A stretch of DNA of 64,000 nucleotides from Macrobrachium rosenbergii (taxonomy: Eukaryota; Arthropoda; Malacostraca; Decapoda; Palaemonidae), in the NCBI RefSeq assembly GCF_040412425.1, contig NC_089781.1, positions 51,164,727 through 51,228,726 of the forward strand. The letters are read 5' to 3'. The notes under the pieces were generated by a model. That model was not told the DNA's origin. It saw only the letters and a program-made list of their open reading frames with translations, and ran no database searches. Both the position numbers and the translations under genes were made by a program. Of this stretch, positions 1-64,000 are shown in pieces. Within the stretch, counting starts at the first letter, position 1. Each line of letters begins with the position of its first letter.

Positions 1-1
1 T

Positions 2-1060
2 AGGAAGTTAGGAATAGAATGGGATCAGAAGGTGCCGAAAGAAATAATAAATGAAATGAAAACTGTCAGTAAAGATTTTAAAATCTTATCTCAGTTATCA
101 TTTCCTAGACAAGCCATAAATGAACAGAAATCTTATGAACTGCATATATTTTGTGATAGTTCTACAGAAGCTTATGGGTTTGTGTTGTATGCATGTGATG
201 AAGAAAATAAAAGTAATTTCTTATTTGCTAAAGCAAAGCTCGCTCCTTTAAAAAAGGGTAACGAGCACAGTGTACCTACTTTAGAATTAATGGGAGTAGT
301 CTTAGCTTTGAGGTGTTTACCAACCTTAATGGAAACTTATAATAATTTCAATTTGTAAATATGTGTGTTGATGCTCAGGTAGTGCTAAATTGGATTATAA
401 CAAAAGGGGCTAAAGTGAAATCTAAATTTGTAAGAAACAGGATATTGGAGGCAGATAGTCTTGCTGGTGATTTCTCCAATGAATTTAACATCCCTATAGT
501 TTATCATTATGTGCATACTGACCAGAACCCAGCTAATTTAATTACAAGAGGATTGTCATATGGAAAGTACTTGTCATCAAGAAAGTGTTGGTTAGAAGAC
601 CTGATTGGCTGTCTAATAATTTTGATAATTGGCATAAATATCCGCTATTAAGTATTTCCCCTGAATATAAGCTGAAAATAAATGTAAATTATGTTAATGC
701 TGTAAATAGAGTAAACACTGCTAATTTGAATATAAATAAATTTTCTAGTTATGATAAATTGCTAATAAAGTGTACTAGTTATTTGTTTAAACTTGAATGT
801 AAAGTAAAGGGAGGGGATCCTAAGGTTAAGGCTTTAGAATATTGGATTAAGACGGCACAGTCTGAGCACTTCTCCAAAGAAATAGAATTCTTATAGCAGG
901 AAGTTAAAACTGATAAAGATATTTCAATATTAGTATCAAACTTAAATTTATTCCTTGATGATAATGGGGTCCTACGATCAAGAGGAAGAATAGCTAAATG
1001 TTTGTATTTTGATTATAATGTATACAACCCTGTATTATTACCTAAAGGGCATTAATTTAC
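2..1060 (+). pseudogene. BEL/Pao RNase H domain, broken
   Basis: Three overlapping frames make one RNase H-like domain of a BEL/Pao polyprotein, which would degrade the RNA strand during reverse transcription. The first piece (2-358) carries HIFCDSSTEAYG, the usual first catalytic Asp box, and VPTLELMG with the catalytic Glu. The next (361-651) has CVDAQVVLNW, with the second Asp in a D-A-Q context, and HTDQNPANLITRG, the conserved end of the domain. A third frame (585-896) continues with PDWLSNN. Frameshifts lie near 355 and 590, a TAG stop at 894-896 and a TAA near 1055. The frame is open to the window edge on the left, so the reverse transcriptase lies outside. Confidence 0.75.
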
Positions 1061-1852
1061 GTTCTTATATGTTAATTATTGTCATGCCAAGGTTCAACAT
1101 ATGGGGACGGGAACTACTTTAAATTACCTTAGGGAACAGGGATACTGGATACCTAAAGGTTTAGTAACTGTCAAATCAATAATAAGTAAATGCACAGTGT
1201 GTAAGAAATATAATGCATTGGCTTACAAATATCTTAGAGTGGTAGACTTGCCTAAACACCATATGAATTTGGTAAAACCTTTATGCATGTTGGAACTGAT
1301 TACACAGGGCATTTCTAGGTGAAGGATGAAGTAACAGGGAATAATGTCAAAATGTTCATTTTAATATTTACCTGCCTTAATATAAGAGCAGTGCGTTTTG
1401 AACTATTACCCGATATGTCTACCCGTAATTTTCTGTGGGCTTTTCAAAGGTTCTGCAATATGTATGCTGTTCCTAAATATGTATATAGCAATAATGTTAA
1501 AACCTCTGTAAAAAGTGGTTGCATATTGGAATCCTCTTTAACATCTAAAGAATTTCGAGAGGAAAGGGAAAAGTGTAACATCAAACATATCAGAATCCCT
1601 TTGTATTCTGCCTGGGTAGGGGCTGCCTGGGAAAGGCTGATTAGAATTGTAAAAAACTGCCTGTATAAAGCCATTGGAAGATCTAGGCTTTCTTATTTTG
1701 ATTTGTTAACCATCTTATCTAATATTAAATTAGCAATAAATTCTAAGCCTCTTACTTATAGATCTAGCACTGCCAACCTTGAATTTATCACTCCATATTC
1801 ATTTTTAAGACTTCATGGAAATTCCTCCTTAGTCTTGAGGAAGGAAGAATAG
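1061..1852 (+). pseudogene. BEL/Pao integrase, broken and catalytically altered
   Basis: This is the integrase that would insert the element cDNA. The H2C2 zinc-binding domain is at about 1080-1260 (a CHAK-type His region followed by CTVCKKYNA). The first catalytic Asp is visible in the frame reading VGTDYTGHF near 1290, one frame off from its neighbours, so a frameshift lies there. The catalytic core continues at 1319-1852. The position normally reading SDN is SNN (YSNNVKTS), so the second catalytic Asp appears to be Asn. The third residue is present in AAWERLIRIVK. The C-terminal domain is absent. Not functional as it stands. Confidence 0.75.
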
Positions 1853-4574
1853 GAACTTTGGCAAGAGCAAGATCCTGGTGCTTTGGAAAATACCTTAGTA
1901 TTGCAGGAAGAAAAGATAAGCCCCGTCCCTTTTTCCCACACCCTGAGGAAATGGAGATAATCCCCTACCACTCCCCTACTTCCCACACCCCAGGTAAATG
2001 GAGATAAGCCCCTCCCCTCCCCTACTTATCACACCATGGGGAAAGGGAGATAAGCCCCTCCCCCTCCCCTACTTCCCACACCCTGGGGAAATGGAGATAA
2101 GCCCCTCCCACTCCCCTACTACCCACACCCTGGGGAAATGGAGATAAGCCCCTCCCTGCTCCCCTACTAACCACACCCTTGGGAAATGGAGGTAAGCCCT
2201 CCCCTCCCCTACTTCCCACACCCTGGGGAAATGGAGATAATCCCTTCCCACCTCCCCTACTTCCCACACTCTGGGAAATGGAGATAAGCCCCTCCCTACT
2301 TCCCACGCCCTGTGGAAATGGACATAATCCCCTCCCACTTCCCCTACTTCCCACACTCTGGGGAAATGGAGATAAGCCCATCCCCTCCTTACTTCCCACC
2401 CCTGGGAAATGGAGATAAGCCCTCCCCCCTGCTCCTGTACTTCCCACACCCTTGGGAAATGGAGATATGCCCCCCCTCCCCTATTTCCCACACCCTGGGG
2501 AAATGGAGATAGGCCCCTCCCTGCTCCTGTACTTCCCACACCCTTGGGAAATGGAGATAAGCCCCTCCCCTCCCTATTTCCCACTCCCTGGGGAAATGGA
2601 GATAAGCCCTCCCTGCTCCTGTACTTCCTACACCCTTGGGAAATGGAGATAAGCCCTCCCCTCCCCTATTTCCCACACCCTGGGGAAATGGAGATAAGCC
2701 CTCCCACCTCCCCTACTTCCCACACCCTGGGGAAATGGAGAAAAGCCCATCCCCTCCTTACTTCCCGCCCCTGGGGAAATGGAGATAAGCCCTCCCTGCT
2801 CCTGTACTACCCACACCCTGGGGAAATAGGGATAAGCCCCTCCCCTCCCCCCTACTTCCCACACCCTTGGGAAATGGAGATAATCCCTCCCAACCCCTAC
2901 TTCCCACACTCTGGGGAAATGGAGATAAGCCCTCCCCTACTTCACACCCTGGGGAAATGGAGATAATCCACTTCCACTCCCCTACTTCCCACACCCTGTA
3001 AATGGAGATAAGCCCTCCCTACATCCCACAACATGGGAAATGGAGATAATCCCTCTCCCTACTTCCCACACCACAGGGAAATAGAGATGAGCCCTTTCCC
3101 TACTTCCCATACCCTGGGGAAATGGAGATAATCCCCTCCCCTCCTATACTTCCCACACCCCGGGAAATGGAGATAAGCCCTCCCCTCCCCCTACTTCCCA
3201 CACCATGGAAATGGAGATAAGCCCCTCCCCCTCCCCTACCTCCAACACCCGAGGGAAATAAGAGATGTTTACCCTCCCCCCTACTTTCCACACACTGGGG
3301 AAATGGAGATAAGCCCCTCACCCTCCACTACTTCCTTTCCCAGGGAAATAGAGATAAGCCCCTCCCTCTCCCCTACCTCCCACACCCCAGGGAAATGTAG
3401 ATAAGCCACTCCCCTCCCCTACTTCCCACACCCCAGGGAAAGAGAGATAGGCCCTCCTCCCCTCCCCTCCCCTACATCCCACACCACAGGGAAATGGAGA
3501 TAAACCCCTCCCACTCCCCTACTTCCCACACCCAGGGAAATGGAGATAAGGCCATCCTCCCTACTTCCCACACCCTGGTGAAATGGAGATAAGCCCTCCT
3601 CCTCCCCTACTTCCCACACTGCAGGGAAATGGAGATAAGCCCTCCCCTCCCCTCCCTACTTCCCTACTCTGCAGGGAAATGGAGATAAGCCCTCCCCATC
3701 CCCTATTTCCCACACCCTTTGGAAATGGAGATAGGCCCCTCCCCTCCCCTACTTCCCACACCCTGGTGAAATGGAGATAAGCAACTCCCCTCCCTACTTC
3801 CCACACCCCAGGAAATAAAGATAAGCCCCTCCTCCTCTCCTACTTTCCACCCCTGGGGAAATGGAGATAAGCTCCACCACCTCCCCTACTTCCCACAGCC
3901 CTGGGAAATGGAGATAAGCCCTCCCTACTTCCCACACCCTGGGAAAATGGAGATAAGCCCTTCCCCTCCTGTGCTTTCCCACACCCTTGGGAAATGGAGA
4001 TAAGCCCTCCACCTCCCCTACCTCCCACACCCTGAGGAAATGGAGATAACCCTCCTCCCCCCCTCATTCCCACACCCTAGGGAAATGGAGATAACTCCTC
4101 CCTCCCCTACTTCCCACACCCCATGGAAATGAAGATAAGCCCCTCACCACCCCTACTTCCCACACCCAGGGGAAATAGAGCTAAGCCCCATCCACTCCCC
4201 TACTTCCCACACCCTGGGAATGGAGATAAGCCCCTCCCCTTCCCCTACTTCCCACACCCTTGGGAAATGGAGATAAACCCCTCCCCCTCCCCTACTTCCC
4301 ACACCCTGGGAAATGGAGATAAGCCCTCCCCTTCCCCTACTTCCCACACCCTTGGGAAATGGAGATAAACCCTCCTCCCCTACTTCCCACACCCTGGGAA
4401 ATGGAGATAAGCCCCTCCCCTTCCAATACTTCCCACACCCTTGGGAAATGGAGATAAACCCCTCCCCCTCCCCTACTTCCCACACCCTGGGAAATGGAGA
4501 TAAGCCCCTCCCCTTCCCCTACTTCCCACACCCTGGGAAATGGAGATAAGCCCCTCCCCTTCCCCTACTTCCCA

Positions 4575-5460
4575 CACTGCTGGGAAATGGAGATAAGCCC
4601 TCACCCTCCCCTACTTCCCACACACTGGTGAAATGGAGATAAGCCCTTCCTCCCTACTTCCCACACCCTTGGGAAATGGAGGTAAGCCCCTTCCTCCCCT
4701 ACTCTCACACTGCAGGAAATGGAGATAAGCCCTTCCCCTCCCCTACTTATCACATTGCAGGGAAATGGAGATAAGCCCCTCCTCCCCCCTACTTCCCACA
4801 CCCTTGGGAAATGGAGGTAAGCCCCTTCCCCCCCCTACTTATCACACTGCAGGGAAATGGAGGTAAACCCTTCCCCCCCTACTTCTCACACCCTGGGAAA
4901 TGGAGATAACCCCCTCCTCTACCCACAATGCAGGGAAATGGAGATAAGCCCCTCCCCTCCCCTACTTCCCACACTGCAGGGAAATGGAGATAAGCCCTCC
5001 CCTTCCCCTACTTCCCACACCCTTGGGAAATGGAGATAAACCCTCCCCTCCCCTACTTTCCCACACCCTGGGAAATGGAGATAAGCCCCCTCCCCTTCCC
5101 CTACTTCCCACACCCTGGGAAATGGAGATAAGCCCCTCCCCTTCCCCTACTTCCCACACTGCTGGGAAATGGAGATAAGCCCCTCACCCTCCCCTACTTC
5201 CCACACACTGGTGAAATGGAGATAAGCCCTTCCCCTCCCCTACTTCCCACACCCTTGGGAAATGGAGGTAAGCCCCTTCCCCTCCCCTACTTCTCACACC
5301 GCAGGGAAATGGAGATAAGCCCCTTCCCCTCCCCTACTTATCACACTGCAGGGAAATGGAGATAAGCCCTCCCCTCCCCTACTTCCCACACCCTTGGGAA
5401 ATGGAGGTAAGCCCCCCTCCCCTACTTATCACACTGCAGGGAAATGGAGGTAAACCCTTC
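4575..5460. repeat. ~580-bp block duplication inside the minisatellite
   Basis: The run of variants from about 4575 (CACTGCTGGG unit, then a CACACTGGTGAAATGG unit, then units with CACCCTTGGG and CTGCAGG) recurs in the same order from about 5157. The offset is roughly 583 bp. This shows that several array units were copied as a block. Confidence 0.7.
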
Positions 5461-5938
5461 CTCCCCTACTTCTCACACCCTGGGGAAATGGAGATAACCC
5501 CTCCTCTACCCACAATGCAGGAAATGGAGATAAGCCCTCCCCCTCCCCTACTTCCCACACTGCAGGGAAATGGAGATAAGCTCCTCCCTTCCTCTACTTC
5601 CCACACTGCAGGAAATGGAGATAAGCCCTCCCCTCCCCTACTTCCTACTCTGCAGGAAATCGAGATAAGCCCCCCTTCCCCTGCTTCCCACACTGCAGGG
5701 AAATGGAGATAAGCCCCTCCCCTCCCCTACTTCCTACTCTGCAGGGAAATCGACATAAGCCCCTCCTTCCCCTGCTTCCCACACTGCAGGGAAATCTAGA
5801 TAAACCCCTCCCCTCCCCTACTTCCCACACCCCAGGGAAATAGAGATAAGCCCCTCCCCTCCCCTATTTCCCACACTGCAGGGAAATGGAGATAAGCCCC
5901 TCCCCTTCCCCTACTTCCCACACTGCAGGGAAACGGAA

Positions 5939-6214
5939 AAGTTAAGTATACCTTAGTTTTACCAGACCACTGAGCTGGTTAACAGCTCTATAGGGCTGCC
6001 CCGAAGGATTAGACTTATTTTACGTGGCTAAGAACCAATTGGTTACTTAGCAACGGGACCTACAGCCTATTGTTGAATCCGAACTACATTATTGCAAGAA
6101 ATGAATTTCTATCACCAGAAATGAATTCTCTAACTCTTCATCAGCCGGCCGGGAATTGAACTCCGGCCCATCAAGTGACAGTCCGCAACTCTACTGGCTC
6201 ACCCAACAAAGAGC
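5939..6214 (-). mobile_element. tRNA-derived SINE, minus orientation
   Basis: A roughly 275-bp non-array insert. Read on the minus strand it has a tRNA-like head (box-B-like GAGTTCAATTCCC preceded by a GGTGAG...GTAGAG box-A-like region), then a body with GTGATAGAAATTCATTTC, CTGTAGGTCCC and CCTTCGGGGC, and it ends in GGTATACTTAACTT. The same body occurs at 6249-6519 and 46125-46400. Both flanks carry the array phrase TGCAGG(G)AAA, consistent with a ~13-bp target duplication, though this is ambiguous inside a tandem repeat. Confidence 0.85.
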
Positions 6215-6248
6215 TGCAGGAAATGGAGATAAGCCCCTTCCTCCCCTA

Positions 6249-6519
6249 GTTCCTCGCTGGGTGAGCAGCTTCTGTTCTCAGCTACCACTCCGTTGGTCGC
6301 GAGTTCGAATCTCCGACCGGCCAGTGAAGAACAAGAGGAATTTGTTTCTGGTGATAGAAATTCATATCTCGCTATAATGTGGTTTGGATTCCACAACAAG
6401 CTGTAGGTCCCCAACTGGTTCTTAGCCACGTAAAAGTAAATCTAATCCTCGGCGGGGCCAGCCCTAGGTGAGCTGTTAATCAGCTCAGTGGTCTGGTTAA
6501 ACTAAGATATACTTAACTT
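6249..6519 (+). mobile_element. tRNA-derived SINE, plus orientation
   Basis: A second copy of the same SINE, facing away from the copy at 5939-6214. The tRNA-like head includes CTCGCTGGGTGAGCAGC and the box-B-like GAGTTCGAATCTCC. The body has TTTCTGGTGATAGAAATTCA and the tail AGATATACTTAACTT. Only about 34 bp of minisatellite (one partial unit, 6215-6248) separates the two SINE heads. Flanks share CCTTCCTCCC, a possible target duplication. Confidence 0.87.
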
Positions 6520-6775
6520 ATTTTCCTTCCTCCCTACTTCCCACACTGCAGGGAATAGGAGATAAGCCCCTCCCCCTCCCCTACTTCTCACACTGTGGGG
6601 AAATGGAGATAAGCCTCTCCCCCTCCCCTACATCCCACACTCCGGGGAATTGGAGATAAGACCCTCCTCCTCCCATACTTCTCACACCCCAGGGAAATGG
6701 AGATAAGCTCCTCCCCCTCCCTACTTCCAACACCCCAGGAAATGTAGATAAGCCCCTCCCCTCCCCTACTTCCCA

Positions 6776-7430
6776 CACCCTAGGAAATGGAGATAAGCTG
6801 CTCCCCTCCCCTACTTCCCACACCCCGGGAAATGGAGATAAACTGCTCCCCTCCCCTACTTCCCACACACCAGGGAAATGGAGATAAGCCCTCCCACTCC
6901 CTACTTCCCACACCATGGGAAATAGAGATAAGCCCCTCCCCTACTTCCCACTGTGGGGAAATGGAGATAAGCTGTTCCCCTCCCCTATTTCCCACACCCC
7001 AGGGAAATGGAGATAAGCCCCTCCCCCTTCCCTAATTCACACACCCTGGGGAAATTTAGATAAGCCCCTCCCCTCCCCTGCTTCCCACACCCCAGGGAAA
7101 TGTAGATAAGCCCCTCCCCCTCCCCTACTTCCCACACCCTAGGGAAATGGAGATAAGCTGCTCCCCCTCCCCTACTTCTCACACCCCGGGAAATGGAGAT
7201 AAACTGCTCCCCCTCCCTACTTCCCACACACCAGGAAATGGAGATAAGCCCCTCCCACTCCCCTACTTCCCACACTGTGGGGAAATAGAGATAAGCCCCT
7301 CCCCTACTTCCCACTGTGGGGAAATGGAGATAAGCTCCTCCCTCCCCTATTTCCCACACCCCAGGGAAATGGAGATAAGCCCTCCCCTTCCCTAATTCAC
7401 ACACCCTGGGAAATTTAGATAAGCCCTCCC
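6776..7430. repeat. ~357-bp block duplication inside the minisatellite
   Basis: A distinctive order of unit variants (GATAAGCTGCTCCCC, then CACCCCGGGAAATGG with GATAAACTGCTCC, then CACACACCAGG, then CCCACTGTGGGG, then CCCTAATTCACACACC) occurs from about 6776 and again from about 7135. It marks a tandem duplication of about seven or eight units. Confidence 0.75.
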
Positions 7431-7559
7431 CTCCCCTACTTCCGACAACCTGAGGAAATGGAGATAAGCCCCTCCCCCTCCCAATTTCCCACACACTGGG
7501 GAAATGTGGATAAGCTTCTCCCCCTTCCCTACTTCCGACACCCTGAGGAAATGGAGATA

Positions 7560-10500
7560 ATCCCCTTCCACTCCCCTACTTCACACACCCCAGGTAAATG
7601 GAGATAAGCCCCTCCCCCTTCCCTACTTCCCACACCCTGGGGAAATGGAGATAAGCTCCTCCCCCTCCCCTACTTCACAAACCCCGGGTAAATTGAGATA
7701 ATCCCCTCCCTCTCCCCTGCTTCCCACACCATGGTGAAATGGAGATAAGCCCCTCCGCCTCCCACCTTCCCACACCCATGGGAATGGAGATAAGCCCTTC
7801 CCCCTCCCTACTTCCCACACCCCAGGGAAATAATTTTAAGCCCCTCCCCTACCTGACTTCACACACCCTAGGGAAATGGAGATAAGCCCCTCCCCCTCCC
7901 CTACTTCCGACACCCTGAGGAAACGGAGATAAGTCCCTTGCCTACTTCCCGCACCCTGAGGAAATGGAGATAATCCGCTTCCACTCCCCTACTTTCCACA
8001 CCCTGGATAAATGGAGATACCACACCCTGGGGAAATGTAGATCTCCCCCTCTCCTACTTCCCACACCCTGGAGAAATGGAGATGAGCCCCTCCCCTACTT
8101 CCCAGACCCCGTAAAATGGAGATTAGTCCCTTCCCTACTTCCCACAAACCCGGGAAATGGAGATAAGCCTCTCCCCTACATCCCACAACACGGGGAAATG
8201 GAGATAAGCCCTCCCCTACTTCCAACACTCCAGGGAAATGGAGATAAGCCCTTTACCTACTTCCCACACCCTTGGGAAATGGAGATAATCCCCTCCCCTC
8301 CCCTACTTCCCACACCCTGGGAAATGGAGATAAGCCCCTCCTTCCCCTACTTCCCACACTCCGTGGAAATGGAGATAAGCCCTCCCCTCCCCTGTACTTC
8401 CACACCATGGGAATGGAGATAAGCCCTCCCCATCCCCTACCTCACACATCCCAGGGAAATGGAGATAAGCCCTCCCCTCCCCTACTTCCCACACTCCGGG
8501 AAATGTAGATAAACCCCTCCCCTCCCCTACCTCCAACACCCCAGGGAAATAGAGATAAGCCACTCCCTTCCCCTACTTTCCACACACTGGGGAAATGGAG
8601 ATAAACCCCTCTCTCTCCCCTACTTCCCTTCCCATGAGAAATAGAGATAAGCCCCCCTCTCCCCTTCCTCCCAAACCCTAGGGAAATGGAGATAAGCCCC
8701 CCCTCCCCTACTTCCCACACCCCAGGTAAATGGAGATAAGCCCTCCCTCCCCTACTTCCCACACCCCAGGGAAATGGAAATAAGCCCCTCCTCCTCCCCT
8801 ACTTCCCACACCCTGAGGAAATGGTGATGAGCCCTCCCTCCCCTACTTCCCACACCCTGGTGAAATGGAGATAAGCCCTCCCCTTCTCTACTTCCCACAC
8901 CCCGGGAAATGGAGATAAGCCTCCCCTCCCCACTCCACACCCTGGGAAATGAAGATAAGCCCTTTCCCTCCCCTACTTCCCATACCCCTTGGGAAATGAA
9001 GATAAGCTCCCTTCCTCCCCTACTTTCACACCCTGGGGAAATGAAGATAAGCCCTTCCCCTCCCCTACTTCTCACACCCTGGGGAAATGGAGATAAGCCC
9101 ATTCCCTCCCCTACTTCTCACCCCTGGGAAATGGAGATAAGCCCTCCCCTTCTCTACTTCCCACACCCGGGGAAATGGAGATAAGCCCTCCCCTCCCCAC
9201 TCCACACCCTGGGGAAATGAAGATAAGCCCTTCCCCCTCCCCTACTTCCCATACCCTTGGGAAATGAAGATAAGCCCCTTCCCCTCCCCTACTTCTCACA
9301 CCCTGGGGAAATGAAGATAAGCCCCTTCCCCTCCCCTACTTCTCACACCCTGGGGAAATGGAGATAAGCCCATTCCCCTCCCCTACTTCTCACACCCTGG
9401 GGAAATGGAGATAAGCCCTTCCCTCCCCTGCTTCCCACTGCAGGAAATGGAGATAAGCCCCTCCCCTCCCCTACTTCCCACACTGCAGGGAAATAGAGAT
9501 AAGCCCCTCCCCTTCCTCTACTTCCCACACTGCAGGGAAATGGAGATAAGTCCCTCCTCCCCTACTTCCTGACACTGCAGGGAAATAGAGATAAGCCCCT
9601 CCCCTTCCTCTACTTCCCACACTGCAGGAGATGGAAATAAGCCCTCCCCTCCCCTACTTCATACACCCCAGGGAAATGGAAATAAGCCCCCTCCTCCACT
9701 ACTTCCCACACCCCAAGGAAATGGAGATGAGCCCTCCCCTCCCCTACTTCCCAAACCCCAGGGAAATGGAGATAAGCCCTCCTCCTCCCCTACTTCCCAC
9801 ACCCCAGGGAAATGGAGATAAGCCCTCCCCATCCCCCTACTTCCCACACCCCATGGAAATGAAGATAAGCCCCTCCCACTCCAATACTTCCCACACCCTG
9901 GGAAATGGAGATAAGCCCCTTCCCCTCCCCTACTTCCCACATCGTGGGGAAATGGAGATAAGCTTCTCCCCTCCTCTACTTCCCACACTGCAGGGAAATG
10001 GAGATAAGCCCCCTCCCCCTTCCCTACTTCACACACCCTGGGAAATTTAGATAAGCTCCTCCCCTCCCCTACTTCCCACACCCTGAGGAAAAGGGAGATA
10101 ATCCCCTCCCCATCCCCTACTTCCCACACCCTGGGTAAATGGAGATAAGCCCCTCCCCTCCCCTACTTCCCACACCCTGGGGAAATGTGGATAAGCTCCT
10201 CCCCTTTCCTACTTTACACACCCTGTGGAAATGGAGATAATCCCCTTCCACTTCCCTACTTCCCACACCCCAGGTAAATGGAGATAAGCCCCTCCCCCTT
10301 CCCTACTTCCCACACCCCGGGGAAATGGAGATAAGCTCCTCCCCCTCCCCTACTTCCCAAACCTTGGGGAGATGGAGATTAGCCCCTCCCTCTCCCCTGC
10401 TTCCCACACCATGGTGAAATGGAGATAAGCCCCTCCCTCTCCAACCTTCCCACACCCCTGGGAATGGAGATAAGCCCTTCCCCCTAACCTACTTCCTACA

Positions 10501-11460
10501 CACCAGGGAAATAGAGATAAGCCCCTCCCCCTACCTGACTTCACACACCCTGGGGAAATGAAGATAAGCCCCTCCCCCTCCCCTACTTCCGACACCCTGA
10601 GGAAATGGAGATGAGTCCCTTGCCTACTTCCCACACCCTGAGGAAATGGAGATAATCCACTTCCACTCCCCTACTTCCCACACACCGGATAAATGGAGAT
10701 AAGCCCCTCCCTCTCCCCTACTATCCACACCTGGAGAAATGGAGATAAGCCCCTCCCCTACATCCCACACCCCATAAAATGGAGATTAGCCTCTTCCCTA
10801 CTTCCCACAAACCCGGGAAATGGAGATAAGCCCTCCCCTTCTTCCCACACCCCAGGGAAATGGAGATACGCCCTTTACCTATTTCCTGCACCATGGGGGA
10901 AATGGAGATAATCCCCTCCCCCTCCCCTACTTCCGACACCCTGGGAAATGGAGATAAGCCCCTCCCCTCCCCTACTTCCCACACCTGTGGAAATGGAGAT
11001 AAGCCCTCCCCTCCCCTACTTCCCACACTGCAGGGAAATGGAGATAAGCCCCCCCCTCCCCTACTTCCCACACCCTTGGGAAACGGAGATAAGCCCCTCC
11101 CCTCCCCTACATCCCACACCCCAGGAAATGGAGATAAGCCCTCCCCTCCCCTACTTCCCACATCCAAGGGAAGTGGAGATAAGCCCTCCCCTACTTCCCA
11201 CACCCCGGGAAATGTAGATAAACCCTCCCTCCCCTACCTCCAACACCCCAGGGAAATAGAGATAAGTCACCCCTCCCCTACTTTCCACACACTGGGAAAT
11301 GGAGATAAACCCCTCTCCCTCCCCTACTTCCCTTTTCCCGGGAAATACAGATAAGCCCCTACCTCTTCCCTTCCTCCCAAACCCCAGGAAAATGGAGATA
11401 AGCCACTCCCCTCCCCTACTTCCCACACCCTGGGAAATGGAGATAGGCCCTCCTCCCCTA
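7560..11460. repeat. ~2.7-kb higher-order duplication inside the minisatellite
   Basis: Blocks 7560-8760 and 10240-11460 share a long ordered series of unusual variants: CACACCATGGTGAAATGG, GTAAAATGGAGATTAG or ATAAAATGGAGATTAG, CCCACAAACCCGGGAAATGG, CCTCCAACACCCCAGGG, CTACTTTCCACACACTGGG and CCTTCCTCCCAAAC. The offset is about 2.68-2.71 kb. Part of the same series is seen a third time at about 13440-13610, and a weaker version at about 3230-3420. This is higher-order structure produced by large unequal exchanges. Confidence 0.75.
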
Positions 11461-12184
11461 CTTCCCACACCCCAGGGAAATGGAGATAAACCCTCCTACT
11501 CCCCTACTTTCCACACCCCAGGAAATGGAGATAAACCTCCTCCTCCCTACTTCCCACACCCCAGGAAATGGAGATAAGCCCTGCCCTCCCCTACTTCCCA
11601 CACCCCATGGAAATGGAGATAAGCCCTCCCCTCCCCTACTTCCCACATCCTGAGGAAATGGTGATAATCCCTTCTCCCTACCCTACTTCCCACACCCTGA
11701 GGAAATGGAGATAAGCCCCCTCCCCTCTACTTCCCATCCCGTGGGGAAATGGAGATAAGCCCCTCCCTGCCCCCCTACTTCCCACACCCTTGGGAAATGT
11801 GAATAAGCCCCTCCCCTACTTCCCACACGCTGAGGAAATGGAGATAACCACCTCCCACCTCCTCTACTTCCCAAACTCTGGGGAAATGGAAATAAGCCCC
11901 TCCCCTATTTCCCACACCCTGGGGAAATGGAGATAATCTCTTCCCCACTCCCCTACTTCCCACACCTGAGGAAATGAAGATAGGGCCCTCCTCCTCTACT
12001 TCCCACACAGTTAGGAAATGGAGGTAAGCCCCTCCCCACTCCCCTACCTGCCACACCCTGGGGAAATGGAGTAAGCACCTGCCCCCTCCCATACTTCCCA
12101 CACCCTGGGGAAATGAAGATAAGCTCCTCTCCCCTCCCTTGCTTCCCACACCCTTGGGAAATGGAGATAAGCCCCTCCACTACT

Positions 12185-12549
12185 TCATGAGGCTAAAAAT
12201 ATCAGAAAGAGCCAGCAGAGGTAGATTAATAGTACCCAAAACTATACCAGGAAAACAAAGGTAAGCACACAGGACATTAATCAACTATGCACCAATATCA
12301 ATAATGCAGCGATTATTCAGTACATTACCAGCTCATCTTAGGAACATATCATGAGTGAGTGTAGATTTGTTTAAGAATAAGTTTGACAAATATCTAAGCT
12401 GCATCCCAGACCTTCCAAGATTGGAAGATGCAAAATATACCGGAAGATGCATTAGCAGTTCTCTGGTAGACATCAAAGGTGCCTCACACTGTGGGACCTG
12501 GGGTGACCCAAATGAACTGTAAGGTCCATTAGGTAAGTAAGGTAAGGTC
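12185..12549 (+). mobile_element. LINE 3'-end fragment in the minisatellite, copy a
   Basis: About 365 bp of non-array DNA matching the 3' end of the LINE family found in full at 22503-33296 (there on the minus strand). It begins at TCATGAGGCTAAAAATATC, encodes the C-terminal ORF2 residues (for example KLKISERA-type, then CIPDLPRLEDAKY), and ends with the tail GGTAAGTAAGGTAAGGTC. The junctions with array DNA are the same in copies a, b and c: CTACT before and CCACACCCTGGGG after. No target duplication is evident. Confidence 0.85.
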
Positions 12550-14470
12550 CCACACCCTGGGGAAATGAAGATAAGCCCCTCCTACTTCCCACACCCTGAG
12601 GAAATGGAGATAAGCCCTCCCCTTTCCCTACTTCCCACACCCTGGGAAATGGAGATAAGCCTCTTCCCCTCCCCTTACCTCCTACACCCAGGGAAATGGA
12701 TATAAGCCCCTTCCCCCTCCCCTACTTCCCACACCCTGGTGAAATGGAGATAAGGTCCTCCCCCTCCCTTACTTCCCACACCCTTGGGAAATGGAGATAA
12801 GGTCCTCCCACCCCCTACCTCCCACACCCTTGGGAAACGGAGATAAGCCCCTCCCCACTCCTCTACCTCCCACACCCTGGGGAAATGGAGATAAGCCCCT
12901 TCCCTCCCATACTTCCCACACCCTGGGAAATGGGGATAAGCCCCACCCCGCTCCCCTACTTCCTTCACCCTGGGAAAGTGGAGATAAGCCCTCCCCTCCC
13001 CTACTTCCCACACCCTGTGTAAATGGTGATAAGCTCCTCCCCTCCACTACTTACCACACCCTTGGGAAATGGAGATAAGCCCTCCTCCCCTACTTACCAC
13101 ACCCTTGGGAAATGGAGATAAGCCCTCCCCTCCTACTTCCCACACCCTGGGAAATGGAGATAAGCCCTCCCCTCCCCTACTTGCCACACTCTTGGAAAAT
13201 GGAGATAATCCTCTTCCACTCCCCTACTTCCCACACCCGTGTAAATGGTGATAAGCTCCTCCTCCCCTACTTACCACACCCTTGGGAAATGGAGATAAGC
13301 CTCCCCTCCCCTACTTCCCACACCCTGGGAAATGGAGATAGGCCCCTCCTCCCCTACTTCCCCATCCCAGGGAAGTGAGATAAGCATCTCCCCGCACTTC
13401 TCCCACACCCTGGGAAATGTAGATAAACCCCTCCCCTGCCCTACCTCCAACACCCCAGGAAATAGAGATAAGCCACTCCTCCCCTACTTTCACACACTGG
13501 GAAATGGAGATGAGATAAACCCTCTCCCCTCCCCTACTCCCTTTTCCTGGGAAATAGAGATAACCCTCCCTCCCCCTTCCTCCCAAAACCCCAGGAAAAT
13601 GGAGACAAGCCACCCTCCTCCCCTACTTCCCCACACCCCAGGAAATGGAGATAGGCCCTCCTCCCCTACTTCCCCACACCAGGAAAATGGAGATAAACCC
13701 TCCCACTCTCCTACTTCCCACACACCAGGGAAATGGAGATAAACCCCTCCCCCTCCCCTACTTCCCACACCCCAGGGAAATGGAGATAAGCCCCTCTCCT
13801 CGCCTACTTCCCACACCCCATGGAAATGGAGATAAGCCCCTCCCCCTCCCCTACTTCCCACATCCTGAGGAAATGGAGATAATCCCTTCCCTTCCCTACT
13901 TCCCACACCCTGAGGAAATGGAGATAAGCCTCCCCTCCCCTATTTCCCACAACCTGGGGAAATGGAGATAAACCCTCCTCCCTACTTACACCCTGGGAAA
14001 TGGAGATAAGCCCCTCCCCCTCCGTTACTTCCCATGCCATGGGGAAATTTAGATAAGCCCCTCCCTGCCCCCCTACTTCCCACACCCTTGGGAAATGTGG
14101 ATAAGCCCCTCCCCTACTTCCCACACTCTGGGGAAATGGCGATAACCCCCTCCCACCTCCTCTAGTTCCCACACTCTGGGGAAATGGAAATAAGCCCCTC
14201 CCCTACTTCCCACACCCTGGGGAAATGGAGATAATCTCTTCCCACCACTCCCACACCTGAGGAAATGGAGATAGATTCTCCCCCTCTTCTACTTCCCACA
14301 CCCTTAGGAAATGGAGGTAAGCCCTCCCACTCCCCTACCTGCCACACCCTGGGGAAATGGAGATAAGCACCTGCCCTTCCGATACTTCCCACACCCTGGG
14401 AAATGGAGATAAGCTCCTCTCCTCCCTTGCTTCCCACACCCTTGGGAAATGGAGATAAGCCCTCCACTAC

Positions 14471-14835
14471 TTCATGAGGCTAAAAATATCAGAAAGAGCA
14501 AAGGGATGTAGATTAATAGTAATCAAAACTATACCAGGAAAACAAAGGTAAGCACACAGGACATTAATCAACTATGCACCAATATCAATAATGCAGCGAT
14601 TATTCAGTGCATTACCAGCTCATCTTAGGAACATATCATGAGTGAGTGTAGATTTGTTTAAGAATAAGCTTGACAAATATCTAAGCTGCATCCCAGACCT
14701 TCCAAGATTGGAAGATGCAAAATATACCGGAAGATGCATTAGCAATTCTCTGGTAGACATCAAAGGTGCCTCACACTGTGGGACCTGGGGTGACCCAAAT
14801 GAACTATAAGGTCCTTTAGGTAAGGAAGGTAAGGT
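14471..14835 (+). mobile_element. LINE 3'-end fragment in the minisatellite, copy b
   Basis: Nearly identical to the fragment at 12185, with the same 5' truncation point and the same array junctions. A few substitutions and a small indel (AGAGCAAAGGGATG for AGAGCCAGCAGAGG) separate the two. Surrounding array units also match those around copy a, for example the GATAAGGTCCTCCC units downstream, so the fragment and its flanks were copied together. Confidence 0.85.
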
Positions 14836-16229
14836 CCCACACCCTGGGGAAATGAAGATAAGCCCTCCCTACTTCCCACACCCTGAGAAAATGGACAAAA
14901 GCTCCTCCCTTCCCCTACTTCCCACACCCTGGGGAAATGGAGATAAGCCCTTCCCCTTCGCTACCTCCTACACCCAGGGAAATGGAGATAAGCCCTTCCC
15001 CTCCCCTACTTCCCACACCCTGGTGAAATGGAGATAAGGTCCTCCCCCTCCCTTACTTCCCACACCCTTGGGAAATGGAGATAAGGCCCTCCCACCCCTA
15101 CTTCCCACACCCTTGGGAAATGGAGATAAGCTGATCCCCACTCCTCTACCTCCCACACCCTGGGAAATGGAGATAAGCCCCTTCCTCCTGTACTTCCCAC
15201 ACCCTGGGGAAGTGGGGATAAGCCCCACCCCGCTCCCCTACTTCCCACACCCTGGGAAAGTGGAGATAAGCCCCTCCCCCTCCCCTACTTCCCACACCCC
15301 ATGTAAAATGGTGATAAGCTCCTCCCCTCCCCTACTTACCACACCCTTGGGAAATGGAGATAAGCCCCTCCCCTCCCCTACTTCCCACACCCTGGGGAAA
15401 CGGAGATAAGCTCCTCCCCTCCCCTACTTCCCCACACTCTTGGAAAATGGAGATAATCCTCTTCCACTCCCCTACTTCCCACACCCCTGTAAATGGTGAT
15501 AAGCTCCTCCTCCCCTACTTACCTACACACTTGGAAAATGGATATAAGCCCTCCCCTCCCCTACTTCCCACACCCTGGGAAATGGAGATAAGCCCTCCCC
15601 TCCCCTACTTCCCAAACTCTTGGAAAATGGAGATAACCCCTGCTCCCCTACTTCCCACAATCTGGGAAATGGAGATAAGCTCCTCACCCTCCCCTATTTC
15701 CCACACCCTGGGAAATGGAGATAAACCCTCCTCCCCTACTTCTTACACCCTGGGGAAATGGAGATAAGCCCTCCCCTCCCCTTACTTCCCATCCCCTGGG
15801 GAAATGGAGATAAGCCCTCCTGCCCCCTACTTCCCACACCCTTGGGAAATGTGGATAAGCCCCTCCCCTACTTCCCACACTCTGGGGAAATGGAGATAAC
15901 CCTCCCACCTTCTCTACTTCCCACACTCTGGGAAATGGAAATAAGCCCCTCCCTACTTCCCACACCCTGGGGAAATGGAGATAATCTCTTCCCACTCCCC
16001 TACTTCCCACACCTGAGGAAATGGAAATAGGGCCCTCCCCTCCTCTACTTCCCACACCCTTAGGAAATGGAGGTAAGCCCTCCCCACTCCCTACCTGCCA
16101 CACCCTGGGGAAATGGAGATAAGCACCTGCCCCTCCGATACTTCTCACACCCTGGGAAATGGAGATAAGCTCCTCTCCCCTCCCCTGCTTCCCACACCCT
16201 TGGGAAATGGAGATAAGCCCCTCCGCTAC

Positions 16230-16593
16230 TTCATGAGGCTAAAAATATCAGAAAGAGCAAGCAGAGGTAGATTAATAGTACCCAAAACTATACCAGGAAA
16301 ACTAAGGTAAGCACACAGAACATTAATCAACTATGCACCAATATCAATAATGCAGCGATTATAAATTACATTACCAGCTCATCTTAGGAACATATCATGA
16401 ATGAGTGTAGATTTGTTTAAGAATAAGCTCGACAAATATCTATGTTGCATCCCAGACCTTCCAAGATTGGAAGGTGCAAAATATATGGAAGATGCATTAG
16501 CAATTCTCTGGTAGACATCAAACGTGCCTCACACTGTGGGACCTGGGGTGACCCAAATGAACTGTAAGGTCCTTTAGGTAAGGAAGGTAAGGT
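16230..16593 (+). mobile_element. LINE 3'-end fragment in the minisatellite, copy c
   Basis: A third copy with identical borders (CTACT/TCATGAGGCT on the left, GGTAAGGTC/CCACACC on the right). It has small private changes, such as ATTATAAATTACATTACC where copies a and b have ATTATTCAGT. Downstream array units again repeat the order seen after copies a and b. Confidence 0.85.
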
Positions 16594-17368
16594 CCCACAC
16601 CCTGGGGAAATGAAGATAAGCCCCTCCCCTACTTCCCACACCCTGAGGAAATGGAGATAAGCCCCTCCTTTCCCCTACTTCCCACACCCTGGGGAAATGG
16701 AGATAAGCCCCTTCCCCCTCCCCTACCTCCTACACCCAGGGGAAATGGAAATAAGCCCCTTCCCCCTCCCCTACTTCCCACACCCTGGTGAAATGGAGAT
16801 AAGGTCCTCCCCTCCCTTTACTTCCCACACCCTTGGGAAATGGAGATAAGGCCCTCCCACCCCATACTTCCCACACCCTTGGGAAATGGAGATAAGCCCT
16901 CCCCACTCCTCTACCTCCCACACCCTGGGAAATGGAGATAAGCCCCTTCCCTCCTGTACTTCCCACACCTGGGAAATGGGGATAAGCCCCACCCCGCTCC
17001 CTACTTCCCACACCCTGGGAAAGTGGAGATAAGCCCTCCACCTACCCTACTTCCCACACCCCGTGAAATGGATATAAGCCCCCTCCCCTCCCCTACCTCC
17101 CACACCCTTGGGAAATGGAGATAAGCCCCCTTCCCCTCCCCTACTTCCCACACCCTGGGGAAACGGAGATAAGCCCTCCCTACTCCCCTACTTCCCACAC
17201 CCCGGGAAATGGAGATAAGGCCTGAGGCCCTCCCCTACTTCACACCTCAGGAAATGGAGATAAGCTCCCCCCCACTTCCCTACTTCCCACACCCTGGGAA
17301 ATGGAGATAAGCCCCTCTCCTCCCATACTTCCCACACCCTGGGAAATGGAGAAAAAGCTCCTCCCTAC

Positions 17369-17732
17369 TTCATGGAGCTTTTTATCAGAAAGACCAAGCA
17401 GAGGTAGATTAATAGTGCCCAAAACTATACCAGGAAAACTAAGGAAAGCACACAGGGCATTAATCCACTAAGCATCAGCATCGATAATGCAGCGTCTGTT
17501 CAATGTGCTACCAGCTCTCTTTGAGGAACATATCAGGAGTGAGCATAGATGTGTTTAAGAATGAGGCTCGACAAATATCTAAGCTGCATCCCAGTCCATC
17601 CAAGATTGGAAGATGCAAAATATATGAAGATGCATTAGCAGTTCTTTGGTAGAGATCAAAGGTGCCTCGCACTGAGACACCTGGCGCAACCCGAACGAAC
17701 TGTAAGGTCTGTAATGTAAGGTAAGGTAAGGT
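17369..17732 (+). mobile_element. LINE 3'-end fragment in the minisatellite, copy d (most divergent)
   Basis: A fourth copy with the same two junctions but more differences: TCATGGAGCTTTTTATCAG at the start, more parental-like positions (GCAGCGTCTGTTCAATG) and a longer tail (GTAAGGTAAGGTAAGGTC). It probably descends from the same insertion but split off earlier. Confidence 0.8.
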
Positions 17733-18420
17733 CCCACACCCTGGGGAAATGGAGATAAGCCCCTCCCCTACTTCCCACACCCTGAGGAAATGGAGATAAA
17801 CTCCTCCCCCTCCCCTACTTCCCACACCCTTGGGAAATGGAGATAAGCCCCTCCCCACTCCCCTACTTTCCACACCCTGGGAAAATTAAGATAAGCCCCC
17901 CTCCACTACTTCGCACACCCTGAGGAAATGGAGATAAGCCCTCCCCTCCCCTACTTCCCATCCCCTGAGGAAATGGAGATAAGCCCCTCCCCCCTCCTAC
18001 TTCCCGCACCCTGGGGAAATGGAGATAAACGTCTCCCCACTCCCCTACTTCACACATCCTGGGGAAATGGAGATAATCCCCTCCCCTCCCCTTCTTCTCA
18101 CACCCTGGGGAAATGGAGATAAGCCCTCCCCTCCCCTGCTTCCCACCCCTGGGGAAATGGAGATAAGCCCCTCCCTCCCCTTCTTCCCCACACCCTTGGG
18201 AAATGGAGATAAGCCCCTCCCCTCCCCTTCTTCCCACACCCTTGGGAAATGGAGATAAGCCCCTCCCCCTCCCCTACTTCTCACACCCTTGGGAAATGGA
18301 GATAAGCCCCTCCCCTCCCCTTCTTCCCACACCCTGGGGAAATGGAGATATGCCCCTCCCCTTCCCCTACTTCGCACACCCTGGGGAAATGGAGATAAGC
18401 TCCTCCTCACTCCTTAGGAG

Positions 18421-19903
18421 AGGGAGATGCTGGCAAAGTTCACTTTGAGTGGTCTTCTCGGAGACCTGAGGCAGACAATTAGTCTAAATGGGTCAACTAA
18501 TGTCTGGTCACTTTGCCCTCCTCCCGGTTCTAGCGTCCTTGCCGGAGTCTGTGGGTGGGGCTTCGTTCTCTTCTTGTATTTGTCTGTTTCTGATGTCTGC
18601 TTATCGCTGGATTTCTGAATAATTTTTTTGCTTTGTTTTAAATGCCCTTTAAAATTGTTAGATTTCCCTTCACATTGCTAAAGGATTTCTTTCATTTTCA
18701 TTTTGCTTTGAATAACTTGCAACTTTCTTTCGTATGTTTTGATGTCCTTGGTTATTTGGAATGCTGGATAATTTTTTTGTTTTTCATGTCCATTCCAGTT
18801 GTATTATTTCCCTTCATATTACTAAAGGATTTCTTTGTTCATTTTGCTTTTGAATTCCTTGCAACTTTTAGGATTTAGGTAATATCAGGTTTTAGTTGTA
18901 TGCTGGTTGGTAGGATTCTTGTGTTTGCTTGTCTCGAATGTCCTAAACTAGTTAGAGGATTTCGGTTTTTTCTGTTTTTACATTGTTTTCAGTGTCCTTG
19001 ATAGACTGAGGATTTCAGTATTTGTTAGATTTTCTTTGTTCCGAATCATGTACTTTCTACTCCACTGGGCAAAGTATTTCGGTTTTCCAGTTGAAGATTT
19101 GCCTTTAATATGCAAATAAATTACTCATTATCATTAAAACCCTATCATTATTTATACAGTTGTTCCTCTTCACGTGTTTTCGTCACTGTGTCTCCTTATT
19201 TCTATTTCCTGTCCAGTGGTCTGTCTTGTGTTATTCTTGTGTCCTTTGCCTTGTTTTCATTTTTTCATTGTCTTTGCGGGACTACAGCAGACTAAGTGGT
19301 CTCGGGGTTTTCTCTTCAAGTGGGTTGTATTTACTGACACTCTGGCACTTTTATCTCTATTTCCTCTTGTAATGAAGCCAACTGGCATACATTTGTGGTC
19401 GAGAGTCTTTACATTTTATTCGCTCAATTTGTTTTTTCAGCCTACTAGGTTCATAGCTTAATTTAATTGCCAGTATTTCTTATAATTGCATTCATATTTA
19501 ATATACTGATATTTTTGTTTAACAATTAAAACACACAGGTGAGACTGTCGATTTGATCAATCATAAAAGATTTGTGTAACAATAGTCAACAAGTGTGAAT
19601 GTTGCATTGCAGTTTCACCCGCAACCACCTACCACAAAAAGTCGGACGTTTTTTGACCAGTTTTTAATGGTAGGCTGCCAGGCCCCTATACCGAAAAAAT
19701 TCTGAACTCGCTGGCAGTGGCTTTGGTAGGCATATATTTATAATGAATTTATCCCACTTACCATGTAGTGCATAGTTTACTGACTCATTGTCAATGGGCT
19801 GGTAACTATATGAATTCAGGCGTCATTATTATGTGATTGTCTTTGTATTTGATAAGGTTAAGGTGCCATTTGATCAAATTTTTATAATTTTGTGGTTCAG
19901 TAC
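18421..19903. other. AT/T-rich DNA without a recognisable gene
   Basis: After the last array unit and a short GGAGAGGGAGATGCTGG transition the sequence becomes T-rich. Open frames here are short, hydrophobic and without recognisable domains. Apart from the direct repeat at 18605-18869 I see nothing I can name. Confidence 0.5.
18605..18869. repeat. Two diverged direct repeats, ~145 bp apart
   Basis: The phrase ATTTCCCTTCACATTGCTAA followed by AGGATTTCTTT, a Ttract with CATTTTGCTTT, and CTTGCAACTTT at about 18662-18726 recurs with changes at 18806-18869. Preceding AATTTTTTTG stretches also match. This is an old two-copy tandem duplication of unknown origin. Confidence 0.65.
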
Positions 19904-20244
19904 TGTGGCGGTATTCACACCCACAAACAACACAACACGCAACACTCACTTTGATCTTCGGTTGCTGGAGATGGATAAGGTCCACGGTCGCCAATCACAG
20001 CACACACCCACGAAACAAAAAGCTTTAAACCGACCCTCCACCAACAACGAACCAACAAAAAGAAGAGACACAGGAACCATTAATGTGGTCTTATCTATAA
20101 AAAAAACAGACGAACTCCTGTTCACTTTCAAGGTTGGACCTCAACTGCCCAAGACCTCCCTAAAAACGAAAAACTTTTGACAGACCGACAGACAGAGAGA
20201 CAAAAGTAAAACCAACTCCAAAACCGAACCAACAACGACAATTA

Positions 20245-20310
<66 letters not shown>

Positions 20311-20357
20311 AAACGTTGGAAATGCTAAATAAAAACAAATTTCTTCATCCTCTATAG
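19904..20357 (-). mobile_element. LTR fragment, minus strand; partner of 37018-37544
   Basis: Read on the minus strand this starts near CTATAGAGGATGAA, passes AGCATTTCCAACGTTTTGTG, a GA microsatellite, TTTTCGTTTTTAGGGAGG and ATCCATCTCCAGCAACCGAA, and ends in ACCGCCACA. The same ordered landmarks occur at 37018-37544 on the plus strand, where a primer-binding site follows. Here no primer-binding site or gag follows the CA end, so this is a solo or 3' LTR, truncated or diverged. Confidence 0.65.
20247..20307. repeat. (CT)n microsatellite
   Basis: About 30 CT dinucleotides without interruption, lying inside the minus-strand LTR fragment at the place where the plus-strand partner LTR has its (GA)n run. 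Confidence 0.95.
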
Positions 20358-20810
20358 TACCAGATTTGTTGGGCATTTTTCAGACATTTTTCTACCAATA
20401 GTGGCAATTTTTTTCTTTTCCGCCACAAGTAACTATAGATGACCTTTTTTCCTTTCCTTTCCACTCTCCTGTAACTGTTTCTTGACAGAAGTTTCAGGTG
20501 ATCCATCTTCCCTGGATCTTGGTGTGTGACTTAGTCTTTGTTCCAGGTTGTTTACAAATCATTTATGATAAAAATTGATGATCTCATCTTTATTCTCTTT
20601 TCATTCGTATTTTTCTTTCTCTTTTCAGGTCAGTTCCTGCATAAAAAACCGCTTTTCAATCAGGGAAATAGAAGAATGTTTATTCCTAGCTCAACAAACA
20701 TAAAACAGACACCAAAAAGGAATATGATATGGGTAATGCTTTGGGTCTCCTTTTCCACCCTTCATTCAGTGATATTGTTCGTCCTTTAAGAATATTAAAC
20801 TTTAAAGTAG

Positions 20811-21155
20811 TCTTCTTTTCTTATCCAACACAATAGGAAAGCCAGTACAGTAGTCATTTGCAACAGCCCCAAGCAAGAGGGAGGTGTGGTTTACAAAATA
20901 CCTTGTGACTGTGGCAAGGTCTACCTGGGACAAACCGGAAAAGATATCAATAAGAGAATTTTGCAACGTCGATATTGTAAGAACAAGTTCTCCAAACATT
21001 GCTGTTCACTGACGTGCAAAACTGTGGGTCTCCTATTCTCTGGAACAAAACAGGAATATTATTTAAAGAAAAGATATGATAACAAGAAATTTGTTAGACT
21101 TTGTTTGAGTTTTAGCAAACAAAGAAAGACTAATACTATAGTCAGGCATATATAA
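20811..21155 (+). pseudogene. Penelope-like element, GIY-YIG endonuclease domain remnant
   Basis: The frame from 20811 to the stop at 21155 encodes VVYKIPCDCGKVYLGQTGKD, the hallmark VYKIPC...YIGQTGR form of the GIY-YIG nuclease at the C-terminus of Penelope-like retroelements; it nicks target DNA. Upstream residues (NRKASTVVICNSPKQEGG) match the usual linker before this domain. A TAG at 20808-20810 closes the frame, and the reverse transcriptase is not recognisable upstream, so only the end of the element remains. The second half of the domain is poorly conserved. Gene starts cannot be assigned because this is an internal polyprotein piece. Confidence 0.75.
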
Positions 21156-21401
21156 ATTAGACCCTTCATCCCTTCACATGGTTTCCCAACAGTACAAATT
21201 CAGAGAGAGCTTTTTAAATAACCTATCACCAAATCGCTGAGTAGTTCCTCTTTTAACTTTTCTGAATTGATAATTCTTGACCATTTGTTTCTGATCTAAA
21301 CAACCTCATTTTAACTTTTGGCAACTGTTCTCATTTCTTTTCCAGTGAGAAAACATTTTTATGATTTTTATATAAGAACTTATTCTGTTTAGTTATAACA
21401 A

Positions 21402-21443
21402 AGCTCTTGAAGAGGCCTGGTGGAAGGCGAAATTATCAAGCTA
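21402..21443 (+). ncRNA. Possible degenerate hammerhead ribozyme of the Penelope-like element
   Basis: About 250 bp downstream of the Penelope endonuclease stop lies TTGAAGA, then a GGCCT...AAGGC hairpin-like stretch, then GAAA, then TTATC. This has the order of the hammerhead core (CUGANGA, stem II, GAAA, cleavage after UC) known from terminal repeats of Penelope-like elements. The core differs from consensus (an extra or substituted U before GAAGA, and one G of stem II unpaired). Probably an inactive relic; chance similarity cannot be excluded. Confidence 0.3.
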
Positions 21444-21924
21444 TGAGTGTTTTATTCTCTTTCCTCCTGGGGACTATATTGACACCCACCATATTTACCA
21501 TATCTACCAGACTTACTAGATTTAACAATGTGGTATATAGATGAACACATTACGATATAAAGATGATCAAGGATGTGATGGGGAGTAATTAACACTGTTG
21601 CAAATATACAAAAGGAATAGTTATATAATGAAGTATTTGGTGGTTCTAAAAGTAGTAAAGTAATAACGAATAAATGATTGAATGAATGCGTTATCTGGCG
21701 CCATTACTGCAGTAACCACCGATGTCTTTTTTGTTTTCTAAAGGTTTATTGTTGCCCTGCTTAGTCATGTAGTAAATTGCTTGCAGGGGCCAAAGATCAT
21801 GCTTATACTCACCTAAGGCAAGACTGCACGTTTCTCTAGAAACATTTCCCAACTCATAAAGTAATGTGTATTTTGATCATAACGAGGAAACCTCAATTGC
21901 ATAACCTTGTGTAATTTTCAGCAG

Positions 21925-22005
<81 letters not shown>

Positions 22006-22089
22006 TAAATTCATATTGGTTCAAGTTTATTAGGCAGAGGATTTAATATTGTGGATATTGAATTACAAGGGGGTAGGGTTATTGCGCCT
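21444..22089. other. Unassigned AT-rich DNA with a (CT)n tract
   Basis: The stretch contains no recognisable coding domain. It holds the (CT)n microsatellite at 21927-22000. The part just after the ribozyme-like motif may still belong to the Penelope-like element, but its end cannot be seen. Confidence 0.4.
21927..22000. repeat. (CT)n microsatellite
   Basis: About 36 CT dinucleotides in a row. It lies roughly 90 bp before the compound GA minisatellite at 22090, in the opposite (CT) phase on the plus strand. Confidence 0.95.
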
Positions 22090-22502
22090 GAGAGAGAATG
22101 TTGTTGCATCTTAGAGCTAATGAGAGAGAGAGAATGTTGTTGCATCTTAGAGCTAATGAGAGAGAGAGAGAATGTTGTTGCATCTTAGAGCTAATGAGAG
22201 AGAGAGAATGTTGTTGCATCTTAGAGCTAATGAGAGAGAGAGAGAATGTTGTTGCATCTTAGAGCTAATGAGAGAGAGAGAGAGAGAATGTTGTTGCATC
22301 TTAGAGCTAATGGGAGGGAGAGAGAGTGTGTTGCTGCATCTTCGAGCTAATAAGAGAGAGAGAATGTTGCATATTAGAGCTATGGGGAGAGAGAGAGAAT
22401 GTTGTTGCATCTTAGAGCTAATGAGAGAGAGAATATTGTTGCATCTTAGAGCTAATGAGAGAGAGAATATTGTTGCATCTTAGAGCTAATGAGAGAGAGA
22501 GA
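22090..22502. repeat. Compound minisatellite: TTGCATCTTAGAGCTAATGA core plus (GA)n, 11 units
   Basis: I count eleven units of a fixed core reading AATGTTGTTGCATCTTAGAG then CTAAT, followed by a variable (GA)n of 4-12 repeats. Two units are diverged (TTGCTGCATCTTCGAG and TTGCATATTAGAGCTATGG). The array directly abuts the 3' end of the minus-strand LINE at 22503. The same core recurs at 24908, 29886 and 33297. Confidence 0.93.
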
Positions 22503-24907
22503 CTTTACAGACCTTACAGTTCGTTCGGGTTGCCCCAGGTACCTCAGTGTGAGGCACCTCTGATGTCTACCAGAGAATTGCTAATGCATCTTCCGGTATA
22601 TTTTGCATCTTCCAATCTTGGAAGGTCTCGGATGCAGCTTAGATATTTGTCGAGCTTATTCTTAAAACACATCTACGCTCACTCCTGATATGTTCCTCAG
22701 ATGATCTGGTAATGCATTGAATAATCGCTGCATTATTGACGCTGGTGCATAATGGATTAATGTCCTGTGTGCTTTCCGTAGTTTTCCTGGTATAGTTTTG
22801 AGCACTATTAATCTACCTCTGCTTGCTCTTTCTGATATTTTTAGCTCCATGATGTTTTCGATGATTCTTCTATCTGTTTCCATGCCTGTATTATCATGTA
22901 GCGTTCTCTTCTCCTTTCGAGACTATATAATTTTAAGAATTGTAGTCTTTCCCAGTGGTCAAGGTCCTTAACTACTTCTATTGTAGCTGTAAAGGACCTT
23001 TTTGTACACTCTCTATTTGTGCAATATCCTTTTGTAGTGTGGGTATCATATCATATTGCAATATTCAAGTGGACTACGTACATATGTTTAATAAAGCATA
23101 ATCATGTTTGTCTTTTCTTGTTTTGAAGTGCCGAAACATTCCCATTTCTGCTTTGCATTTTGCCAATAGTACAGCTACTTGATCACTGCATAACATGTTC
23201 CTATTCAACATCACACCAAGGTCTTTAATTGCTTCCTTATTTGTGATTGTCTCGTTGTTAGGTCCCCTATATGCATATAGCATTCCTTCATTATCACCAT
23301 AGTTTATTGATTCAAATTTATCAGTTATATACCATCCTATTTACCTCTGCCCATTCATATATTTTGTTTAGGTCTCTCTGTAGCTAGTTCCTATCTTCAT
23401 CACATGTAATTTCTCTACTTATTCTTGTGTCATCGGCGAAACTTCTCACTACCAAGTCCTTAACATTACTATCTATGTCTGCAATCATAATAACAAACAG
23501 CAATGCAGCTAACACTGTACCTTGTGGCACACCGGATATTACCTTAGCTTCATCCAATTTCTCATCATTTGCAATCACTATCTTTTTGTTTTGCAAAAAT
23601 TCTTTTATCCAACTTCCTACTTTGTCCACAAATTATGTTTTCTAATTTTTCACTAATATATTATGGTCTACCTTGTCAAAAGCTTTTGCAAAGTCTAGGT
23701 AAACTACATCTGTATCTATTTTTTTATATTTTTATATATGTTTTCATAGTGGGCTAACAGTTGTGTTTATATACTTTTTCCAGGTACAAAACCAATTAAA
23801 CAAACTATTTTTCATTAAATGTTTCATTATATTTTTTTCTTCATTACCCTTTCATACACTTTCATAATATGTGATGTTAGACTCACAGGCCTATAATTAC
23901 TTGCCTCTAGTCTTGATCCACTTTTGAAAATAGGGGTAATATATGCTAATTTATGTTCATCATAAATATTGTCTGTATCTACACTTTGTCTTAATAATAT
24001 TGTGAGTGGCTTTGTGAGAGAATGAACCACTTTCTTTAACAAAATGGTAGGCCGTCTGGTCCGGCTGCTGATCCATTTTTAATTTTTTGATATCCTGCAC
24101 AATATCAGCTTCACTAATATCTATGTCCGATAAATATTCATCTATTTTCATCTATAGCTCCTGTATCATTATCTTCATTATCAATTCTAAGTGTAAATTC
24201 TCTTTTATACCTTTCCACTAACATGTTGCATATTTTTTTTTTTTGAAGTTAATCGACCTTCGTTTGTTAGAGGGCCTATTTCATTCTTCTTTTATTCATC
24301 TTTTTCGCATGTGAGTAGAATATTTTGGGGTTTTCTTTGATATTTTGTAGGGTCTTTTCTTCTAAGTCCCATTTTTTCATTTTCTTTAGATTGTATAATC
24401 TTTGGTCCTGCATTTTCTATCTTACTTTTTATTTCCATCACTTTCCATGCATTCTTTTCTCTTTGCAAGACCTTTTCCACTTTCTGATTTTCTGGAATAA
24501 GATCCTTCTGTCTCTTAGTATGCATGCCTGATGTTTACTTTTCTTTTGGTATATATTTATCCATTATTTTCTAATATTTTATATAATTATATTGCATTTA
24601 CCTGTATATTATCATTACAATATGTTTTCCCAGTCTTTGTTTAATTTTCATTTATTTCTGACCATTTTATATTTTTACTATAGAAATTGTATTTTCCATA
24701 TCCTTCCAACTTTTCGTCTCTTGCTTGTTCTGCTTTCCTTTCCTGAACGGACTGTTAATTTATGACATTTTGGTCTGAAATACTTTATTATACACCATTA
24801 TTTCTTTAACATAGTTCACCTTGTTCACAAATACTAGGTCTAGAGTATTCTGAGATGTTTTCTTGTTGGGAGGTGATTTATTTTGTTTTGAATGTTATGT
24901 TCACCAT
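22503..24907 (-). mobile_element. Non-LTR retrotransposon (LINE) copy A, 5'-truncated
   Basis: The minus strand carries the ORF2 3' half of a LINE. Its 3' end (GAACTGTAAGGTCTGTAAAG) abuts the GA array at 22502, and its 5' truncation abuts the next GA array at 24908. The copy lacks the endonuclease region that copies B and C contain. Clade is uncertain: the RT boxes suit the CR1/Jockey/Rex1-like group. Confidence 0.85.
22530..24525 (-). pseudogene. LINE ORF2, RT and C-terminal domain (copy A)
   Basis: Reading leftwards, 24292-24525 is a basic linker, 23960-24151 has ISEADIVQDIKKLKMDQ, 23827-24042 has ITPIFKSGSRLEASNYRPVS (RT finger motif) and 23384-23629 has SGVPQGTVLAALLF and RSFADDTRIS (the catalytic FADD box). 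Then 23074-23283 has AIKDLGVMLN (RT thumb), and 22662-22883 the C-terminal LKISERASRGRL and ALPDHLRN region. These are the domains, in order, of a LINE reverse transcriptase copying its own RNA at the target. Frameshifts between the pieces make it non-functional, although the catalytic box is intact. Confidence 0.85.
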
Positions 24908-25219
24908 AGAGAGAGAGAGAGTGCATAGGATGATGTTGCAATTAGAGCCAAGGAGAGAGAGAGAGAATGATTGTTGCATCTTAGAGCTAATGAAAGAGAG
25001 AGAGAGAATATTGTTGCATCTTAGAGCCAAGAAGAGAGAAAGTTTTGTTGTTCTTAATTTTATGAGAGAGAGAGAGAGAGAGAGAATTTGTTGCATCTTA
25101 GAGCTAATGAGAGAGAGAGCTACAAGAGAGAGAGAGAGAGAGAGAATGTTGTTGCATTTTGAGCACATAGAGAGAGAGATTTATGTTGTTGCATCTTAGA
25201 GCTAATGAGAGAGAGAAAC
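24908..25219. repeat. Compound GA minisatellite between LINE copies A and B
   Basis: About eight units of the TTGCATCTTAGAGCTAATGA core with (GA)n, more diverged than the first array (variants TTGCAATTAGAGCCAAGG, TTGTTCTTAATTTTATG, TTGCATTTTGAGCACATA). It abuts the truncated 5' end of LINE copy A on the left and the 3' end of copy B on the right. Confidence 0.9.
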
Positions 25220-25239
25220 CTTGTGACTTACAGACCTTA

Positions 25240-28180
25240 CAGTTCGATTCAGGTTGCCCCAGGTCCTCAGTGTGAGGCACTTGATGTCTACCAGAGAATT
25301 GCTAATGCATCTTCTGGTAGAGACTTTTGCATCTTCCAATCTTGATGGTATGGGATGCAGTTTAGATATTTGTCGAGCTTATTAGCTTAACACATCTACA
25401 CTCACTCCTGATATGTTCCCAGATGATCTGGCAATGCATTGAATAAGGTTGCACTTTTGATGCTGGTGCGTCAAAGTGGATTATTGTCCTGTGTTTTCAT
25501 TAGTTTTTCCTGGCATAGTTTTGAGCACTATTAATTTACCTCTGCTTAACTCTTTCTGATATTTTTAGCTCAAAATGATGTTTTTGATAATTCCTTCATC
25601 TGTTTCATGCCTGTTTATCATGTTTGTTCTCTTCTCCTTTCGAGACTATATAATTTTAAGAATTGTAGTCTTTCTCAGTAGTCAAGGTCCTGAAAATCTT
25701 CTTCTGTTCTAGCTGGAAAGATGACCAAAACACTCTCTATTTGTGCAAGATCCTTTTGGTAGTGTTACCATATTATATTGCAATATCCAAGTGGACTACA
25801 TACATACGTTTTATAAAGCATAATCATGTGTTTCGGCATTTATCTGGTTTTGAAGTTAAAACAACATTCATTTTTGCTTTGCATTTTGCCAATAGTCAAC
25901 TATTTGATCACTGCATAACATGTTCTATTCAACATCACATCAAGGTCTTTAATGGTTGCGTTATTTGTGATTGTCTCATTGTTAGGTCCCTTGTATGCAT
26001 TATTGAGCATTGCCCTTCATTATCACCATAATTTATTGATTCAAATTTATTGCATATTAAGTGAACAACCTATTTACCTCTAATAGTTATATATTTTGTT
26101 TTTTCTTTGTTTTGAGTTCCTATCTTCATCCAAATCATTTCTTTTAATAATCTTTGTGCATCAGCGAAATTCTCACTACTGCAGTCCTCAATATTACTGT
26201 AAAGTTTGAAGAAATCATAATAACAAACAGCAATGCAGCCAACACTTCTGTCTCTTGGCAGAATCAGGATATTACCTTCAGCTTCATCCGATTTTCATCG
26301 TTTTGCAATCACTATCTGTTTTCTTTTGCAAAAATTCTTTTATCCACCTTCCTAGTTTTCCACAATATATGATTTTTAATTTTTTTGCTGTATTATTATG
26401 TTTACTTGTCAAAAGCTTTGCAAACTCTAGGTGAACCACATCTGCATGTTTTTGGTATCATATATTTATATATGTTTTCATAGTGGGCTACAACAGTTGT
26501 GTTTGTGTACTTTTTTACACACAAACCATTTTGATATATTAAGATTATATTTCATTAAATGTTTCATTACATTTTTTTCATTACCCTTTTTCATACATTT
26601 TCACAACATGTGATTTTGGACTCACAGGCCTTAATTACTTGCCTCTAGTGTTGATCCAATTTTGAAAATGGGGTGATATATGCTAATTTATGTTCATCAT
26701 AAATCTTGTACTGTGTCTACACTTTGTCTTAATAATATTGGCTGAGCAGCTTTGGATAGAATGAACTACTTTTTTTAATAAAATGGCAGGTGTGCTGTCT
26801 GGTCCGAGCTGCTGATCCATTTTAATTTCTTTGATATCCTGTAGTTACAATATCAGCTTCACTAATATATATGTCCGATAAATATTCCCATTTGCATCTC
26901 TTGTTTCTGTATCATTATCTTTATTATCTATTCTATAATGAGTGTAAATTCTCTCTTATATCTTTCTGCTAATATGTTGCATATTTGCCTCATTTTTTAA
27001 GTTAATCGCCCTTCAGGGGTTAGAGGTCTATTTCTGCTCTTCTTTTATTCATCTTTTGACTGACCATGAGTAGAATATTTTGGGGTTTTGCTTGATATTT
27101 TGCTGAGGTCTTTTCTTCTAAGTCCCATTTTTCATTTTCTTTAGATTGTATAATCTTTTGTTCTGCAATTTGTATCTTACCTTTTATTTCCATCACTTTC
27201 CAGTGCATTCTTTTTCTTGCAAGACCTTTTTCCCTTTCCGATATTTTGGAAGAAGATCCTTCTGTCTCTTGGTATGCATGACTGGTGTTCCCTTTTCGAA
27301 TTTCGGAATATATTTATCCCACTATTTTCTAATATTTTATATCTATATCACATTTACCTGTTCATTATCACTTACGAATATGTTTTTTGTCTTTGTTTAA
27401 TTCTTCATTTGGAAAGACCATTTTATATTCTTATAAGAAATTTTATTTTCCATATCCTTTACTTTTTTGTCTCTTGATTAACTCTGTTTTCACTTGCTTT
27501 GAACAGACTGTTAATTCTATGACATTATGGTATGAAATTCTTTGTATTATACACTATTATTTCTTTAACATAGTTGACCTTGTTCACAAATAAAATAGGT
27601 CTAGAGTATTCTCCTTTCTTGTTGGGAGGTGATTTATCTGCCTGAATGTTATGTTCTAGTAGCATATCTGATAGCTTTTTCAAATTGTCTCTTATCTTCT
27701 GGCCATACTATTACTCTCTTTTTATATGATAAATACAACCACAGTCTCCTATTCATTCTTTCCACTTCTATGAAAGGAAAGTTAAAGTCTCTGGATAGGA
27801 GTATAGTCCAGTCTTTGTGATTTTTACATGATTATCTAAGGTTGTCTATTATTATGTCAAACTCTTTAGTATTACGGGCAAATGGGGTCTGTATCTTATT
27901 ATGTTCAAAAATTTTTCAGATTCGAATGAGGTCCAATTATTTCCACATTCTGTGTTACTATATTTCTCACAGATTTTCCTTGATTAACGTCTCTCCCACA
28001 TAGATACTGAAAGGGTTTCCTTACCTATTTTTCTAGAAGAAAATCTGCCAGTTTGATCCCTTTATAGATCATCACTACCAGTCTCTTTAAATACCATGTT
28101 TCCATATATTCATTATATCTATTTCATTTTGGGTTAGTACACCTTCTAAGAACTCTTTTTCTTTGAGTTAAAGTGAACTA
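25240..28180 (-). pseudogene. LINE ORF2, endonuclease and RT (copy B)
   Basis: Co-linear with copy A in the RT and C-terminal parts and extending further 5'. The apurinic-like (EEP) endonuclease box appears as RDFNFPFIE near 27778-27795, where GDFN is expected. The RT catalytic box near 26158-26175 has lost one base, so FADD reads FADA followed by a frameshift. No frame is open for more than about 60-80 residues. Endonuclease and RT would respectively nick the target and prime cDNA synthesis; this copy cannot do either. Confidence 0.75.
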
Positions 28181-28478
28181 AACCCTGTGCATTCATCACT
28201 ATGATGGTTTGCATTTTAACGGGCCCATTATCTAATATGGGCAATAATAAGTAATTTTCCCATGGACTATCTCCTGTTCTGATATATGTTCTTTTCTTCA
28301 TTTCCAGAAATTAGGACATTAAAAATCCAGCTTTTCCAAAATATTTGATCTTCCCTCTTCATACTGATTAATTTTGTGCATATATCTGCATTTTTCTCCA
28401 TACTAAACTTCTTCTGCATCATAAATGATCTGAATCGTTTGTTCTTTTAAATGTACCCATCACCATCTGATGGATGTC

Positions 28479-29034
28479 TCACCAACTCCTGGTGCTGACT
28501 GGAGATAATGTGATGCTGACAATACATAACGTGGTGTTAATAGATTTTTTCCATTTCTCATATTCTTTTATTCTTTCTTTATTTGCTTCATTTTTTCTTT
28601 GATTTTTTGTTATGTATTTGATTTTGATTTTCGTTTCTTGGAAGAGGGCTTTTGTTGAACTTACACATTTCCTTCTCTTAGGTTTTTTCATATGTTTGGA
28701 TGTAGTGGCTCACAGCAACCTCATAGTCATCTAGATATCCACATTTGCCATAAATCTGATAGTTGTGACATAACTTGTTAGGATGTTTGTTGTGACATCT
28801 TTCACCGTACAATCTTTTTCTCTTTCTCAAAAGAGTGCAGACTATGTCTTTCTTTTTTTTTTTTTTCCTTTGTTCTTTCCCATCAGACCTGTAGATCAGG
28901 TACAACCTCTTTGGGATTTGCACCCCAGTTGTCATGTCATAGTTTATTTCTTTGTATGTATGCTGTTGTATTGCCTCATATGTAGAGTCTATGAGTCTCT
29001 GCATCCATACTTTTATCCTGTTCTTTGTTTTCAT
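28479..29034 (-). pseudogene. LINE ORF1-like protein with Cys/His zinc-finger motifs
   Basis: Two minus-strand frames (28678-29034 and 28479-28691) encode a Lys/Arg-rich protein. The first contains CHNKHPNKLCHNYQIYGKCG and ends VSHYIQTYEK, resembling the CCCH-type fingers (C...HP..C..Y..YG.C) seen in nucleic-acid-binding ORF1 proteins of some arthropod LINEs. It lies directly upstream of ORF2 on the same strand, as ORF1 should. The frame breaks near 28690. No coiled coil is evident. Assignment rests on position and the Cys/His pattern. Confidence 0.55.
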
Positions 29035-29375
29035 TATTGTTTTCTATCTCTTCAATCTTATTTTTTCTTCTTGTTTCATTTTCCTCTTCTTCCTCTTCCT
29101 CATTTTTTCATCCTCTTATATTTGTACATTAAGTCTTGACTTAATAACATTTCTCTATCCACATTAGACATGTTGAGCAAAATACTTTTGTGTTCTTTTT
29201 TTTATTTTTGCTGTACTTCATAATCATGTCTGGGTGAGTTGGTACGTGGCATGCACAGCATTTCCTTATCCGTTTTGTGGGTTTACAATGCTGTACCACA
29301 CATTACATAGATTGCATGCTTTGATTTGGTTCGTTTTCCTATTGCATCAATCAGTAATTTACTATAGATCCTTAT

Positions 29376-29708
29376 TCATTTTCTTTGTTGGAATGTGTTG
29401 ATTGATGTAAATTTTTTTACAAGTCTCCTGATCACTTGGACTTTCTTTGGTATTCCTTCAATTATTGTCATTATATGTTTTCTGCTGACTTGTTCCAGAT
29501 GAAGGATCAAATCCTTCCTTGATGTCTGTGTTTTTTGCATCTTTTTGGTTAAAGTTGTTCTGCTGATCTCAAGTGATAAGAGACCCCAGCTCCAGTCTTG
29601 CCAAGTAAAATCAAATTGGTACTCTGCAAGGCAGGCAAGATTTCTCCATCTCTTGCTATTGCTAGACACTTCCATGATGTTCAGTTTTAATATTTCACTC
29701 GAAAACAC
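29376..29708 (-). pseudogene. Unidentified minus-strand frame upstream of LINE ORF1
   Basis: A 110-codon frame, basic at its C-terminus, on the same strand as LINE copy B and upstream of its ORF1-like region. I recognise no domain. It could be the N-terminal part of ORF1 or the LINE 5' leader, or it may be chance. Confidence 0.25.
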
Positions 29709-29883
29709 ACCTTAGTCGACGTGTTATGGTGCTATTCGGAGTCTTTAATCTAATCACTGACAGTTCAAGACCACTTCTAGTTATAGATCACTCTGGTTAA
29801 TCATATGTTATAGAGCGTGAAATTGGGTTGATTACTCAGACCAAGAACGAATGTGTCTTTAGACCAAGAACGGGCACATTTTT

Positions 29884-29885
<2 letters not shown>

Positions 29886-29949
<64 letters not shown>

Positions 29950-30410
29950 GAATTTTGTTGCATCTTGCCAATGAGGGATAGAGAGAGAGAGAATGTTTGG
30001 AGCAACTTGTGATTTAATGAGAGAGAGATGTTGTTGGTTTCTAGGAGCTTAGCATGAGAGAGAGAGAGAGAATGTTGTTGCATCTTTAGAGTTTAATGAG
30101 AGAGAGAGAGAATGTTGATGCATCTGAAAGCTAATGAGAGAGTTTGTGGTTGCATTTTACTTTAGAGAGAGAGAGAGAGAGAGAGATAGATGTTGAATGT
30201 TGTTGCATCTTAGAGCTAATGAGAGAGAGAGAGAGAGAATGTTGTTGCATATTAGAGCTATGGAGAGAGAGAGAGGAGAGAAAGAGAGAGAGAGGATGTT
30301 GTTGCATCTTAGAACTAATGAGAGAGAGAATGTTGTTGCATCTAAGAGCTAAGGAGAGATAGAGAGAATGTTTGTTGCATCTAAGAGCTAATGAGAGAGA
30401 GAGAGAGAGA
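29886..30410. repeat. (GA)n plus compound GA minisatellite before LINE copy C
   Basis: It begins with about 31 GA dinucleotides (29886-29947) and continues with about ten units of the TTGCATCTTAGAGCTAATGA core, some degraded (TTGGTTTCTAGGAGCTTAGC; TTGCATTTTACTTTAG). It ends in (GA)n directly abutting the 3' end of LINE copy C (ACCCTACAGTTCG). Confidence 0.92.
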
Positions 30411-33296
30411 CCCTACAGTTCGTTCGGATTGGCCCAGGTGCCTCAGTGTGAGGCACCTCTGATGTCTATCTGAGAATTGCTAATGCATCTTCCGGTATAT
30501 TTTGCATCTTCCAATCTTGGATGGTCTGGGATGCATCTTAGATATTTGTCGAGCTTATTCTTAAAACACATTTACGCTCACTCTTGATATGTTCCTCAGA
30601 TGAACTGGTAACGCATTGAATAGATGCTGCATTATCGATGCTTGTGTGCCGTGGTGGATTAATGTCCTGTGTGCTTTCCTAGTTCTTCCTGGTATGGTTT
30701 TGGGCACTATTAATCTACCTCTTTGCTCTTTCTGATATTTTTAGCTCCATGATGTTTTCGAATAATTCCTTCTATCTGTTTCCATGCCTGTATTATCATG
30801 TAGAGTTCTCTTCTCCTTTCGAGACTATAAAGTTTTAAGAATTGCAGTCTTTCCCAGTAGTCAAGTCTTTAACTTCTTTTATTCTAGCTGTAAAGGAGTT
30901 TTTAGTATACTCTCTATTTGTGCAATATCATTTTGGTAGTGTGGGTACCATATCATATTGCAATATTCAAATGGACTACGTACATACGTTTATAAAGCAT
31001 AATCATGTGTTCCTTTTCTTGTTTTGAAGTGCTTGAACAAATTGACATTTTGCTTTGCATTTTGCCAATAGTATTGCTATTTGATCATTGCATAACATAT
31101 TCTATTCAACATCACACCTTGGGTCTTTGGCGTCCTTAGCTTCCTTCTTGTGATTGCTTCGTTATTAGTCCCTATATGCATATAGCATTCCTTCTTTATC
31201 ACAAGATAGCTTTATTGATTAAAATTTTTCAGAGGAAACAACTGGAGACTTACCTATATTCATATCGAGACTTTTAGGTCTCTTTGATGAAGAGGTGGTA
31301 TCTTCATCACAGGTAATTTCTCTCCTGATTCTTGTGTCATCAGCGAAACTTCTCACTATTGAGTCCTTAACATTACTCTCCTATGTCTGCAATCATAATA
31401 ACAAACAGCAGTGCAGCTAACACCGTTCCTTGTGGCACACTGGATATTACCATTAGCTTCATCTGATTTCTTGTCGTTTGAAATCACTGTCTGTTTTCTG
31501 TTTGCAAAATTCTTTTATCTATCTTCCTGCTTTGTCCACATCATATTAAGTTTTTCTAACACGCTAATATATTATGCCTTTACATTGTCAAAGCTTTTGC
31601 AAAGTCTAGGTAAAACACATCTGTATCTTTTCCTTTATCATATTTTTATATGTTTTCATGGTGGACTAACAGTTGGGATTTTGGGACTTTTTCAGGTACA
31701 AAAACCATGTTGTCCTACATTAAATAAACTATTTTTCATTAAATGTTTATGCATTTTTTCTTCATTACCCTTTCATCACTTTCATAATAAAGGGATTTAG
31801 ACTCTGGTGGCCTATAATTTTAGCAGCCATCTAGTCTTATCACTTTTTAAATAGGGATTGATATATCCCTAATTTATGTTCGTCATAAATCTTGCTTGTA
31901 TCTACTTAGGGGTTTGTCTTAATAAAAATTAGTATTTTGTGAGAGAAAGGACTACTTTCTTTAACAAAATGAAAGGGACTGGAAGTCTGGTCCGGCTGCT
32001 GATCCATTTTTAATTTCATTAATAGCCTGCACAATATCGACTTCATTAATATCTATGTCGGATAAATATTCAGCTATTTTCATCTCTTATTTTGTATCAT
32101 TATCTTCATTATCATTCTAGGTGTAAATTCTCTCTTATATCTTTCTGCTAATATGTTGCATATTTCCTTTTTTTATTCAAATGCCCTTCAGTTCTTAGAG
32201 GGCCTATTTCAAGAACTTTCTTTATTCATCTTTTTGCATTTGAGTAAAAAATATTTTGGGGTTTGCTTGATATTTTGGGGTCTTTTCTTCTAAGTCCGTT
32301 TTTCATTTTCTTTTGATTGTATAATCTTTTGTTCTGCATTTTCTATCTTAATTTTCGTTCCATCACTTTCCATGCATTCTTTTTCTTTTGCAAGACCTTT
32401 TTTCCACTTTCTGATTTTCTGAACAAGATCCTCTGTCTCTTGATATGGGTGACTGATGTTTACTTTTCTTCTTGACCATATATTTTTCCACTATTTTCTC
32501 TAATATTTTATATAATAATATATCCGAATTTATTTGTATATTATCACTTGAATATGTTTTCCCAGTCTTTATTTAATTCTTCATTTATTTCTGACCATTT
32601 TATATTCTTACTATACTGTAGAAATTGTATTTTCCATATCCTTCCCACTTTTCGTCTTTGCTTATCTCTGTTTTCACTTGCTTTGGAATGGACTGTTAAT
32701 CTTATGACATTATGGTCTGAAATATCATATTATACACTGATTATTTCTTTAACATAATTCACCTTGTCCACAAATACTATTTCTAATATATTATCCTTTT
32801 CTTGCTGGCAGGTGATTTATTTGCTGAGTGTTATGTTGTAATAGCATATCTAATAGCTTTTCAAATTGCCTTTTATCTTCTGCGCTACCATTACTCTCTT
32901 TTTATATGTATAAATACAACCACAATCTCTATTCATTCTTTCCAATCTACAGAAATTAAAGTTAAAGTCTCCAGATAGGGTATAGTCAGTCTTTGTGATT
33001 TCTACATATATCATCCAATTTGTCTATTATTATGTCAAACTCTTTAGTATTATGGGTCTGTATACTATGTGTCTACTAATTTTTTTAGATTCAAATTCTA
33101 CCTGCTATTAATTCACATTCTGTGTTACTGTTTCTCAGATTTTCCTTGATTGGCGTCTCTCCCATATATTGCAGTTCCCCTTGATTCTATTTTTCTATCT
33201 GATCTATAAGTTTGGAACCCTTTATCTGATCATCATTACCAGTCTCTTGGGAATAACAGGTTTCACTTATATTCATTATTTCTTTTTTATTTTAGT
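30411..33296 (-). mobile_element. LINE copy C, 5'-truncated
   Basis: Same family and orientation as copies A and B. The 3' end is at 30411. The 5' truncation at about 33296 runs directly into (GA)n, beyond the point where copy A is cut, so the two truncations are independent. It retains the endonuclease box region. Confidence 0.85.
30430..33290 (-). pseudogene. LINE ORF2, endonuclease and RT (copy C)
   Basis: Minus-strand ORF2. The endonuclease box GDFN is intact near 32961-32972. The RT catalytic box reads RSFADDTRI near 31330-31356 and is intact. The C-terminal end near 30440-30560 matches the fragments in the minisatellite. Frameshifts are frequent, so no frame runs far. Compared with copy A, small insertions are scattered throughout (for example near 31130 and 31900), which may be decay or uncorrected sequencing error. 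Confidence 0.75.
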
Positions 33297-33372
33297 TAGA
33301 GAGAGAGAGAGAGAGAGAGCAGAGAGAGAGCTAAGAGAGAGAGAGAGAATGTTGTTGCATCTTAGAGCCGTT
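33297..33372. repeat. Short compound GA minisatellite after LINE copy C
   Basis: (GA)n, a CTAA-type spacer, more (GA)n, then one AATGTTGTTGCATCTTAGAG core. It is the fourth appearance of the same core and flanks the 5' end of LINE copy C. Confidence 0.85.
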
Positions 33373-33399
33373 GAAGGAATGACGGTCAAAGCAAAGGTA

Positions 33400-33895
33400 T
33401 TGTGAATATGTAGCCAAACTTTGGCGCGGCACTGGCAAAACTTGATCACATCAAAATCGTAATTAGTTCCACCTACTAAGGAGGAGTTAATTGTTCTGAT
33501 TACACCCAGAGGAAGTCTTTAGATAACTTCAACCAATTAAGCATCAACAAAGGTGGGGCAGAAACAAGATCACCGCCTACTGGGGGTTGGACAACTAACT
33601 TCGAGAAATCTTTAAAAATTCCAGCAGAGCAGAGCACAACAGAGAAGTAAAGACAGCAGATAAGAGAAGAGAAGAAGTAGACAAGGAGCAGCTAAGCACA
33701 AAGAAGAAGGCGTGAGGTTGCAAGCCTCACCAATTGTGAGTTGATATAAGAAGACAGGCTCACATTGACTCACCGTATGTTTTGTACTGCATATCATCTT
33801 GTACTTCTATTGTAAAGTTATTTCTTTGGTGCTAATGAAGAAAGAAAAATCAATTGTGTCTTCTTAAAGCCTCCTGGAACCGCACTACATGTCAA
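33400..33895 (+). other. LTR-like or promoter-like sequence of unknown element
   Basis: A moderately complex stretch between the GA array and the 78-bp repeat. It starts near TGTGAATATGTAGCC and could end near CCGCACTACA, giving TGT...ACA ends. It contains CTTTAAAAATTCCAGCAGAG, a purine-rich AGAGAAGAAGT region and a late GTAAAGTTATTTCTTTGG. This layout resembles an LTR, but there is no visible primer-binding site or target duplication. Confidence 0.3.
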
Positions 33896-33954
33896 GCTTC
33901 GAAGATAGTGGATAATTTAAATGAATAGCAGATATAAAGCAGAAAGAATAATAA

Positions 33955-36900
33955 ATAAAGGAACTCCACAGAGTCATTCAACATATCATCATCATCTACG
34001 GCATCTGGATGATTCAGTTTCTGGTAAACCCTCATTCCTTCATCCAGGGAGTCATTCAACATACCATTATCATCTGCGGTATGTGGAGGATTTGAGCCTG
34101 GTAAAACCTCATGCCTCATCCATGGAGTCATTCAATACATCATTATCATCTATGGCATCTGAGGATCTGGTTTCTGGTAAACCCTCATGTTCATCCAGGA
34201 GTCATTCAACATACTATTATCATCTGCAGTATGTAGAGGATTTGATGTCTGGTAACACCAACTGCCTCCTCCATGGAGTCATCTGATATATCCTCATCAT
34301 CTACGGAATCTGGAGATTCGGTGTCTGGTAAACCCTATGTCTTCATCCAGAGTCATTCAACATACCATTATCATTACGGTGTCTGAGGATTCGGTGTCTG
34401 CAAACCTCCATGGAGTCATACAACATATCATCATCGCGGACGGTATCTGGAGAATTCGGTGTTTGGTAAACCCTTCCACTTCACCCTTGGAGTCGTTCAA
34501 CATATCATTATCTATGGCATCTGGAGGATTCAGTGTCTGGTAAACACTCATGTCTTAATCCTTGGAGTCATTCAACATACCATTATCATCTACGGAATTT
34601 GGAGGATTCGATGTATGGTAAACCTTCGTGCTTCATCCATTTAGTCATTCAACATATCATCATCATCTTACAAGCAGCATCTGGAGGATTCCATGTCTGG
34701 TAAACCTCCTGCTTCATCCATTGAGTCATCTCTACATATCATTATCATCTACGGCACCTTGTAGGATTCGGTGTCTGTAAACCCTCATGTCTTCATCCAG
34801 GGAGTCATTAAACATACCATCATCATGGATGGTGTCTGGAGGATTAGGTGTCTGGTAAACCTCCCCAGCTTCATTCATGGAGTCATTCAACATATCATTA
34901 TCATCTATGGCACTGAGGATTCGTGTCTGGTAAACTCAAATCTTTCACCCAGGGAGTCATTCAACATACAATTATCATCTACAGTATTCATGATTCGGTG
35001 TCTGGTAAACCCTCCCATTTCATACAGGAGTCCTACAAATATCATCATCTACGGCATCTTCAGATGTATCTGGTTAACACTATGTCTTCATCCAGGTATT
35101 CTTCAACACACCATTATCATCTATGGCATCTGAGGATTCGAACTGCAACCATCCTGTTTCACCCATGCTGTCATTCAACATATCATCAACATCTACGGCA
35201 TCGGGAGAATTCGGTTTCTGGTTAACCCTCCTGCCTTATCCAAGGAGTCATTCAACGTATCATCATCATCTATGGCATCTGGAGGATTCGGTTTCTGGTA
35301 AACACCATGTCTTCATCCAGAGCTGTTCAACATGCTACTCATTATCATCTGCAGTATGTGGAGGATTCTGATGTCTGGCAAACCTACTCGCCTCATCCAT
35401 GGAGTCGTCCAATATGCTCATCATTCACGGATTCCGGAGATTCGGTGTCTGCAACCCTTATGTCTTCAAGTCCAGAGAGTCGTTCAACATACCATCTATG
35501 CACTCTGGGAAGGATTTGGGGTCTGGTAATCATTTCTTCATTCAGGAATATCTGTTAGTACTATTATCATCTACAGTATCTGAGGATCTGGAGTCTGTTA
35601 AACCTCTTGCTTAACCCATGGAGTCATCTTTGAGATATCATCATCATCCACAGCATCTGAGAATTCCGGCGTTTGTGAACCCTGCTGTTTACAAGGCGGA
35701 GTCATTCAACATATCATCATGATCACGGCGTCTGGAGATCTTTAAATAATACACTTGCTTCATCCATGGAGTCACTGAAGATATCATAATCATGTATGGT
35801 ATCTGAGTGATTCGGTGTCTGTTAAACCCTCACATGTCTTCATCCAGGCGAGTCATTCAACATACCATTATCTACTACGGTATCTGGGGGATTTGGTGTC
35901 TGGTAAACCCTCATGTCTTCATCCAAGGAGTCATTCAACATACCATTATCATCTACGGTATCTGGAGGATTCAGTGTCTGATAAACCTTCATGTCTTCGA
36001 GCCATTCAACATAACATCATCCTCTATGGTACCCGGAGGATTCGGTGTCTCGTAAATCCTCCTGCTTCATCCATAAATATTGAATATACCATCATCCTCT
36101 ACCTATGTGGAGAGGGGATTAGGTTTCTTTGTAAAAACACATGTCTTCATCCATGGAGTCGCACAACATATCTTCGTCATCTATGGCATCTGAGGATTCG
36201 GGTGTCTGGTGAACCGCCCTGTTTTTATTCATGTATTCATTCAACATATCATAATCATCTATGGCATCTGGAGGATTCGGTGTCTGGTGAATACTCATGT
36301 CTTCATCCAGGGAGCCATTCAACATACCATCATCATTTACGGTATCTGGAGGATTTGGTGTCTGGTAAACCATCCTGCTTCATCCATGGAGTCATTCAAC
36401 ATATCATAATCATCTACGGCATCTGGATGATTTGGTTTTTTGCGAACCCTCATGTCTTCATCTAGGGAGTCATTCAACATACCATTATCATCTATGGTAT
36501 CTGGAGGATTTGGTGTTTGGTAAACTCTATTGCTCATCCATGGAGTCAACAACATAGCATCATCATCTGCGTGCATGGAGGATTCGCACGGTAAACCTTT
36601 CATGTCTTCATCCATGGAATAATTCAAATACATTACCATCAACGGTATCTGGATGATTCGGTGTATGGTAAACCCTGCTGCTTCATCCATGGTTATTCAA
36701 CATAATATCATCATTTATTGCATCTGGAGGATTCGGTGTCTGGTAAACCCTCGTTTTCATCCATGGAGTCATTCAACATACAAACATCATCTACTGTATT
36801 TTGAGGATCTGGTGACTCGGTAAACCCTCGTGTTTCATCCATGGAGTCATTCACACACCATTATATACTGTGGCCCGAGTATTCGGTGTCTGATAAACCT

Positions 36901-37017
36901 GCCTGCTTCAATGTGAGTGGGATTCAACATATCATCATCATCTACAGCATCTGAGGATTCGTTGTCTGCAAACCTCATGTCATCATCCATGGAGTCATTC
37001 AACATACCATTATCATC
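33955..37017. repeat. 78-bp tandem repeat in alternating 156-bp dimers, ~39 units
   Basis: Each unit contains GAGTCATTCAACATA, ATCATCTACGG, ATCTGGAGGATTCGGTGTCT, GGTAAACC and TTCATCCA. Two unit types alternate: one with ATATCATCATCATC and a CATGTCTTCATCCAGG end, one with ATACCATTATCATC and a CTGCTTCATCCATGG end. This makes a 156-bp higher-order unit. Because 78 is a multiple of three, stop-free frames persist on both strands. On the minus strand the repeat reads as an acidic peptide with QTPNPPD and DEDM motifs, interrupted by indels. Coding capacity is unproven. Confidence 0.93.
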
Positions 37018-37096
37018 TTATAGAGGGATGAATAAATTTGTTTGTATTTCAGCATTTCCAACGTTTCTGTGAGAGAGAGAGAGAGAGAGAGAGGAG

Positions 37097-37139
<43 letters not shown>

Positions 37140-37544
37140 GTGTAACTGGGTCGTTAGTGAGTGCTTCGGTTGTTGGAAGAGGGATGAGGGTTTTGTCTTG
37201 TTTTGTTTATGGTGCTGTCTGTCTGTGCAAACGCCGAGGAGTTTTTTCGGTTTTGAGGAGTCTTGAGTCAGGAGCTAGTGCTGGTCAGTCGTTTGGTCTT
37301 TAGACAGTGTTTGTGTGCTTTTGGAGAATTGCTGGTTTTTCTTGTTAGTGTGCTGTTCTTTGTTGTGTATATAGTTCTACTTTTTTTATAAGCCTTGTTT
37401 TATTTGTGTGGTTTTGGGTGCTGTGTTGGCGACCAGACACCTTCTATCCATCTCCAGCAACCGAAGATCAGAGGAGTATTGTATGTGGTTATATGTTCTG
37501 TTTATCTGTGTTGTGTATTGTCGTGTGTTTTAAATTCCGCCACA
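37018..37544 (+). mobile_element. LTR, plus strand; partner of 19904-20357
   Basis: It begins around TATAGAGGGATGAA at the edge of the 78-bp array and includes AGCATTTCCAACGTTTCTGTG, (GA)n, TTTTTTCGGTTTTGAGGAG, GGCGACCAGACACC and ATCCATCTCCAGCAACCGAA. It ends in CCGCCACA at 37544. A primer-binding site follows 6 bp later, so this is a 5' LTR. The start is truncated or masked by the 78-bp array. Confidence 0.7.
37071..37134. repeat. (GA)n microsatellite inside the LTR
   Basis: About 30 GA dinucleotides with two GAGG interruptions. It sits at the same LTR position as the CT tract at 20247-20307 of the opposite-strand copy. Confidence 0.93.
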
Positions 37545-37550
37545 TAATAT

Positions 37551-37568
37551 TTGCGCCTAACGTGGGGC
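37551..37568 (+). other. Primer-binding site, tRNA-Lys type
   Basis: TTGCGCCTAACGTGGGGC differs at two positions from TGGCGCCCAACGTGGGGC, the complement of the tRNA-Lys(CUU) 3' end and identical to the site at 50313-50330. It lies 6 bp after the CA end of the LTR. Confidence 0.7.
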
Positions 37569-37595
37569 AGCTATGTTGCAGCTGCAATTGAGATT

Positions 37596-38385
37596 ATGGC
37601 TAGTAGTGTGACTGGAGGAAATGGAAGAGGAACTGGTGAGGTTGGAGAGAGGAGTTGTGGCTGTAAGAGAGAGAGAATGGGAGGCTGAGGGGTGAGAATG
37701 AGGAGTTGAGGAGTCAGTTGGAGGATGGGGGGAATGCTAAGGAGTGCAAAAGAAGAAATGAAAGGGGAGATGAAAGAGTCAGAAGAGAGAATGGAAGAGA
37801 GGGTGGATAAAAGTTGAGGGAATGATGAAAGTGTGGAAGAAATGGTGAAAGGCATGTTCATGGGTGTTTTTGGAGAAGGGGCTGTTGGAGGCAGGTCTTC
37901 TGGAACGTGAAGGGGCAAGAGAGAAGAAATGAGGAAGAAGGAATGAAGCGTGGAGTGATGAAAGTGATATGGGAATAGGGAAGTAAGAAACGAGGAATGA
38001 GCGGCAGGGGGTAAGGAAAAGGGGGAACAGTGCTAAGGAAGGAACAGAGGAAGGTAAGGATAAGTCAGGGGAAGAAAAAGGAAGAAGGAAAGGAAAGGAA
38101 ACTGGTAAGAAGGGTAAGGAAGGGGAAAGGCAGGAAAGAAGGAGAGGGTGAAGGCAGTAGTGATAGTGAGGTGATGGAGATGAGGGATAAAAGTGTGGAT
38201 AAAAAGAAGGGAAGAAGAGTGTAATGAGTAAGATGAATGTAAGTAGAAGTGGACCCTTTGTAGTCTCGAAGAGGGTAATGAAAGGACAGAGGAAAGAAGT
38301 GAAAGTGAGAGGAAAGGAGAAAGAAGTGAGAAAGGCTATGTATGTGAGGGAGAGGTACCCCAGAACTCATTTGACGAGATTTTCC
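37596..38385 (+). pseudogene. Coiled-coil gag-like remnant
   Basis: An ATG at 37596 follows the primer-binding site. Its frame stops after about 30 codons, but neighbouring frames continue a Glu/Arg/Lys-rich, heptad-like sequence (EERMEERVDK, ENEELRSQLEDGG) followed by a very basic low-complexity stretch (38030-38224). This is what an N-terminal coiled-coil gag followed by a basic linker would look like. Several frameshifts and stops interrupt it. No zinc knuckle or pol sequence follows, because the minus-strand gypsy-1 LTR begins near 38386. I cannot assign a clade. Confidence 0.4.
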
Positions 38386-38641
38386 TGTAAGCGTTGGTAA
38401 TGCTGACAGTTTATTACCCACTTAGTGGGTAAAAGCTATGGAGATGTAGTTTGGGCAGGTAGGTGACCAGGCTAATTCAGGTGTTCAAGTAAGTATTACA
38501 ATATTAGTTTTATTATGAAACTTCATATTGGCAGAAAGGCCAGGAAATTCTACATATGAATATTTACATGAGATTCTTGACATGTTAATAAGTGTGATGC
38601 ATGAACATGGTTGAAGTGAAGAGATGTCTGATGTCTTGACA
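38386..38641 (-). repeat. gypsy-1 3' LTR, diverged or partly deleted
   Basis: The part from about 38515 to 38641 clearly matches the right LTR (GGCCAGGAAATTCTACATAT, TTAATAAGTGTGATGCATGA, GATGTC repeats). The outer part from TGTAAG at 38386 matches only loosely. It is about 90 bp shorter than the 5' LTR, partly because the latter has an internal 30-bp duplication. Confidence 0.6.
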
Positions 38642-38657
38642 AGTACTCCCCCAAAAC
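38642..38657 (-). other. Polypurine tract of gypsy-1
   Basis: On the minus strand TTTTGGGGGAGTACT lies immediately before the TGTCAAGAC start of the 3' LTR, the expected place for plus-strand DNA priming. Confidence 0.6.
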
Positions 38658-38695
38658 AATTATTAAGAAATAATAAATGGAAGACTTCTTGAAAA

Positions 38696-39968
38696 TCAAT
38701 CACGGAACCTCTTTGGGAGCAGGAGCCAGCCGAGTTCTTGATACCTGCAGAAGTGGGGCGGCTTCGACTGCTGAAGCGTCAGCGGTTTTGCTGAGCTGAT
38801 GACTTCCTTAGTGTGGCCCTTGGGACGTCCTCGACCGTGTTTCGTGATGCCGATGCGTTCATCCGAGGTCTTGTTTTGTGGAGGAATTCTGGGATGCCTG
38901 CCGGTTTCCTTCCGAGTTCCACTGTCCATCACGAAGGCTGCCTTTATCCTATCGACAGAAACCCAGTCTTCCTGCCCGTGGATGTTGACGAGGTAGGCCT
39001 TGGAGGCCCTACTGACGACACGGTTTGGGCCTCTGTATGGTCTGGTCAAAGGTGGGTGGTGGGCGTTGATCTTGATGAAGATGTATGTGCAGGAATCCAG
39101 GCCTTTTGGGCTGTAGACGTGGGTCCTGTCCACGAAAGTCTTTCGGCAAGGTGCGAACCTCATTGCTATTTCCCTCAGCCTTGGAAGGGGCATATCTGCG
39201 ATGTCTGGCTCCATGGGGAAGAACTCTCCCAGTACGGCCACTGTTTTGCCATAGACTTTCTCTTCGGGAGATTCATCGCCATTTGCCCTTGGTGCAGTGC
39301 AGAGACCCAGAGGACCCAGGGGAGCTGCGCCTTCCAATTGTCGTCGGTGCAATGTGCCATCAGAGCTGCCTTCAATGAACGGTGGGTCCTTTCCACCATG
39401 CTGTTGGATGCAGGGTTATATGCTGTCGTACTGTGGAGAGTAGTCCCCATCAGGTGTGCCAGGGAGACCCAGAGCTCTGATAAGAATGCCGGGCCTCTGT
39501 CTGTAGTTATGTTGTTGTGCACACCAAAACGGCTAATCCAGCTTGACAGGAGGGCTTCTGAACAGGCGCTCGTTGATGCTTCTGTCATCGGGGTTGCTTC
39601 TGGCCATCTTGTGGAACGGTCTATGACCATCAGGAGGTATCTGGCGCCCCTGATTGTGGCAGAGGCTCTACGACGTCTACAGGGATGTGCCCAAAACGCT
39701 GATGTGGTTGAGGGAAATCTCTGATGCCTGATTCCATGTGCCGGATGATTTTACTCGTCTGGCACGGTATACAGTTCTTCGCCCACTCTCGAACATCCTT
39801 CCTGATCCCGTGCCACACGAACTTTTCTGTCATCAGGTGCGCTGTTGTTCGCCTTGATGGATGGGACAGCCCTTGGATGATGTCGAATGTCTGCTTTCTC
39901 CTCGACGCAGGTATCGGGGCGCGGGCGGCCAGTACTGGTGTCGCAGAGAAGTGTTGAACTGGACCCAC
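38696..39968 (-). pseudogene. gypsy-1 integrase
   Basis: Integrase joins element cDNA to host DNA. The H2C2 zinc domain is at about 39660-39870 (HPSRRTTAHL, CIPCQTSK). The first catalytic Asp lies in FGHIPVDVVEPLP near 39680. The second frame (39175-39630) has VIDRSTRWPEA, TTDRGPAF with the second Asp, and SMVERTHRSLKAAL with the Glu, so the D,D,E triad is present. The third frame (38696-39352) holds the C-terminal part, including RPYRGPNRVV and VSVDRIKAAFV. It then ends in a basic tail (HGRGRPKGHTK) and stops 55 bp before the 3' LTR. Two or three frameshifts break what was one reading frame. Confidence 0.85.
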
Positions 39969-40450
39969 CTACTGGCATGGCTTCCCACCTCTGTGGTGAG
40001 TGCTGTGCAGTAGGCTGCTGTTTCCGGGTGCGCGTCTTGTTCCTTCGCCAGGTCCTCGTAGTCTATGTCCAGGTGGACTGAATTTATCTCAACTCTTGAT
40101 AGGGCGTTGGTCACTGGGTTCTTCTTGGCGGGGATGTAGCTAATGGCGCATCTGAACTTGGAGACAGCGGCCAGGTGTTGCTGCTGTCTTGCCGACCATG
40201 CGTCTCCTGCCCTCGTGAATGCATGCACCAACGGCTTGTGGTCTGTCAGGATGGTGAAGGGGCTGCCGTCCAAGAGGTACTGAAAGTGCCACACAGCAGT
40301 AGATTGCCAGCAGCTCCTGTCGAATGCACTGTAGTGGGTCTCCGGCAGCTTTAACTTGTGGCTGAAAAGGCCAGAGGGCTGGTGGAACTGCCTACTACCT
40401 GCTCCAGCATGGCTCAGCAAGCTTTGATGCTGCTGGTGCTGTGGTAAGTC
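39833..40450 (-). pseudogene. gypsy-1 RNase H
   Basis: The minus-strand frame ending at 39833 has THYSAFDRS, FTILTDHKPLVHAF and KNPVTNALSRVE, the usual landmarks of the Ty3/gypsy RNase H (NPVADALSR normally, here NALSR). The domain removes the RNA template. It overlaps the start of the integrase zinc domain in the next frame, and joins the RT near 40430 across another frameshift. The first catalytic Asp box is not clear because of that break. Confidence 0.8.
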
Positions 40451-41483
40451 TCAGGGGGCAGTGGGGTCGTGATGTGTTAAGGTGGTGGCTCTGGCGAGGG
40501 CTGCCTTCGTCTGTTCAGCGTGTGCTGCTGCGGAGCTGCCTATGTCAGAGCTTTCGGCTTCCCCTTCGGTACTCTGGTTAGGGGATACATGATGCGGGTG
40601 ATGTCCAGCACTGACTGACGGTAGTAGTTGACTATGCCAAGGAATTCCTACAGGGACTTGATGGATTTTGGTGTTGGAAACTTCTTCACTGCGTCCACTT
40701 TGGAGGCCATAGGGCGGACACCTGCCGGAGAGATCTCGTGGCCCAGGAAAAATACCTTTTCTGCTCTGAAGGTACACTTGTCGAACCTGACAACCAAACC
40801 ATTCTCCTGCAGGCGCTTCAGCACAGCCCGGACATGGCACAGGTGTTCCTCCGGGGGACCTGGAGAAGATCAGGATGTCGTCTGTGTAGCAAACGCAGAA
40901 GGGTAGGTCCTCCAAGATGGTGTCCATAAGGCATTGGAATGTGGCCCCGGCGTTACTGAGGCCAAAGATGGAACAGGACAAGGTATATGTCCCGAACGCC
41001 GTAATGATGGCTGTCTTCGGAACGTCGTCGGGGTGCACTGGTACCTGAAAATAAGACTTGAGCAAATCCATTTTTGTAAATACTTTGGCCCTGTGCAGGG
41101 CGCCTGTTAGGTCCTGTATGTTTGGCAAGGGATAGTGGTCTGGTGTCATTATTAGGTTCAGCTGACAATAGTCCCCACAGGGCCTCCAGGAGTTGTCTCG
41201 TTTCCTCACCATGTGGAGTGGGTACGCCCACGGACTCAATGCCTTCCTGCAGATTCCCATCCATTCCATCTCGGCAAAGGCTCGTTTAGTGTCTTGGAGT
41301 TTTTTTGGGTGGCAAGCTGTGGAATTTGGCATGTGTTGGCGGGCCTGTCGTGGTGATATGGTGATGGATGCCGTGCTTGGCCTGGGCTCCCGGCAACTGA
41401 AGCAGCTCTGGCCTGAAGGCGTCTAGGAACTCGTGGAGGAGGGTGCTATATTTGTTCGAAGAGATGGAGCAGACGACGGGCAT
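40451..41483 (-). pseudogene. gypsy-1 reverse transcriptase
   Basis: The frame 41286-41483 holds the pre-RT linker with HHITTTGPPTHAKFHSLPP. The next frame (40451-41332) contains the RT: WRPCGDYCQLN, DHYPLPNIQDL, FTKMDLLKSYFQVPVHPDD with the first catalytic Asp, FGLSNAGATFQCLMD, and the catalytic box YTDDILIFS near 40885-40903. After that box the sequence drifts out of frame (GGTPVPCPG onward), so the thumb is read in a different frame. The catalytic residues are intact but the protein is not continuous. Confidence 0.87.
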
Positions 41484-41551
41484 CTCCGGCCCGGTGGAGA
41501 GCGGTTAGTAGCGGCAGGTTCCGGTATCCAGCAGGCGTTTTCAGCCGACGT

Positions 41552-41790
41552 CTACCAGAAGTCCGTGGTGTGCGAGAAATCAGCGCCTAGAGAGGAAACT
41601 TGACGTCCGTGATGACGAAGGGCCAATCTTATATACAGCCCAGGATGGATATTCTGCGGGTCAAAGTTCCATAGCAGTGGATGGGGCTTCCCTTGCGACC
41701 ACCAGTGGGGTTGCGGTGCTGGACATACGGTTGTGGTCCTCCCTCGACAGCGGAAACACAGATTGCATAGCCCGGTGTCTACCAGCATCC
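41552..41790 (-). pseudogene. gypsy-1 aspartic protease
   Basis: The minus-strand frame begins with LVDTG, the retropepsin active-site motif, and near its end has LGADFSHT, the second conserved protease segment. The middle is out of frame or diverged. This enzyme would cleave the gag-pol polyprotein. It lies directly between the gag zinc finger (41901-41952) and RT. Confidence 0.7.
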
Positions 41791-41900
41791 ATTGTTTCGA
41801 TATGGCTTTGTGGATGAAGAATCCTACTGGCCAGGGCTCCTTAAGGTTTGCTGCAACTGCTGTTATTTGTGGCTGCCTTTCTCATTTTTTTGTGAAAGAA

Positions 41901-42661
41901 CAGGGGCTCTGCAATTTCTGGTGGCACTTCCGAACCTCCGATGGAAGTAACATCAGGCTGGATTTGTCCATGTCCTCTGCTGCTGCGGTGGCGCCTTCTT
42001 CCCGTATACCGCATTCTTATCCTCTGCCTCAGCTTCTGTTACGAGGTTACAGGCTGCAGGTGTTGCGGTGTGTTTGGAGGCTTTGGTGGCCTCGTGGAGT
42101 TTGTGTGCAACACTCACCAATTTGTCCATTGAAAGGGTGTCCACATCCATGATTTGCCCCCCCCCAACCTCCTGCGGAAGGCGCTGCAGGAATATTTCTC
42201 ATGACAAGCTGATCTCCCTCCTCCGACCATCCGCATTGACGCCCGGCAGCATCAGGAGACCTCATAGTTCGTCCCAGGCGTCCCTGGGTGATATGTCCCC
42301 CAGGGGCTGTCAGGTCGAGGGTGCGTTGGGCTCTCTCCGGGACGGGCATGGGGTATGTGTTGATGAGCTTATCTCACAGGTCTCTGTACTCGACTTTGCC
42401 CAGCTGCGAGTCCAACCATGGGGTGATTTTGTTGAAGGCCTCCTCTGGTAGCGTTGTCATGGTTACGTCCACTTTGGTCTCCTTGTCTGTAATTTTTGCC
42501 ACTCAGAAATGGACATGTGCCCGCAGAAACCAGGATGCAGTGTTTTGTCGTGAGAATGGAGGGAGTTTGATTGCCTGGCTTATTGCTGCCTTCGAAGGCG
42601 AGAGGGGGATGCAGAGGATCTGTGCGTCTTCAGAATAACTTTCTGTCTCAGTGTCTGACAT
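41901..42661 (-). pseudogene. gypsy-1 gag with CHCC-type zinc finger
   Basis: Gag would form the particle and bind the RNA. A minus-strand ATG at 42661 starts MSDTETESYSEDAQ. The frame stops near 42500, and the rest continues in other frames through MPVPERAQRTLDL (42349) and LHEATKASKHTATPAACNL (about 42060-42115). Near 41952-41901 is CYFHRRFGSATRNCRAP, a C-x2-H-x9-C-x3 array in which the final Cys is reached only after a one-base shift. The same gag family occurs at 48904-49250 and 63706-64000 in gypsy-2. At least three frame breaks are present. Confidence 0.8.
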
Positions 42662-42690
42662 TTTTCCTCAAACCAAAACGCGAAACGTGC

Positions 42691-42978
42691 TGTATTTAGT
42701 CCGTTAATGGTGTTTGGGGCTCATCAGAAGTCAAAACTATATGCTGTGTGGTTCTGTTAATGACTTCTGAGTAGGGTCGACATGAATTGTAAATGGCGGG
42801 GCCAAACTGTTCGAGCATGCCAGAAATACCTGGAGGGTACTCTGTAATTAGTCTGTTAGTGGCGTGGGTGTTCTCCAAGGAAGGAGCTTCCAGAGGCCTA
42901 GACTTTTGTTGCCGTGTGGTTCCATTAAAGGCTCTCTGAAGGTAAAGCGGCTGTAGTGAGTCCATTAGTGGTGAAGCC
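42691..42978 (-). repeat. Leader repeats of gypsy-1, five dispersed copies
   Basis: Between the primer-binding site and gag, a ~20-bp motif resembling CCATTAACGGACTAAATACA (minus strand) appears at about 42691, 42745, 42843, 42913 and 42951. The copies are imperfect and 38-98 bp apart. The gypsy-2 leader has four copies of the same motif. Confidence 0.65.
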
Positions 42979-42998
42979 AAAAACCACTGTGTTTACTG

Positions 42999-43016
42999 TC
43001 ACTCCTCGGGTCACCA
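42999..43016 (-). other. gypsy-1 primer-binding site, tRNA-Trp type
   Basis: The minus strand reads TGGTGACCCGAGGAGTGA two bases after the 5' LTR. The first nine bases equal the start of the tRNA-Trp-type site (TGGTGACCCCGACGTGA) and the rest is similar with one base missing. Confidence 0.7.
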
Positions 43017-43018
43017 GT

Positions 43019-43364
43019 TGTAAGGACAAAAGGGTCAAACTGGGTATTAACTGATTTATTTACCTGGGCTTAGGTATACATGGTAGAGTGCGGATGGAAA
43101 TGTAGTGCCCGACCTCCGATTGCCGTGACCCGCACTCTGAGCAGTTTGTGTTTGTTGACAGTCAAACAAATGGCAATTTTAAGAGACATAACATACATAC
43201 TGTGATAAAATATTTATCGGCGGAAAGGCCAGGAAATTCTACATATGAGCGGAAAGGCCAGGAAATTCTACATATGAATATTTATATGAGATTCTTGTCA
43301 AGTTAATAAGTGTGATGCATGAACGTGATTGATGCGAAATGAAGAGACGTCTGACGTCTTTACA
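43019..43364 (-). repeat. gypsy-1 5' LTR, 346 bp
   Basis: On the minus strand it begins TGTAAAGACGTCAGACGTC and ends CCTTTTGTCCTTACA, so it has TGT...ACA ends next to the primer-binding site. It contains a tandem duplication of a ~30-bp segment (GCGGAAAGGCCAGGAAATTC followed by TACATATGA) at about 43214-43276. The 3' LTR has this segment once. Confidence 0.8.
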
Positions 43365-43658
43365 GTACTACTGTACAACTGCAGGGTTAGGTGTCTATGA
43401 TGATTTACAGGTAATAGGGCACTGCACTTGTGAAAGCAGTTGTGTTTTGTGTCGTGTATTGTGTATTTGCATGTGGTGGTTTTTGGGGTCCGTATTGTGG
43501 TGTCCCTGTTATGGTACTGAGGTGCTCAAATAAGAAGGGATCACTTGGATTGCAAGAGGCATGTGGTGCAGACATTATTGGTGGTTGATTGTTATTATGT
43601 GTTTGGTGTTAAGTGTTGCATCGTCCACTGTAGATTAAGGAGCTCCTTGTTTATATTT

Positions 43659-43796
43659 CTAACCTGTTGTGTTAAATTTCCCAATTGGGACCAAACTCCG
43701 TGTAAATTTCTTGGTGTCCTGCAGTGTTTGTTGGACCTCACCTTCCAACTGAATTAAATCAGTGTAAGAATCATCCATACCGGTACTTGCAGCCAT
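43659..43796 (-). pseudogene. Short gag-like remnant
   Basis: A minus-strand ATG at 43796 opens a 45-codon frame (MAASTGMDDSYTDLIQLEGE onward) that stops. The adjacent frame continues with a helical stretch (NINKELLNLQWTMQHL). It looks like the start of a retrotransposon gag with a predicted coiled coil, but no other gag feature is present. It lies beside gypsy-1 and is not part of gypsy-3, whose pol would be upstream of it. Low certainty. Confidence 0.3.
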
Positions 43797-43799
43797 CTT

Positions 43800-44689
43800 A
43801 TTGTACTTTACATAAGTTACTTAAATGAATTTCTAAATTAATGTATAAATATCACCAGACACTCCTTTATAATACCAATAATTAATATGTATGCCAAGTA
43901 TAATCATTATACAAAGAGGCTAAAGATCAAAACTTTTAGAAAAAAATAAAAATTTTAACCTGAAAAATGTGACCTACAAATTAGGCACCGTGAATTCAGT
44001 GGGACTCTTAGTATTTAACTAAAGATCCCACACAGCTGCTACCATATGTCACGGATGATTTTCCCGTGACATTAATCATCCATAACTAGATGAATGAATT
44101 TTCATACACCATATTTCCTCGTAGCTGGACCGGAGATTTTTACATCTTCATCATGATGTATTTGGTACTGATACATGGTGAGGATGAGCTGGGGGGAAGG
44201 GGAAGTGATGATTACCAAAAATCTTCTGCTTTATCCTATACTTGGGGTGGTGTACCCCCTAAAATTTAGTTGCCATTTTGAGGGGATATTTTGAGACCAC
44301 ATGTCTCAGTTCTGGATGAAGAAAATTCCTTTGTTATTTCGTGTCTTCTTTATTCCATTAGACTTTCCTACAAACTTCAATCCCTGTCTCCAGGATTGGG
44401 TCCCTCAATGGGGACATATCTTTAAGTATAGAAGAAATTCGTGATAAATGGGAAGCGTGGCATCCGTGCGTGGTCTTTACGTTGTATAACAGTGTTGCCA
44501 AAAAAATAGGAATGACTCAGGCATAGAGAGAATATAAACAAAACAAGGGGTGGCTACACTGCTGTACATTCGTTGATAAATAAAATTTTCCTTTTCGTGG
44601 TTTTATAATTAATCTTACAGTAATAATTTAAAGATATTAGAGAAGGATGATGAATCAGTTCGTAAATAACCAATACTACTTAGATGAGT
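43800..44689. other. Unassigned AT-rich DNA
   Basis: No coding domain or repeat recognised. It contains a small inverted repeat GTCACGG/CCGTGAC at 44048-44070. It may be non-coding sequence of a retroelement between the gag-like remnant and gypsy-3. Confidence 0.4.
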
Positions 44690-44694
44690 GACTT

Positions 44695-45148
44695 TCTACC
44701 GTCACACTATTCTTTCTGGCAAACCATGCGCTGCAAAGATTTGCATGAGTGATTTTATAGTTGCAACCGATGATGTTGTTTGCATTGGTATAACTTTTGG
44801 CCACTTACTTTATGCATCTACTAATATCAAATATAAGTATCCTAAAAATGGCCCTGCAAAATCTATATGCACACGTTGCCACGGGTATCTGGGTAATTTC
44901 CATGGGTGCATTCTTGTTTGTTTAGGATTATTTTGTTGCAATGCACAATTCATACACTTCTTAACCAAAATTTCAATGTCCCTATCAACACCTGGCCACC
45001 AAACATAAGTTCTAGCAGTTGACTTGGTCTCACTATACCTTGGTGGTCTGCATGCATTTCTGATAAAACCATACTTCTTAGTGCATTTGGAATCATTAAT
45101 CTTGATCCTCTCAGAATACAACCTTGTGTGACACTCAATCCATTCCAA
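44695..45148 (-). pseudogene. gypsy-3 integrase, N-terminal half
   Basis: The frame 44810-45148 contains ARTYVWWPGVDRDIEILVKK, CMNCALQQN and PWQRVHIDFAGPFLG, that is the zinc-binding region and the first catalytic Asp of an integrase. A shift then leads to further integrase core (the equivalent of KWPEV...HGLPERIV) down to about 44695, where homology stops. The second Asp and the Glu are missing, so this is a dead fragment. Confidence 0.8.
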
Positions 45149-45291
45149 ATCTCTTTGTATGGTTTACAGTTGACATCATATGCACAAATATCTCTGCCAG
45201 TTATTAGACTCTACTACTTTTGCGAGTACTGGGTCTTTCTTTGTACCTTGTGCTATTTCCTTACCTGTAATAGGTAAATTATATGCAGAAA

Positions 45292-46124
45292 TTAAAATAA
45301 TAATTTCATATGTTCTTCTGGTGCTTTGTCTACAGGCAATCTTGACAAAGCGTCTGCATGACCCAACATTGATGTTGGTCTACACTCTATATTATAGTCA
45401 TATGCAGCTAATATTATTTTCCAACGTTGTAGTCTTGCAGCTACTAACGAAGGTAAGCTTGCTTTTGGACCTAAAATCATCAACAATGGTTTCTGGTCTG
45501 AAACTAACGTGAACTTTTTCCTACCATAGAGATACATATGGAACTTTTTTACTCATACACTAGTGCTGATGCTTCTTTTTCAATTTGTGAGTACAGTAGT
45601 TCCTTTCTCCTTCTTTTAATAATCTAGAGGCAAAAGCAATAGGTTTTCCTGTACCATTTGGCATTACATGTGCTAGTACTGCACCTAAACCTAAGCTTGA
45701 GGCGTCACCAACCAACTTCACTGGCAAATCCATTTGATAATGTACTAGGAATGTGGGTGAAGTCACTTCTGCTTTGATTCTTTCAAAGGATTTTTGACAT
45801 TCCTTTGTCCAATTCCATTCAACATCCTTGTTCAGCAAATTATATAATGGGTGTGCAATGGTTGCTAAGTTCTGAATGAAATTTCCATAAAACATTACTA
45901 AACCTATAAATGACTGCAATTCCTTTACATTTTCTGGTACCTTTGCTGACTGTACTGCATTTACCTTATCTTCTGTCTTGAGAATGCCTTTACCATTTGC
46001 GATAAAGCCCAAATACTCTACTGAGTCAGCTTCTAAAAATACTCTACTGAGTCAACTTCTTAAATACATTTACTCTCGTTGACTTTGATATTATGTTCCT
46101 TCAATTTCTTTAGAACTGCACGTA
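45292..46124 (-). pseudogene. gypsy-3 RT thumb and RNase H
   Basis: The frame 45560-46012 has GFIANGKGI, ELQSFIGLVMFYGNFIQNLA (RT thumb/connection) and VKLVGDASSLGLGAVLAH with the first RNase H Asp. The frame 45292-45537 has FTLVSDQKPLLMILGPK, LQRWKIIL and HADALSRLP, the end of RNase H. One frameshift separates them near 45555. The part near 46020-46110 joins the RT palm across the SINE. Confidence 0.85.
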
Positions 46125-46400
46125 GCTCTTCGTTTGGTGAGTCGGTAGAGCTGCGGACTAGCACTCGCTGGGCCGGAGTTCAATTCCCTGGCAGACTGAT
46201 GAAGAGTTAGAGGAATTTATTTCTGGTGATAGAAATTCATTTCTCACTATAATGTGGTTCGGATTCCACAATAAGCTGTAGGTCCCGTTGCTAAGTAAAC
46301 AGTTGGTTCTTAGCTACGTAAAATAAGTCTAATCCTTCGGGCCAGCCCTAGGAGAGCTGCTAATCAGCCCAGTGGTCTGGTAAAACTAAGGTATACTTAA
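46125..46400 (+). mobile_element. tRNA-derived SINE with perfect 17-bp target-site duplication
   Basis: The SINE head has TTTGGTGAGTCGGTAGAGC (box-A-like) and GAGTTCAATTCCC (box-B-like). The body and the GGTATACTTAA end match the copies at 5939 and 6249. The host sequence CTTTAGAACTGCACGTA occurs at 46108-46124 and again at 46401-46417, so the borders are exact. Insertion was into the gypsy-3 RT coding region. Confidence 0.95.
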
Positions 46401-46689
46401 CTTTAGAACTGCACGTAACCTTTCTCCATGCTCTTTCTTGTTTTTACCAGCTATTAGTATGTCATCAATAAAAATGAATACTCCTGACATACCTGCAAAT
46501 ATTTTGTCCATTGTTTGGTGCCATATAGCTGAACTGCTAGCGACTCCACATGGAAGTCTTTTTGGACGATACAGCCCTAAATGTGTGTTTACAGTACATA
46601 ACTTTTGGGAATTTTCATCCCTGGAAAGCTCCTGAAATGCCTGTCTTAGATCTGCCTTAGAAAATATAGAGCATCCTGACAATTTCTCT
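46401..46689 (-). pseudogene. gypsy-3 RT palm
   Basis: The minus-strand frame has IFSKADLRQAFQEL (first RT Asp), LPCGVASSSAIWHQTMDKIF and the catalytic box FIDDILIAGKN, then KEHGERLRAVLK where the SINE interrupts. The catalytic residues are intact. Sequence upstream of SGCSIFSKAD is not RT-like, so the N-terminal RT part is missing. Confidence 0.87.
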
Positions 46690-47640
46690 ACTTGGTGGGA
46701 CTGGACAGTCTAGTTCAAGTTTGAGAAGCTTGACTTCACACTTGAGCAGAACACTTAGTGGCCTGTCATGCTGATATTTCGGTCTCAGTCCCAAGTCGTC
46801 CTCATTCACCTGTTGCCCTTGGGGAACCGCGCCTTTAAGAACAGCCTTCCCTTTGTTCCCTTCAGTGGAGATTTCAGGAATTCTTGTCTCCAATAGGGAA
46901 CTCCTATTTCTTTCCATTCCTTCAGGAAGGAAATGAATTAAGGATTCTTGTCTCCGATAAGGGACTCCTATTCCTTTCCATTCCTTTTGGGAAGGAAAGG
47001 GGTGGGAACTAGCCTGGTGGCTAGACGGCAGGGACTTCATTGGAGTGTCTCTGCACACGCCTCCTCCCGTCATGCCCCTGTTTGCAGATACATTGACCGA
47101 GGGAGGACTTGCTTCTTTCAGGTGAGTGGGACCATTGCAGCAAACATCTCTACACCAATTTCTGGAACTCAGGACAGCTTTCTTAGCTCTTCCAGAGTTT
47201 CAGGATCTTGATAAACTTTCTGCAGTGCGGATGAGTGTCAGTACCCCCTTCACTGCGAGAGTAACTTCTGTCAACAAAAAGGTTGGGGACAGGTTTCCCT
47301 CCAACTCTACAGGTTGACGATGCAAGTATATGAGTGGGCGGCTGCACACTCAGCAGAGATATTAGCCAGATACATCCCTGGGATTCAGAACGTAACAGCA
47401 ATCAAGCTCATCACTGGTGTCAGGTGACAGGGATTTGGCCCTCTCCCCCAGACATTACAAAGATTTCCCAATCTTTGGAGCCTCCCAACAATAATAGTCA
47501 ACAGAAGCTTCAGTGTACTGTACTATTCTGGTGTTCCACTTCCACGGTCGTCAGTAGAAACATCTCCCAGCCCATGGAACAATCTTCAAGCCTCGGAAGA
47601 GGAAAGGGATCTCTCAGTTGCTATTTCCTGTCGATGGATG
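46690..47640 (+). pseudogene. DIRS-like retrotransposon, RT end and RNase H fragment
   Basis: On the plus strand, about 46985-47115 reads AWWLDGRDFIGVSLHTPP and LFADTLTEGG (first RNase H Asp). About 47150-47215 reads QFLELRTAFLALPEFQDL (Glu box) and VNKKVGDR. A shifted frame at about 47309-47400 reads LTMQVYEWAAAHSAEILARY then IPGIQNV. This order (WWL, LF-D, LELRA, ARYIPG-NV) is that of the DIRS RT-RNase H region. Frames change at least twice. A two-copy ~62-bp repeat (GGAACTCCTATTTCTTTCCA type) lies at about 46865-46985. No tyrosine recombinase is recognised. Confidence 0.6.
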
Positions 47641-48276
47641 TGGGAATCATGGTATGGGCCAGTGAAGAACCTTCCACGGGCACACGAGGGTCGTCAGATC
47701 CCCCATGTATCGGGGTTCCCACAGAATCCCGTGTCATAGGTTTTTTGGGTGCACAGATTCTGTGCATACGCGTCACCAGACCAGAGATACATGGTTCTCC
47801 CAGATACCAGTGTCGCCAAAGGTACACTGGGCTCTGACAGGACCTCCGTGTCATCATTTTCAGCCTTGGGAATCTTTTCCCCGGGCAGGTGAGGGTTCAG
47901 CCGCCACTGCACAGTGTCCCACAGACTCCTATGACACCAGTAAGGTTCCTGGTCTACAGACCCGGGCCTAATTTACAAGAGAGAATGAGGGTCCAACGCT
48001 CAAGCACGGCCTCACCCCTGGTACGTTCTTGCATAGGAATGGTGCCAGGGTCCTAGACGGGTGACACAATCCTATAGGTAAGCTTGCCTGGGAAGGTCTC
48101 CTATTTAATCTTCTTGTCTATGGAAGTCTAAGCCTCCAATTAGACTATGGCACTTGAAGAGATAAGGTTCTTCCATGCTCGAGTTTGTCCTGAAACTTGT
48201 AGCAAGACTTTTGAGTCACTGTCAGTCCCATTTCAAACTGGTTAGTAGCATTCGTACAAGATACTACAGTTTCCAG
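47641..48276. other. Unassigned DNA between the DIRS fragment and the gypsy-2 LTR
   Basis: This may continue the DIRS-like element, since it follows in the same orientation. I cannot identify a recombinase or terminal repeats. No RNA gene is seen. Confidence 0.4.
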
Positions 48277-48617
48277 TGTAAGGGTGACAAATCGCGCCTC
48301 TCTTTCCTTGTGTTTCTCTTTTCAGATGTACATTAATCATGTCATGTATTTTACCTGTCTTTATTTCAGATTCTTTGTGTACCTCATCTTAGGCATCATT
48401 GTACGGCCTTTCTGCCGATATGTATATCTACCTTTTATATGCCATGTAACAAATGTTGTGCGTATTTTTATGCTTGTCAGAAAACACAAATCATGTATCG
48501 ACGCAGCGGGGGCCTTGGGTCACCTGCTACCTTTTCATCCGCTTTTTGTCTTATAAACACCTGTCAAGAATAATAAAGAATCAGTCTTTCACTCCTGACT
48601 TTTCTTGAAGCCTCACA
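48277..48617 (+). repeat. gypsy-2 5' LTR, ~341 bp
   Basis: Starts TGTAAGGGTGACAAATCGCG and ends AGCCTCACA directly before the primer-binding site. It contains a polyadenylation-like AATAAA near 48571-48578. Length is close to the 346 bp of the gypsy-1 LTR. The 3' LTR is outside the window, so the start is inferred from the TGT...ACA pattern. Confidence 0.6.
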
Positions 48618-48870
48618 CTGGTAACCCTGGGTCAGGGACAGGTAGCGTGGTTTTGGCCCAGCCAATAATGGACTAACTACGGCTGCACCCTACCATCAGA
48701 AAGCCTTTAGTGGACTAACTACCGCATAAAGTTTAGGCCTCTGGTAGCATCCTACCTGGCGGAAACCGTGCCATTAACAGACTTAATACGGCGTACCCAA
48801 AAGGACACGTTTTGGCACTTCGTTCTACCTCTCGAACAAATCAGCACCATTAACGGACTCAATACAGCAC
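48618..48870 (+). promoter_or_regulatory. gypsy-2 primer-binding site and leader with four repeats
   Basis: CTGGTAACCCTGGGTCAGG follows the LTR, resembling a diverged tRNA-Trp-type site. The leader then has four copies of a motif like ATTAACGGACTCAATACAGC, at about 48665, 48707, 48773 and 48849. The same motif is found five times in the gypsy-1 leader. Function unknown. Confidence 0.6.
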
Positions 48871-48903
48871 ATTTTCCCCTGTTTTGGTGTGTGAGAAGTC
48901 AAG

Positions 48904-49250
48904 ATGTCAGAAGCAGAACCTTAATGCGAACCCGCGAGCATCGTCTGAACGCCGCTCTCACCAATAAAGCCAGACACGGTCAAACTTTCACCGTTCTCAT
49001 GCCAGAACATAGCATCATGGTTCCGGCGCGCAGATGCGCATTTTCGCATGGCACGCATCTCAGATGATGATACAAAATCAGACATAGTCATGATGGCGCT
49101 CCCAGAAGAAGTATTCGATAGAATCTTCCCCTGCCTGGACGCACAAGCAGACAAAGTCACATAGACTTTAAAAAACAAACTGCTGAATTCCTACTCCATG
49201 CCTGTGTCCGAGAGAGCACAGCGTGCTTTCGACTTGTTATCCTAGCCTCT
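48904..49250 (+). pseudogene. gypsy-2 gag, N-terminal part
   Basis: ATG at 48904 (MSEAEP) is at the same relative place as the gypsy-1 gag start. Frames further on contain PFSCQNIASWFRRAD, DIVMMALPEEVFDRIFPCLD and SMPVSERAQRAFDLL, each matching gypsy-1 gag in order. At least two frame changes and a TAG after DKVT interrupt it. It is cut at 49250 by the BEL/Pao LTR, next to the CCTCT duplication. Gag would encapsidate the RNA; this copy is dead. Confidence 0.8.
49246..49250. repeat. Target-site duplication of the BEL/Pao element, left copy (CCTCT)
   Basis: CCTCT immediately precedes the TGTAC start of the 5' LTR. The same five bases immediately follow the 3' LTR at 63701-63705. Five bp is usual for this superfamily. 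Confidence 0.8.
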
Positions 49251-50312
49251 TGTACAAAAATATTAATACAAATATAACATTTTTCAAGAATTTGAATCTC
49301 AAACTTTATTTAAATTAAATAATTAATCAATTGAGTTAAGTAACCCCTTGAATTTGTACGTACATGGACTTCCATGTTTCCACGGTCCTTGGATACGTCT
49401 TGGATACGTCACTAAATGACATACGTCAGACCTAACAAGGACGCGGAAGAGGCTCAGGTAAGACAGTACCAAAGTACCGCTACTACCCTTCACTACCATC
49501 ACCGTCGCCAGAGACAAGACGGACGGTTATAGGTTACGAAAAATTTTGAGGATTCAATAGTTGGCTGGTCGGGTGATCAATTCCTACTTTCTGCACTTTT
49601 TATTGATGGATCGTTTCCCGGAGGTACTGATGTAGTAATGCAGCTCAAGAGACTTCCTGTTGAATCACGAGCCTTCGTAAGGTGTACGAAATTGAACATG
49701 AGAAAATAAGCTCATCGTGTGGGGGTTCGAGGTGAAGGACAATACATAGTGGAGGACGACGGCTGAGTTCCAAGATCTTCGCTGCTGGCTACCTAACTCG
49801 GTTAAGTTCATGTAATGCAGATCCAAGGGTGTTATGTGTACTTAGTCGGCGATAGTGTACTATACACTTAAAGATCATTGAGGCAAGGCCCTTCATTCAT
49901 TTTTCAACCTTCAGTGACGTGATTAACGTATCGAGTATAAAATCGTTTGAGATTTAAGTTTCTTGTTTTAGCCTCGGTACCCTTTTTTTAATATTAAGTG
50001 TGTTTGGGATGGCAACCAGTCGCTCCCTATAACTTGCCTTTTTATCCCCTGTAGGTTGGAGTTTCGCTAAAAGGGGTGGAACCTTGGAGTGAAGAGAGGT
50101 CAAGAGCTATCGTCTTGGAACTAACAGGACACTTTCGTCAATGTAGACTGGGGATTTATTACTTAATTTCATGAAGCTATAGCCTTCAATAACTTCAGTC
50201 TTGACTCAAGTTTTATATTAAAGTATTTAATTTTCATAAATTTTCTCTTGTCCTCATTAGTCTTTCCATCCTAAAAGTTACTCAAGTAATTTTTTCGAAA
50301 AATTTTAGCGAA
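49251..50312 (+). repeat. BEL-2 5' LTR
   Basis: Starts TGTACAAAAATATTAATAC and ends TTTTAGCGAA next to the primer-binding site. It has an 11-bp tandem duplication (TTGGATACGTC twice near 49389-49410) that the 3' LTR lacks. It does not end in the usual CA. Confidence 0.88.
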
Positions 50313-50330
50313 TGGCGCCCAACGTGGGGC
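50313..50330 (+). other. BEL-2 primer-binding site, tRNA-Lys type
   Basis: TGGCGCCCAACGTGGGGC is exactly complementary to the 3' end of tRNA-Lys(CUU) including CCA, as known for several retroviruses. It begins directly after the LTR. Confidence 0.88.
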
Positions 50331-50537
50331 CTGCTTCAGCTCTGGCCTCTCTCCACCTCCTGCTTCCCCGGACCCCCCTACGGTTTTCTCAAGGTATTTG
50401 GTTTAACCCGACAGCTAATTGGATCCATTTTTCTTGTTATTACTTTATTGTTGTTCCTAGTTTGTCTACTAATGGTGGTAGCTTATTTATATAATTTTGA
50501 TAAATTTGAAATTTATTGCTGAAAGCCTTTTTCAATT

Positions 50538-51442
50538 ATGTCTGCTAGTGAGTTAGAGCAACTTGATTCTACACAAGAATCCTCGCTTCTCGTAGCTTTA
50601 AGAGAGTCGGATGATGACTGTAAAGTACTTGTTAGTATCCGGAGTGGCAAGAGACAGTCTGTAACGAAGACTTTAAAGAGTATTGAGAAGGGTCCACTGG
50701 ATATTATTAAATGTGAATTTTATCTTGACAAGTTGGGCGATCTTTTAACGGAGTTAAATTCGCTTGATGAGAAGATAAATAGTCATATGCTTCATTCTAG
50801 ACTTTGGAGTTCGGTTCAGTATCACCAACAGGCGGAAGTTGATGAAAAGTACTCGGACGGTATAAGGTTGGCGATTAAACGGTTGTCTAGGGAATTAACT
50901 CGCTTGTCAAAGTCTGCTGTAGCAGCAGCAACCCCTACTCCTTCCACACCGCAGGGAGTACATCATTCTTATCATAAAATAACTTTGCCTAGCATCATAG
51001 AACTACCTTATTTTGATGGAACCCCGCAGCTTATCATAAATTTGTTAATTCGTTTGAAAGTCTTCTTTCCAAATACGACCTTTCCTCGTTTGAGCAATTT
51101 TCTTATCTCTCAAAACAGTTAACGGGGCCCGCAAAGAAACTGGTAGATTCCCTTGCCTTGAAAGATTTGAATTATGAATCTGCTAAGAAACTACTCAATG
51201 AAGCTTTTAGTGGTAAGCTTAGTCAACAGTACTCGGTAATTAAGGGTTTGTGCAATTTGAGACTTGATCCTAATGCTAGGGATGGCTATCAGTGGATAAG
51301 TGAAGCTCGTGTCTTAGAGGAACAGGTTCGATCGGTAGATATAAAGGGAGATTTGTTTGTTCAATATTTTCTTTGGGAAAGTCTGTGTGATGGATTTAAA
51401 GTCAGCTTGTCTCTGTTACAAACAAGCCGAAACCATCTTTGA
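50538..51442 (+). CDS. BEL-2 gag (DUF1759-like), one frameshift
   Basis: ATG at 50538, about 207 bp after the primer-binding site, starts MSASELEQLDSTQESS. The acidic, helical N-terminus is followed by a Ser/Thr/Pro linker, then KITLPSIIELPYFDGTP, the LPK-ELP-FDG signature of BEL/Pao gag. A single base change near 51040 shifts the frame; the sequence continues as a helical capsid-like domain (KDLNYESAKKLLNEAFSGK) to 51442, where a second shift occurs. Gag forms the intracellular particle. Only this copy of gag exists in the element, since it lies outside the duplicated unit. Confidence 0.85.
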
Positions 51443-51451
51443 AAGAAATTT

Positions 51452-52132
51452 TTGGATAACCTATTTGAAGCAAATAATAGATTTATGGACCTTCAGTCCA
51501 ACCTGTCTGAGCAAACGAAAGGGAATTTAGTTAAGCAATCGTCAAATGCTGTATCAGTCTCTGTTACTTCCAAAGATTCTTCAAAGTCGTTGTGCCCTGG
51601 TTCGAAATTTAAGGTGACCTGCCCACTGTGTTCCCATGATAGTGTAATTCCAAATGACCATAAATTGAGTGAGTGTATGAAATACCCCAGTCCTGGTAGT
51701 AAATGCGAGAAACTTAAATCTATTGGGGGCTGCTATAAATGTGGTTTAACTTCACATAATGCCAAAGTTTGTCATTTTAAATTTAATCGGCCGTGTATGA
51801 AATATAATTTATTTCACATGTCTTATTTATGCCTTGGTTTAGCTAATAAGGGTGCTAATAAGGTTAAAGACGAAATGGGCACTAATGCAAATAAAGCTAA
51901 TGTTCCTAAACATACTGATACCAAAGTAGTTAAAACTACTACAAACGGAATGCTAACGATGTCTACTGGCTTAGAGGCATTTAATGATGTAATTCTCCCC
52001 ACTGGGACTGTATATGTAGAGAATTTGGGTCGTAAAATTCCATGGAGTGTGTTTAAGGATCTTGGTTCCCAAATAACCTTAGTAAAAGGGTCTCGGAAGA
52101 CATTCCCAACTGCTCAGTCGTTGATAAAGTGA
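51452..52132 (+). CDS. BEL-2 gag zinc knuckle and protease start
   Basis: This continues gag-pol after a frameshift near 51440. A Cys-rich region includes CPLCSHD, CEKLKSIGG and CYKCGLTSHNAKVCHFK, the last fitting a CCHC zinc knuckle that would bind RNA. Further on, FKDLGSQITLV corresponds to the protease active site; the usual D-S/T-G-S is D-L-G-S here. The frame ends at 52132 where a shift leads into 52129-52557. Whether D-L-G-S is an active variant or a lesion is not known. Confidence 0.8.
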   Translation: MDNLFEANNRFMDLQSNLSEQTKGNLVKQSSNAVSVSVTSKDSSKSLCPGSKFKVTCPLCSHDSVIPNDHKLSECMKYPSPGSKCEKLKSIGGCYKCGLTSHNAKVCHFKFNRPCMKYNLFHMSYLCLGLANKGANKVKDEMGTNANKANVPKHTDTKVVKTTTNGMLTMSTGLEAFNDVILPTGTVYVENLGRKIPWSVFKDLGSQITLVKGSRKTFPTAQSLIK

Positions 52133-53451
52133 ATCTCAAGATTCAAGGAATTAATTTGGTCAAAAATCACGATACTTACATTGTAGAGTTTCCCGTTCAT
52201 GTTCCTGGCCAGGGAAAGCAGTTATTAAGGGCACTTTGTGTAGACGAAATTAATTCAAAATTTGTTGCACTTGGATTGAAGAAATTAGCAGACGCCCTGG
52301 TTGAGAAGGGTTATACCCTGGCAGATAAGCACATAGATTCTGATACTATAGACGATTTTACAATCTTGCTTGGTAGCGATCAAAGCCATATTTTCCCACT
52401 TGCACAGAAAGACTTCGGTTGCAATGGTAAATGTCCCTCTACTTTTTATGAAACTTCGTCGGGTATAATGCTTTCTGGAAGTGCCTCTTTGTTTTTAGAG
52501 AACCTTAATTTGCTATGTATTCCATTTGATGGTAATTCTGACGGCACGTCTCTATGACTAACCGTTAATAGTAACATAAGTACTTTGCTAGTAGAGAAGG
52601 AACTTTTTGATGACCAAAAGATTAAGAATGCGACTGACGAAATCCTAGAATCAATATTCACTTCACTTATGAATACTCAAGACGACCATAGAGAATATGT
52701 TTTGACAAGTGAAAATAGTAAATTAATTGATAACATTCTTAGTGATATTCGGAGAGATCCTAAGACAGGTAGGTTAGTTGTGCCTGCTTTATGGAAGAAG
52801 GAAATACAACATTTAATGTCGCCCAACTATAATCTTGCAGTGTCAGTTCTCAATTCTCAAAAAAGAAAGCTTTCGCCTGAGAGGTTAAAGGAATACGATG
52901 CAGTTATACAGAACCAATTTGAAGATGGAGTAATTGAACGTATTGCAGATCATCCCTCATTTCTTAGAGAAAATCCAGATGTATCATTTCTAGCTCATAA
53001 TGCCGTGTTCCGAAATAACTCTAACACGACGAAGTGTAGGGTTGTCTTTCTATCGAATTTAAGTGAGAGGAAAAATGAGAAATGTCTTTCCCATAATCAG
53101 TGTTCCATGGCGGGAGCTAATTTGAATAATAAAATGCAGATTTCAACACTACTACTAAGGTTTGACAAGTATTTGCTGACTTATGATTTGAAAAAAGCCT
53201 TTTTACAGCTTTTTCTTAGAGAAGAGGACACGAGAAAGTTACTTTTTCTATGGTTTAATGGTATTTCTAAGAACGATTTCTCAATTGTTGGCTATCGTTT
53301 CCGACGAGTGCCTTTTGGAATGAGATATTCTCCATTTTTGTTAATGATAGCTCTCTATTACACATTGATCCATAATGTAACTGATGATGATGATGAAGAG
53401 ACTCAGAGTATAAAAGGTGTTTGTATAACCTTTCTTACATGGATAACTTAG
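52129..53451 (+). CDS. BEL-2 protease C-terminal half and RT fingers/palm, with in-frame UGA
   Basis: One frame runs from 52129 to 53451 with a single TGA at 52555-52557, in the context TGACTA. Before the stop is the second half of a BEL/Pao aspartic protease (IDDFTILLGSDQSHIFPLA). After it the RT begins: SPERLKEYDAVIQNQFEDG, then LLTYDLKKAFLQLFLREED with the first RT catalytic Asp, and RRVPFGMRYSPFLL. At 53430 the frame shifts just before the YxDD box. UGA-CUA is a known leaky-stop context, so read-through is possible, but a plain nonsense mutation is the simpler explanation. Confidence 0.8.
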
Positions 53452-53834
53452 CCATAACTTCAAATGCGGATAATATTTTGTTTAAGGCATTAAATGTTTC
53501 TGTATCGACGTTCCGAGAATTTGGATTCGAATTACAAGAGTTTTGTACGAATTCTGTACCCTTAAGAGAACAATTAAATAAGTTTGAACACTGCACTGAA
53601 TCAGAATCAAAGCTTTTTGGCCTAATTTGGAATACAGAGAATGATACGATTAAAACTCGTAAACTTGAATTAAACCCTAAAGCTAATACAAAAAGGTTAA
53701 TTTTAAGTACTATTCATTCCAATTATGATCCTTTTGGGTTTTCAATACCAGTTTTAAACAGAAGCAAATTGTTTATGCATTCCTTGCAGAATGACAAGGA
53801 TATGGGATGGGATTTGGATGGGATACGCCGTTAA
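53421..53834 (+). CDS. BEL-2 RT palm end and connection (unit 1)
   Basis: The frame contains NLSYMDNLAITS, where the RT catalytic YxDD box should be; it reads YMDN, so the second Asp is Asn. The RT thumb and connection follow: ESKLFGLIWNTENDTI, KRLILSTIHSNYDPFGF and GWD. The tandem duplication starts at 53454, inside the codons just after YMDN, so this catalytic box is present once in the element while everything after it occurs four times. The frame ends near 53834 at a lesion found in all four units. Confidence 0.83.
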   Translation: MYNLSYMDNLAITSNADNILFKALNVSVSTFREFGFELQEFCTNSVPLREQLNKFEHCTESESKLFGLIWNTENDTIKTRKLELNPKANTKRLILSTIHSNYDPFGFSIPVLNRSKLFMHSLQNDKDMGWDLDGIRR

Positions 53835-54420
53835 GCAGCGAGCTGATGAAAGAATGGTCGAAGATTGCCAGACAGGTTAACAAGAGCTCAGAAATTGTAC
53901 TACCTCGTTCTGTCGGTAATCGTTGTGACGAGTACGATTTGTTGGTCTATACGGACGCAAGTAAAGAATTGTTAGGCTGTGCTTTATATTTGGTGGCTGT
54001 CAATTCAGCAGACACCAAGCTGATTTTGCAAAGAATTCTGTGCTTTGTAAGAAATTAAGAACAAAGTCTATTCCTGTACTGGAATTGATATCTGTACATT
54101 TGGGAGTAAGGACGGCCGTAGATGTAGCTGAACAGCTAATGAATGCTGTTGTTGCTATTCGGATTCGTAATATTTATTGCTTCACAGATTCTATGATTGT
54201 TCTAAGTTGGATTAAGTCTAAGGAGTGTGAGTTTGGCAAAATAGATAGGAAGCAAGTGATGGTTAACAATAGGCTAAATGATATGTCGAATCTTTGTTCT
54301 AAGCGAACAGTGATTTTCGACCATATAGGTGGTGATGAGAACCCTAGTGACTGTCTTACTCGGTGTGTTTCAGAGAAAATGCTTCGTAGCACGCTCTTTT
54401 TAACAGGTCCAAAATTTCTA
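53807..54420 (+). CDS. BEL-2 RNase H (unit 1)
   Basis: LLVYTDASKELLGCALYL provides the first catalytic Asp, SIPVLELISVHLGV the Glu, CFTDSMIVLSWI the second Asp, and GGDENPSDCLTR the terminal motif, so the expected catalytic residues are visible. A one-base loss near 54030 (GATTTTGCAAAG; the other units have GATTTTGGCAAA) breaks the frame in unit 1 only. The frame then continues without a stop into the integrase, because unit 1 has one more T (CTCTTTTTAACAGG) than units 2-4. Confidence 0.85.
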
Positions 54421-54429
54421 GATTCTCCA

Positions 54430-55500
54430 TCAGAGTGCAGAGTGATTGCTCCTCATCCCGGTGCAAAGCCGCCTTCCGTGAGTTGCTCTGTTAGGACAAA
54501 TTTCATTTTGAATTCTGAACCACTTATACCGTTAAACAAGTTTTCGTCCTTTAGTAAAGCGGTCAAGGTTTTGAGTATTGTCTTCCTCTTTGTTACTAAG
54601 TTGAAACAAAGGTTAAGACTGACTAAGAATATACCAGAGAATACCTCAGACGAACAGAATGAAACTGCTCGTAGCACCATTCACCTTTTAGTACATGCAC
54701 AAAGGCTGCCTTTCCCCATGTTTATGATATGCTGGCTACAGGTAATTTTTCAGAACCCCTTATATCACAGTTGAATTTATTTCGTGATGAAAGTGGGCTT
54801 ATTAGGGTACAAAGTAAGTTAAGTAGATTAAAAGCTTCTTATGATGAGAGGTGTCCGATACTATTGGGAAAAAATTGCCCTGTGGCTAGAAGTATAATTT
54901 GGGATACCCATGTAAAACTGCGACACGCTGGAATTTACAAAACTTTAGGTTTATTCAGGAAAGGGTTTTGGATTATTAATGGCTTTGTGGTTGTAAAGAA
55001 GGTTTTAAAAGGCTGTTTGATATGTAAAAGGTTGAATGCAAGAACTGTCAAAATTAATCAAAATGCATATAGAGATTTCAGAATAAACCCAGAGGCTATT
55101 CCGTTTAGGAATATTTGCATCGACCATTGTGGACCTTTCTTGGTTAAGGACAGAAACAAACAAAACTATAAGGTATATGTGCTGGTCATATCCTGTTTTT
55201 GGTCTAGAGCAATTAATCTGGTTGTATGCAGGTTGATTGATAAAAACTCCTTTCTTAGGGCATTACAAATGCATATTTTTGAGTACAGTTTCCCTTCTTT
55301 AATAGTTAGTGATAATGGAAGCCCAATAGTGGCGGGAGTAGAGGAAACTATCTCCTATCTAAATGATTGAGAGACCATTGACTTCTTAAGATCGCATAAT
55401 ATTAAGTCTTTAAAATTTCATCCATTCCCTGCTAATGCACATAAATTAGGTGGGTTTGTTGAAACTATGGTTAAGCAAGTAAAAGGATAGTTACTTCGAG
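54430..55500 (+). CDS. BEL-2 integrase, zinc domain and core (unit 1)
   Basis: The frame from 54040 runs to 54774, and 54729-55370 holds the H2C2 domain (HVKLRHAGIYKTLG, CLICKRLNA), the first catalytic Asp (FRNICIDHCGPFLV) and the second (LIVSDNGSPI). After ISYLND comes TGA, and beyond it in the same frame ETIDFLRSHNIKSLKFHP and KLGGFVETMVKQVK with the catalytic Glu. This TGA is present in all four units. Unit 1 alone has TACAGTTTCC where the other three have TACGGTTTCC. The C-terminal domain is absent here because the next unit begins at 55569. Confidence 0.85.
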
Positions 55501-55568
55501 CATTCGAAATAACATTTTGGATTATGATGATTTTCAATTCTTGATTGCTGAGGTTAAAATGCTCGTAA

Positions 55569-57681
55569 ATAACTTCAAATGCGGATAATATTTTGTTTAA
55601 GGCATTAAATGTTTCTGTATCGACGTTCCGAGAATTTGGATTCGAATTACAAGAGTTTTGTACGAATTCTGTACCCTTAAGAGAACAATTAAATAAGTTT
55701 GAACACTGCACTGAAGCAGAATCCAAAATTTTGGCCTAATTTGGAATACAGAGAATGATACGATTAAAACTCGTAAACTTGAATTAAACCCTAAAGCTAA
55801 TACAAAAAGGTTAATTTTAAGTACTATTCATTCCAATTATGATCCTTTTGGGTTTTCAATACCAGTTTTAAACAGAAGCAAATTGTTTATGCATTCCTTG
55901 CAGAATGACAAGGATATGGGATGGGATTTGGATGGGATACGCCGTTAAGCAGCGAGCTGATGAAAGAATGGTCGAAGATTGCCAGACAGGTTAACAAGAG
56001 CTCAGAAATTGTACTACCTCGTTCTGTCGGTAATCGTTGTGACGAGTACGATTTGTTGGTCTATACGGACGCAAGTAAAGAATTGTTAGGCTGTGCTTTA
56101 TATTTGGTGGCTGTCAATTCAGCAGACACCAAGCTGATTTTGGCAAAGAATTCTGTGCTTTGTAAGAAATTAAGAACAAAGTCTATTCCTGTACTGGAAT
56201 TGATATCTGTACATTTGGGAGTAAGGACGGCCGTAGATGTAGCTGAACAGCTAATGAATGCTGTTGTTGCTATTCGGATTCGTAATATTTATTGCTTCAC
56301 AGATTCTATGATTGTTCTAAGTTGGATTAAGTCTAAGGAGTGTGAGTTTGGCAAAATAGATAGGAAGCAAGTGATGGTTAACAATAGGCTAAATGATATG
56401 TCGAATCTTTGTTCTAAGCGAACAGTGATTTTCGACCATATAGGTGGTGATGAGAACCCTAGTGACTGTCTTACTCGGTGTGTTTCAGAGAAAATGCTTC
56501 GTAGCACGCTCTTTTAACAGGTCCAAAATTTCTAGATTCTCCATCAGAGTGCAGAGTGATTGCTCCTCATCCCGGTGCAAAGCCGCCTTCCGTGAGTTGC
56601 TCTGTTAGGACAAATTTCATTTTGAATTCTGAACCACTTATACCGTTAAACAAGTTTTCGTCCTTTAGTAAAGCGGTCAAGGTTTTGAGTATTGTCTTCC
56701 TCTTTGTTACTAAGTTGAAACAAAGGTTAAGACTGACTAAGAATATACCAGAGAATACCTCAGACGAACAGAATGAAACTGCTCGTAGCACCATTCACCT
56801 TTTAGTACATGCACAAAAGGCTGCCTTTCCCCATGTTTATGATATGCTGGCTACAGGTAATTTTTCAGAACCCCTTATATCACAGTTGAATTTATTTCGT
56901 GATGAAAGTGGGCTTATTAGGGTACAAAGTAAGTTAAGTAGATTAAAAGCTTCTTATGATGAGAGGTGTCCGATACTATTGGGAAAAAATTGCCCTGTGG
57001 CTAGAAGTATAATTTGGGATACCCATGTAAAACTGCGACACGCTGGAATTTACAAAACTTTAGGTTTATTCAGGAAAGGGTTTTGGATTATTAATGGCTT
57101 TGTGGTTGTAAAGAAGGTTTTAAAGGCTGTTTGATATGTAAAAGGTTGAATGCAAGAACTGTCAAAATTAATCAAAATGCATATAGAGATTTCAGAATAA
57201 ACCCAGAGGCTATTCCGTTTAGGAATATTTGCATCGACCATTGTGGACCTTTCTTGGTTAAGGACAGAAACAAACAAAACTATAAGGTATATGTGCTGGT
57301 CATATCCTGTTTTTGGTCTAGAGCAATTAATCTGGTTGTATGCAGGTTGATTGATAAAAACTCCTTTCTTAGGGCATTACAAATGCATATTTTTGAGTAC
57401 GGTTTCCCTTCTTTAATAGTTAGTGATAATGGAAGCCCAATAGTGGCGGGAGTAGAGGAAACTATCTCCTATCTAAATGATTGAGAGACCATTGACTTCT
57501 TAAGATCGCATAATATTAAGTCTTTAAAATTTCATCCATTCCCTGCTAATGCACATAAATTAGGTGGGTTTGTTGAAACTATGGTTAAGCAAGTAAAAAG
57601 GATAGTTACTTGAGCATTGAAATAACATTTTGGATTATGATGATTTTCAATTCTTGATTGCTGAGGTTAAAATGCTCGTAA
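55569..57681 (+). repeat. BEL-2 internal tandem unit 2 (2113 bp)
   Basis: Near-identical to unit 1. Private differences include CTGAAGCAGAATCCAAAATT near 55715. RNase H is open from 55921 to 56517 and is undamaged by the unit-1 deletion, but stops at LRSTLF because of a shortened T-run. The integrase is open from 56556 to 57134 and 57131 to 57484, split by a shortened A-run (TTTTAAAGG). It cannot be translated from its own start; it lacks the YxDD box. Confidence 0.95.
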
Positions 57682-59795
57682 ATAACTTCAAATGCGGATA
57701 ATATTTTGTTTAAGGCATTAAATGTTTCTGTATCGACGTTCCGAGAATTTGGATTCGAATTACAAGAGTTTTGTACGAATTCTGTACCCTTAAGAGAACA
57801 ATTAAATAAGTTTGAACACTGCACTGAATCAGAATCAAAGCTTTTGGCCTAATTTGGAATACAGAGAATGATACGATTAAAACTCGTAAACTTGAATTAA
57901 ACCCTAAAAGCTAATACAAAAAGGTTAATTTTAAGTACTATTCATTCCAATTATGATCCTTTTGGGTTTTCAATACCAGTTTTAAACAGAAGCAAATTGT
58001 TTATGCATTCCTTGCAGAATGACAAGGATATGGGATGGGATTTGGATGGGATACGCCGTTAAGCAGCGAGCTGATGAAAGAATGGTCGAAGATTGCCAGA
58101 CAGGTTAACAAGAGCTCAGAAATTGTACTACCTCGTTCTGTCGGTAATCGTTGTGACGAGTACGATTTGTTGGTCTATCGGACGCAAGTAAAGAATTGTT
58201 AGGCTGTGCTTTATATTTGGTGGCTGTCAATTCAGCAGACACCAAGCTGATTTTGGCAAAAAGAATTCTGTGCTTTGTAAGAAATTAAGAACAAAGTCTA
58301 TTCCTGTACTGGAATTGATATCTGTACATTTGGGAGTAAGGACGGCCGTAGATGTAGCTGAACAGCTAATGAATGCTGTTGTTGCTATTCGGATTCGTAA
58401 TATTTATTGCTTCACAGATTCTATGATTGTTCTAAGTTGGATTAAGTCTAAGGAGTGTGAGTTTGGCAAAATAGATAGGAAGCAAGTGATGGTTAACAAT
58501 AGGCTAAATGATATGTCGAATCTTTGTTCTAGCGAACAGTGATTTTCGACCATATAGGTGGTGATGAGAACCCTAGTGACTGTCTTACTCGGTGTGTTTC
58601 AGAGAAAATGCTTCGTAGCACGCTCTTTTAACAGGTCCAAAATTTCTAGATTCTCCATCAGAGTGCAGAGTGATTGCTCCTCATCCCGGTGCAAAGCCGC
58701 CTTCCGTGAGTTGCTCTGTTAGGACAAATTTCATTTGAATTCTGAACCACTTATACCGTTAAACAAGTTTTCGTCCTTTAGTAAAGCGGTCAAGGTTTTG
58801 AGTATTGTCTTCCTCTTTGTTACTAAGTTGAAACAAAGGTTAAGACTGACTAAGAATATACCAGAGAATACCTCAGACGAACAGAATGAAACTGCTCGTA
58901 GCACCATTCACCTTTAGTACATGCACAAAGGCTGCCTTTCCCCATGTTTATGATATGCTGGCTACAGGTAATTTTTCAGAACCCCTTATATCACAGTTGA
59001 ATTTATTTCGTGATGAAAGTGGGCTTATTAGGGTACAAAGTAAGTTAAGTAGATTAAAAGCTTCTTATGATGAGAGGTGTCCGATACTATTGGGAAAAAA
59101 TTGCCCTGTGGCTAGAAGTATAATTTGGGATACCCATGTAAAACTGCGACACGCTGGAATTTACAAAACTTTAGGTTTATTCAGGAAAGGGTTTTGGATT
59201 ATTAATGGCTTTGTGGTTGTAAAGAAGGTTTTAAAAGGCTGTTTGATATGTAAAAGGTTGAATGCAAGAACTGTCAAAATTAATCAAAATGCATATAGAG
59301 ATTTCAGAATAAACCCAGAGGCTATTCCGTTTAGGAATATTTGCATCGACCATTGTGGACCTTTCTTGGTTAAGGACAGAAACAAACAAAACTATAAGGT
59401 ATATGTGCTGGTCATATCCTGTTTTTGGTCTAGAGCAATTAATCTGGTTGTATGCAGGTTGATTGATAAAAACTCCTTTCTTAGGGCATTACAAATGCAT
59501 ATTTTTGAGTACGGTTTCCCTTCTTTAATAGTTAGTGATAATGGAAGCCCAATAGTGGCGGGAGTAGAGGAAACTATCTCCTATCTAAATGATTGAGAGA
59601 CCATTGACTTCTTAAGATCGCATAATATTAAGTCTTTAAAATTTCATCCATTCCCTGCTAATGCACATAAATTAGGTGGGTTTGTTGAAACTATGGTTAA
59701 GCAAGTAAAAAGGATAGTTACTTCGAGCATTCGAAATAACATTTTGGATTATGATGATTTTCAATTCTTGATTGCTGAGGTTAAAATGCTCGTAA
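57682..59795 (+). repeat. BEL-2 internal tandem unit 3 (2114 bp)
   Basis: Near-identical to the others. Private changes include GGTCTATCGGACGC (one A lost near 58179), GGCAAAAAGAATTC near 58255 and a T lost in CACCTTTAG near 58912. Longest open piece is the integrase at 58886-59596, where zinc domain, first Asp and second Asp are read in one frame. Confidence 0.95.
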
Positions 59796-61912
59796 ATAAC
59801 TTCAAATGCGGATAATATTTTGTTTAAGGCATTAAATGTTTCTGTATCGACGTTCCGAGAATTTGGATTCGAATTACAAGAGTTTTGTATGAATTCTGTA
59901 CCCTTTAAGAGAACAATTAAATAAGTTTGAACACTGCACTGAATCAGAATCAAAGCTTTTTGGCCTAATTTGGAATACAGAGAATGATACGATTAAAACT
60001 CGTAAACTTGAATTAAACCCTAAAGCTAATACAAAAGGTTAATTTTAAGTACTATTCATTCCAATTATGATCCTTTTGGGTTTTCAATACCAGTTTTAAA
60101 CAGAAGCAAATTGTTTATGCATTCCTTGCAGAATGACAAGGATATGGGATGGGATTTGGATGGGATACGCCGTTAAACAGCGAGCTGATGAAAGAATGGT
60201 CGAAGATTGCCAGACAGGTTAACAAGAGCTCAGAAATTGTACTACCTCGTTCTGTCGGTAATCGTTGTGACGAAGTACGATTTGTTGGTCTATACGGACG
60301 CAAGTAAAGAATTGTTAGGCTGTGCTTTATATTTGGTGGCTGTCAATTCAGCAGACACCAAGCTGATTTTGGCAAAGAATTCTGTGCTTTGTAAGAAATT
60401 AAGAACAAAGTCTATTCCTGTACTGGAATTGATATCTGTACATTTGGGAGTAAGGACGGCCGTAGATGTAGCTGAACAGCTAATGAATGCTGTTGTTGCT
60501 ATTCGGATTCGTAATATTTATTGCTTCACAGATTCTATGATTGTTCTAAGTTGGATTAAGTCTAAGGAGTGTGAGTTTGGCAAAATAGATAGGAAGCAAG
60601 TGATGGTTAACAATAGGCTAAATGATATGTCGAATCTTTGTTCTAAGCGAACAGTGATTTTCGACCATATAGGTGGTGATGAGAACCCTAGTGACTGTCT
60701 TACTCGGTGTGTTTCAGAGAAAATGCTTCGTAGCACGCTCTTTTAACAGGTCCAAAATTTCTAGATTCTCCATCAGAGTGCAGAGTGATTGCTCCTCATC
60801 CCGGTGCAAAGCCGCCTTCCGTGAGTTGCTCTGTTAGGACAAATTTCATTTTGAATTCTGAACCACTTATACCGTTAAACAAGTTTTCGTCCTTTAGTAA
60901 AGCGGTCAAGGTTTTGAGTATTGTCTTCCTCTTTGTTACTAAGTTGAAACAAAGGTTAAGACTGACTAAGAATATACCAGAGAATACCTCAGACGAACAG
61001 AATGAAACTGCTCGTAGCACCATTCACCTTTTAGTACATGCACAAAAGGCTGCCTTTCCCCATGTTTATGATATGCTGGCTACAGGTAATTTTTCAGAAC
61101 CCCCTTATATCACAGTTGAATTTATTTCGTGATGAAAGTGGGCTTATTAGGAGTACAAAGTAAGTTAAGTAGATTAAAAGCTTCTTATGATGAGAGGTGT
61201 CCGATACTATTGGGAAAAAATTGCCCTGTGGCTAGAAGTATAATTTGGGATACCCATGTAAAACTGCGACACGCTGGAATTTACAAAACTTTAGGTTTAT
61301 TCAGGAAAGGGTTTTGGATTATTAATGGCTTTGTGGTTGTAAAGAAGGTTTTAAAGGCTGTTTGATATGTAAAAGGTTGAATGCAAGAACTGTCAAAATT
61401 AATCAAAATGCATATAGAGATTTCAGAATAAACCCAGAGGCTATTCCGTTTAGGAATATTTGCATCGACCATTGTGGACCTTTCTTGGTTAAGGACAGAA
61501 ACAAACAAAACTATAAGGTATATGTGCTGGTCATATCCTGTTTTGGTCTAGAGCAATTAATCTGGTTGTATGCAGGTTGATTGATAAAAACTCCTTTCTT
61601 AGGGCATTACAAATGCATATTTTTGAGTACGGTTTCCCTTCTTTAATAGTTAGTGATAATGGAAGCCCAATAGTGGCGGGAGTAGAGAGAAACTATCTCT
61701 ATCTAAATGATTGAGAGACCATTGACTTCTTAAGATCGCATAATATTAAGTCTTTAAAATTTCATCCATTCCCTGCTAATGCACATAAATTAGGTGGGTT
61801 TGTTGAAACTATGGTTAAGCAAGTAAAAGGATAGTTACTTCGAGCATTCGAAATAACATTTTGGATTATGATGATTTTCAATTCTTGATTGCTGAGGTTA
61901 AAATGCTCGTAA
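59796..61912 (+). repeat. BEL-2 internal tandem unit 4 (2117 bp)
   Basis: Near-identical. RNase H is open at 60207-60746. The integrase is split at 61132, 61365 and 61580 by small indels (CCCCCTTATATC, TTAGGAGTAC, TTTTGGTC). This is the only unit that continues into the integrase C-terminal part, at 61861-62546. Confidence 0.95.
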
Positions 61913-62118
61913 ATAAAAGACCAATCGCCTTCAGAAATGCTCTAAATAAATTAGATTTTGACAACAGCGTGCCTGTCCCTTTGACTCCAGAGATGATAGT
62001 GAAGGGGTATGAAGTACCTTGTGTGAGTATAATTCCTGAGCTTAATACTTCAGATCAGGACGACTCTTGGGGTGTCTCTGATGATATATTCGGCAATAAT
62101 CAAGAGGCAGTTTTATGA
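61861..62118 (+). CDS. BEL-2 integrase, post-core segment
   Basis: The frame follows the integrase Glu helix of unit 4 with LDYDDFQFLIAEVKMLVNKR and PIAFRNALNKLDFDN, then PLTPEMIVKGYEVP, the N-KRP-...-LTP region that follows the catalytic core in BEL/Pao integrases. The duplication breakpoint (ATAA at 61913) falls inside this segment, so it is complete only here. It overlaps the next frame by four bases. Confidence 0.82.
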   Translation: MDYDDFQFLIAEVKMLVNKRPIAFRNALNKLDFDNSVPVPLTPEMIVKGYEVPCVSIIPELNTSDQDDSWGVSDDIFGNNQEAVL

Positions 62119-62546
62119 AAGTGAAAGCTAACTTGGAAAAAATCTATCAGGGCGAATTTACTGCTACGTTGTTCAGTCAAGCAACGGATAGAAAAAATAG
62201 GTATGGTAAGAAATCTCATACTGAATTAAGGGTAGGGGATTTAGTGAGTATAAAAACAGGTTTTATAAAGCCTTTTGCTTACCCGCTAGGTGTCATCGTA
62301 CAAATTGAAAAGAATGACCTGGATGAAGTAACAAGCGCTAGTGTACGTAAATCCATCGGAGAAATTGTAAGACGACACGTTGATAACTTGATATTCCTAA
62401 CAGATACTTCCATCAACGTTGACAGTAACTCTGTTTCTCCTGAATTTGTTCCTGAAACCAGTACAGTTTCCTACAAGTCTGAGAGATCAGCTGCTCGTAA
62501 GTGTCGAGAACTGAACAAGGCACTAATTGAGCAACACAAGGTTTAA
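62115..62546 (+). CDS. BEL-2 integrase C-terminal domain (DUF5641-like)
   Basis: The 143-residue frame contains YQGEFTATLFSQ, ELRVGDLVSIKTG, PFAYPLGVIVQIEKNDLDEV, ASVRKSIGEIVRRHVDNLIF, which is the GDLV...YPLG...VR...GE...RRHV pattern of the C-terminal domain in BEL/Pao integrases. It ends with a basic tail and stop 108 bp before the 3' LTR. It is read one base off from the preceding frame. This is the end of the polyprotein. Confidence 0.85.
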   Translation: MKVKANLEKIYQGEFTATLFSQATDRKNRYGKKSHTELRVGDLVSIKTGFIKPFAYPLGVIVQIEKNDLDEVTSASVRKSIGEIVRRHVDNLIFLTDTSINVDSNSVSPEFVPETSTVSYKSERSAARKCRELNKALIEQHKV

Positions 62547-62654
62547 TGTGATTGTAGTGTTGTAAAATTTATTGTATAACTTTTCAGTTTTTTTTTTTTT
62601 TTTTGCTTTATTCTCGTTCCACAATTCCAAGAAATTGCTCACCTGGCCCATCAG
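62547..62654 (+). other. BEL-2 3' non-coding stretch with poly-T
   Basis: About 108 bp between the pol stop and the 3' LTR, including a T18 run at about 62588-62605. No clear polypurine tract lies directly before the LTR, which is unusual for an LTR element. Confidence 0.6.
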
Positions 62655-63700
62655 CGCACAAAAATATTAATACAAATATAACATTTTTCAAGAATTTGAA
62701 TCTCAAACTTTATTTAAATTAAATAATTAATCAACTGAGTTAAGTAACCCCTTGAATTTGTACGTACATGGACTTCCATGTTTCCACGGTCCTTGGATAC
62801 GTCACTAAATGACATACGTCAGACCTAACAAGGACGCGGAAGAAGCTCGGGTAAGACAGTACCAAAGTACCGCTACTACCCTTCACTACCACCACCGTCG
62901 CCAGAGACAAGACGGACGGTTATCGGTTACGAAAAATTTTGAGGATTCAATAGTTGGCTGGTCGGGTGATCAATTCCTACTTTCTGCACTTTTTATTGAT
63001 GGATCGTTTCCCGGAGGTACTGATGTAGTAATGCAGCTCAAGAGACTTCCTGTTGAATCACGAGCCTTCGTAAGGTGTACGAAATTGAACATGAGAAAAT
63101 AAGCTCATCGTGTGGGGTTCAAGGTGAAGGACAATACATGGTGGAGGACGACGGCTGAGTTCCAAGATCTTCGCTGCTGGCTACCTAACTCGGTTAAGTT
63201 CATGTAATGCAGATCCAAGGGGTGTTATGTGTACTTAGTCGGCGATAGTGTACTATACACTTAAAGATCATTGAGGCAAGGCCCTTCATTCATTTTCAAC
63301 CTTCAGTGACGTGATTAACGTATCAGTATAAAATCGTTTGAGATTTAAGTTTCTTGTTTTAGCCTCGGTACCCTTTTTTTAATATTAAGTGTGTTTGGGA
63401 TGGCAACCAGTCGCTCCCTATAACTTGCCTTTTTATCCCCTGTAGGTTGGAGTTTCGCTAAAAGGGTGGAACCTTGGAGTGAAGAGAGGTCAAGAGCTAT
63501 CGTCTTGGAACTAACAGGACACTTTCGTCAATGTAGACTGGGGATTTATTACTTAATTTCATGAAGCTATAGCCTTCAATAACTTGTCTTGACTCAAGTT
63601 TTATATTAAAGTATTTAATTTTTATCAATTTTCTCTTGTCCTCATTAGTCTTTCCATCCTAAAAGTTACTCAAGTAATTTTTTCGAAAAATTTTATCGAC
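62655..63700 (+). repeat. BEL-2 3' LTR
   Basis: Matches the 5' LTR along its length. The start reads CGCAC against TGTAC in the 5' LTR, two transitions. The end reads TTTTATCGAC against TTTTAGCGAA. Followed directly by CCTCT. Confidence 0.88.
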
Positions 63701-63705
63701 CCTCT
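63701..63705. repeat. Target-site duplication of the BEL/Pao element, right copy (CCTCT)
   Basis: Identical to 49246-49250. It lies at the first base of the resumed gypsy-2 gag. Confidence 0.8.
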
Positions 63706-64000
63706 CAGAGATGCATCACCCAAGGAAGCCTGGGACCAGCTGCGAGGGTTAGTAACACTCCCAGGTCGCGACGAGAATGGAAGGAAAAGAGCAATTGACC
63801 TGACAAAAGCAATCTTCCTTGGGTGCCTCCTGCATGAAGTTTGGCGCCAGATAAGGGATGCAGAGAACCTGGACATGGATGCCTTTGTCGACGACGCCCA
63901 GAAACTATATGAGGCCACCAAGGCCTCGACACACGCTGCCGCCCTGGGAGCCTGCAACCTGTTGGAGGAAGATGGCAGCGACACGACGAAGACATCAACG
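63706..64000 (+). CDS. gypsy-2 gag, continued after the BEL/Pao insertion
   Basis: An open frame (in phase from 63698) runs to the window edge without a stop. It encodes RDASPKEAWDQLRGL, LTKAIFLGCLLHEVW, MDAFVDDAQKLYEATKASTH and ALGACNLLEED. The segment YEATKASTHAAALGACNL matches LHEATKASKHTATPAACNL in gypsy-1 gag, fixing the identity. It has no start codon of its own, being the middle of a gag interrupted at 49250. The rest of the element lies beyond the window. Confidence 0.8.

What the first reader, a model, noticed from the sequence alone, without database searches (positions are those of the whole stretch)
53454..61912. A retrotransposon carrying four head-to-tail copies of its own RT-connection/RNase H/integrase segment
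The 2115, 2113, 2114 and 2117-bp units begin at ATAACTTCAAATGCGG at 53454, 55569, 57682 and 59796. The element is otherwise complete, with LTRs and a target duplication. The duplicated unit starts directly after the RT YxDD box and ends inside the integrase before its C-terminal domain, so RT palm and integrase C-terminus stay single-copy while RNase H and the integrase core are four-fold. Internal tandem amplification of a pol segment inside a bounded LTR element is unusual. It could arise by unequal exchange, by template switching during reverse transcription, or be an assembly artefact.
Basis: seen in the sequence. Interest (0 to 1): 0.9.

Follow-up and report, generated by a model that had tools for sequence, protein, structure and literature searches.

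The report
Four-fold repeat inside a prawn retrotransposon
A dead jumping gene in what looks like a freshwater prawn genome had a 2.1-kb piece of itself repeated four times in a row long after it landed, most likely by chromosomal repair or recombination errors; it looks like a satellite repeat at its very start rather than a new kind of element.

Summary
In detail: four head-to-tail units of 2,115, 2,113, 2,114 and 2,117 bp lie inside one bounded BEL/Pao element (5-bp target duplication CCTCT). All three junctions are identical, with 4 bp of microhomology (ATAA). In the host genome (3.18 Gb, probably Macrobrachium rosenbergii) the junction sequence, allowing 3 mismatches, occurs 3 times, all here. 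Six other family copies that I fetched carry one unit or part of one. The LTRs differ by 10 substitutions in 1,041 sites, the units by 1-3 (or 2-6 with another aligner) per 2.1 kb. Eleven substitutions private to this insertion are common to all four units, against 4 polarised and 3 unpolarised unit-specific ones. The amplification is thus much younger than the insertion, or the units were homogenised. This disfavours template switching during reverse transcription and favours chromosomal duplication plus unequal exchange. Each junction shifts the reading frame into a stop, so the array cannot encode extra RNase H or integrase domains. Short indels are in excess in the array, so the consensus is noisy and the number four is unproven without spanning reads. 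A related element on C46 forms a separate, older tandem array. This is a young retrotransposon-derived tandem repeat, a known kind.

The parts
49246..49250 (.). left target-site duplication CCTCT
   Evidence: flanks joined at it keep one gag-like frame
49251..50312 (+). 5' LTR
50313..50330 (+). probable primer binding site just inside the 5' LTR (position read by eye; tRNA not assigned)
   Evidence: sequence
50538..52132 (+). gag region in broken frames; DUF1759 in the open stretch 51017-51439; Cys-His stretch after it
52558..53451 (+). reverse transcriptase palm, single copy
   Evidence: RVT_1 E=5.5e-4 (20.1 bits, cut-off 29.6); 15 proteins, one of them (P0008) the window's own
53436..53447 (+). 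YMDN box of the RT
53454..55568 (+). unit 1 (RT connection / Peptidase_A17, RNase H, integrase zinc finger and core)
55569..57681 (+). unit 2
57682..59795 (+). unit 3
59796..61912 (+). unit 4
61913..62546 (+). integrase C-terminal part, single copy (DUF5641 20.6 bits, cut-off 23.1)
62655..63700 (+). 3' LTR
63701..63705 (.). right target-site duplication CCTCT

Best explanation
A BEL/Pao element inserted as a normal single-unit copy into the gag-like frame of another retroelement (insertion shown; single-unit state inferred). It then decayed for most of its life (shown by the LTR differences and by private substitutions common to all units). Late in that life, one break or fork-slippage event joined two points 2.11 kb apart at 4 bp of microhomology, giving a tandem pair (inferred). 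Once 2.1 kb of near-identical sequence stood in tandem, unequal sister-chromatid exchange or gene conversion raised it to four and kept it uniform (inferred). The array is non-coding and is a nascent satellite-like repeat.
For: Global alignment: 1-3 substitutions per unit pair of 2,106-2,110 sites, against 10 in 1,041 for the LTR pair; Fisher p=4e-5 for two independent pairs, 4/4,214. With BLAST counts p=4e-4 (7/4,216) and 0.016 for the most different pair (6/2,109). Against six other copies, 11 private substitutions are common to all four units at 1,942 scored sites, a density like the single-copy parts (17/3,089 and 4/671); only 4 polarised unit-specific changes and 3 unpolarised variable sites exist. 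Had the four units come in with the element, about 23-37 unit-specific changes would be expected (rates assumed); Poisson P(<=7|23)=1e-4. The junction 29-mer occurs 3 times in 3.18 Gb, all here. Six of six other copies fetched show a single or partial unit. Junctions are identical with 4-bp microhomology (chance 0.021).
Against: Homogenisation by gene conversion would give the same pattern even if the first duplication were as old as the insertion. Indels of 1-2 bp run at 8-18 per unit pair against 2-6 substitutions, so the consensus is noisy. An early MAFFT alignment gave 2-25 substitutions per pair, because it misplaced indels. Six other copies were fetched out of about a dozen other places, itself a lower bound. 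No reads were available.
Confidence: 0.74

Rival explanations
1. Copy number is an assembly product: a real junction (two units, or many) was rendered as four, or a chimeric read made the junction.
For: Indels of 1-2 bp dominate the differences between units (8-18 per pair against 2-6 substitutions), whereas unit 1 against six other copies has 3-34 such indels with 26-96 substitutions. Unit 4 has 4-7 more of them than unit 1 in each of the six comparisons. The few unit-specific substitutions could themselves be errors. False duplications from read errors are documented (PMC9516828, passages).
Against: An assembler needs reads holding the junction, and with only 4 bp of shared sequence the junction cannot come from repeat overlap (reasoning). 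The units carry mostly independent indels rather than copied ones. The LTR pair has a like density of indel events of all lengths (7/1,041 against 27/4,214, p=0.83), so the noise is not confined to the array.
Confidence: 0.18
2. Template switching during reverse transcription made the repeat before or at insertion.
For: Short-homology joins inside a pol gene are what a jumping reverse transcriptase could leave; the target duplication shows that the element came in by integration.
Against: Units are roughly ten times more alike per site than the LTRs (about 3.5 to 6 times with the BLAST counts used). Most private substitutions in the unit, 11 of 15 polarised, are common to all four units. No second insertion with the junction was found. 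Later homogenisation could hide such an origin.
Confidence: 0.06
3. A selected multi-domain polyprotein with four RNase H / integrase cores.
For: Domain borders look tidy at first sight.
Against: The unit starts at codon position 1 of the RT frame and ends after the first base of an integrase codon, so each junction reads LVN-NFKCG and then stop. No open frame listed spans a unit. The junction is found only in this element.
Confidence: 0.01

Closest known systems
CRM1TR and CRM4TR, tandem repeats derived from centromeric retrotransposons of maize (PMC3648361; abstract, passages and Discussion read)
   Same: A segment of one LTR retrotransposon becomes a head-to-tail array; the authors propose a start by illegitimate recombination and growth by gene conversion, not excluding unequal exchange.
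   Different: Monomers are LTR-UTR and arrays are long; here the monomer is pol and the array sits inside its dated parent, between its LTRs.
Satellites from gag or pol segments of LTR retrotransposons, as reviewed in PMC12628747 (passages read)
   Same: The review states that satellites can arise from LTR, gag or pol domains, and lists unequal exchange among the amplifying mechanisms.
   Different: Only four copies here; no dispersal found.
Tandem LTR retrotransposons sharing LTRs (PMC11899658; abstract and passages read)
   Same: Head-to-tail amplification within one insertion site.
   Different: There whole elements share LTRs; here the LTRs are outside the repeated unit. The C46 array of the same genome is closer to that type.
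BEL/Pao elements of nematodes with a YVDN box (Cer7-Cer12, Atlas virus; PMC554778 and PMC9094657, passages read)
   Same: Asn in place of the second Asp in the RT box.
   Different: The named relatives here are mostly crustacean; no envelope gene was looked for.

Membership tests
BEL/Pao LTR retrotransposon | Domain order gag - RT - RNase H - integrase, with Pao-type profiles | tested here: met
   Pfam DUF1759, RVT_1 (below cut-off), Peptidase_A17 (30 bits, above cut-off, in one piece; 19 bits, below, in the other), Integrase_H2C2, rve (below cut-off), DUF5641 (below cut-off), in that order. No protease profile matched between gag and RT.
BEL/Pao LTR retrotransposon | Direct LTRs and a 5-bp target duplication (5 bp as family trait recalled) | tested here: met
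BEL/Pao LTR retrotransposon | RT box YV/MDD | tested here: not met
   YMDN. 79 of 84 retrieved proteins with a readable motif region also have [YF]xDN (the query profile was itself built from such proteins), and YVDN is on record in nematode BEL/Pao elements, so this marks a subgroup and does not exclude membership.
BEL/Pao LTR retrotransposon | Triple Cys-His box in gag | tested here: inconclusive
   Cys/His-rich stretch in 51443-52132 seen by eye; no profile matched
Retrotransposon-derived tandem repeat | Monomer is a segment of an identifiable retrotransposon, head to tail | tested here: met
Retrotransposon-derived tandem repeat | Monomers more alike than expected from the age of the parent | tested here: met
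Satellite DNA | Long array or several loci | tested here: not met
   Four units; junction found only here
Tandem LTR retrotransposon | Repeated unit includes an LTR | tested here: not met
   LTRs lie outside the repeat

The most novel reading that the evidence does not exclude
A satellite caught at birth: a four-copy, 2.1-kb array still enclosed by its parent element, whose LTRs date the insertion and whose private substitutions date the amplification to the last small part of that time. If the copy number varies between animals, it would be a natural system for measuring how a microhomology duplication grows into an array.
Probability: 0.55. Interest if true: 0.48.

Novelty: new member of a known kind. 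Interest (0 to 1): 0.36.

Why it matters
How satellites start is hard to see because the first steps are overwritten. Here the founder junction, the bounded parent and an internal clock (two LTRs) are all present, so the order 'insert, decay, duplicate, expand' can be read from one locus. It is also a caution: a pol segment repeated four-fold inside an element bounded by LTRs need not mean a new coding architecture.

Tried and rejected
Rejected: a coding polyprotein (frame shift at each junction); a transposed four-unit family (junction found only here); larger homology at the breakpoints (best matches between the two 600-base surroundings 8-9 bp). Grouping of units by shared indels gave no usable tree: two homopolymer sites group units 1+3 against 2+4, and another places a length variant in units 2 and 3; the four substitutions are each in a single unit. 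The MAFFT alignment inflated substitutions by misplacing indels; searches are used instead. Viral contigs: no match to the junction; 3 stretches matched integrase patterns but none was confirmed. The PDB sequence search of the integrase piece found no match. No tRNA and no Rfam family in the window. Genome-wide searches with the LTR and with the second half of the unit did not complete, so copy counts for those parts are missing. One search is stated by the tool to be a lower bound.

Full report
WHAT IS THERE. The repeat is real in the sequence given. The anchor 16-mer is found only at 53454, 55569, 57682 and 59796, on either strand of the window, and the four units run without a break to 61912. 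They lie in a bounded element: LTRs at about 49251-50312 and 62655-63700, CCTCT on both sides. With the element left out, the frame that is open to the right continues in register to the left; that frame has 3 stops in the 199 codons shown, one of them next to the insertion point. I read this as an insertion into the gag-like frame of another, itself decayed, retroelement; no intact relative of that target was compared. Pfam profiles in order along the element are DUF1759, RVT_1, Peptidase_A17, Integrase_H2C2, rve and DUF5641; RVT_1, rve and DUF5641 are below their cut-offs, and Peptidase_A17 is above in one piece and below in the other. This is the BEL/Pao arrangement.

ANATOMY OF THE UNIT. 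The unit begins two codons after the RT box, which reads YMDN, and ends after the integrase catalytic core, at LVN|KRPIAF. Frames on both sides are fixed by relatives. The start lies at codon position 1 and the end after the first base of a codon, so each junction changes frame and meets a stop at the sixth codon after LVN. The breakpoints share 4 bp, ATAA; among 200,000 random pairs of points in the two single-copy parts 2.1% share 4 or more. All three junctions are identical. An in-frame TGA late in the integrase frame ends the open frames of units 1, 3 and 4, and the alignment shows no difference there in unit 2. It is not among the private substitutions, so it may be a family trait and I draw nothing from it.

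WHOSE GENOME. The window is C41:51164727-51228726 of an assembly of 3.18 Gb in 78 contigs. Contig C1 is 78,432,394 bases long, the same length as the contig of a protein that NCBI names Macrobrachium rosenbergii (P0126). The host name is an inference from that match. Of the 120 proteins listed (132 found; only 7,998 candidates scored), 11 bear a caridean prawn name: six M. rosenbergii, two M. nipponense, three Palaemon carinicauda. Other names are a nematode (Toxocara) and a Bacteroidota MAG; the rest are unnamed or hypothetical.

OTHER COPIES. One search lists 24 matches to the first kilobase of the unit (a lower bound). Four are in the window; the other 20 rows fall in about a dozen places. 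No other two matches that cover the same part of the query stand 2.1 kb apart. I fetched six of those places and the C46 region. Each of the six has one unit or part of one: L009 and L014 lack the end of the unit, L010, L011 and L012 are broken up or interrupted within it, and L013 runs through. The junction 29-mer, with up to 3 mismatches, occurs 3 times in the genome, all in this element; the reversed control pattern 0 times.

ORDER OF EVENTS. Global alignment gives 1-3 substitutions per unit pair of 2,106-2,110 sites, and 10 in 1,041 for the LTR pair. Fisher p is 4e-5 for 4/4,214 against 10/1,041, and 0.0015 for the most different pair, 3/2,107. BLAST alignment gives 2-6 per unit pair, with p=4e-4 for 7/4,216 and 0.016 for 6/2,109. 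Indel events of all lengths have a like density in both (27/4,214 and 7/1,041, p=0.83; one of the LTR ones is 11 bp). Polarised against six other copies (positions near gaps masked, at least 3 copies readable and unanimous, all four units readable: 1,942 of 2,115 sites), 11 substitutions are private to this insertion and common to all four units; 4 are in single units (unit 1: one, unit 2: two, of which one lies in a messy stretch, unit 4: one), and 3 more sites vary among units but could not be polarised. The single-copy parts carry 17 private substitutions in 3,089 sites and 4 in 671. In the LTRs, 5 changes fall on the 5' copy, 4 on the 3' copy, 1 is unpolarised and 4 are common to both, at 980 sites, with an 80% majority of at least 3 other LTR stretches as ancestral state. 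Had the array come in with the element, 23 (if pol gained 0.3% since insertion) to 37 (if 0.48%, the LTR value) unit-specific changes would be expected; these rates are my assumptions. Poisson P(<=7|23)=1e-4 and P(<=4|23)=1.4e-6. So the amplification is late, or the units have been homogenised since. Both are chromosomal processes.

IS IT AN ARTEFACT? Differences between units are mostly 1-2-base indels, many in homopolymers: 8-18 per pair, the most between units 3 and 4. Between much older sequences the numbers are no higher as a rule: unit 1 against six other copies (L009 to L014 in order) has 3, 10, 8, 12, 5 and 34 such indels with 28, 49, 26, 48, 96 and 75 substitutions, and unit 4 has 8, 14, 14, 16, 12 and 40. 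The excess over substitutions among units, and in unit 4, is what a poorly polished tandem repeat looks like. An assembler can miscount units once a junction exists, but by my reasoning it cannot make a junction from 4 bp of homology without a read that holds it. I put about 0.18 on the copy number or the junction being a product of assembly.

SECOND CASE IN THE SAME GENOME. At C46:47007114-47040150 a relative (pieces about 78-85% identical to the unit) forms an older array: three LTR-to-LTR copies at offsets of about 11 kb sharing LTRs, and the first two each carry a further internal repeat of pol end plus partial LTR at an offset of about 2.7 kb. Pieces at the 11-kb offsets are 79-94% alike. 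So tandem growth inside such elements is not limited to our locus here.

PLACE AMONG KNOWN THINGS. Arrays made from pieces of LTR retrotransposons are known (PMC3648361; PMC12628747 names gag and pol as sources; PMC11899658 for LTR-sharing tandems; PMC6947457, passages seen, reviews others). In the listings of ten searches of the open library (two searches returned no paper; only titles and abstract beginnings were seen except for the papers named) I saw no report of a pol segment amplified inside a still bounded BEL/Pao element. Most subscription papers are not held, so this is weak evidence of absence. The verdict is a young member of a known kind.

Noticed in passing
53436-53447 and proteins P0010-P0129: The RT catalytic box reads YMDN instead of YxDD. 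Of 129 retrieved proteins, 84 had a readable motif region: 79 [YF]xDN, 1 [YF]xDD, 4 other, of which 3 still end in DN; the profile query was built from YxDN proteins, so the sample is biased. YVDN is on record for nematode BEL/Pao elements (PMC554778, PMC9094657, passages). Here it extends to prawn relatives, so an RT lineage seems to persist with Asn at the second Asp of the box.
   Followed up: partly
L018-L021 (C46:47007114-47040150 of the host genome): Tandem array of about 33 kb of a related element, with shared LTRs and a nested internal repeat of pol end plus partial LTR in two of its three copies.
   Followed up: partly
1933-18406: A 46-47-bp satellite-like array of about 16 kb with strongly negative GC skew, C-rich on the + strand.
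   Followed up: no
33971-37018: 78-bp repeat array of about 40 copies; 78 bp is 26 codons, and the + strand has open frames through parts of it.
   Followed up: no
38696-41422, minus strand: Open pieces resembling another retroelement pol (RT, RNase H, integrase-like text seen by eye; no profile search made).
   Followed up: no
L011 (C41:51112000-51121900): Of the six copies fetched, the one most like this element lies about 100 kb upstream on the same contig, and its unit is interrupted by about 3.3 kb.
   Followed up: partly
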